32,559 bases of DNA from a virus: IMG/VR virus record IMGVR_UViG_3300010885_038579, positions 1 through 32,559 of that record; one strand, written 5' to 3'. How positions within the stretch are numbered: the stretch's first letter is position 1; every line of letters starts with the position of its first letter. A program made the position numbers and the translations under genes. The notes beneath the pieces were generated by a model. That model worked only from the letters and a program-made list of their open reading frames with translations, made no database searches and was not told the origin of the DNA. This document shows positions 1 through 32,559 of this stretch, piece by piece.

Positions 1-2
1 CG

Positions 3-257
3 CCGACCGCCCCTCTCCCGCCGGATATTGCGGAGATCGAGAGGCGGCATGAGGCTTGCCGCGTTGCCATTCTATCGCAGCGCCCGCCTATCAATGCTAC
101 GATAGTGCTAGGTCTGGCTGTAGAGGCCCACGCCGACCGCGCCGCCCTATTGGCCCACATCAAAAGCTCACTGCAACACGTTGAAGCCCGCGCCGAAGCC
201 GCCGAGGCCAAGGTAGCGCAACTAACCCTGCGCCTTAACGCATATGTCACTTGGTGA
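3..257 (+). CDS. Phage hypothetical protein, C-terminal part (start outside window)
   Basis: The reading frame is open from the first bases of the window to a TGA at 255-257, giving 84 codons with no start in view, so the gene begins to the left. The visible part is Ala/Glu/Arg-rich. Its second half, roughly residues 45 to 80 of the fragment, looks like a helix or short coiled coil built of Ala, Glu, His and Leu. This composition resembles the helical accessory proteins often found in phage early regions (Ea22-type), but no motif fixes a family. It converges on the leftward tRNA, whose CCA end lies eight bases after the stop. The reading frame is credible; the function is unknown. Confidence 0.5.
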   Translation, partial: PTAPLPPDIAEIERRHEACRVAILSQRPPINATIVLGLAVEAHADRAALLAHIKSSLQHVEARAEAAEAKVAQLTLRLNAYVTW

Positions 258-265
258 AGGCGAAG

Positions 266-343
266 TGGTGGGCCCAGCAGGACTTGAACCTGCAACCAGA
301 CCGTTATGAGCGGCCTGCTCTAACCAAATTGAGCTACAGGCCC
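266..343 (-). tRNA. tRNA with CAT anticodon, probably tRNA-Ile2 (lysidine type)
   Basis: The minus strand folds into a complete cloverleaf: 7-bp acceptor stem starting GGGCCTG, D arm GCTC/GAGC, anticodon stem GGCCG/CGGTC with loop CTCATAA, T stem GCAGG/CCTGC with loop TTCAAGT, discriminator A and an encoded CCA. The anticodon is CAT, which can mean elongator Met, initiator Met or Ile2. The acceptor has C4:G69 and C5:G68 pairs, known recognition elements of the lysidine synthetase TilS, and the AGAGCAGGC...CTCATAA...TTCAAGTCC stretches resemble bacterial Ile2 genes more than elongator Met. Initiator Met is unlikely because position 1 pairs as G:C. The 5' end is five bases after the stop codon of the leftward exported-protein gene, so the tRNA is probably cut from that transcript. 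Confidence 0.93.
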
Positions 344-348
344 CGTCT

Positions 349-888
349 TTACTTCGGAACTGCGGCCGATACGGCGAAGGCCACATTCGCGGGCGCGCCC
401 GAGAACACCAGCGCTCCAAGCGCAAGGGGTGTACCGTCCAGATTCTCGTTGATCGGGCCGTAGCAATTAGCCAACCGCACACCGTTAACGACGTTCGCCT
501 TCTTGCACGAGAAGCTGAACATATTCGTCATTTGATAGGCTTCAGTTGTCACGAAGGTGTGCGGGTTGGTCGGCGCAGAAGCCCACGTCGGAGCCTGCGG
601 AGCGGCCTTGTACGGGAAGAGTAAGCTCCAGACATGACCCGTCTCAGCTCTACAGCTACCCTTCATGTTGCCGCCGTTCAGGTCGGCCAAAGCCGTGCCC
701 TTCATAATTGGGCAGACTGCCACGGCTTCGCGGAACTGCGCTGTTCCGGTTGCGGTACGCACCGTGATCGATTGTCCGGTCGGCGTTGCCGGGCTCGCGC
801 CGCAGAAAGCGAACTCACCCTTGCACGTTGCAAACTCGGCTGCCGAGGCTGCCGAGGTCATCAAAACAAGCAGTACGAGGTATTTCAT
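349..888 (-). CDS. Small exported six-cysteine protein, function unknown
   Basis: The protein has 179 residues. The start at 888 is chosen over an in-frame start at 1059 because it gives a textbook Sec signal peptide (MKYLVLLVLM, then TSAASA with cleavage near residue 16 or 17) and has AAAGGTAGG just upstream. The mature part has six cysteines, near residues 22, 29, 59, 79, 128 and 142. That even number suits three disulfides in the periplasm or outside the cell. There is no membrane segment after the signal peptide and no catalytic motif I recognise. It lies alone beside the tRNA and is separated from the lysis genes by a gene on the other strand, so it looks like a 'moron'-type cargo gene acting on the host envelope. 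That role is inference. Confidence 0.75.
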   Translation of the reverse strand: MKYLVLLVLMTSAASAAEFATCKGEFAFCGASPATPTGQSITVRTATGTAQFREAVAVCPIMKGTALADLNGGNMKGSCRAETGHVWSLLFPYKAAPQAPTWASAPTNPHTFVTTEAYQMTNMFSFSCKKANVVNGVRLANCYGPINENLDGTPLALGALVFSGAPANVAFAVSAAVPK

Positions 889-957
889 AAAACCTACCTT
901 TGTAAAAATAGTTAAGCCCAGTTTCATTGACTCGACATTTCGAAAAGCCGCGATTTT

Positions 958-1019
958 ATGTGCAAGTTGTTCAAGCCAAGCGAAATCTTTTCGGCCAGCC
1001 ATGTGCAACTTGTTCAAGC
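958..1019. repeat. Pair of 19-base direct repeats, possible operator
   Basis: The 19-mer ATGTGCAAGTTGTTCAAGC at 958-976 recurs at 1001-1019 with one change (G to C at the ninth base). The copies are 43 bases apart, start to start, about four helical turns. The core CTTGTTCAAG of the second copy is a near-palindrome. The repeats lie between the leftward exported-protein gene (start 888) and the rightward gene at 1177. The first copy overlaps a leftward -10-like TAAAAT at 953-958, with a poor -35 at 974-979 and 15-base spacing. Binding by a phage repressor is inferred only. The rest of 889-1176 holds the rightward promoter and no gene. Confidence 0.5.
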
Positions 1020-1086
1020 GGGCGTGGATTATTGGAACGTGATTGAAGTGATGTCCCAAAAACCGGCAAAAAGCGCAGACCCCTTA

Positions 1087-1095
1087 TGCTATACT
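1087..1095 (+). promoter_or_regulatory. Extended -10 promoter for the gene at 1177
   Basis: TGCTATACT fits an extended -10 element (TGn followed by TATACT, five of six matches to TATAAT). No good -35 lies 16 to 18 bases upstream, as is usual for extended -10 promoters. Transcription would start near 1102, leaving a leader of about 75 bases before the ATG at 1177. The leader has a G/C-rich part, CTCGGGGGTGACTCCCGGC, that can form a short hairpin. Confidence 0.5.
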
Positions 1096-1176
1096 TCTCT
1101 TGTCGCGCCCACTCGGGGGTGACTCCCGGCGTTGACGCGTCGGGGTCTTTGACATTGTGAAGAAGGAATAGACATC

Positions 1177-1515
1177 ATGGCACAAGCCAAGGTGAACGAC
1201 AAGACTGAGGCCCGCACTTACCTCGCCATCTCTTTAATCGGCGGTGGGTCGTCGTGGATTGAGGGCGACGATCAAGACGAGATGATCCGCGCACTCCACA
1301 AACAAGTGCGGAAAGACTGGGGGCACCTTTTCGACATCAAGGAAAACCCCAACGTCAAAATATACGCACTCGACGGAATTGAGCAATGGTGGGCAGACCA
1401 CGAGGGCGTGTACAACCACGACACCAACGCTAAACTAAAACTGGTTCGCTATGTTGGGCTAGTTCACGACGGCATTGGCAAGCCACCGAAGCACGTTGAC
1501 AAAACTTACGCATAA
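1177..1515 (+). CDS. Phage hypothetical protein, own transcription unit
   Basis: The gene encodes 112 residues. The ATG follows AGAAGGAA at good spacing, and the gene has its own promoter (1087-1095) and its own terminator (1521-1553), so it is a stand-alone unit on the opposite strand to its neighbours. The protein is soluble and mixed alpha/beta in appearance. It has an acidic stretch (EGDDQDE, residues 29 to 35), an aromatic patch (QWWADHEG, about residues 70 to 77) and a basic, proline-containing end (KPPKHVDK). There is no signal peptide or membrane segment. I do not recognise the family. Isolated, strongly promoted phage genes of this size are often early host-takeover or regulatory proteins, but nothing here proves that. 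Confidence 0.7.
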   Translation: MAQAKVNDKTEARTYLAISLIGGGSSWIEGDDQDEMIRALHKQVRKDWGHLFDIKENPNVKIYALDGIEQWWADHEGVYNHDTNAKLKLVRYVGLVHDGIGKPPKHVDKTYA

Positions 1516-1520
1516 CCTCT

Positions 1521-1553
1521 CGGGGGTGGGCTTAGGCTCACCCCCCTTTTTTT
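1521..1553 (+). terminator. Rho-independent terminator
   Basis: The stem GGGGGTG-G-GC / GC-T-CACCCCC with loop TTAG is followed by CCTTTTTTT, six bases after the stop of the gene at 1177-1515. Its T-run overlaps the stop codon of the leftward o-spanin gene (1552-1554). The stem is the same sequence as the terminator at 6845-6878. Confidence 0.9.
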
Positions 1554-1761
1554 ACCCACACCCCAACCGCTCAGACCACACCACCGCGTAGTCCATCATC
1601 CACTTAGTGGGGCTTGTCAGGTCAGGCGACGGGATCAGTAGGCACACCCGGTTTGGGTCCGTACTTGGTTTGGAGACGGTCCCACACGCGGCTACGGTCA
1701 GCGTCGGTAATAGGCACAGCAACCGCAGCCACGGCGTCGAGCGTAGCCTGAGCATCTTCAT
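1552..1761 (-). CDS. o-spanin lipoprotein, Rz1-like, nested in the i-spanin gene
   Basis: The product has 69 residues. The start at 1761 is preferred because it has AAGGCGG upstream and gives a lipoprotein signal: two Arg residues, a hydrophobic core (LRLLCLLP) and the lipobox LTVAAC with the lipidated Cys at residue 26. The mature part is short, begins Gly-Thr and contains several prolines, as in Rz1-type outer-membrane spanins. Most of the gene lies inside the upstream gene (1622-1858) in another frame, the usual Rz/Rz1 arrangement. With the i-spanin it would link inner and outer membranes and fuse them at the last step of lysis. It is the last gene of the leftward lysis cassette. Confidence 0.8.
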   Translation of the reverse strand: MKMLRLRSTPWLRLLCLLPTLTVAACGTVSKPSTDPNRVCLLIPSPDLTSPTKWMMDYAVVWSERLGCG

Positions 1762-1858
1762 TGGCCTGTTCCGCCTTACCCGCGTTGATGAGTTGCCGGT
1801 CTTTGAGAAACCCGAAGATAGCTCCGAGTGCCCCAAAGACCGCTTTGATGAAACCCAT
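1622..1858 (-). CDS. Probable i-spanin (Rz-like) inner-membrane lysis protein
   Basis: The protein has 78 residues. Residues 2 to 19 are hydrophobic with small residues (a run of Phe, Ile, Ala, Gly and Leu) and could span or lie on the inner membrane. Residues 20 to 50 are a charged, Ala-rich helix suited to a periplasmic coiled coil, and the end is proline-rich. The start codon overlaps the holin stop codon (TAATG). The identification rests on position between holin and o-spanin and on the nested lipoprotein gene; sequence alone would not prove it. It is shorter than lambda Rz. Another possibility is a small holin-associated protein, leaving the lipoprotein to act with a different partner. 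Confidence 0.6.
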   Translation of the reverse strand: MGFIKAVFGALGAIFGFLKDRQLINAGKAEQANEDAQATLDAVAAVAVPITDADRSRVWDRLQTKYGPKPGVPTDPVA

Positions 1859-2049
1859 TAGGTGGTAACGGGCGTCTTGGTCACGAGGCGCAAGCCGATA
1901 TTGACCAGCGCAAGAATGGTGGTCACCACGGTCGCCTGAACTTCAGGCGTCAGGCCCAAATCCAACTTAAACACACCGGCCAACGTGGCTACGGCGGCGA
2001 CCACGTTTACCCACAAAGTCTTGCTAGCGTACCATTTTGTCGTGTCCAT
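1858..2049 (-). CDS. Holin, small two-helix type
   Basis: The protein has 63 residues with two predicted membrane helices: about 13 to 26 (WVNVVAAVATLAGVF) and 38 to 56 (VQATVVTTILALVNIGLRL), joined by a short polar loop. The pattern 'KWYxSKTxWxN ... LTPEVQATVVT ... NIGLRLVTxTPV' is common in small phage holin-region proteins. Such proteins gather in the inner membrane and open it at a set time, which releases the lysozyme made from the next gene upstream. It lies two bases downstream of the lysozyme gene and overlaps the next gene by one base, so the cassette is translated as a unit. Confidence 0.8.
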   Translation of the reverse strand: MDTTKWYASKTLWVNVVAAVATLAGVFKLDLGLTPEVQATVVTTILALVNIGLRLVTKTPVTT

Positions 2050-2050
2050 T

Positions 2051-2449
2051 TTAATCGTCCTTCATTAAGTCGGTTACACGTTTTGCGCGCTGCGGTGTTT
2101 GTCTAGCCCACGCGCTGTTTAAGGCTTCTCTACGAGCCGTGGTGTAGTCCTTGACCTGTAGAGCGGCTAACATCTTTTTGAACTTCAGCACCCCGCCCAA
2201 GCCCATCTGAAAAGTCATATTACCCACGGCGCGCTGGACGTTGTTGCCTTGCAGCCAGGGAAGGGCCTTAGCGAGCTGTGCCGTGACCCGAGCGACGTCA
2301 TCATCAAGCAGGGTCATAGCCTCGGCCTCGGTAATGCCGACGTCATCTAAGTTTCGGCCGACGCCGATAGTTGTCTTACCGGCGGGGCATAGATACGGTT
2401 TTAGCCGAATACCCTCGTCAGCAATTAGATCGTTCTTTAAGTCTTCCAC
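2051..2449 (-). CDS. Endolysin, T4-type lysozyme (GH24)
   Basis: The enzyme cuts the beta-1,4 bond between MurNAc and GlcNAc in peptidoglycan. The active-site region DEGIRLKPYLCPAGKTTIGVG is plain. Its Glu matches T4 Glu11 and the second Thr of KTT matches Thr26, while the T4 Asp20 position is Cys, as in many phage lysozymes with the CPAG signature. The rest (GITEAEAMTLLDDDV, AVGNMTFQMG) fits the GH24 helical lobe. No signal sequence is visible, so release depends on the holin. The start is uncertain: GTG at 2449 puts the catalytic Glu at the usual distance from the N terminus (132 residues in all). An in-frame GTG at 2509 would add 20 residues. Neither has a strong ribosome site, so coupling to the preceding gene is likely. 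Confidence 0.88.
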   Translation of the reverse strand: MEDLKNDLIADEGIRLKPYLCPAGKTTIGVGRNLDDVGITEAEAMTLLDDDVARVTAQLAKALPWLQGNNVQRAVGNMTFQMGLGGVLKFKKMLAALQVKDYTTARREALNSAWARQTPQRAKRVTDLMKDD

Positions 2450-2628
2450 ATCACGCCGTTTACTAACAGCCAGCCGACCATGGCGAGTAGAACACCCATC
2501 ATAGACCACATAATTTTATCAAGCCGGTTGTGAATGGTTTTAAAAGCCTCTTTGATATCTGCGTAGCGTTCAGAGCAGATCTCTTCGTGTGAGTTAAGCC
2601 GAGTCTCGGTTACAACGGGGTCGGTCAT
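2437..2628 (-). CDS. XhlA-like small membrane protein of the lysis cassette
   Basis: The protein has 63 residues and begins at the ATG at 2628, which has GAGGAG six bases upstream; the longer frame to 2661 has no such site. Residues 12 to 38 form a charged helix with heptad character (HEEICSERYADIKEAF, then IHNRLDKI). Residues 40 to 59 are one membrane span (MMGVLLAMVGWLLVNGV). This layout, a soluble helix followed by a C-terminal anchor, is that of the XhlA/hemolysin-type proteins next to holins and endolysins. The gene overlaps the lysozyme gene. Its role in lysis is inferred from type and place. Confidence 0.7.
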   Translation of the reverse strand: MTDPVVTETRLNSHEEICSERYADIKEAFKTIHNRLDKIMWSMMGVLLAMVGWLLVNGVMWKT

Positions 2629-2676
2629 CGAAACTCCTCGGCGCGGGTTAAATGCTAACATAACCCGAAAAGGTGC

Positions 2677-4938
2677 CTACTTGACAACGCTAAGTTTTGC
2701 GGGGGCGTCCTCAAGGATACGCCTCAAATCTGATTTATTCAGGTGTGTCAGGGCGGGGGCGCAGAATATGTGCTTTTTGGAGGGGTAGTCCGTGGACGAA
2801 ATGCGGCCCATGTCCTTCCAACCCGCCTCCTGAAGGGCGTGCAGCAGCGCTGCGGGGGGTACTTTAGTGCCAATCGGCATGTCGGTGCTGACCTTGGCGC
2901 AGACCGAATAGAACGGCGACCCGATCACGCCTCGTGCGAACTCCCCGCGTCGTTCGTTCATCATGTCCACCAGCACGGCCTCTGCGGTGCTCATGCCGTG
3001 CTCGATCAAATTGATCTTGAACTCGGTCTCTGGCGGTGCGGCTTTTGGATTGAATTTCGACACATCACGGGCGTGAAGCCAACCGGCGATGGAGACAAAA
3101 CCGCTCTTGCTGTACCAGTCCCAAAGTTTTACGGCCGGGCCGGGCAGCATACGCGGAGCGGCGGACCAGATGCAGAACCAGCGTCTGTCTTGCGAAGACA
3201 GCGAGATCGGCGAGGGGTCGTTCGAAAACGCCAGCACGAAGATCCGGTTGAGCATCATGTAGGGGTGCAGACCCTTTCGGTTGATCGGTAGGTACTCCGG
3301 CGGCGCTGCGATGATTGGCTTCAGCTTATTTGCAAAGGCGCGCCGTTGCGCCGCGTCGGGCTCACGCAGCTCGTTGATGAGCAGCACCTCGGATTCAAGT
3401 TGATAGCCCCACTGGCTGGACACCGTGTCGTTGTCCATGATCCCTCGGTTGTGTAGCTGCGGCCCGCACACGGCCCAGATCATCGGGGCCCACATCGTGT
3501 CTTTGCCACAGCCCTCCAAACCACCGTGTAGCACGGCGTGGTTGATCTTCTGGCCGGGGTGCTGCACGCGGTAGGCCATCACGTTGTAGCAATGCTCCCG
3601 CTCAAGGGCGTCGGGCACAAGCACGGCGCAGTGATCCAGCCAGGGTTGAATGTCGCCTGCCGAAGATGCCGGGCGGGCGTCGCGCCAGCGGTTGCCGAAC
3701 AGCTCTCCGGTGCGCGGCACTAGCACCGGCTCGCCAGCGGCGTAGGTTATTCCGGCAAGAATCTTGGCTTTCTGTATCTCGCGCTCTTCGTCGAAGGATA
3801 TGCTGGCTTCAATCTTGCGGCCGTTGTGAATGGAACGGCAGTTGATGTGCCGGTAAACCGCGTTGAAGGTCGAGCGCGACAACTCACCGCGTGTGGTGAG
3901 ATCGAAGTAATTATCATCGGCTTGCACATAGGCAAAGCGTGACCACCAATCGGCCCGGTCCAACCGGCCCAACTCACGGCGTTCGATGTCGGCCAGCACA
4001 AGGGCGGCGTCATCAGTGAACATGCCGGTGGGGCTTATCTTGGCCAACGCGTCGGCCATCACACCCGCGATTAGTGTATCACGCAAGCCGGGCTGATGCT
4101 TCGGACCGCCTTCTTGCTCGACCCAGTTAAGAAAACGCCGCGAGTCCCAATCACCGCAATGCTCGTGAAAGCAAGTGTACGAGCGGGTCGCGGGCATGTA
4201 GCGGCCCATCGTGTTGCCGTCGGAGTGTTCAAGCGCGTTGGGGCAGAGCACACCCAACCACCCTTGGCCGTTCTGCGGCTCCATGATGTTGCCGCGCTTG
4301 TCGAGCCATGCAAGTACATCGTCTTTGCCATCGTCGCGAATACGCAAGGCGCGCGTTTGTGCCGTATCGGCTAGGGCCGGAACGACATTAAGCGCAGCGC
4401 ATATCTCAGGCAGCGTGTACTCTAGCTCGGGGTTGAAGGCTTCGAGGCGAGAGACGAAATCGCCGCGCTTGTAGTTTATCGAGCCGGGTATACGGAAGTT
4501 GCGGACTGGATTGATTGCGCCGCCGTCGGTATAGCCCGCCGCTGCGATAGCTATGATAGCTGCGCTGAAGTCGCCGGTTGTTGGCTGAACGCCGAGCACA
4601 TAACCGTATTGAAAATTGCCTGCGGATGTCTCGATAATCCAGCTCGGCTTTAGCGGCGGGACTTTGCTTTTCGTGCCGATATCGTCAAGAACCAAGACGA
4701 GACAGTGTGTGGCGTTGGCGGATGCTGCGGACACGCGCGCCGTAAGACGGTCGAGAATGAAACTGCCGGTGTTGGCGTACCACGCGCCGCCTTCACGAAA
4801 CGCGTCGGGCATCATCGCGGGCCAGACATACTTCGGAGTGCCGTCGTTATGAACGAGCGCGGTGCGCTTCTGTTTGACCAGCAGTAGCGTCTCGCCTTCC
4901 GGAGCGAGCGCCGCCAGAAACGCAATGAAGTCTCTCAT
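2677..4938 (-). CDS. Primase-helicase: AEP-type primase fused to SF3/D5-like helicase
   Basis: The protein has 753 residues and two parts. The N-terminal part resembles RepB-like archaeo-eukaryotic primases: a hydrophobic strand ending in the acidic pair LVLDD (Asp85, Asp86), and RNFRIPGSINYK at about 146 to 157. A Cys/His cluster follows (Cys232, His238, Cys256, Cys261) that may bind zinc. The C-terminal part is an ATPase of the DUF5906/D5-like group with Walker A GGLEGCGKDT (Lys479) and Walker B LLINE (Glu523), then a polar strand ending in FSN as sensor. It would unwind the fork and make primers for the polymerase encoded just upstream, whose stop codon its ATG overlaps by four bases. The family is clear; the exact subfamily names are from memory. 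Confidence 0.88.
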   Translation of the reverse strand: MRDFIAFLAALAPEGETLLLVKQKRTALVHNDGTPKYVWPAMMPDAFREGGAWYANTGSFILDRLTARVSAASANATHCLVLVLDDIGTKSKVPPLKPSWIIETSAGNFQYGYVLGVQPTTGDFSAAIIAIAAAGYTDGGAINPVRNFRIPGSINYKRGDFVSRLEAFNPELEYTLPEICAALNVVPALADTAQTRALRIRDDGKDDVLAWLDKRGNIMEPQNGQGWLGVLCPNALEHSDGNTMGRYMPATRSYTCFHEHCGDWDSRRFLNWVEQEGGPKHQPGLRDTLIAGVMADALAKISPTGMFTDDAALVLADIERRELGRLDRADWWSRFAYVQADDNYFDLTTRGELSRSTFNAVYRHINCRSIHNGRKIEASISFDEEREIQKAKILAGITYAAGEPVLVPRTGELFGNRWRDARPASSAGDIQPWLDHCAVLVPDALEREHCYNVMAYRVQHPGQKINHAVLHGGLEGCGKDTMWAPMIWAVCGPQLHNRGIMDNDTVSSQWGYQLESEVLLINELREPDAAQRRAFANKLKPIIAAPPEYLPINRKGLHPYMMLNRIFVLAFSNDPSPISLSSQDRRWFCIWSAAPRMLPGPAVKLWDWYSKSGFVSIAGWLHARDVSKFNPKAAPPETEFKINLIEHGMSTAEAVLVDMMNERRGEFARGVIGSPFYSVCAKVSTDMPIGTKVPPAALLHALQEAGWKDMGRISSTDYPSKKHIFCAPALTHLNKSDLRRILEDAPAKLSVVK

Positions 4939-6833
4939 TTCCCATACCTCGACATAATTTTGATTTCGACATCCAACGGCAGACCCTCAGCCCAAGCGGG
5001 CGGAGTACACATCACGCGGCGCATCTCCTCAACGCGATCTTCCTCACACTCCACAACAATTTCGTCGTGTATGTGAAGCACGACGTCGTCCAGACCGCGT
5101 AGCGCGTGCCGTAGGATATCGTTCGCGGATGCTTGGCAGATATTCTCGCAGGCTAGACCCTTCCACAGCGTGTGTCGCGGCCATTCAACCGCGTCAGCGG
5201 CGGGTTTCCATGAGGCTTTCAGATAAGACACCACGTCGCCGGTCAGGCGGGCGAACGGGTAACACAGGCGGCGGCCGCTTGGCAGATCGTACCAGAGGTG
5301 TGTGCCGTCGTAGTTGTACACCACCCGCGCGGCCTTGAAGTCTTGGCCGGGATACTTCATGGCCGACAGATAGGCCATCTCCAGCTCTGACCAATAGTTA
5401 ACGGCCCACTGGTTGGCGTGCCGCCATTTGGTTACAAGTTTTCGAGCTTCGTCCTCGGTCTTCTGTACGCCGTAGGTCTTGGCCATCATCGCAAACGCAC
5501 CATGCCCGCCGCCGTAACCGCAGGCGAGCACCGCGACCTTACCAACCTGACGTTGCTCAGGCGTAATCTCTTGAGTGTTGAATATCTTTTTGGCCTCGCG
5601 AACGTAGATGTCTTGGCCTGTGCGGAACACATTCAGCACATCAGCCGCGTTATCGGACAACCACGGGTTCATGCGCGCTTCGATGCCGACCCAGTCGGCG
5701 ACGATAAACTGCTTGCCGTGCGCCGGTATTAAAGCGGGCCGCAGCATTCCCTTCAGCACGTCGGTCACCCGCCGTCCAAACTTAGGCACGATGGGGGCGC
5801 TGGCAACCATAGCCGCGCGAACAGCCTCGGGGTCTTTGGCGCATTTGCGAGTGAAGTTATGAACCTGCGCGCCGTAGGACGCTGCGCGGCCGGTGGCCCC
5901 GCCGCCTGCGAAGACGAACGCACCGCGCACGCGGCGGTCATCCTCGTCGGCTAACCCCGCAAGGCGGTTGAACTTGGCGACACTGCTGGCCCATAAGTCG
6001 TCCGCGCACTGAATCACATCAGCCACGTCGGGCGGCACCTCGGTGGAGTCTTCCTCGGCCAGCACCAGCAGGCTGGCTCGAACGGTTTTGTCAAGACACC
6101 TGTGCGCCCGTTTCTTTTTCATAAGCGTCATCAGTTTTTGTGACTGGGGGCCAACACGATCCCAGACCCAGTCTTTCATCCGCGTGCTGCGGACGCTGAC
6201 AATTTCTCGCTGTGTCACCTCGCAGACTATGTCTTGAATTTCGGTCATCTCGGCGGCGGCGTAGCGCACTGCCGCCTCGGCCAGCGGCAGATCAAGCATG
6301 ACACCACGGTCGTTTATTCGCTCATTAACGTGATAGTCAGCCAGTTCTTCTGCCGACAGGGGCCGCAGGGCTTTGCTGATTGCGCGCATAGCGCGCACAT
6401 CCTGCTCACAGTATTGGATCATCTCGGCCATCAGCGCGGGGGTGTACTCAAAGGGAGGCACGCACATTCTGCGAATGAGTTGCGAACCTCGAAAGTCCTT
6501 CCGCATTCGGCTGCTCATTGCGCGGCCAATGTCTTCGAGTGATCCGGGCAGACAGTTGCTTCGCGCTTGCGCGGCGGTACAGACAAACCGCTCCGGCGGC
6601 ATTGGCATGTCCAGAACATATTGAAAGATCAGCCGCTCGAACGCGGCGTTGTGGGCGTGGATCATGTGCCCTGTAAAATCAGGCAGCGGGCCTCGTGTCC
6701 ACGTCTGTACGTCGCCGTCATCGACAGCGTAACTCATGCAGAGCACTTGCGTGCTGGCGTCTTGAGCGTAGTTGTACACGCCGCTTGTCTTGAGGTCGCA
6801 TCGACTGCGCGTTTCGAAATCTAACCAGATCAT
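4935..6833 (-). CDS. DNA polymerase, family A, with 3'-5' exonuclease domain
   Basis: The enzyme replicates the phage genome. The start at 6833 gives 632 residues beginning MIWLDFET, so the exonuclease motif I acids (Asp5, Glu7) lie at the N terminus as in T7-type polymerases; an in-frame start at 6974 would lie across the terminator at 6845-6878. The proofreading domain continues with HAHNAAFE (motif II) and YCEQDVRA (motif III). The polymerase motifs are A, VADWVGIEAR (Asp380); B, RQVGKVAVLACGYG (Arg428, Lys432); and C, HIHDEIV (Asp590, Glu591). There is no 5'-3' exonuclease domain. The next gene, primase-helicase, overlaps by four bases. The upstream terminator implies read-through or a separate promoter. 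Confidence 0.96.
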   Translation of the reverse strand: MIWLDFETRSRCDLKTSGVYNYAQDASTQVLCMSYAVDDGDVQTWTRGPLPDFTGHMIHAHNAAFERLIFQYVLDMPMPPERFVCTAAQARSNCLPGSLEDIGRAMSSRMRKDFRGSQLIRRMCVPPFEYTPALMAEMIQYCEQDVRAMRAISKALRPLSAEELADYHVNERINDRGVMLDLPLAEAAVRYAAAEMTEIQDIVCEVTQREIVSVRSTRMKDWVWDRVGPQSQKLMTLMKKKRAHRCLDKTVRASLLVLAEEDSTEVPPDVADVIQCADDLWASSVAKFNRLAGLADEDDRRVRGAFVFAGGGATGRAASYGAQVHNFTRKCAKDPEAVRAAMVASAPIVPKFGRRVTDVLKGMLRPALIPAHGKQFIVADWVGIEARMNPWLSDNAADVLNVFRTGQDIYVREAKKIFNTQEITPEQRQVGKVAVLACGYGGGHGAFAMMAKTYGVQKTEDEARKLVTKWRHANQWAVNYWSELEMAYLSAMKYPGQDFKAARVVYNYDGTHLWYDLPSGRRLCYPFARLTGDVVSYLKASWKPAADAVEWPRHTLWKGLACENICQASANDILRHALRGLDDVVLHIHDEIVVECEEDRVEEMRRVMCTPPAWAEGLPLDVEIKIMSRYGK

Positions 6834-6844
6834 GGGTAGCCCAT

Positions 6845-6878
6845 CAGAAAAAGAGGGGGTGAGCCGAAGCCCACCCCC
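6845..6878 (-). terminator. Rho-independent terminator upstream of the polymerase gene
   Basis: Read on the minus strand, GGGGGTG-G-GC TTCG GC-T-CACCCCC is followed by TCTTTTTC. The stem is base-for-base the same as in the terminator at 1521-1553; only the loop differs (TTCG here). It comes nine bases after the stop of the gene at 6887-7528, so it should lower transcription of the polymerase relative to the two genes upstream. Confidence 0.88.
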
Positions 6879-6886
6879 GGCGTCTA

Positions 6887-7528
6887 CTAAGCTGTCCTCG
6901 GACGTTTGCGGCCAGCGGGGGCCGGAGTGGGCAACTCTAGCTCCGGCTCTTGGTCTACCTCCATCGACGCCCACTTTGTGATCTCAAAGACGGGCGTGAA
7001 GATCTTGCCGTAGGACTTGTGCTGATAATGTTCTTTTTTCAGCAGCACGATAGCCACAGGTTTAGTCTGATCCTTATCAACTTGCTCGGCGAGCTTGGTG
7101 CCCAGATCCTGCACACCACGCTTACCGCCGACGCTCGTGCTCGAATAGCGCACTTCGAGCCCAGCGTCTTCACCGCTCACGCACTTGAGCGACATGCCGA
7201 TCTGATCTTCCCAACCGCGCGATGAGCCAGCGGGCGCGCCGTCGATCTGCGGTTTTGGGTTTGAGATGCTGGTCATCTTTTCGCCCAGCACGACACCGTC
7301 GCCCCAAGCAATGTACCCGTGAACAAACGAGAACGGGTTAACGGCCCAGAGGCTGCCGTCTTCGACTTCGGTCTGGTCAGCGCCGTAGACCCAATGCCCG
7401 GTCTTATCCATCTTAAGAATTGCAAACCCGCCACCACCGGAGGCTGGTTGCAAACCGCGCAGAGCGGCAGTAAGTGAGTTGACTTGCGGCAATCCCGCTG
7501 CCGAGAACGTGCTCATTTCGTTAGCCAT
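6887..7528 (-). CDS. Conserved phage protein, possible ssDNA-binding or recombination accessory
   Basis: The protein has 213 residues and AGGAGC before its ATG. It starts with a Gly-rich segment (about residues 31 to 35), followed by several beta-type stretches (GHWVYGADQTEVEDGSLWAVNPFSFVHG and GDGVVLGEKM are separated by short loops). Its tail is acidic and proline-rich (EPELELPTPAPAG) and closes with basic residues. Proteins of this type sit between a DUF2800 nuclease and a DNA polymerase in many phages and are often thought to bind single-stranded DNA, partly because of the acidic tail. I see no OB-fold signature strong enough to state that. The gene begins one base after the nuclease gene and ends at a terminator, so the two are made together and in excess over the polymerase. 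Confidence 0.7.
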   Translation of the reverse strand: MANEMSTFSAAGLPQVNSLTAALRGLQPASGGGGFAILKMDKTGHWVYGADQTEVEDGSLWAVNPFSFVHGYIAWGDGVVLGEKMTSISNPKPQIDGAPAGSSRGWEDQIGMSLKCVSGEDAGLEVRYSSTSVGGKRGVQDLGTKLAEQVDKDQTKPVAIVLLKKEHYQHKSYGKIFTPVFEITKWASMEVDQEPELELPTPAPAGRKRPRTA

Positions 7529-7529
7529 T

Positions 7530-8639
7530 TTAGAGTGCTCCTAGTTTAATGAGGGCAGCAGAAAGTTGCTTACCCAGTAGCAACGCCTCGGGTCGAGGAT
7601 CATCCTCGGCGGCGAGGGTATTGCCCGACGAGACAGACACAGTCAGTCCGTCGGGTAATTTCTTTTTAAGTATTTTCTCCGCTTGCGCGGGTGAGATAAT
7701 TTCTGTCTTTGTTGGTTGCTCGACGCCGAGCGCTTCCAGATCAGTAATAGCTTTATATTCATCGATCCATTTGCGAGTGGCCCTCTTTGCGACTAGCTTC
7801 CACCCCGGCACCGGAGTCGCACCCTCCAGCATACGCGTGGCCAAAGAACGTAGATCGTCGATCCAACCCTCCAACACTTCTGCGGTTTCAAGCGCAGCGC
7901 CAAGAGCCTGCGTATCAAGCGCCAGCAGTTGAGTCTTCACCGCCCGGTCAACAGCGCCGGTCATCTGCGGGCAGACAGGCTTTGCAGCGCACCAACGGCA
8001 ATGACTACCGATAGCCAGCACAGCATCCGGTTGAGCGGACGCGATTACCGCACGCTTCAGCTCTCGTTCAAATGCGTGGATACGTTTGACCGTGGTTGTC
8101 CAACGCTTAATAAACGGGGGTTGAATGATGACGCACTCGATCTCGGCGGCGTCCTCGAAAGCCCACATAGTATCTGGCGTCCGCATTGCGGCGGCGGCGT
8201 AGAACATGAGCTGTTCATTCTCCTCGGCTTCTACGATTACGCCGTCGCCGAACTTCCAGTCCAGCACAATGGCCGTATCGCCGCGTCGGCCTAGAAGATC
8301 GACAGTTCCGAAAGCGCCCCGAATGTGGGTGCCGAACGTCACGGCGGCCTCGGTGACATAATCCATGCTCTGCGAGGGATCGACTTCATCCAGCAACGCC
8401 AGCGCGGGTTCAATCTTGTTGACCATCATGTCGGGCGAGAACGTCTCGTTAGCGTATGTGGTGCCGACAAAGTCAGTCTCACCGTCTAATGCGCGAACGA
8501 TCACCTCGTGCAGTAGCGTACCTTTGTCCGCGAATATGCTGCTGGGTTTTGGCGGCATGGTAGCGCAGAGCGCAACAGAACCGGGGCACGCAAGAACGCG
8601 TTTGGCGGTGCTTCCGCCGACAACTGTTGAATGGGTCAC
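7530..8639 (-). CDS. Cas4-like PD-(D/E)XK nuclease, DUF2800 type
   Basis: The protein has 369 residues and starts with GTG after AAGGAT. It carries the Cas4/RecB-like nuclease pattern: GTLLHE (His44), FGTVD (Asp114), IVLDWKFG (Asp127, Lys129) and QLMFYA (Gln143). Four cysteines that could hold an iron-sulfur cluster are placed as in Cas4: Cys18 (LACPG) near the N terminus and Cys214, Cys217 and Cys223 (CRWCAAKPVC) near the end of the core. Such enzymes resect or process DNA ends in phage recombination and replication. It is the first gene after the promoter at 8673-8700 and is paired with the possible DNA-binding protein at 6887-7528, which suits an end-processing module. Confidence 0.88.
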   Translation of the reverse strand: MTHSTVVGGSTAKRVLACPGSVALCATMPPKPSSIFADKGTLLHEVIVRALDGETDFVGTTYANETFSPDMMVNKIEPALALLDEVDPSQSMDYVTEAAVTFGTHIRGAFGTVDLLGRRGDTAIVLDWKFGDGVIVEAEENEQLMFYAAAAMRTPDTMWAFEDAAEIECVIIQPPFIKRWTTTVKRIHAFERELKRAVIASAQPDAVLAIGSHCRWCAAKPVCPQMTGAVDRAVKTQLLALDTQALGAALETAEVLEGWIDDLRSLATRMLEGATPVPGWKLVAKRATRKWIDEYKAITDLEALGVEQPTKTEIISPAQAEKILKKKLPDGLTVSVSSGNTLAAEDDPRPEALLLGKQLSAALIKLGAL

Positions 8640-8672
8640 TTGAGATCCTTTTAATTTATTTGGCGGGGGCGG

Positions 8673-8700
8673 ATTATGGTGGCAAGAAATAACTTGTCAA
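8673..8700 (-). promoter_or_regulatory. Sigma70-type promoter for the leftward replication operon
   Basis: On the minus strand a perfect -35 TTGACA (8695-8700) is separated by 16 bases from CATAAT (8673-8678), five of six matches to the -10 consensus. Transcription should start near 8666, about 27 bases before the GTG at 8639. It lies in the 89-base gap between the leftward operon and the rightward cluster. On the plus strand I see only weak candidates for a rightward promoter (TTGTCA at 8694-8699 with TACAGA 17 bases on). Confidence 0.75.
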
Positions 8701-8728
8701 TAAGTTTTTGACGGTTTACAGAAGATGG

Positions 8729-9190
8729 ATGAACATCTTTGCACTCCACGCCGACCCCATCATGGCTGCTGAAATGCACCTCGACAAGCATGTTGTTAAG
8801 ATGCCGCTGGAGACAGCGCAGATGCTGTGTACACTTAACGCACCGAATGCACCGTACAAGCCCACGCACCAAAATCACCCATGCACACTTTGGGCCGGTG
8901 CGACGAGCGGCAACTACGAATGGCTGGTAAGACTAGGGTTAGCGCTTTGCGACGAGTACACCCATAGATACGGTAAAGACCATAAGTGCCGGGCTGTAAT
9001 CGAAGGGCTGCGCGAGCCGCCGACGTCGGTTCCATCGGGTCCGTTGATGGCGTTTGCCCAAGCAATGCCAGACGAATGTAAACAGAACGACGCTGTGTCT
9101 GCGTATCGTCAGTATTACCGAGATCACAAAGCGCATATCGCGACGTGGAAATGCCGGGCTCGCCCGGATTTTATGGGGGTAAAAGCGTGA
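8729..9190 (+). CDS. Conserved phage protein of the MNIF-type family, function unknown
   Basis: The protein has 153 residues and starts at MNIFAL. The pattern 'MNIFxLxxDP...A..HxDKHVVKMxLETAQML' at the N terminus, then 'YKPTHxNHPCTLWA' at about 43 to 56, 'NYEWL' and a late 'FAQAMPDE...AYRxYYRDHKxHIATWK', is a pattern I know from many phages and large DNA viruses, without a known activity. The conserved His, Asp, Lys and Glu residues would suit an enzyme. An in-frame TTG at 8708 would add seven residues, but the family begins at MNIF. It is the first gene of the rightward cluster and ends in a GTGA overlap with the next. Confidence 0.8.
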   Translation: MNIFALHADPIMAAEMHLDKHVVKMPLETAQMLCTLNAPNAPYKPTHQNHPCTLWAGATSGNYEWLVRLGLALCDEYTHRYGKDHKCRAVIEGLREPPTSVPSGPLMAFAQAMPDECKQNDAVSAYRQYYRDHKAHIATWKCRARPDFMGVKA

Positions 9191-9420
9191 AAGACGACAT
9201 CGAAGCTATCGCCGCGCTGTGTTGTTCCGTAGTGCTAATCATGCTGACCACTCTGCTGTTCAGCGCCGTTGCTCAGTGGCTGGCGGGTGTTGCTTGGCGG
9301 CTCGGCCTCGTATCTGTCGCCGCGCAGTGGACAATTTACGCCATGGGCCTGTTCATATGCCTCGGCACGGTACTGACCGTTGCTGGCCGGTTGGTGACGG
9401 GCCAGTGGTGGTTTAGATAA
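9187..9420 (+). CDS. Small two-helix membrane protein
   Basis: The protein has 77 residues and starts with GTG at 9187 inside the stop of the previous gene (GTGA overlap), so it is translationally coupled. After a short acidic start (KDDIEA) there are two long hydrophobic stretches, about residues 8 to 35 (AALCCSVVLIMLTTLLFSAV and on) and 47 to 70 (TIYAMGLFICLGTVLTVAG), with a Trp/Arg-containing loop between. The C terminus is aromatic and basic (QWWFR). It is an inner-membrane protein by composition. It is not in the lysis cassette, so holin is not the obvious reading. Superinfection exclusion or membrane targeting is possible, but nothing shows it. Confidence 0.65.
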   Translation: MKDDIEAIAALCCSVVLIMLTTLLFSAVAQWLAGVAWRLGLVSVAAQWTIYAMGLFICLGTVLTVAGRLVTGQWWFR

Positions 9421-9468
9421 ATTAAATGATTGAGTTGATTAAATCCAAACACAACAAAGGACACTAAA

Positions 9469-9726
9469 ATGAAAATTCTAGTCGATAGCACTACAGACGA
9501 AGGCTTAATTTCTCTGATGGGTCAGACGGTGACATTGTTTTGCGGCGTTTATATTTACACCGGCAAGCTGATCGGGGTGAATGATACATGCGTTAAGTTG
9601 ACGAGTGCTTCCATCGTTTATGAAACAGGCGCGTTTAATGATTTGGCTTGGAAAGATGCACAAAAACTCCCGCACGATTGGTATGTCCAAACTGCAGCAA
9701 TAGAAAGTTTTGGCACATTCAAATAG
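9469..9726 (+). CDS. Conserved small phage protein, beta-rich, function unknown
   Basis: The protein has 85 residues with AAAGGA eight bases before the ATG. The middle part, 'MGQTVTLFCGVYIYTGKLIGVNDTxVxL...IVYETG', is strongly beta in character with alternating hydrophobics, like a small barrel of the Sm/SH3 sort. It ends 'KLPHDWYVQTAAIESFG'. I know near-identical patterns from other phages in early or accessory regions, always without a function. The stop codon TAG lies within the ribosome site of the next gene. It is soluble, with no signal peptide. Confidence 0.75.
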   Translation: MKILVDSTTDEGLISLMGQTVTLFCGVYIYTGKLIGVNDTCVKLTSASIVYETGAFNDLAWKDAQKLPHDWYVQTAAIESFGTFK

Positions 9727-9736
9727 GAGCCGCGCC

Positions 9737-9886
9737 ATGATGACCAGGAAAAAGCTATATCGGTCGTGGTCGTGGTCGGGGTCGTGGTCGGGGGCGGGGT
9801 CGTGGCCGGGGTCGGGGTCGGGCGCGCGGTCGTGGCCGGGGTCGCGGTCGGGGGCGTGGTCGCGGTCGTGGTCGGGGTCGGCATGA
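9737..9886 (+). CDS. Ser/Trp/Gly-rich microprotein made of hexanucleotide repeats
   Basis: The protein has 49 residues. It starts with a basic stretch (MMTRKKLYR) and then consists almost only of Ser, Trp, Gly, Arg, Ala and Pro in a two-residue rhythm (SWSWSGSWSG and so on). AGGAG at 9725-9729 stands seven bases before the ATG, directly after the previous gene, and the stop overlaps the ATG of the next gene (ATGA at 9883-9886). These signals make translation likely despite the odd composition. A fold is unlikely; the Trp/Arg/Ser/Gly content suits a disordered or membrane- or nucleic-acid-binding peptide. Another reading is that the region is a simple-repeat expansion and the ORF only a carrier for coupling. 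Confidence 0.5.
   Translation: MMTRKKLYRSWSWSGSWSGAGSWPGSGSGARSWPGSRSGAWSRSWSGSA
9764..9880 (+). repeat. Degenerate hexanucleotide tandem repeat (TCGTGG/TCGGGG)
   Basis: About 19 units of a six-base repeat, mostly TCGTGG and TCGGGG with a few CCGGGG, GCGGGG, TCGCGG and GCGTGG variants, fill 117 bases with hardly a break. The tract is G-rich on the plus strand. Because six is a multiple of three, gain or loss of units keeps the reading frame of the microprotein. Confidence 0.9.
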
Positions 9887-10062
9887 CGCCAAACCCTCGC
9901 GCCGCACTACAATGCGACATATCACCCGAGTTATTTAAACGCTTCACCGCGCTACGCAAACGACTTGGTATGGGCAATCGCGGATTATTAGAACGTGTAT
10001 TGCTTGAGGCGTTACCGCGTTGGGAGCAAGTGATTTATCCAGGAGATGAAGATGAGCGTTAG
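9883..10062 (+). CDS. Small ribbon-helix-helix-like DNA-binding protein
   Basis: The protein has 59 residues and starts with an ATG that overlaps the stop of the repeat microprotein. The layout is that of Arc/MetJ-type regulators: a short strand (AALQCDIS), a first helix (PELFKRFTALRKRLG), a turn with Gly-Met-Gly-Asn, and a second helix (RGLLERVLLEALPRW), followed by a short acidic tail. Such proteins dimerise through the strand and bind the major groove. A longer in-frame version starting within the hexamer tract would add a valine/glycine-only leader, which is not believable. It may regulate the divergent region at 8640-8728, but that is a guess. Confidence 0.65.
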   Translation: MTPNPRAALQCDISPELFKRFTALRKRLGMGNRGLLERVLLEALPRWEQVIYPGDEDER

Positions 10063-10243
10063 CGATCAAAGACTTATGTACTGCATTCAATGCGCTTACA
10101 GCGTCTGGCCACCGCACGAGCTGGGGTACTGCGGCCATCCAGACGCGCGCAAGTCAATCACATCCGAATGTCGGGATGCTCTTGGTGCGTGCGGCCCGAA
10201 TGCAAAGTTATATGTCGAGACGTTGGAGCCCACAGATGCGTGA
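10052..10243 (+). CDS. Five-cysteine microprotein, copy 1
   Basis: The protein has 63 residues. ATG at 10052 is chosen because AGGAG lies six bases before it; ATG at 10046 would touch that site. Cysteines at 11, 14, 27, 40 and 47 follow the pattern C-x2-C-x12-C-x12-C-x6-C, which suits a zinc site. The gene at 12604-12789 has the same pattern and shared words (CxxCAxSVxPPxxLGxC and LGAC/TGAC-G-xxxKLY), so the two are paralogs about 2.5 kb apart. The function is unknown. The gene overlaps the ribbon-helix-helix gene by 11 bases and the nuclease gene by eight. Confidence 0.7.
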   Translation: MSVSDQRLMYCIQCAYSVWPPHELGYCGHPDARKSITSECRDALGACGPNAKLYVETLEPTDA

Positions 10244-10529
10244 GGCGGAGATAGAGAAGCATTTTGTGTGGTCCGTAGAGCGCATGGGGGGCAAGACGTG
10301 GAAGTTCACGTCGCCCGGCAGGCGCGGCGTAGCAGACCGTATCGCGTGCTTTCCAAACGGCGACACTTGGTTTGTCGAATTGAAGACGTTGGGTGGAAGG
10401 TTCTCGGCGCTTCAAGATATGTTTGCCATGGATATGCTTCGTTTGAACCAGCTCTATATTTGTCTCAGCACGAAAGAAGAGGTTGATATATTCATGTCTG
10501 GCTTTCAACCCCCACGCTATGACGCTTAG
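10236..10529 (+). CDS. VRR-NUC domain nuclease
   Basis: The protein has 97 residues and starts at MREAEIEKHF, with GGAG before the ATG at 10236. It is the short stand-alone form of the VRR-NUC (PD-(D/E)XK) fold: helix with Glu (REAEIEKHF), 'SPGRRGVADRI' containing the catalytic Asp, then 'TWFVELKT' with the Glu and Lys of ExK, then 'GRFSALQ'. VRR-NUC enzymes act on flaps or Holliday junctions. It is directly followed, with an 11-base overlap, by the SNF2-type helicase, a pair that recurs in many phages and points to a joint role in processing branched DNA. Confidence 0.9.
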   Translation: MREAEIEKHFVWSVERMGGKTWKFTSPGRRGVADRIACFPNGDTWFVELKTLGGRFSALQDMFAMDMLRLNQLYICLSTKEEVDIFMSGFQPPRYDA

Positions 10530-11841
10530 ACCTTACCAAGAAGACGCTGCGGATTTTCTCTATTCGCAAAAGCGGGCGATGATCCTCGCGCCCGTTGGTG
10601 CGGGCAAGACGGCTATTGCTTTACTCGCGATGAGGGATGCACTGCGCGACGGCGTGGTCAAACGATTCCTCGTCGTGGCCCCTAAACGGGTGGCGGAGTC
10701 GGTATGGCCCAAGGAGGCCGCGCTCTGGACGCCGCGCCTGCGTATTGCGATAGCCGTCGGCACGCCCAAACAACGAGCGGCCGCGTTTGCGTCGGACGCA
10801 AAGATCGTTGTGACCAATTACGATAACCTTCAGACATTGCCGCATATGCACTTCGACGGCGTGGTCTTTGACGAACTAACCCGACTGAAGAACCCGTCCG
10901 GCGCGCGCTTTAAGGCTCTGCTCAAACAATTAGACTGCAACGTCCGGTGGGGTCTGACCGGTTCTTTCACAAGTAACGGGCTGGAGGATGTGTTCGGCCA
11001 GTGCAAGATCATCGATCAGACCCTTCTGGGCCGCAGCAAAGGTGCTTTTCAGCAGCAGTATTTCACGCTCGTCAACCCGGAGTTTGGTCAGTGGGAGCCC
11101 CGCAAGGGTAGTCTCGAACAAGTAATGGCCCGCATCAAGGCGTCCACGTTCTTGCTGGAGCCGGGCGAGTACAAGGATAAGCTACCACCGCTGCATGTTG
11201 TGCGGTTGAAATGTGCCATGCCGATGGAAGCATACAAGGAAATGAAAAAAGAGTTCGTGCTCCAGTTTCCTGGTGAGGTCGCTATCGCGGCCAACGCTGG
11301 GGTTGTGACGAGCAAACTGCAACAGATGGCCAGCGGGTTCGTCTACATAACCAACACCACTCCTTCCAACACTCCCGGTAAGTTTATCACAACGCAGACT
11401 TCGCGTTGGCTTAATCATTGCAAGCTCGACCTTCTGGACAATCTTCTAACCGAGAACCAACACGCCAATACGATCATCGCGTACCAGTACCGCGAGGAGC
11501 TGGCCGAGCTGCAACGGCGGTATCCACGAGCGGAGACCTTGGATGCGCCGAATGTAATTGACCGCTGGAACGCGGGAGAGATTGAGCTTCTGTTGGTGCA
11601 CCCTAAGTCGGCGGGTCACGGGCTGAACTTGCAATTCGGCGGGTGCAGAATTGTGTTCTTCGCGCTGCCGTGGTCGTTGGAGTTGTACGAACAAACCATT
11701 GGCCGCCTGCACCGTTCAGGTCAACGGCACGATGTGTGGTGTTATGTGCTGACTACCGAGGGTACTGTAGACGAGCAGATCTGGGCCGCGTTAAAGGATA
11801 AAAGATCTATTTCGAATGTAGCTTTAGAGGCGTTACGATGA
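10519..11841 (+). CDS. SF2 helicase/translocase, SNF2-like
   Basis: The protein has 440 residues and starts at MTLRPYQ; this Q-motif-like start is the usual one, and the longer frame to 10483 has no better ribosome site. Motif I is APVGAGKTAIA (Lys30), Ia is VVAPKRV, II is VVFDELTRLKN (Asp118, with DELT in place of DEAH), III is GLTGSFTSN, and VI is QTIGRLHRSGQ (Arg396, Arg399). The sequence is compact with two RecA-like lobes and no extra domain. It would translocate on duplex DNA and probably helps replication or recombination together with the adjacent VRR-NUC nuclease. The next gene's ATG overlaps its stop by four bases. Confidence 0.92.
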   Translation: MTLRPYQEDAADFLYSQKRAMILAPVGAGKTAIALLAMRDALRDGVVKRFLVVAPKRVAESVWPKEAALWTPRLRIAIAVGTPKQRAAAFASDAKIVVTNYDNLQTLPHMHFDGVVFDELTRLKNPSGARFKALLKQLDCNVRWGLTGSFTSNGLEDVFGQCKIIDQTLLGRSKGAFQQQYFTLVNPEFGQWEPRKGSLEQVMARIKASTFLLEPGEYKDKLPPLHVVRLKCAMPMEAYKEMKKEFVLQFPGEVAIAANAGVVTSKLQQMASGFVYITNTTPSNTPGKFITTQTSRWLNHCKLDLLDNLLTENQHANTIIAYQYREELAELQRRYPRAETLDAPNVIDRWNAGEIELLLVHPKSAGHGLNLQFGGCRIVFFALPWSLELYEQTIGRLHRSGQRHDVWCYVLTTEGTVDEQIWAALKDKRSISNVALEALR

Positions 11842-11993
11842 AACGTGTAGAAGTATTAAAGGCTAAATTGAAGGCCGCTAGGGCGGAGAAAGTTATCCGG
11901 ACGCGTGTGTTCCACACAGCCCGAAGAGGGCTCAAGAAAGTCTCGGCGTCCATACATGCTTTGGAGAATCGAATTGAACTGGCGAGAACTTAA
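11838..11993 (+). CDS. Small basic helical protein, function unknown
   Basis: The protein has 51 residues, and its ATG overlaps the helicase stop codon (ATGA). It is rich in Lys, Arg, Ala and Leu with a helical pattern (RVEVLKAKLKAARAEKVIR, then a second helix ending ALENRIELART). It has no other feature and no match I recognise. The overlap and the codon pattern support translation. A role as a nucleic-acid-binding or helicase-partner peptide is conceivable from its charge only. Confidence 0.55.
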   Translation: MKRVEVLKAKLKAARAEKVIRTRVFHTARRGLKKVSASIHALENRIELART

Positions 11994-12159
11994 TCACACG
12001 CTGAATCTGTACACCGAAGCGCAAGTGCTTCGTTTGTTGGAGGAGGAACGTGTAGGCAAACGGCGTGTGGCTGTACTTGAACGGTTACATCAACGGTACA
12101 ATAGTTTGCGCGTCTCACGCGAACGTATTGAACTCCTCAAGACAGCGAGGCAGGTATGA
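11956..12159 (+). CDS. Small helical protein, function unknown
   Basis: The protein has 67 residues and starts at the ATG at 11956, 38 bases inside the previous gene. Almost the whole chain is predicted helix with charged heptads (AQVLRLLEEERVGKRRVAVLE and on to ELLKTARQV), so a coiled-coil hairpin is likely. No good ribosome site precedes this ATG, so either re-initiation or a different start is possible; the frame is open upstream to 11905. It ends in an ATGA overlap with the next gene. Confidence 0.55.
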   Translation: MLWRIELNWRELNHTLNLYTEAQVLRLLEEERVGKRRVAVLERLHQRYNSLRVSRERIELLKTARQV

Positions 12160-12422
12160 CAACCGACGAGGACATGCTGCTAGAAGCGGCCCGCACAGTA
12201 GAAGAGCGAGGGCGCGTCTACGGAAGCCCCGCACCCAACATGATAGCGACGGCGCGCCTCTGGTCGGTTGTGCTTGGTCAGGAGGTGACGCCGAGTCAAG
12301 TCGCGCTCTGTTTAATCCAACTCAAGGTTGCGCGGTTGCTCGCGACGCCGACGCACAGAGACTCCATGGTAGATATCGCAGGTTACGCGGCGGTTCTGCA
12401 CAAGTGCCAGAGTCCCGAATGA
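12156..12422 (+). CDS. DUF6378-like protein
   Basis: The protein has 88 residues. The pattern 'LLEAARTVxERGRVYGSPAPNM...ARLWSVVLGQEVTPSQVALCLIQLKVARLLATPTHRDSMVDIAGYAAVL' is that of the DUF6378 family as I know it: all-helical, with conserved Arg-Gly...Tyr-Gly, Asn, Leu-Trp, Leu-Lys-x-Ala-Arg and a final Asp-Ser-x-x-Asp-x-Ala-Gly-Tyr. The acid-rich helical build resembles MazG-type nucleotide pyrophosphohydrolases, which would suit a nucleotide-pool role, but activity is not established. Start and stop codons overlap the neighbours on both sides (ATGA). Confidence 0.8.
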   Translation: MTTDEDMLLEAARTVEERGRVYGSPAPNMIATARLWSVVLGQEVTPSQVALCLIQLKVARLLATPTHRDSMVDIAGYAAVLHKCQSPE

Positions 12423-12607
12423 GCAGCAAAAAGACCATGGCAAACCACCCACCGTCGGCCGCCGAAGCGGCAGACAAAGCTGCGAGAAAAGTGGGTCAGG
12501 TGCAGTACCGGCGCGGCCGACCAGCCAAGGCCTTTGACTGGTCAACAGTCACGCCCGAAGCCCGCGCCGCAGCTATCGCGGAGTATTACAGGAAGAAGAA
12601 ACTGTGA
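12419..12607 (+). CDS. Small phage protein with basic 'GRPAKAFDW' segment
   Basis: The protein has 62 residues and its ATG overlaps the stop of the DUF6378-like gene. It has an Ala/Lys-rich start, then 'QVQYRRGRPAKAFDWSTVTPEARAAAIAEYYRKKKL'-like content in two parts: a GRP-containing arm at about residues 31 to 36 and a helix to the end. The GRP arm recalls AT-hook-like minor-groove contacts, though there is only one copy. The function is unknown. It ends in a GTGA overlap with the next gene. Confidence 0.6.
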   Translation: MSSKKTMANHPPSAAEAADKAARKVGQVQYRRGRPAKAFDWSTVTPEARAAAIAEYYRKKKL

Positions 12608-12789
12608 ACATTAGCCATAGGTTCTGCATGGGGTGTGCTCACAGTGTGTTCCCACCAACGAGCTTGGGTGAATGTCACGCCCCCGGTGTGCCGGACGGCA
12701 CTCTGGTTATGCACTGCCGCGCGGAGACAGGCGCTTGCGGGCTTGATGGGAAATTGTACGAGGAGAAGAAACATGACCAAGATTTTTGA
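12604..12789 (+). CDS. Five-cysteine microprotein, copy 2
   Basis: The protein has 61 residues and starts with GTG at 12604 within the previous stop codon. Cysteines at 8, 11, 24, 38 and 45 give C-x2-C-x12-C-x13-C-x6-C, matching the gene at 10052-10243 apart from one residue. Shared words are CAxSVxPPxxLGxC and CRxxxGACGxxxKLYxE. A zinc-binding role is likely and the function is unknown. Similar small cysteine proteins are frequent in phage accessory clusters. The last residues (KKHDQDF) overlap the next small gene. Confidence 0.7.
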   Translation: MNISHRFCMGCAHSVFPPTSLGECHAPGVPDGTLVMHCRAETGACGLDGKLYEEKKHDQDF

Positions 12790-12889
12790 TTTCTTGCGCC
12801 GCTTGTTTGCGCCTGCGCCGCCGCTGACGCTACACCAACGCATACTCGCGGGGCATATTACCAATGCTACACCCTGGAGACGGTTGTGA
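12773..12889 (+). CDS. 38-residue microprotein
   Basis: The peptide has 38 residues with GAGGAGAAG before the ATG at 12773. It begins with an amphipathic basic segment (MTKIFDFLRRLFAPAPP) and ends with Thr, Pro, Trp and Arg residues. The stop overlaps the GTG of the next gene (GTGA). The strong ribosome site and the overlaps at both ends support real translation. An amphipathic N-terminal helix could bind a membrane surface. No family is recognised. Confidence 0.5.
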   Translation: MTKIFDFLRRLFAPAPPLTLHQRILAGHITNATPWRRL

Positions 12890-13419
12890 GCTTGTACATA
12901 GCAAGTCTACCCATTCACAAGTATGTCTTCGTGGACTCGGCTTTCATTCGAAAAAACGGAGTGGGTTTCGAGCCTGCCGTATGGTTCGGCTTAGTATCTC
13001 AGTTCGGCCGAGCTTGGGGTCTGAACGTCATGCTGGAGTCCGGAGCCGTCTATCGATCCCTACCGCCGCACGCCATTGCGTTCAATCAAACGCCAGAACC
13101 TATCTGGGCAATCGAAGACGCCCAGATGTGGGACTGCTACGGCGATACGTTTAGCCTGCATGAGTACGCATATCTGCGTGAGATGCGGGTCAAGACGAAG
13201 GCCGCGCAAGGTATCTATCTGTTCACCGCCGCGTATTTTGGCGACGGCTATACTCGAACGCCGGAGCAGGGCAAAGAATTTAGTTTTATAGAATTAAACA
13301 ACGGCCGGTTAACGGTTCAACCCACTAACCGGACGTTGTTCGAAGACCGTTCGTTTACCGTCAATACAGGCGTTCCGACGGATCTGCTAACGCAGACCGA
13401 AGTTTGGTCGTGTGAGTAG
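12886..13419 (+). CDS. Hypothetical protein, last gene of the rightward cluster
   Basis: The protein has 177 residues and starts with GTG overlapping the preceding stop. It is mixed alpha/beta, aromatic-rich and soluble, with a distinctive late region containing 'FGDGYTRTPEQGKEF' (about 118 to 132) and 'NNGRLTVQPTNR' (about 138 to 149). No catalytic pattern I know is present. Its stop codon (13417-13419) abuts the stop codon of the oppositely directed DUF2589 gene (13420-13422) without a base between, and no terminator separates them. Confidence 0.7.
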   Translation: MSLYIASLPIHKYVFVDSAFIRKNGVGFEPAVWFGLVSQFGRAWGLNVMLESGAVYRSLPPHAIAFNQTPEPIWAIEDAQMWDCYGDTFSLHEYAYLREMRVKTKAAQGIYLFTAAYFGDGYTRTPEQGKEFSFIELNNGRLTVQPTNRTLFEDRSFTVNTGVPTDLLTQTEVWSCE

Positions 13420-14022
13420 TTACTTCGCGGGGACAACAGCGGCCGGAATCGGTGTAATGGCCGATTGCAGCATGTCCAACATCTTCATCAGACCTTCTGG
13501 CGGGCCGTCATCGCGGGCCAGAACGCGGACATCGTACTTAGCGGAGTTGTCTGACGCGCGTGTAGATGCGCTGTGTGACGCGACGCTGCCGTGTAGGTTG
13601 ATCTTCATCGAGAAGATCCCGTAATTCATCTTGGCTTCACCGTCCATAGTGGCCGACGAATCCGACGAAGTTGAGCTGCTATCGGACGAAGACACCGACA
13701 TCGTGAAGTTGACCTCGGCCTCCTTGATCGAGAGGTTCGGAGTGTTGACGATAGCCAACAGCGGAACCTTCAGATCTACAGTCTCTACCGTTACCTTACC
13801 GGTGGTGGGGTCCGGGGCACTCGCGCGGTCAAAACTAAAGTCAACCGTCAGAGCTTCCAGTCCGTCAGCGGTTTTCTTCATACCGACGTTCTGAATGAAG
13901 TTTGCCGTCGCTGCGGCTAGCAGCGTCTGCGCGTCGCAGGCTGCCTGAAACGGGCCGCCAATCAGGTCGGCCATCGGCAGGCCGGTGAATTGTCCGCTTA
14001 TGCTAATCAGATTATCGGCCAT
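13420..14022 (-). CDS. DUF2589-type protein, larger copy
   Basis: The protein has 200 residues, with AAGGAG before the ATG. The pattern 'LPMADLIGGPFQAACDAQTLLAAATANFIQNVG' at the N terminus, then beta-type segments with 'LKVPLLAIVNTPNLSIKEAEVNFTMSV' and an acidic serine run (SSSDSSSTSSDSS, about 111 to 123), is that of DUF2589 proteins known from bacteria and phages without a proven role. The serine run sits in the middle of the beta part, like a flexible loop. The next gene upstream (14040-14480) encodes a shorter relative, so the two may form a hetero-complex. Both follow the giant virion protein gene at the end of the late block. Confidence 0.75.
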   Translation of the reverse strand: MADNLISISGQFTGLPMADLIGGPFQAACDAQTLLAAATANFIQNVGMKKTADGLEALTVDFSFDRASAPDPTTGKVTVETVDLKVPLLAIVNTPNLSIKEAEVNFTMSVSSSDSSSTSSDSSATMDGEAKMNYGIFSMKINLHGSVASHSASTRASDNSAKYDVRVLARDDGPPEGLMKMLDMLQSAITPIPAAVVPAK

Positions 14023-14039
14023 TGGATGGTCTCCTTAAA

Positions 14040-14480
14040 TTAACGGGGGAAAGATTTTAAAATTTTATCGTTCAGCAGCATAACGCCTTCGTGCGCGTCT
14101 CCGCCTTTGAAGGTGATCGACACTTTTGCGGTAGGGTTCCGCGACAACAGACCTCGGGGCATAGCCGCCATCAAAGAGTCGTCGGGCTTATCCAGACCGC
14201 GCAGCTCTACATCAAACTCTACCTTCATTGTATCTACCGCCAGAGAGTGATGCTTGGTTAAGGCAAACAACGGAAGTTCAAAAGGTTGTTGCGTCATCTG
14301 ACCTTGGTCTACATGCGGTAGAGTCACGCGAACAGTCTTCGGCGCGTAGGTGCCGTCGTCTGCTTGAGTGAAGTACCGGTCGCGAAGAGACGTCCACGAG
14401 GCGTTCTCGACCGCTGCCGCAGCATCAACGACAGCTTGATGGACCGCTTCGAATACAGCTTTCAGAGAGAAGGAGGACAT
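14040..14480 (-). CDS. DUF2589-like protein, smaller copy
   Basis: The protein has 146 residues. It shows the same order of elements as its neighbour: an Ala-rich helix (AVFEAVHQAVVDAAAAVENA), then 'FELPLFALTKHHSLAVDTMKVEFDVEL', which matches the 'VPLLAIVNTPNLSIKEAEVNFTMSV' block of the gene at 13420-14022 in pattern, then a beta-type C terminus with 'KVSITFKGGDAHEGVMLLND'. It lacks the serine run. Its ATG is two bases after the stop of the giant gene and no clear ribosome site is seen, so it probably depends on re-initiation. Paralogy with the neighbour is an inference from pattern, not from a computed alignment. Confidence 0.65.
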   Translation of the reverse strand: MSSFSLKAVFEAVHQAVVDAAAAVENASWTSLRDRYFTQADDGTYAPKTVRVTLPHVDQGQMTQQPFELPLFALTKHHSLAVDTMKVEFDVELRGLDKPDDSLMAAMPRGLLSRNPTAKVSITFKGGDAHEGVMLLNDKILKSFPR

Positions 14481-14482
14481 TA

Positions 14483-17400
14483 TTAGGGTGCCAGATCACG
14501 CAAGAATTTCTGTTGAGCTGTTGGTGCCTCATACGGAGCGACGAGGGCATTCAACCGTTGCATCTGCCGAAGTATGAGGGCGTCTGTCTTCACGGTATCG
14601 TTACCCGGTTTTTCTTTTAGCTTTCTGAAATCCGCTATCTGTCTCTTAATCACGTTAACAGCCGGAATAAGTCGAGTTTCCGGATTGTCTTTCTTAAACG
14701 CGGCGGAGGACACGCGGTCTTTCAACATACCTTTGACGTTGTTTTCCAACTCGTTGAGCGTTTTTACGTTTTCAAAGTACCGGGCCTTATCACTGGCCGC
14801 CGAGCCCACATTCCCATAAAACCGGCCAACCACCGGTATTTTATACGTCGGTACTTCTTCACCCTTTAGCCAACCCTCTACCGACGATTCGAGGTGGATG
14901 AGTTCGCGTCCGGGGCCGCCCGTGAGTTGTCCGGCGACATAATCGAGCATGTCGGGCGTCGGGCTCCAGCCTCCGGGCGTGTACTTATCACCGCCGGTCA
15001 AGGTATTTATCGCGCGGGCTACGATCTTACCCACAAAGGTGGCGTTATCTTTGGCGCGGGTGAACCCGGGTGTTAGGTCCAGCGCACTGAAATCTTCGCG
15101 TTCGATTGGTTTACCGGTCCAGTCAGTATTGCTAGCAATCGCCGCCAACGGATCTAACGCCGTAGGCGTAATGGTTTGCAACGTCACTCCGGAACCAAAC
15201 GGGTTGAAAGTTGAGAGCGCGGCGTCAAATACGGAGAATACGTTCTTGCCAATGTTCTGCGGATGAAGGGCCGTCTGCATGGCCAGACGCCCAATATTGG
15301 GCAGAAGGTTAAAACTCAAAGGCATCGGGAACGACACATACTTCCCACTGCCAATAGGCATGATGAAGTTGCGTTGTCTCACAAACTCCGGCGGATCGTC
15401 ATCATCAAACCCGGCCATAGCCAGAAAGACCGCCTGTATTGCGCCCAACAAAAGGCCGCCCGCGATTATCTTCTTACCGGCGGGGCCCGCCAGCGTCTCA
15501 AGAGTCCGCACCGTGCCTTGCACGGAGGGGTTAAAGAACGCGTACAGAGCCCCGATCTGGCTCGACTTCTGTCCCTTACGGTCGAAGTTCACCGTCAGAT
15601 TTTTGGCTAGGCTTGCCGCTTGCGCGTCGGACATTCCGGACTCTACGGCGGTAATGAATGCCGCTAGGCGGGTCGAGTTCTCCATCGCGGTGTTGTAATC
15701 CGATAGCCAACCACCTAGGGCGGGCAGGATCTTTTTTGCAGTACCGTTAGACATACTATCGAGTTCGGCTTGTAAGGCTTTACCCCGATCAGCGGAATTT
15801 TCAAAAGACTGACGCCACCCGGAAGTGCCACCAGCATTTCGAAGGCGTTCAAAGTAGAGGTCATACGGGGTGGCCGCTGAAGCGCCCTTAGCCCGCTGCG
15901 TTCTCGCGCCTTTGTAGATTGCCGCGAGTGCCGGAAAGACGTGCTTCAAAACCGTAAATTGTTTTCCGGCAATGGGTGTTGTGGAAAGATTAAGCAACGC
16001 TGTCGGCACGTCGCGCGTAAGATTGATAAGGCCGAATACAGGGTTGTACTGCGTGTTAAGAGCCGCGAAGTACCGTGTGATCTGGGCGGCGGCACCAACT
16101 AGCCCATCCAAAGACGGCAAGTCTAGGTTCTTTAGCGCGGCCACCATCCGCATAGCTTGCGGGTCACTCTCATTGAACGCTACGCCTTGGGCGACCATCT
16201 TGCCGTTTTTGTCCAAACGGATACTCATAAGGACGTTATCGTCCTTTTGGTAGCTCATATCCAATACGTTCACAGGTTCTCCGGTCTCGACGTCTATCGC
16301 AGACGTGATTCCTGGTGCTGCAAGCGACCACATATCGGAGGGGAAGGTTTTGGCCAAAGCGTAGATCGCACGCGCGATTATGTTCTTCTCGCCGCGCATG
16401 ATGGCGCGGTCTCTCTGGTGAACAATGTTAGCCAGCACATCGACTACGGGAAGCTTAGACCCTTTTCGGTGGAACGTATTCGGGCCTCGAACGGAAACAC
16501 CTTGGCCTGAACCCGCGCCGATATTCTTACCTTCGCGGTTGAACGGCACATAGTACGGCTGCTCGCGTTCCATCTTGAGGACATCGTCGAGTGTCGCCAT
16601 ACCGTAGCGAACCCACTCACGCCGCGTCTTCGCGGTTATGGCATCCACACGTTTGGCCAAAGCCTCAAACGCCGTCCGCTGCTTGGGTGTCAACGCCGCT
16701 AGGTATGCTTGCGCGTCCGTTGTCGATACCCCCGCACCGTCTAAATTGGGGAATTTCGTATCGGGTTGCGCCGCGATAATAGCGTTGGCATCAGGAGCCG
16801 CGCGCATCCACAGGTAATTGCCGAGTTCATCTACACTGACACCGCGCATCTTCATATCCTCCAAGAGCGGTCCAAGCTCGCGGAGGGTAAAGTCTTCTAC
16901 TCTCTTAGCCACTTTAGAGGTAAGGCGTTCCACCATGCTGTACGCGTCTAAAGTTTCCGGCAATTTGGCAACGCGGGCTCTGATGGACTTCATCAGGTTC
17001 TTAAGATCTACGAACCTGTCCACAAGATTGTATGTTAGCCGGTCTTTTTCTTTTTCTACGCGGGTGCTTGGCACAGGAAGCGAAGGTCCGGGTTGGCCTT
17101 GGACAGCATTAAAGGTATTGCCCTCACTGAGCATGTTCGGGCTCTGGCGCTCGCCTTCATTTGCGGCGTTGAGTACGTTGTCCAACCCACGAATAACCGC
17201 AGCGTTGCTGGGGAAGTTGAAGAGTTCCTGAATCTTAGCCTTGAACTCTCTGAGCCACTGCACCGCGCGCTGAACCCAAGACTCGCTGGCGCGTGCGGCC
17301 ACGATATCGGCAGCGTTAACCGCCCAGAACTCAGAAGGGTTTATGTACTGGTAGAAGTCTTGCGATAGCGTTCCGTTCCGTATGCCGTCCGCAACGCGGT

Positions 17401-20400
17401 TGTAGGCGGCGGTATCACCTGCTGCCGCAGCCAATGCGTCGCGGATATGTTCAACCATTTCCGTGTCTTTTGTTCTGATGGCGGCGTCTAGCATACCTGT
17501 GATTTGAGAGAGCCATTCCGCGCGAATGCCAGCCTGTATGTCCTCGGGCATCATGCGTTCCGCGTGATGCAGAATCTCGTGCGCGATCAGCGTATCTTGG
17601 CCGCGCCCTTTGAAGAGGGTCATAATGCGCGACATCGGATTATAGTTGCCCGAAGCGTCGTTAGACCTTGCGGCTCTAAGGGATATGCCCAGATCGTTTG
17701 CAAGATTAGGGTTGTTGTTTAACAGCCACATACCCAGCCGAACCTGCTCGCGGTTCATCTGGCCCAGACGTGCGGCGCGCAGAAGACGCTCCTGTATCCA
17801 ATCGTATCCCCGCGACCGTTCGCGTACAGGTCTGTTAGCGGCCTGCACCCTAAGATCACGCGCGAGCGCCACGACGCCGTTCTTCAACGCTACGGGGTCT
17901 GTTTCGTCTTCTAGTTTGTTCAGACGAACCGTAGTCTGAACCGCGTTGTACGGTATGCTCTCGACTACTTTCTTTCGCGCGCGAGTTTTTCCATCAGAGC
18001 TTTCACGTTCTTCGCCGCCGCGTCGGCCTGGGCGTCCGACATCTCCGGTTGATCCGGGTCGGGGTCCGTCAGCCACGGAGCCCAGTTGTCCTTCGGCCCG
18101 CCGTCTGTCATAGAGTTTTTTGAGTTCAATGGCGTAATCGACATTTATACCCTCGCTATCTCGTCCACCAAGTTTGCTATACAGCTCTTTTTCCGGATAC
18201 CACCAAACGGCTTGTAAGTCGGCAGGCGTTATGGTTACCCCGTCTGCCTTCAGCTTTTGCCGGGCTTGAGCAACAACAGATCTTATCCACTCTCTTTGAG
18301 CGCCGCTTGACGGGGTTTCTTTTAGACCGGCCAGACCAAAAATAATACGTTCGGCGGAGTAAGTAAGCTCTGACTTTACCCGCTCTCCGCTGTCGTACTT
18401 ATCGCGGTTTTCGCGGTAGTCAGACTCATGCTGTTTTACGACGCCTCGGGCTAACTTTATAAGGGCGGGCAGCGTTTCAGGAACAGGTCTTTCGGTGGTT
18501 TTTAGAGCGGCCTCAAATCTTACGCGTTGTTTAGTGCGTGAGGCCTGCGTCCCACCAACAAGATTTCCGGTTAACCTACCCCAACCGCGCATGAACCACA
18601 GGTCCATCGTGACGGGCGTAAAATTGTTGTTGAGGTTCTGGTAAAACCCTTGGCCTATCTTAGGGCCTAGAATTGCCGAACCGTAAACTTTGGTCTGTTT
18701 ATTCTCGCCGCCGACCTTATAACCCGCATCGTTAAGTTGCTTTACGGTGAACTCCGAGAATAAAAACTCGTTGGTCCCGTCCAACCCCAAGTTAGCGATC
18801 AGTTTGTTTAGGAGGCGGAAATTTCCGTTTATGCTTTTCTGCTTCTTAGCCAAAACATTGGTTGGGAAAACACCGGTCTTTTTGAAACTGGCGTAAACTT
18901 GTTCGGCCAACCTTACGTTAGACGCTACGGTCTCACCTTGGCTCGTTACCGCGAGCGCAAGCGTGAAAGCCATCTTCTGGTTCTTGTCCGCCAGTTCCGG
19001 GTGTAGCTTGAGGGCGGTCTTCATCGCTTCTTTGACGCGCGTTGAATACCAGCCGGACGCGTTCTTTCCCGTGCGGCCGAGTGCGGCCTTAACTTCGGAC
19101 GCGATAGCGGAAGAGAGTATATCGTCTGTTTTGGGGTTTGGGCCTTGGATGACGCCGGTTGTAACACCCAGTTTTTTGAGCGCCGCGCGCCCCCTAAACA
19201 TAAGTTCCGTAGCGATTGCGGGCACAGTTCTAGAGCGGGCTTTAACGGCGGGATAACTTTCACGGAGGATTGCGTTTACCGTGAGAGCCTCTAGGTCTCG
19301 CCCGCGAAGGAACGCCGGGGCGCTATCGGTCACAACATAAGAACCATCAGCCAACAGAGCGCCTCGGGCTTTGCTGATGAGGGCTAATGCTTCTGCGTTC
19401 GTCTTGCCTTCCATCGCGTCGGCGAGCTTGGTCAGCCCGATCTGACGGATGATATTCTGCACAACGGCGATGAACTTATCCAACCCGCGAATAGTGACGT
19501 TCTCGCTCGACATAATAGCCAGAGCTTCATCGATAGCCCGCATACGCACATACTGTGCGGCCCGCTCTGGTGTCCGGCCCAAACGTATTGCGTCGGCTTC
19601 CAAATCCGCGCCAAACGACTTAGTCCATTTCGCAGCCTCTTCGCGGACCCTCGGGTTCCGCGCCGCGATAGTGACAAGGGCCGCGTTGAATTTTTTGGAA
19701 CCGGACTTGTACAAACGATCCAGACCCGCGTGCAGGATCTCATGCCAGACCGTTATCTGGGCATCAACCGCATTCGTTATATTCTCCGCGAAGAGATGTA
19801 TTTTGCCTTGGGCGTACATCCCCTTAGCGCCCACGGGAATGTCTACGCCCGTCTCGGCCCGCGCTTCTTCTACGGTGCCGTATATCTCGGTGCCGATCTG
19901 CAATTTGTCTAAGGCGCTGATGACCGCCGCTTCAACTTCGAGAGTCGTGATAGAACCGCCGGGTGCAGTGCCGATTAAGAATTTCTCGGTCTGGGCCTTA
20001 ATACGTTCTACCGCGTCTTTGTCGCCAATATGCTTCAAGTTTGGAGTGTTCTTCGGTGTATTGCCAAACACCTTTCCCCCAACGGCTTGCAGCGACAAGG
20101 CTTGCGCGCTCTCGTCGTACAGGATGAGGGCACCACCCACCGTCGTCACGCTGTTGGCTTGCGTGTCTTTGTCCACGGTGAGGTCACCACCCACCGTCGT
20201 CAGACTGTTGGCTTGCGCGTCTTTGTACAGGAGGAGGTCACCCCCCACCGTCGTCACATTGTTGGCTTGCGCGCCTTCGCTTAGGAGGAGGTTACCCCCC
20301 ACCGTCGTCACGCTGTTGGCTTGCGCGCCTTCGAGCAGGGCGAGGTTACCCCCCACCGTCGTCACACTGTTGGCTTGCGCGCCTCTGTGCAGTTCGAGGT

Positions 20401-23400
20401 CACCCCCCACCGTCGTCACGCTGTTGGCTTGCGCGCCTACGAGCAGGGTGAGGTCACCCCCCACCGTCGTCAGGTTGTTGGCTTCCGCGTTTTCGTGCAT
20501 GTAGAGCCCACCCCCTACCGTCGTCAGGCTGTTGGCTTGCACGAATCTGTGCAGGACAACGCGGCCACCCACCGTCGTCAGGTTGTTGACTTGCACGCCT
20601 ACATCTACTTGAAGGTCACCGCTCACCGTTGTCAGGTTGTTAGCCTGCACGCCATAGGACATGTAGAGGTTACCGATAACTTCTACAACCCTATTGGCGT
20701 ACTGGGCCGGTAGGTATGACCATGGACCCTCCGTTAGAAGGACAAGGTCACCATTGGCCTTTTCGTATACGCGGATGCTGGCTCCGCCACTGTCAATTTC
20801 CTCGACGAAAGTGGCTTCCGACGCCAGTCTCTTAAGTGCCAGAGACCTATCCGTTGCGTCTTGCAGAGCTTTCTTAGTTCTTGGCGCGAGATTCTGAATC
20901 TTTCCAGAATCAACAAGCGCCTGCACCTCGCCCGCGTACTGAGATGGAATACTGCCGTTATTGGCCCGGCCTTGAATTTCCGCAACGTCCGATCCTTCAA
21001 AGCGTATCGCCAGCTCGGGTTTACCGTTGTCCACATAAACCCAAAAGTCGCCCTGTGCTATGTACGGCGCGGCGTTATATGTTTTAGTGCACCAGCTCTC
21101 GCTACTGATGGCTTGAACCTCGGCAACACGTTCCGCAAAATTTGGATCAGACTTGGCTGTTTGAGGCACCTTACGCCAACCGTTTTGAGCATCCCCAAGC
21201 TCCACCAAATCGGCTGTGGCCGCCATCTTCGCGGCACGGTACGCCTTAGTGAAATTAGGCGCGGTGCCTTCAAGGAACTTACCGTACACCGTCGCAAGAG
21301 CCGCAGCGTTGAAGGTCTCGCCCGTATTGGGTTTCGTCGCATCAAACGTGTTCACAACGCCGTGGGCTACATAGCTCTTCCAGAACGGATCTGAACCTTG
21401 TTCTGTGTTTACATTGTCGAAGTAGTTCTTCCAGCGGGCTATGTTTCCTTCACGAGCCCTCTTTACATCCGCCAATAACGTACCAACCGCGCCGCCTTCG
21501 TCGCCGTTTTTGTACGCTTGAATTGCATCCTGTATGTTCTGAGGAAGCAGCGGGCCTTCTACCGCGATGACACCCTCTAGGTACGCTTTGGCGTCGAAGG
21601 CTGGAAGAGCGTCGAAGGTCTTCGTGTAGTCCGCCTCGGCCGCCGCTTTGGCTTGGGCCAGCGTCTTAACAACACCGAAGTCTATGAGCTTCTTAACTTC
21701 CGCAAATTCTACCCACGCTTTGGCCGTTCCCGTCGCGCCCATCTTGTCGGACTTGACAGAATAACGTACATCACTGATGTCTCTGAACGTCACATTTCGG
21801 GCCAACACTAGCGGCCCAATCTGAATGACCTCATCAGCATGTGCCAGTTGACGTTGCGTTCTGCGGTCGTAGAACCCCTCGTGGCGTTCTGGGTCCATGC
21901 CGACTTGAGTCCAGGCAGGGTCGTTAAGGAACTTTTCCGCCATCGCTTGAATGTCTTCAGCGGAAGTTTTTGTCCAGAAACCATCCATTTTAGCAAACGG
22001 TGATTTTGCGCCGCCGCGCGCTACGCGCAGCGCTTTATCCGAAGAGACACCAAAATCGACGTCGGTGATACGCGCGAAGGGTGCGTGAGCGATAGGCTTG
22101 CTGCCCTCGGCATGACCTTTGTGGATAGTCGGAGCCCACACGTTGTTGTCGGTATACGCCTCGATATCAAGCCGCAACCCAACAGCTTCGCCTTCAGGGA
22201 TGTTTGTCTCTTGGCCAATACGCGCAATCTGGTCCTTACGCAACCCACGCTCTAGATCAAGTTGAGTCGGCATCGCCGGAACAGATGTGAAGGGCCGGAC
22301 AGGTTTATAGATGTCCACTAACCTTTGGTATTCCTCGCGAGACATAAGCCCCGCGTACACCTTATCGGCTGCATCTTGAAGTTCCGGAACACGCCCCTTC
22401 AAAACTCTTCTTGGGAGAGCTACCGCAGCGCCATCTCCACCTTCCGCAGCAGATCCGCCGCGTTCTTGGCTTCGGGTGCTAGTCGTATTGCCGCGCCCAA
22501 CTCCTTCGCGTACCGAGTCTGCCCCATCCCTTCCTGCTCCGCCGGGCCTAGCAGCCCGCTCAGGTAGCCGCTGAAATTTTGTAAGTTCGGCATCGCCGTC
22601 CAAGCGGATTCCACGAGCTGTGAGATTACCATTTGCGTTCCTTTCCATAAAATATTCGGCCACCGCATCGTAGCGTTGCAGTAGCTGATCTACATTCTGT
22701 ACTGCGGTCGCCATATCGCCCGAGACCGCCAACTGCACCGATAATCTAGCAAGTTCCGGGATAAATCCAGTTTCGCTGTGGTTCCGTTCCGCATGGTGCG
22801 TTAGTTCGTGAACCATGGTTCCGACAAATGTGCCAGCCCTGTCGGCGCGCGACACGGTGTCAGGTCTCATCGGGCCGCCCGTTTCCTTATCGCGCACTAC
22901 CAGCGGGTTAAGCATGATGGCTTTGAACGGAATAACCGTGTTGACCCCGTAGTATTCAAGGTCAAAACTAAGCCCGGTAGGAACTTGGGTTACGGATGCG
23001 TATGAAGCTCCCCCTACACGGGCCACGGCCGCGCGCAGCTCTTGCAGCACAACACCAAAATCGCGCAGAAACCCGTTAACGGCATTCGCACCTAACGCTA
23101 GGCGGGCTTCTTCCAGCAGCGGTTTTCCGTCCGTCAGCACGTTGTCGTGAACTAAGATGTCGCGGGGGTCAATTTGACTTTGATCTACGCGGAACTGGGC
23201 CGGGTCACGCCGCATCGCCTTAATGTTTTCTTTGGTCAACGGCGGCGTTAACTTATTGTTAACGTACACGCGGCCGTCGGTTACCGTCACCACATCCGAA
23301 GGATCGATAGAAAGCACTGATCCTACCGCTGCGTCGGGGATGTTGAGGTCGATGCGTTTGAGTACCGACCCCTGCGGGCTTTGCGAGATAAGCGTCAACT

Positions 23401-26400
23401 GACCAAACGATTTGGCGGAATCTTGTTCCGACTTATTTGCGTACAGGACATTTACATAGCTTATCAAGGCCGCCATATCGCTTTTCCCCGACGGGGAGAA
23501 GTCTTTACGGTTTAGCGCGATAGGGTAACGCGGCGAATCCGCTTTAACGTCGGGCTCTAAATTAAGTATGAAGTCGTAGGGAACGGGGTCGCTATACGGC
23601 CTTCCGGGCTCTTTAGATATTCCGAGAGAAAACTGGTTCAAACCTTCCGACAGCACGTTAAAATTGCCGCCCCGGCTTGAGTATTTGTTGGGCCGGACCA
23701 ACAATCGGGCCGTACCCCACGCAAACTTTACCGCTGTCAGAAGAGTAGCGCCGTTAAGTTCGTACCTTGCGCCGACAGGACGTATCTCACCGTTAAATAC
23801 GACATCAATATTCGCGAATAGGGGGCTGGCGTCTATTAGGTCGCGCAGTTCATAATTAGCCGGGAAGTATATATTTTTGACTTCTTCGGTGTCTGTATCC
23901 ACATAGGTCTCTGGAAGGGTAACAACTACCGTAGTTCCCGGCGCGGCGGTTGTGGAACGGGTTTCAATCTGAGGCGCGCGGGTGCTGTCATCGAGAGCCT
24001 CCGCAATCTGTTCGCCCGACGTATCCATCCGATGAATTTTGCCCGCTCGCACCGTCTCCAAACGCAACGCCTTGTTGCCCAGCAAGAAAAGCATTTTGGC
24101 TATGCCAAGGCCACCCGACGCGCGGGCGGTGTCTTTCTCTGTCCCCGCCATGGTCAAGAAAGCCTTGTTGATGGTGTCTAAAGCCATCCCGCCGCCGTCG
24201 TCTACAATGGTAATCGTGCGTGCGGTTCTATCCGTGGTTATGTTGATGTGGCCGAGAGAAATGCTGCCGCGCTCTAGCGCACCCTTGACCGCATCGAAAG
24301 AGTTCTGGAACAATTCCTTAACGGTCACGATGCCGATATCGCTCATGTTACCGTAGAGCTGCGGGCCGAGTAGCTTCGTCATACGTTTTTTGTTTATGTC
24401 CGGCTTTGAAGCGGTGAAAGTCGCTTCACCTTCGGACGCAAGCGCTGCTTTCGCCGCGTCAACCGCTTCGACGACTTGTGCGTCGGCCCCTGCTTTGGCT
24501 TCCGGGTTTAGCAAAACGGATTTAAGATTAACCCGCGACGCCTTAGTGGGCGCTGTGAGGTGCTCAACTGTACGACTTAAAATGCGGCTCGCGATGGATC
24601 CGGGGTCAGCCTGAGACGCCTTCTCTTTCAAGTTTTCGATCTGCGCGTCTAGGTTGATTGGTTGCGGAGCGGCTGTTTGGGCTACGGGCGCAGCGTCTTC
24701 AGTCGCGGCGCGCTGTTCTCCTGCGTGTGTCCATCCCGCTACATAAGCCGCATTCCACTCCGGGCTTTCTTTGTCCATCTCCCGCGCCGTGGTGAAGGGC
24801 GCAAGACCCAAGAACTCGTTCACAGCGCTCATAAACGCTGGTTGGAACTCCGCCGGAATTTCCGCGACTTTAGTCTCCGCCGTGTCGAGAACTCTTGCCG
24901 CGAGTTCCGTATCTCCAGCGAGTTCAAATTCTTTGGGCGGTGCAAAAGCTGCGGGCGTATCCGCCGCGCGCTCGGGTGCGAAGACAAATTCACGCGGTTG
25001 AGGCGAACCTGCGGGCGTCTCGGCAGGCGCTACGGTCTCGCCAAGGGCGACGGGCGCAATGGTCGCACCCGGGTCTTCGGCCTGAAGAATATCGAGAAGC
25101 GGAGACCCGGAGGTGTACTTGCGATTGGCATCGTCGGACAAGTCCGTGACGTTGCCGTCTTCTTCGATAGCCTGAAGGCGGCTATTAATGTTATCAAACC
25201 GGACGGAAACTGGCGCATCGTTTACCGTGAAGTTGCCCAATACCGTAAGGTCGCTTTCCACAGCGCCGTTTGAGCCCACTTCAATCGTATTGACCGTATT
25301 GTCGTCGTTCGTCTTTGTAAGACGCGTGCGATATTCAGAACCGCTTGGGACTTCCTTGTACCCTTCGGCGATACGGTCCGGCACAGTTACCGGATTGGAT
25401 ACCGTACCGGCCGCTAAAGTTGCCGCAGCGGCAAAGTCCTCTATGGTTTCATTAATATTTGTAATGCGTTTAACAATAGGTGCGGGGCCCTGGGAACCGT
25501 TTAGGGCGTCAGCTTTCTTCTTAGCAAGCGTGGCTTCCGTCTCGGCGGCCGACGGCGCAACTTCTCTCTCGGCAGGCGTTGGCTTCGCAGCAGCAGCAAG
25601 TTTGGCTTCAATAGCCGCCGTCCTTGCGCGGCTCTCCGAAAATAAGGCTGCCTTATCAAGCGGCTGATCCGGCTCGGGCGCGTTCGGTTCGGCGGGCGTG
25701 GTGAGCTGTTCGGGGCTGAGATCCACAGCCAGCTTCTGCTGAATGGCCAACCCGGCGTTGCGGGCCCATACGTTAGAAGCCCAATTATTCCCGGCGTCTT
25801 TACGCGCGTTGCTGCGGGCCTCTTGCCGTTCTGCGTTCTTCTGCCCGTCGGACTTGCTGTTGTCCGAAGATATATCTTCGAGCTTTGTCTGAAGGTCCGT
25901 ATCGTTCTTTTCGTCAAATGCGGTCAAGTCCGCATGTACGCGTACCGCTGCGCGGTAGCGTTCGTTCTCGGGAGCGTCTGCATTCGCAAGCGGAGCGTTC
26001 TCTTGCGCGCGTTTATAGTTCGCGTGTATTCCAAACGGCGCGAGCAATACGCTCATAGCCAATGCGGCTTCGCCACCCTCTAAGCCTACAACCCAAGGAC
26101 TCTGAGGGTTCTTGGCCCCGTAGGCATTCTCGACGGCGGTCTCTCCGGCCCCTTGGCCAAATTCCGTAAGCGCCTCTTCACCGGCACCAACAACAAGAGC
26201 TTTAGCCGCAGGCCGCAACACCGCCGTTGAAGTGGCTCTACCGAGTATTGCGGCCGCTGTGTTCTTTACGAAGGGGCTAACGACGCCCTTGAGTAGACCG
26301 CGTGTGGCCATACCACCAATGGACTCGCCGCCCGCTTCAATCGCACCCGACAGCCAACCGGCTTTCTTAGCGTCTTCTTCCGAGACGCCGTCGGCCCGTA

Positions 26401-27217
26401 GCTTTTCGTAAGTGTCTTCGGCTTGAGATCCACCAAATAAACCTATGGTGGTTAGTTCTCGCGTGCCGATACCAATGAGGGCGGAGAGCCCCACACCTGC
26501 GCCTAGTTCCACGGCCCCAAACGCGGCCGCCGTAGCAACCGCGACGGAAGCCATCGACGGTGCCAGCATTCGAGCACCCTGAGAAAACACGCGGCCAACA
26601 CCAGTTCGGCCCTCAAGTTGCGGGGCTAGCCACGGGTGCTCGATTTCTTCTGACTTAGCCCAATCACGCAACCCCTTACCGGAACCGGGGTTCACCCAAT
26701 CGGCCGCCTTCCCTATCATGTCGGGAACATCGACAACGAGCCCCGCAAAAGCCTGCACCGCTATCTCGGAAAGTATATTGCGCGGCTCTTCGGGTTCCGC
26801 GAGCAGGTCTTTCGGCGCGGGTTGCGCGAGCATATCTTTCGGCGCAGGGGCTGCGCCGCCCGCCGGAACGTAGGTATCGCCATCCCAACTTCCCGGTTTT
26901 CCGTACGCGGCGTATTTAGACTGATCGGAGAATGTCGGGTGGTTCGGCTTCTTGAACGTATCCGGCCAATGACCGGTCTCGGGGTCGGGTTTAACACCCG
27001 CCAAAAACGCGCCGTGAAGGTCGTAATCCGCGCCGGAGTCTTTGGGTGCGTTCGCGGCTTTCCAAGCCTGAAACGCTGGTTCCTGATCGGGGGGTATTCG
27101 AGTTTCGAACGCGACCTGCGGTGTGTAGTAAATCTCAAAAGCCGCCAGAGCGGCGTCCGCGTCGGGCGCGTCTACATTGAAGGCCGCGTTATCTTTTTCA
27201 AGCCTGAAAAGCGGCAT
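14483..27217 (-). CDS. Giant polyvalent virion-associated protein with GHKL ATPase and three zincin-like motifs
   Basis: One open frame of 4,244 residues. Elements in order: a GHWPDTFKKPNHPTFSD motif typical of phage virion proteins (about 82 to 98); a hydrophobic, Ala/Gly-rich membrane-type region (about 200 to 400); an acid-rich linker; a GHKL ATPase with N box KELFQNSFDA (Glu968, Asn972), DDGGGM (1006 to 1011) and GGLGIAKM (1035 to 1042); zincin-like HELTH (1470); a conserved block with FYDRRTQ...ADEVIQIGPLVLA (about 1780); an ESWCT domain (Trp2042); ten 18-residue repeats (2190 to 2370); a second HEILH (2492); a block with TMDLWFMRGWGR (about 2870); a third HEILHH (3213); and a C-terminal region with YNPVFGLINLTRD (3724), resembling large polyvalent-protein domains such as LPD38. 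Its ATG overlaps the stop of the virion-type gene upstream. It is probably packaged and ejected into the host. Individual activities are untested inferences. Confidence 0.85.
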   Translation of the reverse strand: MPLFRLEKDNAAFNVDAPDADAALAAFEIYYTPQVAFETRIPPDQEPAFQAWKAANAPKDSGADYDLHGAFLAGVKPDPETGHWPDTFKKPNHPTFSDQSKYAAYGKPGSWDGDTYVPAGGAAPAPKDMLAQPAPKDLLAEPEEPRNILSEIAVQAFAGLVVDVPDMIGKAADWVNPGSGKGLRDWAKSEEIEHPWLAPQLEGRTGVGRVFSQGARMLAPSMASVAVATAAAFGAVELGAGVGLSALIGIGTRELTTIGLFGGSQAEDTYEKLRADGVSEEDAKKAGWLSGAIEAGGESIGGMATRGLLKGVVSPFVKNTAAAILGRATSTAVLRPAAKALVVGAGEEALTEFGQGAGETAVENAYGAKNPQSPWVVGLEGGEAALAMSVLLAPFGIHANYKRAQENAPLANADAPENERYRAAVRVHADLTAFDEKNDTDLQTKLEDISSDNSKSDGQKNAERQEARSNARKDAGNNWASNVWARNAGLAIQQKLAVDLSPEQLTTPAEPNAPEPDQPLDKAALFSESRARTAAIEAKLAAAAKPTPAEREVAPSAAETEATLAKKKADALNGSQGPAPIVKRITNINETIEDFAAAATLAAGTVSNPVTVPDRIAEGYKEVPSGSEYRTRLTKTNDDNTVNTIEVGSNGAVESDLTVLGNFTVNDAPVSVRFDNINSRLQAIEEDGNVTDLSDDANRKYTSGSPLLDILQAEDPGATIAPVALGETVAPAETPAGSPQPREFVFAPERAADTPAAFAPPKEFELAGDTELAARVLDTAETKVAEIPAEFQPAFMSAVNEFLGLAPFTTAREMDKESPEWNAAYVAGWTHAGEQRAATEDAAPVAQTAAPQPINLDAQIENLKEKASQADPGSIASRILSRTVEHLTAPTKASRVNLKSVLLNPEAKAGADAQVVEAVDAAKAALASEGEATFTASKPDINKKRMTKLLGPQLYGNMSDIGIVTVKELFQNSFDAVKGALERGSISLGHINITTDRTARTITIVDDGGGMALDTINKAFLTMAGTEKDTARASGGLGIAKMLFLLGNKALRLETVRAGKIHRMDTSGEQIAEALDDSTRAPQIETRSTTAAPGTTVVVTLPETYVDTDTEEVKNIYFPANYELRDLIDASPLFANIDVVFNGEIRPVGARYELNGATLLTAVKFAWGTARLLVRPNKYSSRGGNFNVLSEGLNQFSLGISKEPGRPYSDPVPYDFILNLEPDVKADSPRYPIALNRKDFSPSGKSDMAALISYVNVLYANKSEQDSAKSFGQLTLISQSPQGSVLKRIDLNIPDAAVGSVLSIDPSDVVTVTDGRVYVNNKLTPPLTKENIKAMRRDPAQFRVDQSQIDPRDILVHDNVLTDGKPLLEEARLALGANAVNGFLRDFGVVLQELRAAVARVGGASYASVTQVPTGLSFDLEYYGVNTVIPFKAIMLNPLVVRDKETGGPMRPDTVSRADRAGTFVGTMVHELTHHAERNHSETGFIPELARLSVQLAVSGDMATAVQNVDQLLQRYDAVAEYFMERNANGNLTARGIRLDGDAELTKFQRLPERAARPGGAGRDGADSVREGVGRGNTTSTRSQERGGSAAEGGDGAAVALPRRVLKGRVPELQDAADKVYAGLMSREEYQRLVDIYKPVRPFTSVPAMPTQLDLERGLRKDQIARIGQETNIPEGEAVGLRLDIEAYTDNNVWAPTIHKGHAEGSKPIAHAPFARITDVDFGVSSDKALRVARGGAKSPFAKMDGFWTKTSAEDIQAMAEKFLNDPAWTQVGMDPERHEGFYDRRTQRQLAHADEVIQIGPLVLARNVTFRDISDVRYSVKSDKMGATGTAKAWVEFAEVKKLIDFGVVKTLAQAKAAAEADYTKTFDALPAFDAKAYLEGVIAVEGPLLPQNIQDAIQAYKNGDEGGAVGTLLADVKRAREGNIARWKNYFDNVNTEQGSDPFWKSYVAHGVVNTFDATKPNTGETFNAAALATVYGKFLEGTAPNFTKAYRAAKMAATADLVELGDAQNGWRKVPQTAKSDPNFAERVAEVQAISSESWCTKTYNAAPYIAQGDFWVYVDNGKPELAIRFEGSDVAEIQGRANNGSIPSQYAGEVQALVDSGKIQNLAPRTKKALQDATDRSLALKRLASEATFVEEIDSGGASIRVYEKANGDLVLLTEGPWSYLPAQYANRVVEVIGNLYMSYGVQANNLTTVSGDLQVDVGVQVNNLTTVGGRVVLHRFVQANSLTTVGGGLYMHENAEANNLTTVGGDLTLLVGAQANSVTTVGGDLELHRGAQANSVTTVGGNLALLEGAQANSVTTVGGNLLLSEGAQANNVTTVGGDLLLYKDAQANSLTTVGGDLTVDKDTQANSVTTVGGALILYDESAQALSLQAVGGKVFGNTPKNTPNLKHIGDKDAVERIKAQTEKFLIGTAPGGSITTLEVEAAVISALDKLQIGTEIYGTVEEARAETGVDIPVGAKGMYAQGKIHLFAENITNAVDAQITVWHEILHAGLDRLYKSGSKKFNAALVTIAARNPRVREEAAKWTKSFGADLEADAIRLGRTPERAAQYVRMRAIDEALAIMSSENVTIRGLDKFIAVVQNIIRQIGLTKLADAMEGKTNAEALALISKARGALLADGSYVVTDSAPAFLRGRDLEALTVNAILRESYPAVKARSRTVPAIATELMFRGRAALKKLGVTTGVIQGPNPKTDDILSSAIASEVKAALGRTGKNASGWYSTRVKEAMKTALKLHPELADKNQKMAFTLALAVTSQGETVASNVRLAEQVYASFKKTGVFPTNVLAKKQKSINGNFRLLNKLIANLGLDGTNEFLFSEFTVKQLNDAGYKVGGENKQTKVYGSAILGPKIGQGFYQNLNNNFTPVTMDLWFMRGWGRLTGNLVGGTQASRTKQRVRFEAALKTTERPVPETLPALIKLARGVVKQHESDYRENRDKYDSGERVKSELTYSAERIIFGLAGLKETPSSGAQREWIRSVVAQARQKLKADGVTITPADLQAVWWYPEKELYSKLGGRDSEGINVDYAIELKKLYDRRRAEGQLGSVADGPRPGSTGDVGRPGRRGGEERESSDGKTRARKKVVESIPYNAVQTTVRLNKLEDETDPVALKNGVVALARDLRVQAANRPVRERSRGYDWIQERLLRAARLGQMNREQVRLGMWLLNNNPNLANDLGISLRAARSNDASGNYNPMSRIMTLFKGRGQDTLIAHEILHHAERMMPEDIQAGIRAEWLSQITGMLDAAIRTKDTEMVEHIRDALAAAAGDTAAYNRVADGIRNGTLSQDFYQYINPSEFWAVNAADIVAARASESWVQRAVQWLREFKAKIQELFNFPSNAAVIRGLDNVLNAANEGERQSPNMLSEGNTFNAVQGQPGPSLPVPSTRVEKEKDRLTYNLVDRFVDLKNLMKSIRARVAKLPETLDAYSMVERLTSKVAKRVEDFTLRELGPLLEDMKMRGVSVDELGNYLWMRAAPDANAIIAAQPDTKFPNLDGAGVSTTDAQAYLAALTPKQRTAFEALAKRVDAITAKTRREWVRYGMATLDDVLKMEREQPYYVPFNREGKNIGAGSGQGVSVRGPNTFHRKGSKLPVVDVLANIVHQRDRAIMRGEKNIIARAIYALAKTFPSDMWSLAAPGITSAIDVETGEPVNVLDMSYQKDDNVLMSIRLDKNGKMVAQGVAFNESDPQAMRMVAALKNLDLPSLDGLVGAAAQITRYFAALNTQYNPVFGLINLTRDVPTALLNLSTTPIAGKQFTVLKHVFPALAAIYKGARTQRAKGASAATPYDLYFERLRNAGGTSGWRQSFENSADRGKALQAELDSMSNGTAKKILPALGGWLSDYNTAMENSTRLAAFITAVESGMSDAQAASLAKNLTVNFDRKGQKSSQIGALYAFFNPSVQGTVRTLETLAGPAGKKIIAGGLLLGAIQAVFLAMAGFDDDDPPEFVRQRNFIMPIGSGKYVSFPMPLSFNLLPNIGRLAMQTALHPQNIGKNVFSVFDAALSTFNPFGSGVTLQTITPTALDPLAAIASNTDWTGKPIEREDFSALDLTPGFTRAKDNATFVGKIVARAINTLTGGDKYTPGGWSPTPDMLDYVAGQLTGGPGRELIHLESSVEGWLKGEEVPTYKIPVVGRFYGNVGSAASDKARYFENVKTLNELENNVKGMLKDRVSSAAFKKDNPETRLIPAVNVIKRQIADFRKLKEKPGNDTVKTDALILRQMQRLNALVAPYEAPTAQQKFLRDLAP
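20054..20650 (-). repeat. Ten 54-base tandem repeats inside the giant gene, plus a degenerate eleventh
   Basis: Each unit encodes 18 residues on the pattern (A/V)QAN(S/N)(L/V)TTVGG(D/N)LxLxxx. The first begins at 20650 and the tenth at 20164, exactly nine times 54 bases apart. The TTVGG core is invariant in nine units and TTVSG in the first; residues 13 to 18 vary. The tenth unit has one extra residue, and an eroded eleventh follows to about 20054. The pattern resembles leucine-rich-repeat-like solenoids with 'LTxVGGxLxL' units. Confidence 0.95.
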
Positions 27218-28449
27218 CAGTTTACCGGTCTAATCGTAACGCCGCGTACTACCGTCTTGCCATTATTGGCCGGGACGGGTTTCTTCTTATCGTCTTTGGC
27301 GGCTGCGGCTTCGTCAGCCTCAGTCTTGAGTTGCTGGTATAGGGCCTTGGCCGCTGGACTAAAGAAGTTCTTGTCTTTGTAACTCGTCAGACCTAACTCA
27401 AAGGTATCCATATAACCGTGAGGAAGTGTCAACTTCCCGGTCTCGTCCGGTCCTTTCGCTACAGCAGCGTTTATTTTTTCCGCCATGGATTTAACCGTAG
27501 GCTCCCGTTGTTTTAACCCTTCCCTCGTCACATTCTCACCCATTGTGGTCACAGTCTCACCCATTGTGGTCAGGAGCCCCCCCACGGGTGTCGGTGCTTC
27601 AACTATGGTGGGGGTGGCGGCTTTGCCGGGGGTGGCAGCGCTGCCGGGGGCGGCAACGGGTGCGGGAACGGGGGAGACTTTATCTTTCGGATACGCTTCC
27701 TCGGTTAGTCTCTTGTATAGGCTTTGAAATCCGGGAAGAGACGAACGTATAGCCTCAACGTCCGGGTCGTTATCAGGCGCGCCAGCTTGTTTTAACCGTG
27801 CAAGTTCTGTCTGTTGCGAAGCTATGTAGGTACCTATACCGGCTCTCTCCTGACGGTTCGCTATACGCTCCGCGCGGTCTCCCTCTATCGACCATGCTTT
27901 CGCATCCCGCTCCGCAATAAGCGTCTGTTTAATAACGGGATCGGTTTCCGTAGCGATTTTACCGGTAAGGTCTTTTATGCTTTTATCCGTGTCGTATTTG
28001 AGTGTTGCGGCATTAGTCTGGATGTTTTTATAGGCGGCTTCAGCGGATGCGTAGGGGTTAAGAGCATCGTATTTAACTTTTTGCGCCGCTACCCATTTGG
28101 GATCGTTTGCGTGTTGCTTATCTAGGGTAGTCTGAAAATTATCTAAAGCCGTAAGTTCTAATGTTTTAGCCTTGGTTATTTTATCGATGTTCGTCGGATC
28201 TGTTGCTAGATCTATCTCAGCTTGTTTGGCGTTTTTCACCGCATCGAGCGCCCAAGTTGCTCTAATTGGCTGTTGGGTTTGCTCGGCCGTCCATTTTCTC
28301 TCTTCACCACGAATTGTGGCTTCTTCCGCCAGCTTCGCAGCCAGCCGGATTTTGTCCTGTTCCAGCGTGGCTTTGACGCCTTCAAGACCTACCGTGGCCA
28401 AACCTTTACCGGCCTGCGAGAGAGCGTTACCCCAGTTTAGAAGCGCCAT
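27217..28449 (-). CDS. Probable internal virion protein, helical
   Basis: The protein has 410 residues. It begins with a short amphipathic segment (NWGNALSQAGKGLATVGLEG), typical of phage ejection proteins, followed by about 230 residues of charged helix. Then comes a Pro/Ala linker (about 245 to 275) with a small repeat, TTMGETV/TTMGENV, and a helical C-terminal part that ends in a basic tail. There are no enzymatic motifs. It lies directly before the giant gene (stop and start share one base), so the two are made together and are likely to be in the same virion structure. The identification rests on context and composition. Confidence 0.6.
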   Translation of the reverse strand: MALLNWGNALSQAGKGLATVGLEGVKATLEQDKIRLAAKLAEEATIRGEERKWTAEQTQQPIRATWALDAVKNAKQAEIDLATDPTNIDKITKAKTLELTALDNFQTTLDKQHANDPKWVAAQKVKYDALNPYASAEAAYKNIQTNAATLKYDTDKSIKDLTGKIATETDPVIKQTLIAERDAKAWSIEGDRAERIANRQERAGIGTYIASQQTELARLKQAGAPDNDPDVEAIRSSLPGFQSLYKRLTEEAYPKDKVSPVPAPVAAPGSAATPGKAATPTIVEAPTPVGGLLTTMGETVTTMGENVTREGLKQREPTVKSMAEKINAAVAKGPDETGKLTLPHGYMDTFELGLTSYKDKNFFSPAAKALYQQLKTEADEAAAAKDDKKKPVPANNGKTVVRGVTIRPVN

Positions 28450-28933
28450 TTTGGTACCCTTTGTATTGTGTCATCTTGTCGGGATCACGCAGCAGCGTAT
28501 GCACTTGCTCTAAAGACGCGTCCAGAGTCTCTTTAGGTACCTTGAGATAGGGTAGGATCGTATCCATAAAAAGCTGTGTAGCCCTATCTAGCTCGTCGGG
28601 CGTTATTGTCAAAAGTTTCATCTTTTCGGCGAAATCTAGCGCGTGCAACATCAACGTCAGGGCCGCAGCCACCATTGGTTTAAGCGGCATGGTGCCTTTA
28701 GCACCCTGACGCAACGCGCCTACAACGGCGATGGCACCCTTGACCGAATCAGACAGGGGGTCTTTGCTGTTTCGAAGCGAAGCAATAACGCTGTCAGACC
28801 CCTTGAACATAGCGTATTTCATGCCCGCAACGACGATCTTGAGATAGTTATCGCGGTCATACGCAGGAACCGTCTTCTCGACCGATACTTCGGTCTGCCT
28901 AAGAAGCGTGTTTTCGATCAATAATCCGGTCAT
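28427..28933 (-). CDS. Virion-region protein, function unknown
   Basis: The protein has 168 residues, all-helical in appearance, with no signal peptide and one moderately hydrophobic helix (about 88 to 101, MVAAALTLMLHALD). It overlaps the next gene by 23 bases and the previous by four, so it is part of the same late operon. The acidic-hydrophobic pattern and the size match small proteins found between ejection proteins in podovirus-like phages, but I do not recognise the family. Confidence 0.6.
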   Translation of the reverse strand: MTGLLIENTLLRQTEVSVEKTVPAYDRDNYLKIVVAGMKYAMFKGSDSVIASLRNSKDPLSDSVKGAIAVVGALRQGAKGTMPLKPMVAAALTLMLHALDFAEKMKLLTITPDELDRATQLFMDTILPYLKVPKETLDASLEQVHTLLRDPDKMTQYKGYQNGASKLG

Positions 28934-29766
28934 GCTGGCACTCCCGTAACCGTGTTCGCGTAGGCGTTTATAAGACCCGGCGCGCGCAGCTTACCCGTAA
29001 CCGGATCTATTGTGTAACCCACCGGAGGGGTTGCTTGTGCAACGGCGGTCGGGGCTTTGGGCTGGAACGTCCCTAAAGGTGCCAACATATTCAACCGTTG
29101 CTGTTCTTTCAGAGCGGTATCTGCGGTTAACGCAGCGGTCTCCGCATTTGTTTTTTCTATTCCGGGGCCGACGCTTGGGTCGAAAGCTCCGGCGGCGGCG
29201 GTGCCCAATGTAGTTATTGCGCCGAAAGTTATTGCCGGATTTTTCTCTGCAAACGCCAGAAACCCAGAACTGGTCCCGGCGACATCGGCTGTAGTCTTAG
29301 CAACTTCGGACGCGAGCGCGGTAGCGGTTTCGCCGCTAACAGCGGCACCGGGCTCAAGCGACATAACATTTATGCCGGTTTTTTTGCCTGCCTCTACGGC
29401 GGCGGTCATCACAGCCGTGTCGGCAGCTTTTGCCGCGTTAAACGCGTTAAACTCAGTCCCCGTAGACGTTTTGAGCGCCCCAAGGCTCATCTTCTCTTGG
29501 AACGGCGTTACACCTTTACCGATGCCGCTTGTGGCCTTCAGGGGGTCCGAGATCCAACCCTGACTGGTCGCAAAACTACCCACACCACCGACGATACCCG
29601 CAATCATTCCAATCTTTGTTAACGTCTTGTTCTTAGTAACCGCACCCACAGCGCCCACAACCGCGCCTACCGTTCCGATGATCTCAAAGGCGCTTAGGGC
29701 GGCAATACCTACCGAGGCGGCGGAGGCTACTGAAAAAGCCGCTAGACCTACAGCTACTACGGGCAT
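28930..29766 (-). CDS. Probable internal virion protein with hydrophobic N terminus
   Basis: The protein has 278 residues. The first 65 are strongly hydrophobic and rich in Ala, Gly and Val (SVASAASVGIAALSAF, then IIGTVGAVVGAVGAV, then IGMIAGIVGGVGSF) and could form two or three membrane helices, without being a normal signal peptide. Another hydrophobic patch is at about residues 178 to 194. The rest is Ala/Thr-rich, with a short proline-containing end. Proteins of this type are carried in phage heads and enter the host membrane during ejection. It overlaps the GNAT-like gene by ten bases. Confidence 0.6.
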   Translation of the reverse strand: MPVVAVGLAAFSVASAASVGIAALSAFEIIGTVGAVVGAVGAVTKNKTLTKIGMIAGIVGGVGSFATSQGWISDPLKATSGIGKGVTPFQEKMSLGALKTSTGTEFNAFNAAKAADTAVMTAAVEAGKKTGINVMSLEPGAAVSGETATALASEVAKTTADVAGTSSGFLAFAEKNPAITFGAITTLGTAAAGAFDPSVGPGIEKTNAETAALTADTALKEQQRLNMLAPLGTFQPKAPTAVAQATPPVGYTIDPVTGKLRAPGLINAYANTVTGVPA

Positions 29767-30152
29767 GATGCGTTCCTTATACCTTTGGCGGAAGGCTGTT
29801 CGAGTCTGAAATGCGTGTAGAACTCGTCCTCTCCGGTTATCTTGAAACCAAGTATCTTATTAAAGCGACTCTGGCGGACATCTTCTTTGGGCGTCCGCGT
29901 GGTCACGCAACCGTACTGCTCCAGAATAGGATTCAGATAGCGGCGAATGTCCGCCCGCGTTAGTGACCACTTGCCGCCAAATCGGGCGAAGTGAAATTCT
30001 GATCCCTTATTAAGTGTCGCGGCAACCATCGTTCCATTCTCATAATGCGGTGTGATAGCCCAATCCTCAAAACCCGCCAAAAACTCTTGCTTCGTAATGA
30101 ATACCGCTTCTTCATTCGCGGCCCACAACAGCTCTAGTATGTCAGCTCTCAT
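29757..30152 (-). CDS. Small GNAT-like virion-region protein
   Basis: The protein has 131 residues. The pattern resembles the small acetyltransferase-fold proteins in podovirus structural operons (T7 gp13-like position): a helix (ILELLWAANEE), beta strands (TMVAATLNKGSEFHFARFG), 'SLTRADIRRYLNPILEQYGCVTTRT', then 'RFNKILGFKITGEDEF', where N-x-x-L-G-F is the usual end of GNAT-like folds. The acetyl-CoA loop (Q/RxxGxG/A) is not evident, so enzymatic activity is doubtful. Its place between helical virion proteins suggests an assembly role for the internal core. Confidence 0.55.
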   Translation of the reverse strand: MRADILELLWAANEEAVFITKQEFLAGFEDWAITPHYENGTMVAATLNKGSEFHFARFGGKWSLTRADIRRYLNPILEQYGCVTTRTPKEDVRQSRFNKILGFKITGEDEFYTHFRLEQPSAKGIRNASCP

Positions 30153-30158
30153 TTCTGG

Positions 30159-31871
<1,713 letters not shown>

Positions 31872-31903
31872 ATTTTTACCTCAAAACGATATTACCGCAG
31901 TCT

Positions 31904-32050
31904 TTAAGATTCCGTTGTCGGCTCCGGCGTAAGTTGCCTTTGCGCCTGCTTGCGGATCTCATTAATAACAGCCTCAACTTGCACAAACGGCGCATTGCCT
32001 AATGCGGCCAAAATCAAGTTAATCTGATCGAGTGTAAGATCAAGGTGCAT
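31904..32050 (-). CDS. Small conserved phage protein (48 residues)
   Basis: The protein has 48 residues starting MHLDLTLDQINLILAALG, with AGGAGC upstream of the ATG. The pattern 'LTLDxINLILAALGxxPFxQVExxIxxIRxQAxxQL' is a frequent one in phages near tail or structural genes and forms two short helices. No function is known to me. The gene is too short for many gene callers. It lies between the tail-region gene at 32054 and the coiled-coil protein, and is transcribed with them. Confidence 0.8.
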   Translation of the reverse strand: MHLDLTLDQINLILAALGNAPFVQVEAVINEIRKQAQRQLTPEPTTES

Positions 32051-32053
32051 TAT

Positions 32054-32425
32054 CTACGCTCCTACTAACGGCGCAGCCTCAACCCAAGACAACGTCTCTT
32101 CGTCCCACCCGTACATCTTGCCGTCGTCGGGCTTCGGCACCGGGGCTTGCCAATCGGCGTTAGCGTCCAGCGCCCAGGACGGATACGGCTGGGGGGTGAT
32201 AAACGCATCCCGGCCAGCGTCGTAAGTGTAGCCAATCCCAGCGTAATGTTTGCGGATATTGCCGTTGTAGCTGGTCTGCTTCCATGTGCCGCCTAGCAAG
32301 CGTTCGCAGAAAGCTGCACCAATGTACTCTTTTTCCACACCATTTGCATCGGCGGTGTCTGGGTTGCCGACAACGATGACCCGTAGGACCACATTGTTGG
32401 CGTCTAATTCAGCGAAATGGGCCAT
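32054..32425 (-). CDS. Conserved phage structural-region protein of the MAHFAEL type
   Basis: The protein has 123 residues and begins MAHFAELDANNVVLRVIVV, with AAGGA before the ATG. The later elements, GGTWKQTSYNGNIRKHYAGIGYTYD at about 45 to 69 (split by variable residues in relatives) and 'DAFITPQPYPSW', are a pattern I know from many phages, particularly marine ones, where the gene stands next to tail-fibre or structural genes. The Trp/Tyr-rich beta character suits a virion surface or fibre-associated protein. Its biochemical role is unknown. Confidence 0.8.
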   Translation of the reverse strand: MAHFAELDANNVVLRVIVVGNPDTADANGVEKEYIGAAFCERLLGGTWKQTSYNGNIRKHYAGIGYTYDAGRDAFITPQPYPSWALDANADWQAPVPKPDDGKMYGWDEETLSWVEAAPLVGA

Positions 32426-32436
32426 GTGCCTGATCC

Positions 32437-32559
32437 TTACAGATGCAAGCCGGTGAGGCTGTCGTCGTCTCCGACGTAGCCAACCGGGAAGGTGTTGAAC
32501 GACATACTAACGCGCAGGTCTTCGCCTTTTACAGCCTCAACCATGTGTGTAAACGAGGA
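32437..32559 (-). CDS. 2OG-Fe(II) oxygenase-like protein, C-terminal end (cut by window)
   Basis: Only the last 40 codons are visible. They contain 'FTHMVEAV', then 'LRVSMSFNTFPVGYVG'. This fits the end of phage 2-oxoglutarate/iron oxygenases: the distal metal-binding His, followed about ten residues later by Arg, which binds 2-oxoglutarate, within R-V-S-x-S-F-N. Such genes are often next to tail or structural genes in phages. The first metal ligands are outside the window, so activity cannot be judged. Confidence 0.6.
   Translation of the reverse strand, partial: SSFTHMVEAVKGEDLRVSMSFNTFPVGYVGDDDSLTGLHL

Follow-up and report, generated by a model that had tools for sequence, protein, structure and literature searches.

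The window analysed here is the entire IMG/VR record, a linear sequence of 32,559 bases, and its central feature is a single ORF that encodes 4244 amino acids from an ATG start without an internal stop (Table 1). Compared with the closest relative (locus L002), the C-terminal core differs by 0.175, 0.126 and 0.476 at codon positions 1, 2 and 3, respectively; this third-position bias indicates that the frame is under purifying selection at the protein level. The record is probably a partial genome, and since it lacks head genes, we infer podovirus morphology from relatives. One of these, the complete podovirus genome ctNMl277 (MW202483), has replication genes collinear with those of the window (DNA polymerase, 56% identity; primase, 51%; exonuclease, 49%; helicase, 60%). 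A tRNA-Met (CAT) gene lies at the record edge (266-343). The features that the first-pass annotation had read from the letters, namely the unbroken frame, a GHKL ATPase, three HExxH motifs, a repeat solenoid, a hydrophobic region and a polyvalent-type C terminus, were all recovered, the hydrophobic region as two stretches beginning at residues 232 and 3917.

Table 1. Features of the giant ORF and of the ORFs upstream of it, in window coordinates.
Feature	Coordinates	Strand	Remarks
Polyvalent protein ORF	14483..27217	-	One cysteine, residue 2043
N-terminal segment, residues 1-150	26768..27217	-	About 67-73% identity to close relative L002
Hydrophobic stretch, residues 232-250	26468..26524	-	–
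Segment 540-740	24998..25600	-	67% conserved with L002
GHKL ATPase and transducer region, residues 915-1355	23153..24475	-	N box KELFQNSFDA; DDGGGM; SGGLGIAK
Zincin 1, residues 1355-1535	22613..23155	-	HExxHxxxxxH at 1470-1480; WLM/YgjP-like
Module 1600-1830	21728..22420	-	Recurs in relatives; weak match to Phage_L5_gp82 / phrog_586
Region 1850-2140	20798..21670	-	Holds the sole cysteine (2043, ESWCTKTYN); the searched sets gave no relatives
Solenoid, residues 2196-2375	20093..20632	-	Ten 18-residue repeats, TTVGGxLxLxxxAQANxL
Zincin 2, residues 2422-2639	19301..19954	-	HEILH at 2492; likely third ligand in DEALA (about 2563)
Module 2640-3031	18125..19300	-	Strongly conserved among otherwise differing giants; weak DUF7178 match
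Zincin 3, residues 3095-3373	17099..17935	-	HEILH at 3213; likely third ligand in PSEFWAVN
Constant C-terminal core, residues 3374-4244	14486..17098	-	LPD38; nearly all helical; TM-like stretch 3917-3935
410-aa protein	27217..28449	-	No cysteine, likely co-ejected; 74% identity over 110 aa to ORF beside the L002 giant
168-aa protein	28427..28933	-	No cysteine; homologues in other giant-carrying contigs
278-aa protein	28930..29766	-	No cysteine; hydrophobic N terminus
131-aa protein	29757..30152	-	Homologues in other giant-carrying contigs
570-aa protein	30159..31871	-	No cysteine; homologues in other giant-carrying contigs

The C-terminal core of about 850 residues contains an LPD38 domain at residues 3940-4130 (Pfam E=1.6e-35; 123 bits against a curated cut-off of 27) and is carried by at least 566 viral contigs and 143 phage records, Stx-converting phage records among them. 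Since the models used to gather relatives from viral contigs and phage records derived from the window, all module counts given here are lower bounds. In 92 of 94 ORFs the core is C-terminal, with the match ending 15-36 residues before the C terminus. Its AlphaFold model, of moderate confidence (pLDDT 70), is mostly helical. The core matched no PDB fold at E<=0.001 and we found no solved homologue; kinship with N4 vRNAP C2 or T7 gp16 was considered and dropped, as the comparisons detected no sequence similarity to either.

Ahead of this constant core, the cargo has been swapped and reordered, even between giants that are 77% identical in the core. This is the case for L002, which is 83% identical to the window giant in module 2640-3031 but has that module before zincin 2, the reverse of the order in the window; the core is adjoined by zincin 2 in L002 and by zincin 3 in the window. 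Other giants carry the same modules in other combinations, including a tandem duplicate.

The GHKL assignment rests on motifs, Pfam and structure prediction. The N, G1 and G2 boxes are present, the segment matches HATPase_c_3 (E=1.7e-5, approximately residues 965-1100), as do 20 of 20 relatives, and the AlphaFold model of the GHKL-zincin unit (mean pLDDT 80) has a GHKL fold, a transducer and a confident helical zincin part. The model matches structures of TRAP1/Hsp90, MORC (MORC3) and GyrB (E about 1e-12 to 1e-10); TM-scores over the whole query are about 0.3, as the matches cover the GHKL and transducer part only. In an alignment of 20 sequences that are 26-51% identical to the window, the E, N and D of the N box, the D and G of G1, the GG.G..K of the lid and the HExxHxxxxxH of zincin 1 are invariant. 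Zincin 1 comes after the GHKL domain in all relatives checked; three near-identical loci (L022-L024) from which it had seemed absent carry it further along (HEIAHHTVRNHN, checked in L022). The unit (residues 915-1560) was found at 27 viral loci by an alignment-based scan, where a scan for a pattern taken from the GHKL segment of the window had found no relatives, and 24 of 29 ORFs carrying it exceed 2,000 aa. In the set of cellular genomes searched there were only two matches, both partial and weak and both in MAGs, so the unit looks viral. Zincin 1 itself seems weakly close to the WLM and YgjP peptidases and to metzincins: its profiles match WLM (9 of 16 members) and YgjP (8 of 16) below the curated cut-offs, and its match to WLM/Wss1 structures (E about 5e-3) scores much like that to a snake-venom metzincin. 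A padloc match to a restriction enzyme was weak and covered part of the ATPase only, and that identity was rejected.

The three HExxH motifs, at residues 1470, 2492 and 3213, compare with 0.022 expected, and none of 3000 shuffles had more than one. Zincins 2 and 3 resemble MPTases in pairing HExxH or HExxxH with a downstream Glu that is conserved across relatives. For zincin 2, most of 27 relatives have HExxH or HExxxH together with the DEALA/EEVLA glutamate; for zincin 3, nearly all of nine relatives have HExxH with PSE(F/Y)WA(V/I)N. Together with the invariant residues of the GHKL-zincin unit, the conservation of catalytic and third-ligand residues in distant relatives suggests that the GHKL segment and all three HExxH segments are active domains, as the first-pass annotation had supposed. 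Three HE(2-3)H sites occur in two of 54 non-redundant relatives and most have one, which places the window at the high end. Two candidate resemblances were discarded: a PcfJ-like identity for region 1850-2140 had no Pfam support, and an HhH-GPD DNA glycosylase in module 2640-3031 was not borne out by hhalign against E. coli Nth and MutY. The latter module had no match among PDB sequences.

The giant lies at an ejection-protein locus. In ctNMl277, the sister backbone, three cysteine-free proteins, one of them a lysozyme, take its place, and in BcepIL02 most genes just before the giant are annotated as virion-associated; linkage to virion (late) genes is seen mostly in relatives. In the window, the four cysteine-free ORFs upstream of the giant (410, 168, 278 and 570 aa) fit co-ejection. 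Evidence from virions comes from JC1 gp69, a DarB-like protein of 4,515 aa most similar to Bcep22 gp75, for which 51 unique peptides were found in CsCl-purified virions (PMC9144972). JC1 gp69 is tied to the window through members of its group, the 'DarB-like' giants of BcepIL02, DC1 and BcepMigl, which are homologous to the window core (25% identity, E about 1e-35). Packaging of the window giant in the virion is therefore supported through homologues, and its packaging and ejection together appear well supported when position and composition are also considered.

Other neighbours are of separate interest. Directly downstream of the giant are two adjacent DUF2589 proteins (13420-14022 and 14040-14480; Pfam E 1e-40 and 3e-15; conserved in locus L003 at 93% and 84%), next to a protein in a moron-like position (12886-13419) that matches a PHROG family annotated as ferredoxin (E=1.4e-20). 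The SNF2-type helicase at 10483-11841, the one 60% identical to that of ctNMl277, matches the defence helicases Zorya ZorD and DISARM DrmD.

The giant has a single cysteine in 4,244 residues (P=6e-21 against the other ORFs of the window). The same depletion is seen in 90 giants with the core, which have 49 cysteines in 235,129 aa (0.02%), 63 of the 90 having none; the remaining ORFs at these loci have 0.93%. After removal of similar sequences the count for the giants is 38 in 188,274. Proteins of established ejection, reviewed in PMC8954989 for P22 and T7 and described in PMC12633501 for N4, share this property, with no cysteine in 4,294 residues of N4 vRNAP, gp51 and gp52, none in 1,309 of P22 gp7, gp20 and gp16, and one in 2,261 of T7 gp14-16. 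Taken together, these ejected proteins have one cysteine in 7,864 residues against 76 in 10,730 (0.71%) in the other virion proteins of the same phages (Fisher P=2.5e-17). In crAss001 gp47, gp49 and gp50, which are thought to be cargo, there are five in 6,102. P1 DarB, a virion antirestriction protein, runs against the rule with nine in 2,255 residues. Since a homologue from the Bacillus phage Pony, which has a Gram-positive host, has none in 1679, periplasmic oxidation is not a simple reason for the depletion and we do not favour it as the sole cause. Nor does size alone predict cysteine loss, as the Bacteroides phage BKO1-TP3 also encodes a 2,638-aa protein with 41 cysteines; its gp55 (L130, 22667-39328) is a 5,553-aa DarB-like giant with a related core and 0.14% cysteine. 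In a partial search of the literature we did not find the rule stated, and as far as we have found, the near absence of cysteine from these giants, as from the ejection proteins of N4, T7 and P22, is new.

By sequence, the giant, with several unrelated domains in one chain of more than 2,000 aa, belongs to the phage-type polyvalent proteins, which were described as a class in 2017. In the text consulted, Iyer et al., 2017 (PMC5512222) describe polyvalent proteins that share with the window LPD38, several zincin MPTases, the giant multi-domain form and a late-gene setting, and their MPTases, including an HEXXXH variant, fit zincins 2 and 3 and the HExxxH of relatives. GHKL or HSP90 is not named in the main text of that paper, and the portions searched do not describe a GHKL-zincin unit, a fixed core with reordered cargo or a lack of cysteine. 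The first-pass annotation had called the length and combination unusual, a view that did not hold: L020 encodes, at 5645-21301, a 5,219-aa ORF with the GHKL-zincin, three HExxH motifs and the same core, in effect a larger version of the window protein, and with relatives reaching 5,553 aa neither size nor recipe is exceptional for the class. The Lessievirus giants (BcepIL02 gp70, JC1 gp69 and Bcep22 gp75) are similar to the window giant only in the C-terminal core, at about 25% identity. The BcepIL02 giant is free of cysteine (none in 4,667 aa) and preceded by virion-associated proteins, but it has only one HExxH, and JC1 gp69 differs in matching a HepA-like helicase. N4 virion RNA polymerase is also a cysteine-free giant ejected with DNA, in which a large helical C-terminal domain comes after an HExxH domain (PMC12633501), but its T7-type RNA polymerase module is absent from the window giant and the C-terminal domains have no detectable similarity. 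The GHKL motifs and transducer fold are common to Hsp90/TRAP1, MORC and GyrB, whereas in this phage giant they are joined to a zincin; zincin 1 shares HExxHxxxxxH with the Wss1/SPRTN-like WLM and YgjP peptidases, with weak profile matches. As far as we have found, it is new that a GHKL domain and an HExxHx5H zincin form one fixed module with invariant catalytic residues at 27 viral loci, and we found no description of an Hsp90-like GHKL fused to a protease in the literature searched.

Based on these observations, we consider it likely that the giant is a phage-type polyvalent ejection protein that is packed, threaded into the host, refolded and cut by its own zincins. The giant would be packed in the capsid and would travel with the DNA down the tail into the host as a mostly unfolded chain. 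Packaging, ejection or membrane anchoring may fall to the constant LPD38 core, with its one membrane-like stretch, and the preceding 3,370 residues would be exchangeable cargo: the GHKL clamp-zincin, the solenoid, two MPTase-type zincins and further modules. After refolding in the host, the zincins would probably cut the chain into working units, cut host proteins, or do both, and the released units could then act on host proteins or defences. Because GHKL needs ATP, the GHKL-zincin unit would work in the cytoplasm; alternatively, the GHKL part may provide Hsp90-like refolding of the chain after entry. The virion homologue, the position among ejection genes and the cysteine-free signature all point to entry with DNA, as had been proposed from the sequence, while the counter-defence role proposed with it is a plausible guess.

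The position of the giant and its helical core would also suit a structural ejection channel, or ejectosome, in which the enzymes aid entry only, for example by cleaving envelope proteins, and the cytoplasm need not be reached. The sister phage has ordinary ejection proteins, including the lysozyme, at this locus, and the ejection proteins of T7 and N4 are similarly helical with TM-like stretches. However, an intact GHKL domain requires ATP, which is absent in the periplasm, and the swapping of cargo between near-identical phages suits effectors better than channel walls; we regard a mainly structural role as possible but doubtful. A non-ejected protein acting late inside the cell, as an assembly protease or chaperone, would agree with the resemblance of the GHKL domain to Hsp90 and with the proposal that zincins of some jumbo phages process virion proteins (PMC7824862), but a homologue is found in virions and the near absence of cysteine is common to proven ejected proteins and not to phage cytoplasmic enzymes, making such a role very unlikely. 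GenBank names the relatives DarB-like, yet the giant resembles them in the C-terminal core only, and a domain search of the ORF found neither LPD36, adenine methylase nor SNF2 helicase; that the giant is a DarB-type antirestriction protein is hardly credible.

Within the preferred reading of an ejected polyvalent protein, a bolder and rather improbable suggestion is that the injected GHKL-zincin is an ATP-gated protease, in which a GHKL clamp, as in MORC, MutL and Hsp90, closes on DNA or a client protein and feeds it to a WLM/SPRTN-like zincin, so that the incoming phage DNA is stripped of host defence proteins. If true, such a mode of counter-defence would be one that we have not found described. 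The unit is in any case a concrete, conserved catalytic module to express and assay, the enzymes of this class of giant phage proteins having hardly been tested. Furthermore, our comparisons suggest that the near absence of cysteine is a simple sequence signature by which ejected phage proteins can be recognised in unrelated families (T7, N4, P22, crAss001 and the LPD38 giants). With its help, candidate injected effectors could be sought in any phage genome, and it has a bearing on the passage of giant proteins through a tail channel of about 35 angstrom.

Two relatives raise questions of classification. The Methanosarcina virus MetMV (L013, MK170447) encodes a 3,002-aa protein whose LPD38 core is 41% identical to that of the window, closer than in many named bacterial phages, and the host assignment of this named archaeal virus deserves a check. 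Limnohabitans phage DC33 (L014, PQ492659), an inovirus in GenBank taxonomy, is probably misclassified: its 39-kb genome has a tailed-phage-like gene order and a 3,125-aa cysteine-poor giant that shares module 2640-3031.

Follow-up and report, generated by a model that had tools for sequence, protein, structure and literature searches.

A GHKL ATPase domain in a giant viral protein

The window analysed here is the whole of the 32,559-base virus record IMGVR_UViG_3300010885_038579 (positions 1 to 32,559), and the question that it raises is what an ATPase domain of the Hsp90 type is doing inside a viral protein of 4244 amino acids. The preliminary description of this DNA had recognized the motifs of a GHKL ATPase and had placed them in a virion protein. 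The features that bear on this assignment are as follows.

14483..27217, minus strand: ORF of the giant polyvalent protein, 4244 aa (ORF and translation; LPD38 at 1.6e-35)
14828..15400, minus strand: LPD38 domain, residues 3940-4130 (Pfam, 1.6e-35)
23891..24397, minus strand: GHKL (Hsp90-type) ATPase domain, residues ~941-1109 (Pfam HATPase_c_3, HtpG profile, hhalign, AF2/Foldseek)
24290..24319, minus strand: N-box KELFQNSFDA, residues 967-976 (E968, N972, D975; invariant in 23/23 and 39/39 sequences of the two sets described below)
24185..24202, minus strand: G1 box DDGGGM, residues 1006-1011 (D1006, G1010; motif scan, conserved in both sets)
24092..24115, minus strand: G2 box GGLGIAKM, residues 1035-1042 (ATP lid, K1041; motif scan, conserved in both sets)
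23912..23938, minus strand: G3 strand GTTVVVTLP, residues 1094-1102 (G1094, T1095; motif scan, conserved in both sets)

The N-box, G1, G2 and G3 of the giant ORF are present in GHKL order and at exactly the residues first reported, with the G3 strand falling just outside the span 24020-24400 that had been given for the domain. The Pfam profile HATPase_c_3 scores 25.4-25.6 bits on the excised module, against a Pfam cut-off of 25, and 28.6 bits in a six-frame search of the genome; on the whole 4244-aa protein it reaches only 22.2 bits, below the cut-off. It matches 23/23 members of the family described below (best 2e-15). Among profile matches HtpG is the best: a profile built from 23 sequences (A3) matched the N-terminal domain of E. 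coli HtpG at 5.3e-12 among PDB chains, and hhalign of the family against an HtpG alignment gave 9.3e-15. The AlphaFold model (pLDDT 83, pTM 0.75) has the GHKL (Bergerat) fold; Foldseek retrieved TRAP1/Hsp90 with it at E 2e-14, structural realignment gave Z 17 to GyrB and TRAP1, and the fold search also returned the GHKL relatives GyrB and MORC. Residues ~941-1109 are thus confirmed as a GHKL domain, and their sequence is of the Hsp90 type. The catalytic Glu968 is preserved throughout both sets, and hydrolysis of ATP is predicted on that basis.

The middle domain and the predicted zinc protease

Downstream of the ATPase in the same chain are two further domains and a linker.

23345..23893, minus strand: transducer-like middle domain, residues ~1109-1291 (AF2 model; TRAP1 structural alignment)
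23507..23527, minus strand: YPIALNR motif with Arg1237 (invariant 23/23; compare LPLNVSRE of HtpG and PSRE of RIIA)
22586..23263, minus strand: Wss1/WLM-like zincin domain, residues ~1319-1544 (AF2; Wss1 top match at Z 7.5 and profile E 1e-3; WLM in 8/23)
22778..22810, minus strand: zinc motif HELTHHAERNH (H1470, E1471, H1474, H1480; invariant 23/23; HExxH 41/41, third His 38/41)
22406..22585, minus strand: Gly/Arg/Ser-rich linker 3′ of the protease (composition)

Arg1237 stands in the context YPxxxxR, which is YPIALNR in the window and YPFENSRERF in many relatives; LPLNVSREIL of HtpG and PSRE or PNRE of RIIA likewise come after their respective GHKL domains. The Arg of the corresponding loop in Hsp90 touches the gamma-phosphate of ATP. 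The structural alignment with TRAP1 (VIA) covers model residues 13-417, and hhalign of the middle domain against the Hsp90 middle domain is non-significant (E 0.31). The Arg1237 region thus appears to resemble the Hsp90 Arg loop at the level of the motif, with support from the modelled structure.

For the protease domain, a sequence profile ranks Wss1p first (E 1e-3). The AlphaFold model of the domain (pLDDT 84), when realigned to the candidates from Foldseek, has the Wss1 structures as its top matches (Z 7.5, 2.7 A over 108 residues), the next non-Wss1 chain being at Z 5.0; Foldseek's own ranking of the protease domain alone against the PDB was noise with no significant match. Pfam WLM matches 8/23 family members and has no match to the window copy, and the third His, six residues beyond the second, is kept in 23/23 and 38/41 sequences. 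The assignment to Wss1 is favored because two different methods, sequence profile and structure, agree on it, and the window protease is probably WLM-like. The linker behind it is among the lowest ~1% of the giant protein in hydrophobic residues and the highest ~1% in Gly, and a similar stretch follows the protease in most members.

Coupling of the ATPase to the protease

Single-sequence searches with the window module (INPHARED tblastn and scans of viral contigs) gave nothing new, and the family surfaced only with a two-sequence profile (A2) made from the window and L002, to which the giant protein is most closely related. This profile found 27 viral loci, mostly aligned from the ATPase to HExxH. 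Every copy found with it lies inside a large ORF (901-5219 aa, stop to stop) and has HExxH 419-574 residues past the catalytic Glu. Residues invariant in 23/23 sequences are K967, E968, Q971, N972, S973, F974, D975, A976, D1006, G1010, K1028, G1035, G1036, G1038, A1040, K1041, G1094 and R1237 in the GHKL and middle parts, and G1415, G1424, N1437, P1438, H1470, E1471, H1474 and H1480 in the protease part; QNSFDAV and VKE were part of the search patterns, so the columns of these motifs are biased and the remaining columns unbiased.

The reverse test used protease-only patterns (NPFY[DE][WF]G and [FY][HL]NNT[NS]VD), which collected 51 loci, mostly of one clade and hence fewer than 51 independent events; the protease alignment A5 was too divergent as a query, and the closer subset A7 was used. 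At 50/51 of these loci a GHKL domain is present in the same ORF, and the exception starts inside the protease at a contig end. Among the distinct aligned rows of the protease-collected set, E968, N972, D975, D1006, G1010 and K1041 are present in 39/39 and HExxH in 41/41. Both searches combined yield 66 distinct uncultured viral contigs in which ATPase and protease are joined, all but one tail-end fragment having been checked directly. Whole modules are 20-32% identical to that of the window, yet both halves and the catalytic residues of each are retained. Supported from both search directions, the coupling of GHKL domain to protease is near-absolute and looks obligate; a conserved composite of ~600 residues has the ATPase as its first half and ends in a predicted Wss1-like metalloprotease.

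Genomic setting and probable virion packaging

The protein that carries the module is giant and multidomain and has LPD38 (1.6e-35), which fits a polyvalent protein of the phage type; LPD38 is listed as phage-only among such proteins (PMC5512222). The pair of adenine methylase and SNF2 helicase by which DarB is recognized has no Pfam or PHROG match within the giant ORF, the SNF2 gene of the window being a separate gene (10483-11841). Motif scans give second and third HExxH sites in the ORF, each a probable further zincin, so that this one chain probably contains three.

19727-19744, minus strand: second HExxH, HEILHA (residue 2492; HExxH itself at 19730..19744)
17564-17581, minus strand: third HExxH, HEILHH (residue 3213; HExxH itself at 17567..17581)

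Elsewhere in the ORF, an 18-residue repeat, QANSVTTVGGDLxLxxGA, occurs in ~9-10 copies at residues ~2185-2375 (20099-20668, minus strand) and is probably a beta-solenoid, and residues 2635-3095 (~17933-19315, minus strand) are strongly conserved with no Pfam match (~35% identity in L004, L008 and L011). Directly downstream of the giant gene are two adjacent DUF2589 genes (13420-14022 and 14040-14480, minus strand). The window also contains a tRNA-Met (cat) gene at its edge (266-343, minus strand) and a GGTCGG-type tandem repeat of 12/18/30 bases at 9762-9881.

In the relatives, module-bearing ORFs contain LPD38 (8/17) and ART-PolyVal (4/17), and further domains among them are SLT, ddrB-ParB, LPD1, LPD5, LPD39, InPase, MutS_I and RadC. 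Genes near the module ORF in relatives match families of internal virion proteins, transglycosylases, DNA ejection proteins and virion structural proteins, while the window's own neighbor genes had no informative match. The C-terminal region of the window protein with LPD38 is homologous to the Burkholderia 'DarB-like' giants of Bcep22-type podophages (BcepIL02, 3e-35). Its 4515-aa homologue in JC1, gp69, was found in purified virions by mass spectrometry with 51 unique peptides, as the second-best scoring protein (PMC9144972). By this analogy the claim that the ATPase belongs to a virion protein is well supported for the class of giant proteins; for the window copy, packaging and injection are presumed from its homologues.

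Probable cassette exchange, and distribution

The C-terminus of L002 is 77% identical to that of the window protein, and its GHKL stretch has 25-31% identity and is collinear through the downstream HExxH. In the module tree, the window groups with L015/L017/L016 (support 98/97) and L002 with the L020-L035 group (88/99), to which it has ~50% identity. The two giants are mosaics in which the C-terminus and residues 2635-3095 are 77-78% identical and other cassettes have been exchanged (ddrB-ParB and ART in L002, repeats in the window). The window and L002 have most of the conserved segments of the giant in common, yet their modules belong to different clades; this is most simply read as a swap of the module as a cassette, as would be expected of effectors. 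At L036 6876-15150 the giant is apparently broken into three ORFs (899, 812 and 970 aa), and the 812-aa ORF is the GHKL-protease module, which indicates that the module can stand alone.

The LPD38 relatives L003-L011, several of which are fragments, gave no HATPase match. The full-length module was absent from 50,697 phage records (INPHARED; seven query modules, from the window and six relatives) and from 72,556 plasmid records (two query modules); the phage and plasmid matches are at the GHKL level only, mostly RIIA, HtpG (HSP90 family) and ATP-binding proteins. A search of bacterial contigs gave one match, on a phage-like MAG contig, and among 200 genomes of that contig's phylum the full module occurs solely on this seeding contig; the others match the ATPase domain only, and nine such matches examined are HtpG. 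In BFVD a single entry matches over the full length, with 38% identity in 641 columns. So far, the ATPase-protease module is found almost only in uncultured viruses.

Proposed function and alternatives

The preliminary description, which had missed the protease half, considered the ATPase as a chaperone for the giant protein itself, a DNA clamp or a decoy. None of these is supported as stated, since the ATPase fronts a composite with a Wss1-like metalloprotease, and the likely role shifts to an ATP-run protease. With moderate confidence, the module is interpreted as an injected ATP-operated protease, one effector cassette of a virion-packed giant that would be delivered with the DNA and whose proteolysis would be controlled by ATP. 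Proteolysis itself, its control by ATP and its targets are inferred; ATP control is suggested because an intact ATPase and an intact zinc site stay coupled through deep divergence and cassette exchange. Since the capsid is without an ATP supply, a switch of the Hsp90 type would rest there and could become active after entry into the cytoplasm. When it meets the ATP of the host cell, the GHKL domain would close and probably dimerize, as GHKL enzymes do, and the transducer Arg might sense the gamma-phosphate, with the resulting movement opening or positioning the protease. The protease might then cut proteins of the host, or it might cut its own giant and thereby free other cassettes, and the Gly-rich stretch behind it could be a flexible tether. 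Only tentatively, the module might represent an undescribed enzyme class, in which an Hsp90-type ATPase switches a zinc protease on the same chain. Such an enzyme would be delivered from the virion with cytoplasmic ATP as the signal of arrival, and might be clamped on incoming DNA and strip host proteins from it.

Four alternatives were weighed against the injected protease. It is unlikely that the module is a maturation protease of the producer cell, processing the giant polyprotein or capsid-internal proteins at assembly and being packaged as a spent passenger. MPTase domains of polyvalent proteins have been proposed to process them, but the MPTase-containing N4 virion RNA polymerase is packaged unprocessed (PMC5512222). 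The Gly-rich linker behind the protease and the two additional HExxH sites of the giant ORF would suit maturation, although further HExxH motifs occur in some relatives only. For simple self-cleavage, moreover, the ATPase seems superfluous.

Also unlikely, and ranked next, is a DNA-bound protease, in which the GHKL part would clamp on incoming phage DNA while the Wss1-like part removed host proteins (restriction enzymes, nucleoid proteins, crosslinks), much as Wss1 and SPRTN remove proteins from cellular DNA. In its favor, the protease is most like Wss1, GyrB and MORC were returned by the fold search, and the companion cassettes ddrB-ParB and MutS_I act on DNA. Against it, the module yielded no DNA-binding element, and its GHKL part is Hsp90-type by sequence rather than gyrase/MutL-type. 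An Hsp90-like chaperone that refolds or holds the giant after tail passage, with the zincin as an independent neighbor, is improbable: HtpG is the closest relative by profile, but its matches stop at the ATPase domain, the protease stands where an Hsp90 C-terminal dimerization domain would be and no such domain was matched, and the near-absolute coupling would be unexpected of independent neighbors. Very improbable is a decoy or an RIIA-like counter-defense factor. Among isolated phages, RIIA has the GHKL domain closest to that of the module (tblastn and fold matches are mostly RIIA, adjoining rIIB where examined). It mostly scores below HtpG with the family profile, however, the four RIIA-type proteins checked have no HExxH, and no rIIB partner is seen in the window. 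A decoy, moreover, would need no catalytic residues, yet these are conserved in every copy.

If the injected ATP-operated protease is real, it would make proteolysis energy-dependent with no AAA+ motor, and phages would license an injected effector by host ATP. The module is compact, occurs naturally in a stand-alone version (L036) and has clear catalytic residues in its ATPase as well as its protease half, which makes ATP control directly testable; for the 66 uncultured viral contigs it offers a concrete hypothesis on what their largest proteins do.

Comparison with known systems

Among the papers searched, none was seen to join GHKL with a zincin or WLM domain in one protein, and each known system shares a part of the module or its setting. 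The polyvalent proteins (Iyer et al. 2017) and the DarB-like giants of the Bcep22 type are likewise giant and multidomain with LPD38 and zincins, with ART and ParB companions in relatives of the window and a virion-packaged homologue in JC1; in the window's giant, no methylase-helicase pair was found. Phage polyvalent proteins with metallopeptidases are already known; the survey by Iyer et al. mentions in its main text neither a GHKL or Hsp90 domain nor one of gyrase or histidine kinase. RIIA of the T4 type is also a phage-borne GHKL ATPase followed by a PSRE/NRE motif, but it is a stand-alone gene beside rIIB and mostly scores more weakly; the module is inside the giant ORF, and neither Pfam nor PHROGs matched the window's larger neighboring genes to rIIB. 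With Wss1/WLM proteins the module shares HExxHxxxxxH within the pattern TMxHElxHxxxxxHdxxF and the structural match over 108 residues, but its protease is only 17% identical and is joined to a GHKL ATPase in a giant phage protein. The best profile match is to HtpG/Hsp90, which has the same GHKL fold, the same N-box, G1, G2 and G3 and an SRE-like Arg motif in the next domain; the profile and hhalign matches run along full-length HtpG as far as ~185, no Hsp90 C-terminal domain was found, and the module continues into a zinc protease, within a phage protein of 4244 aa.
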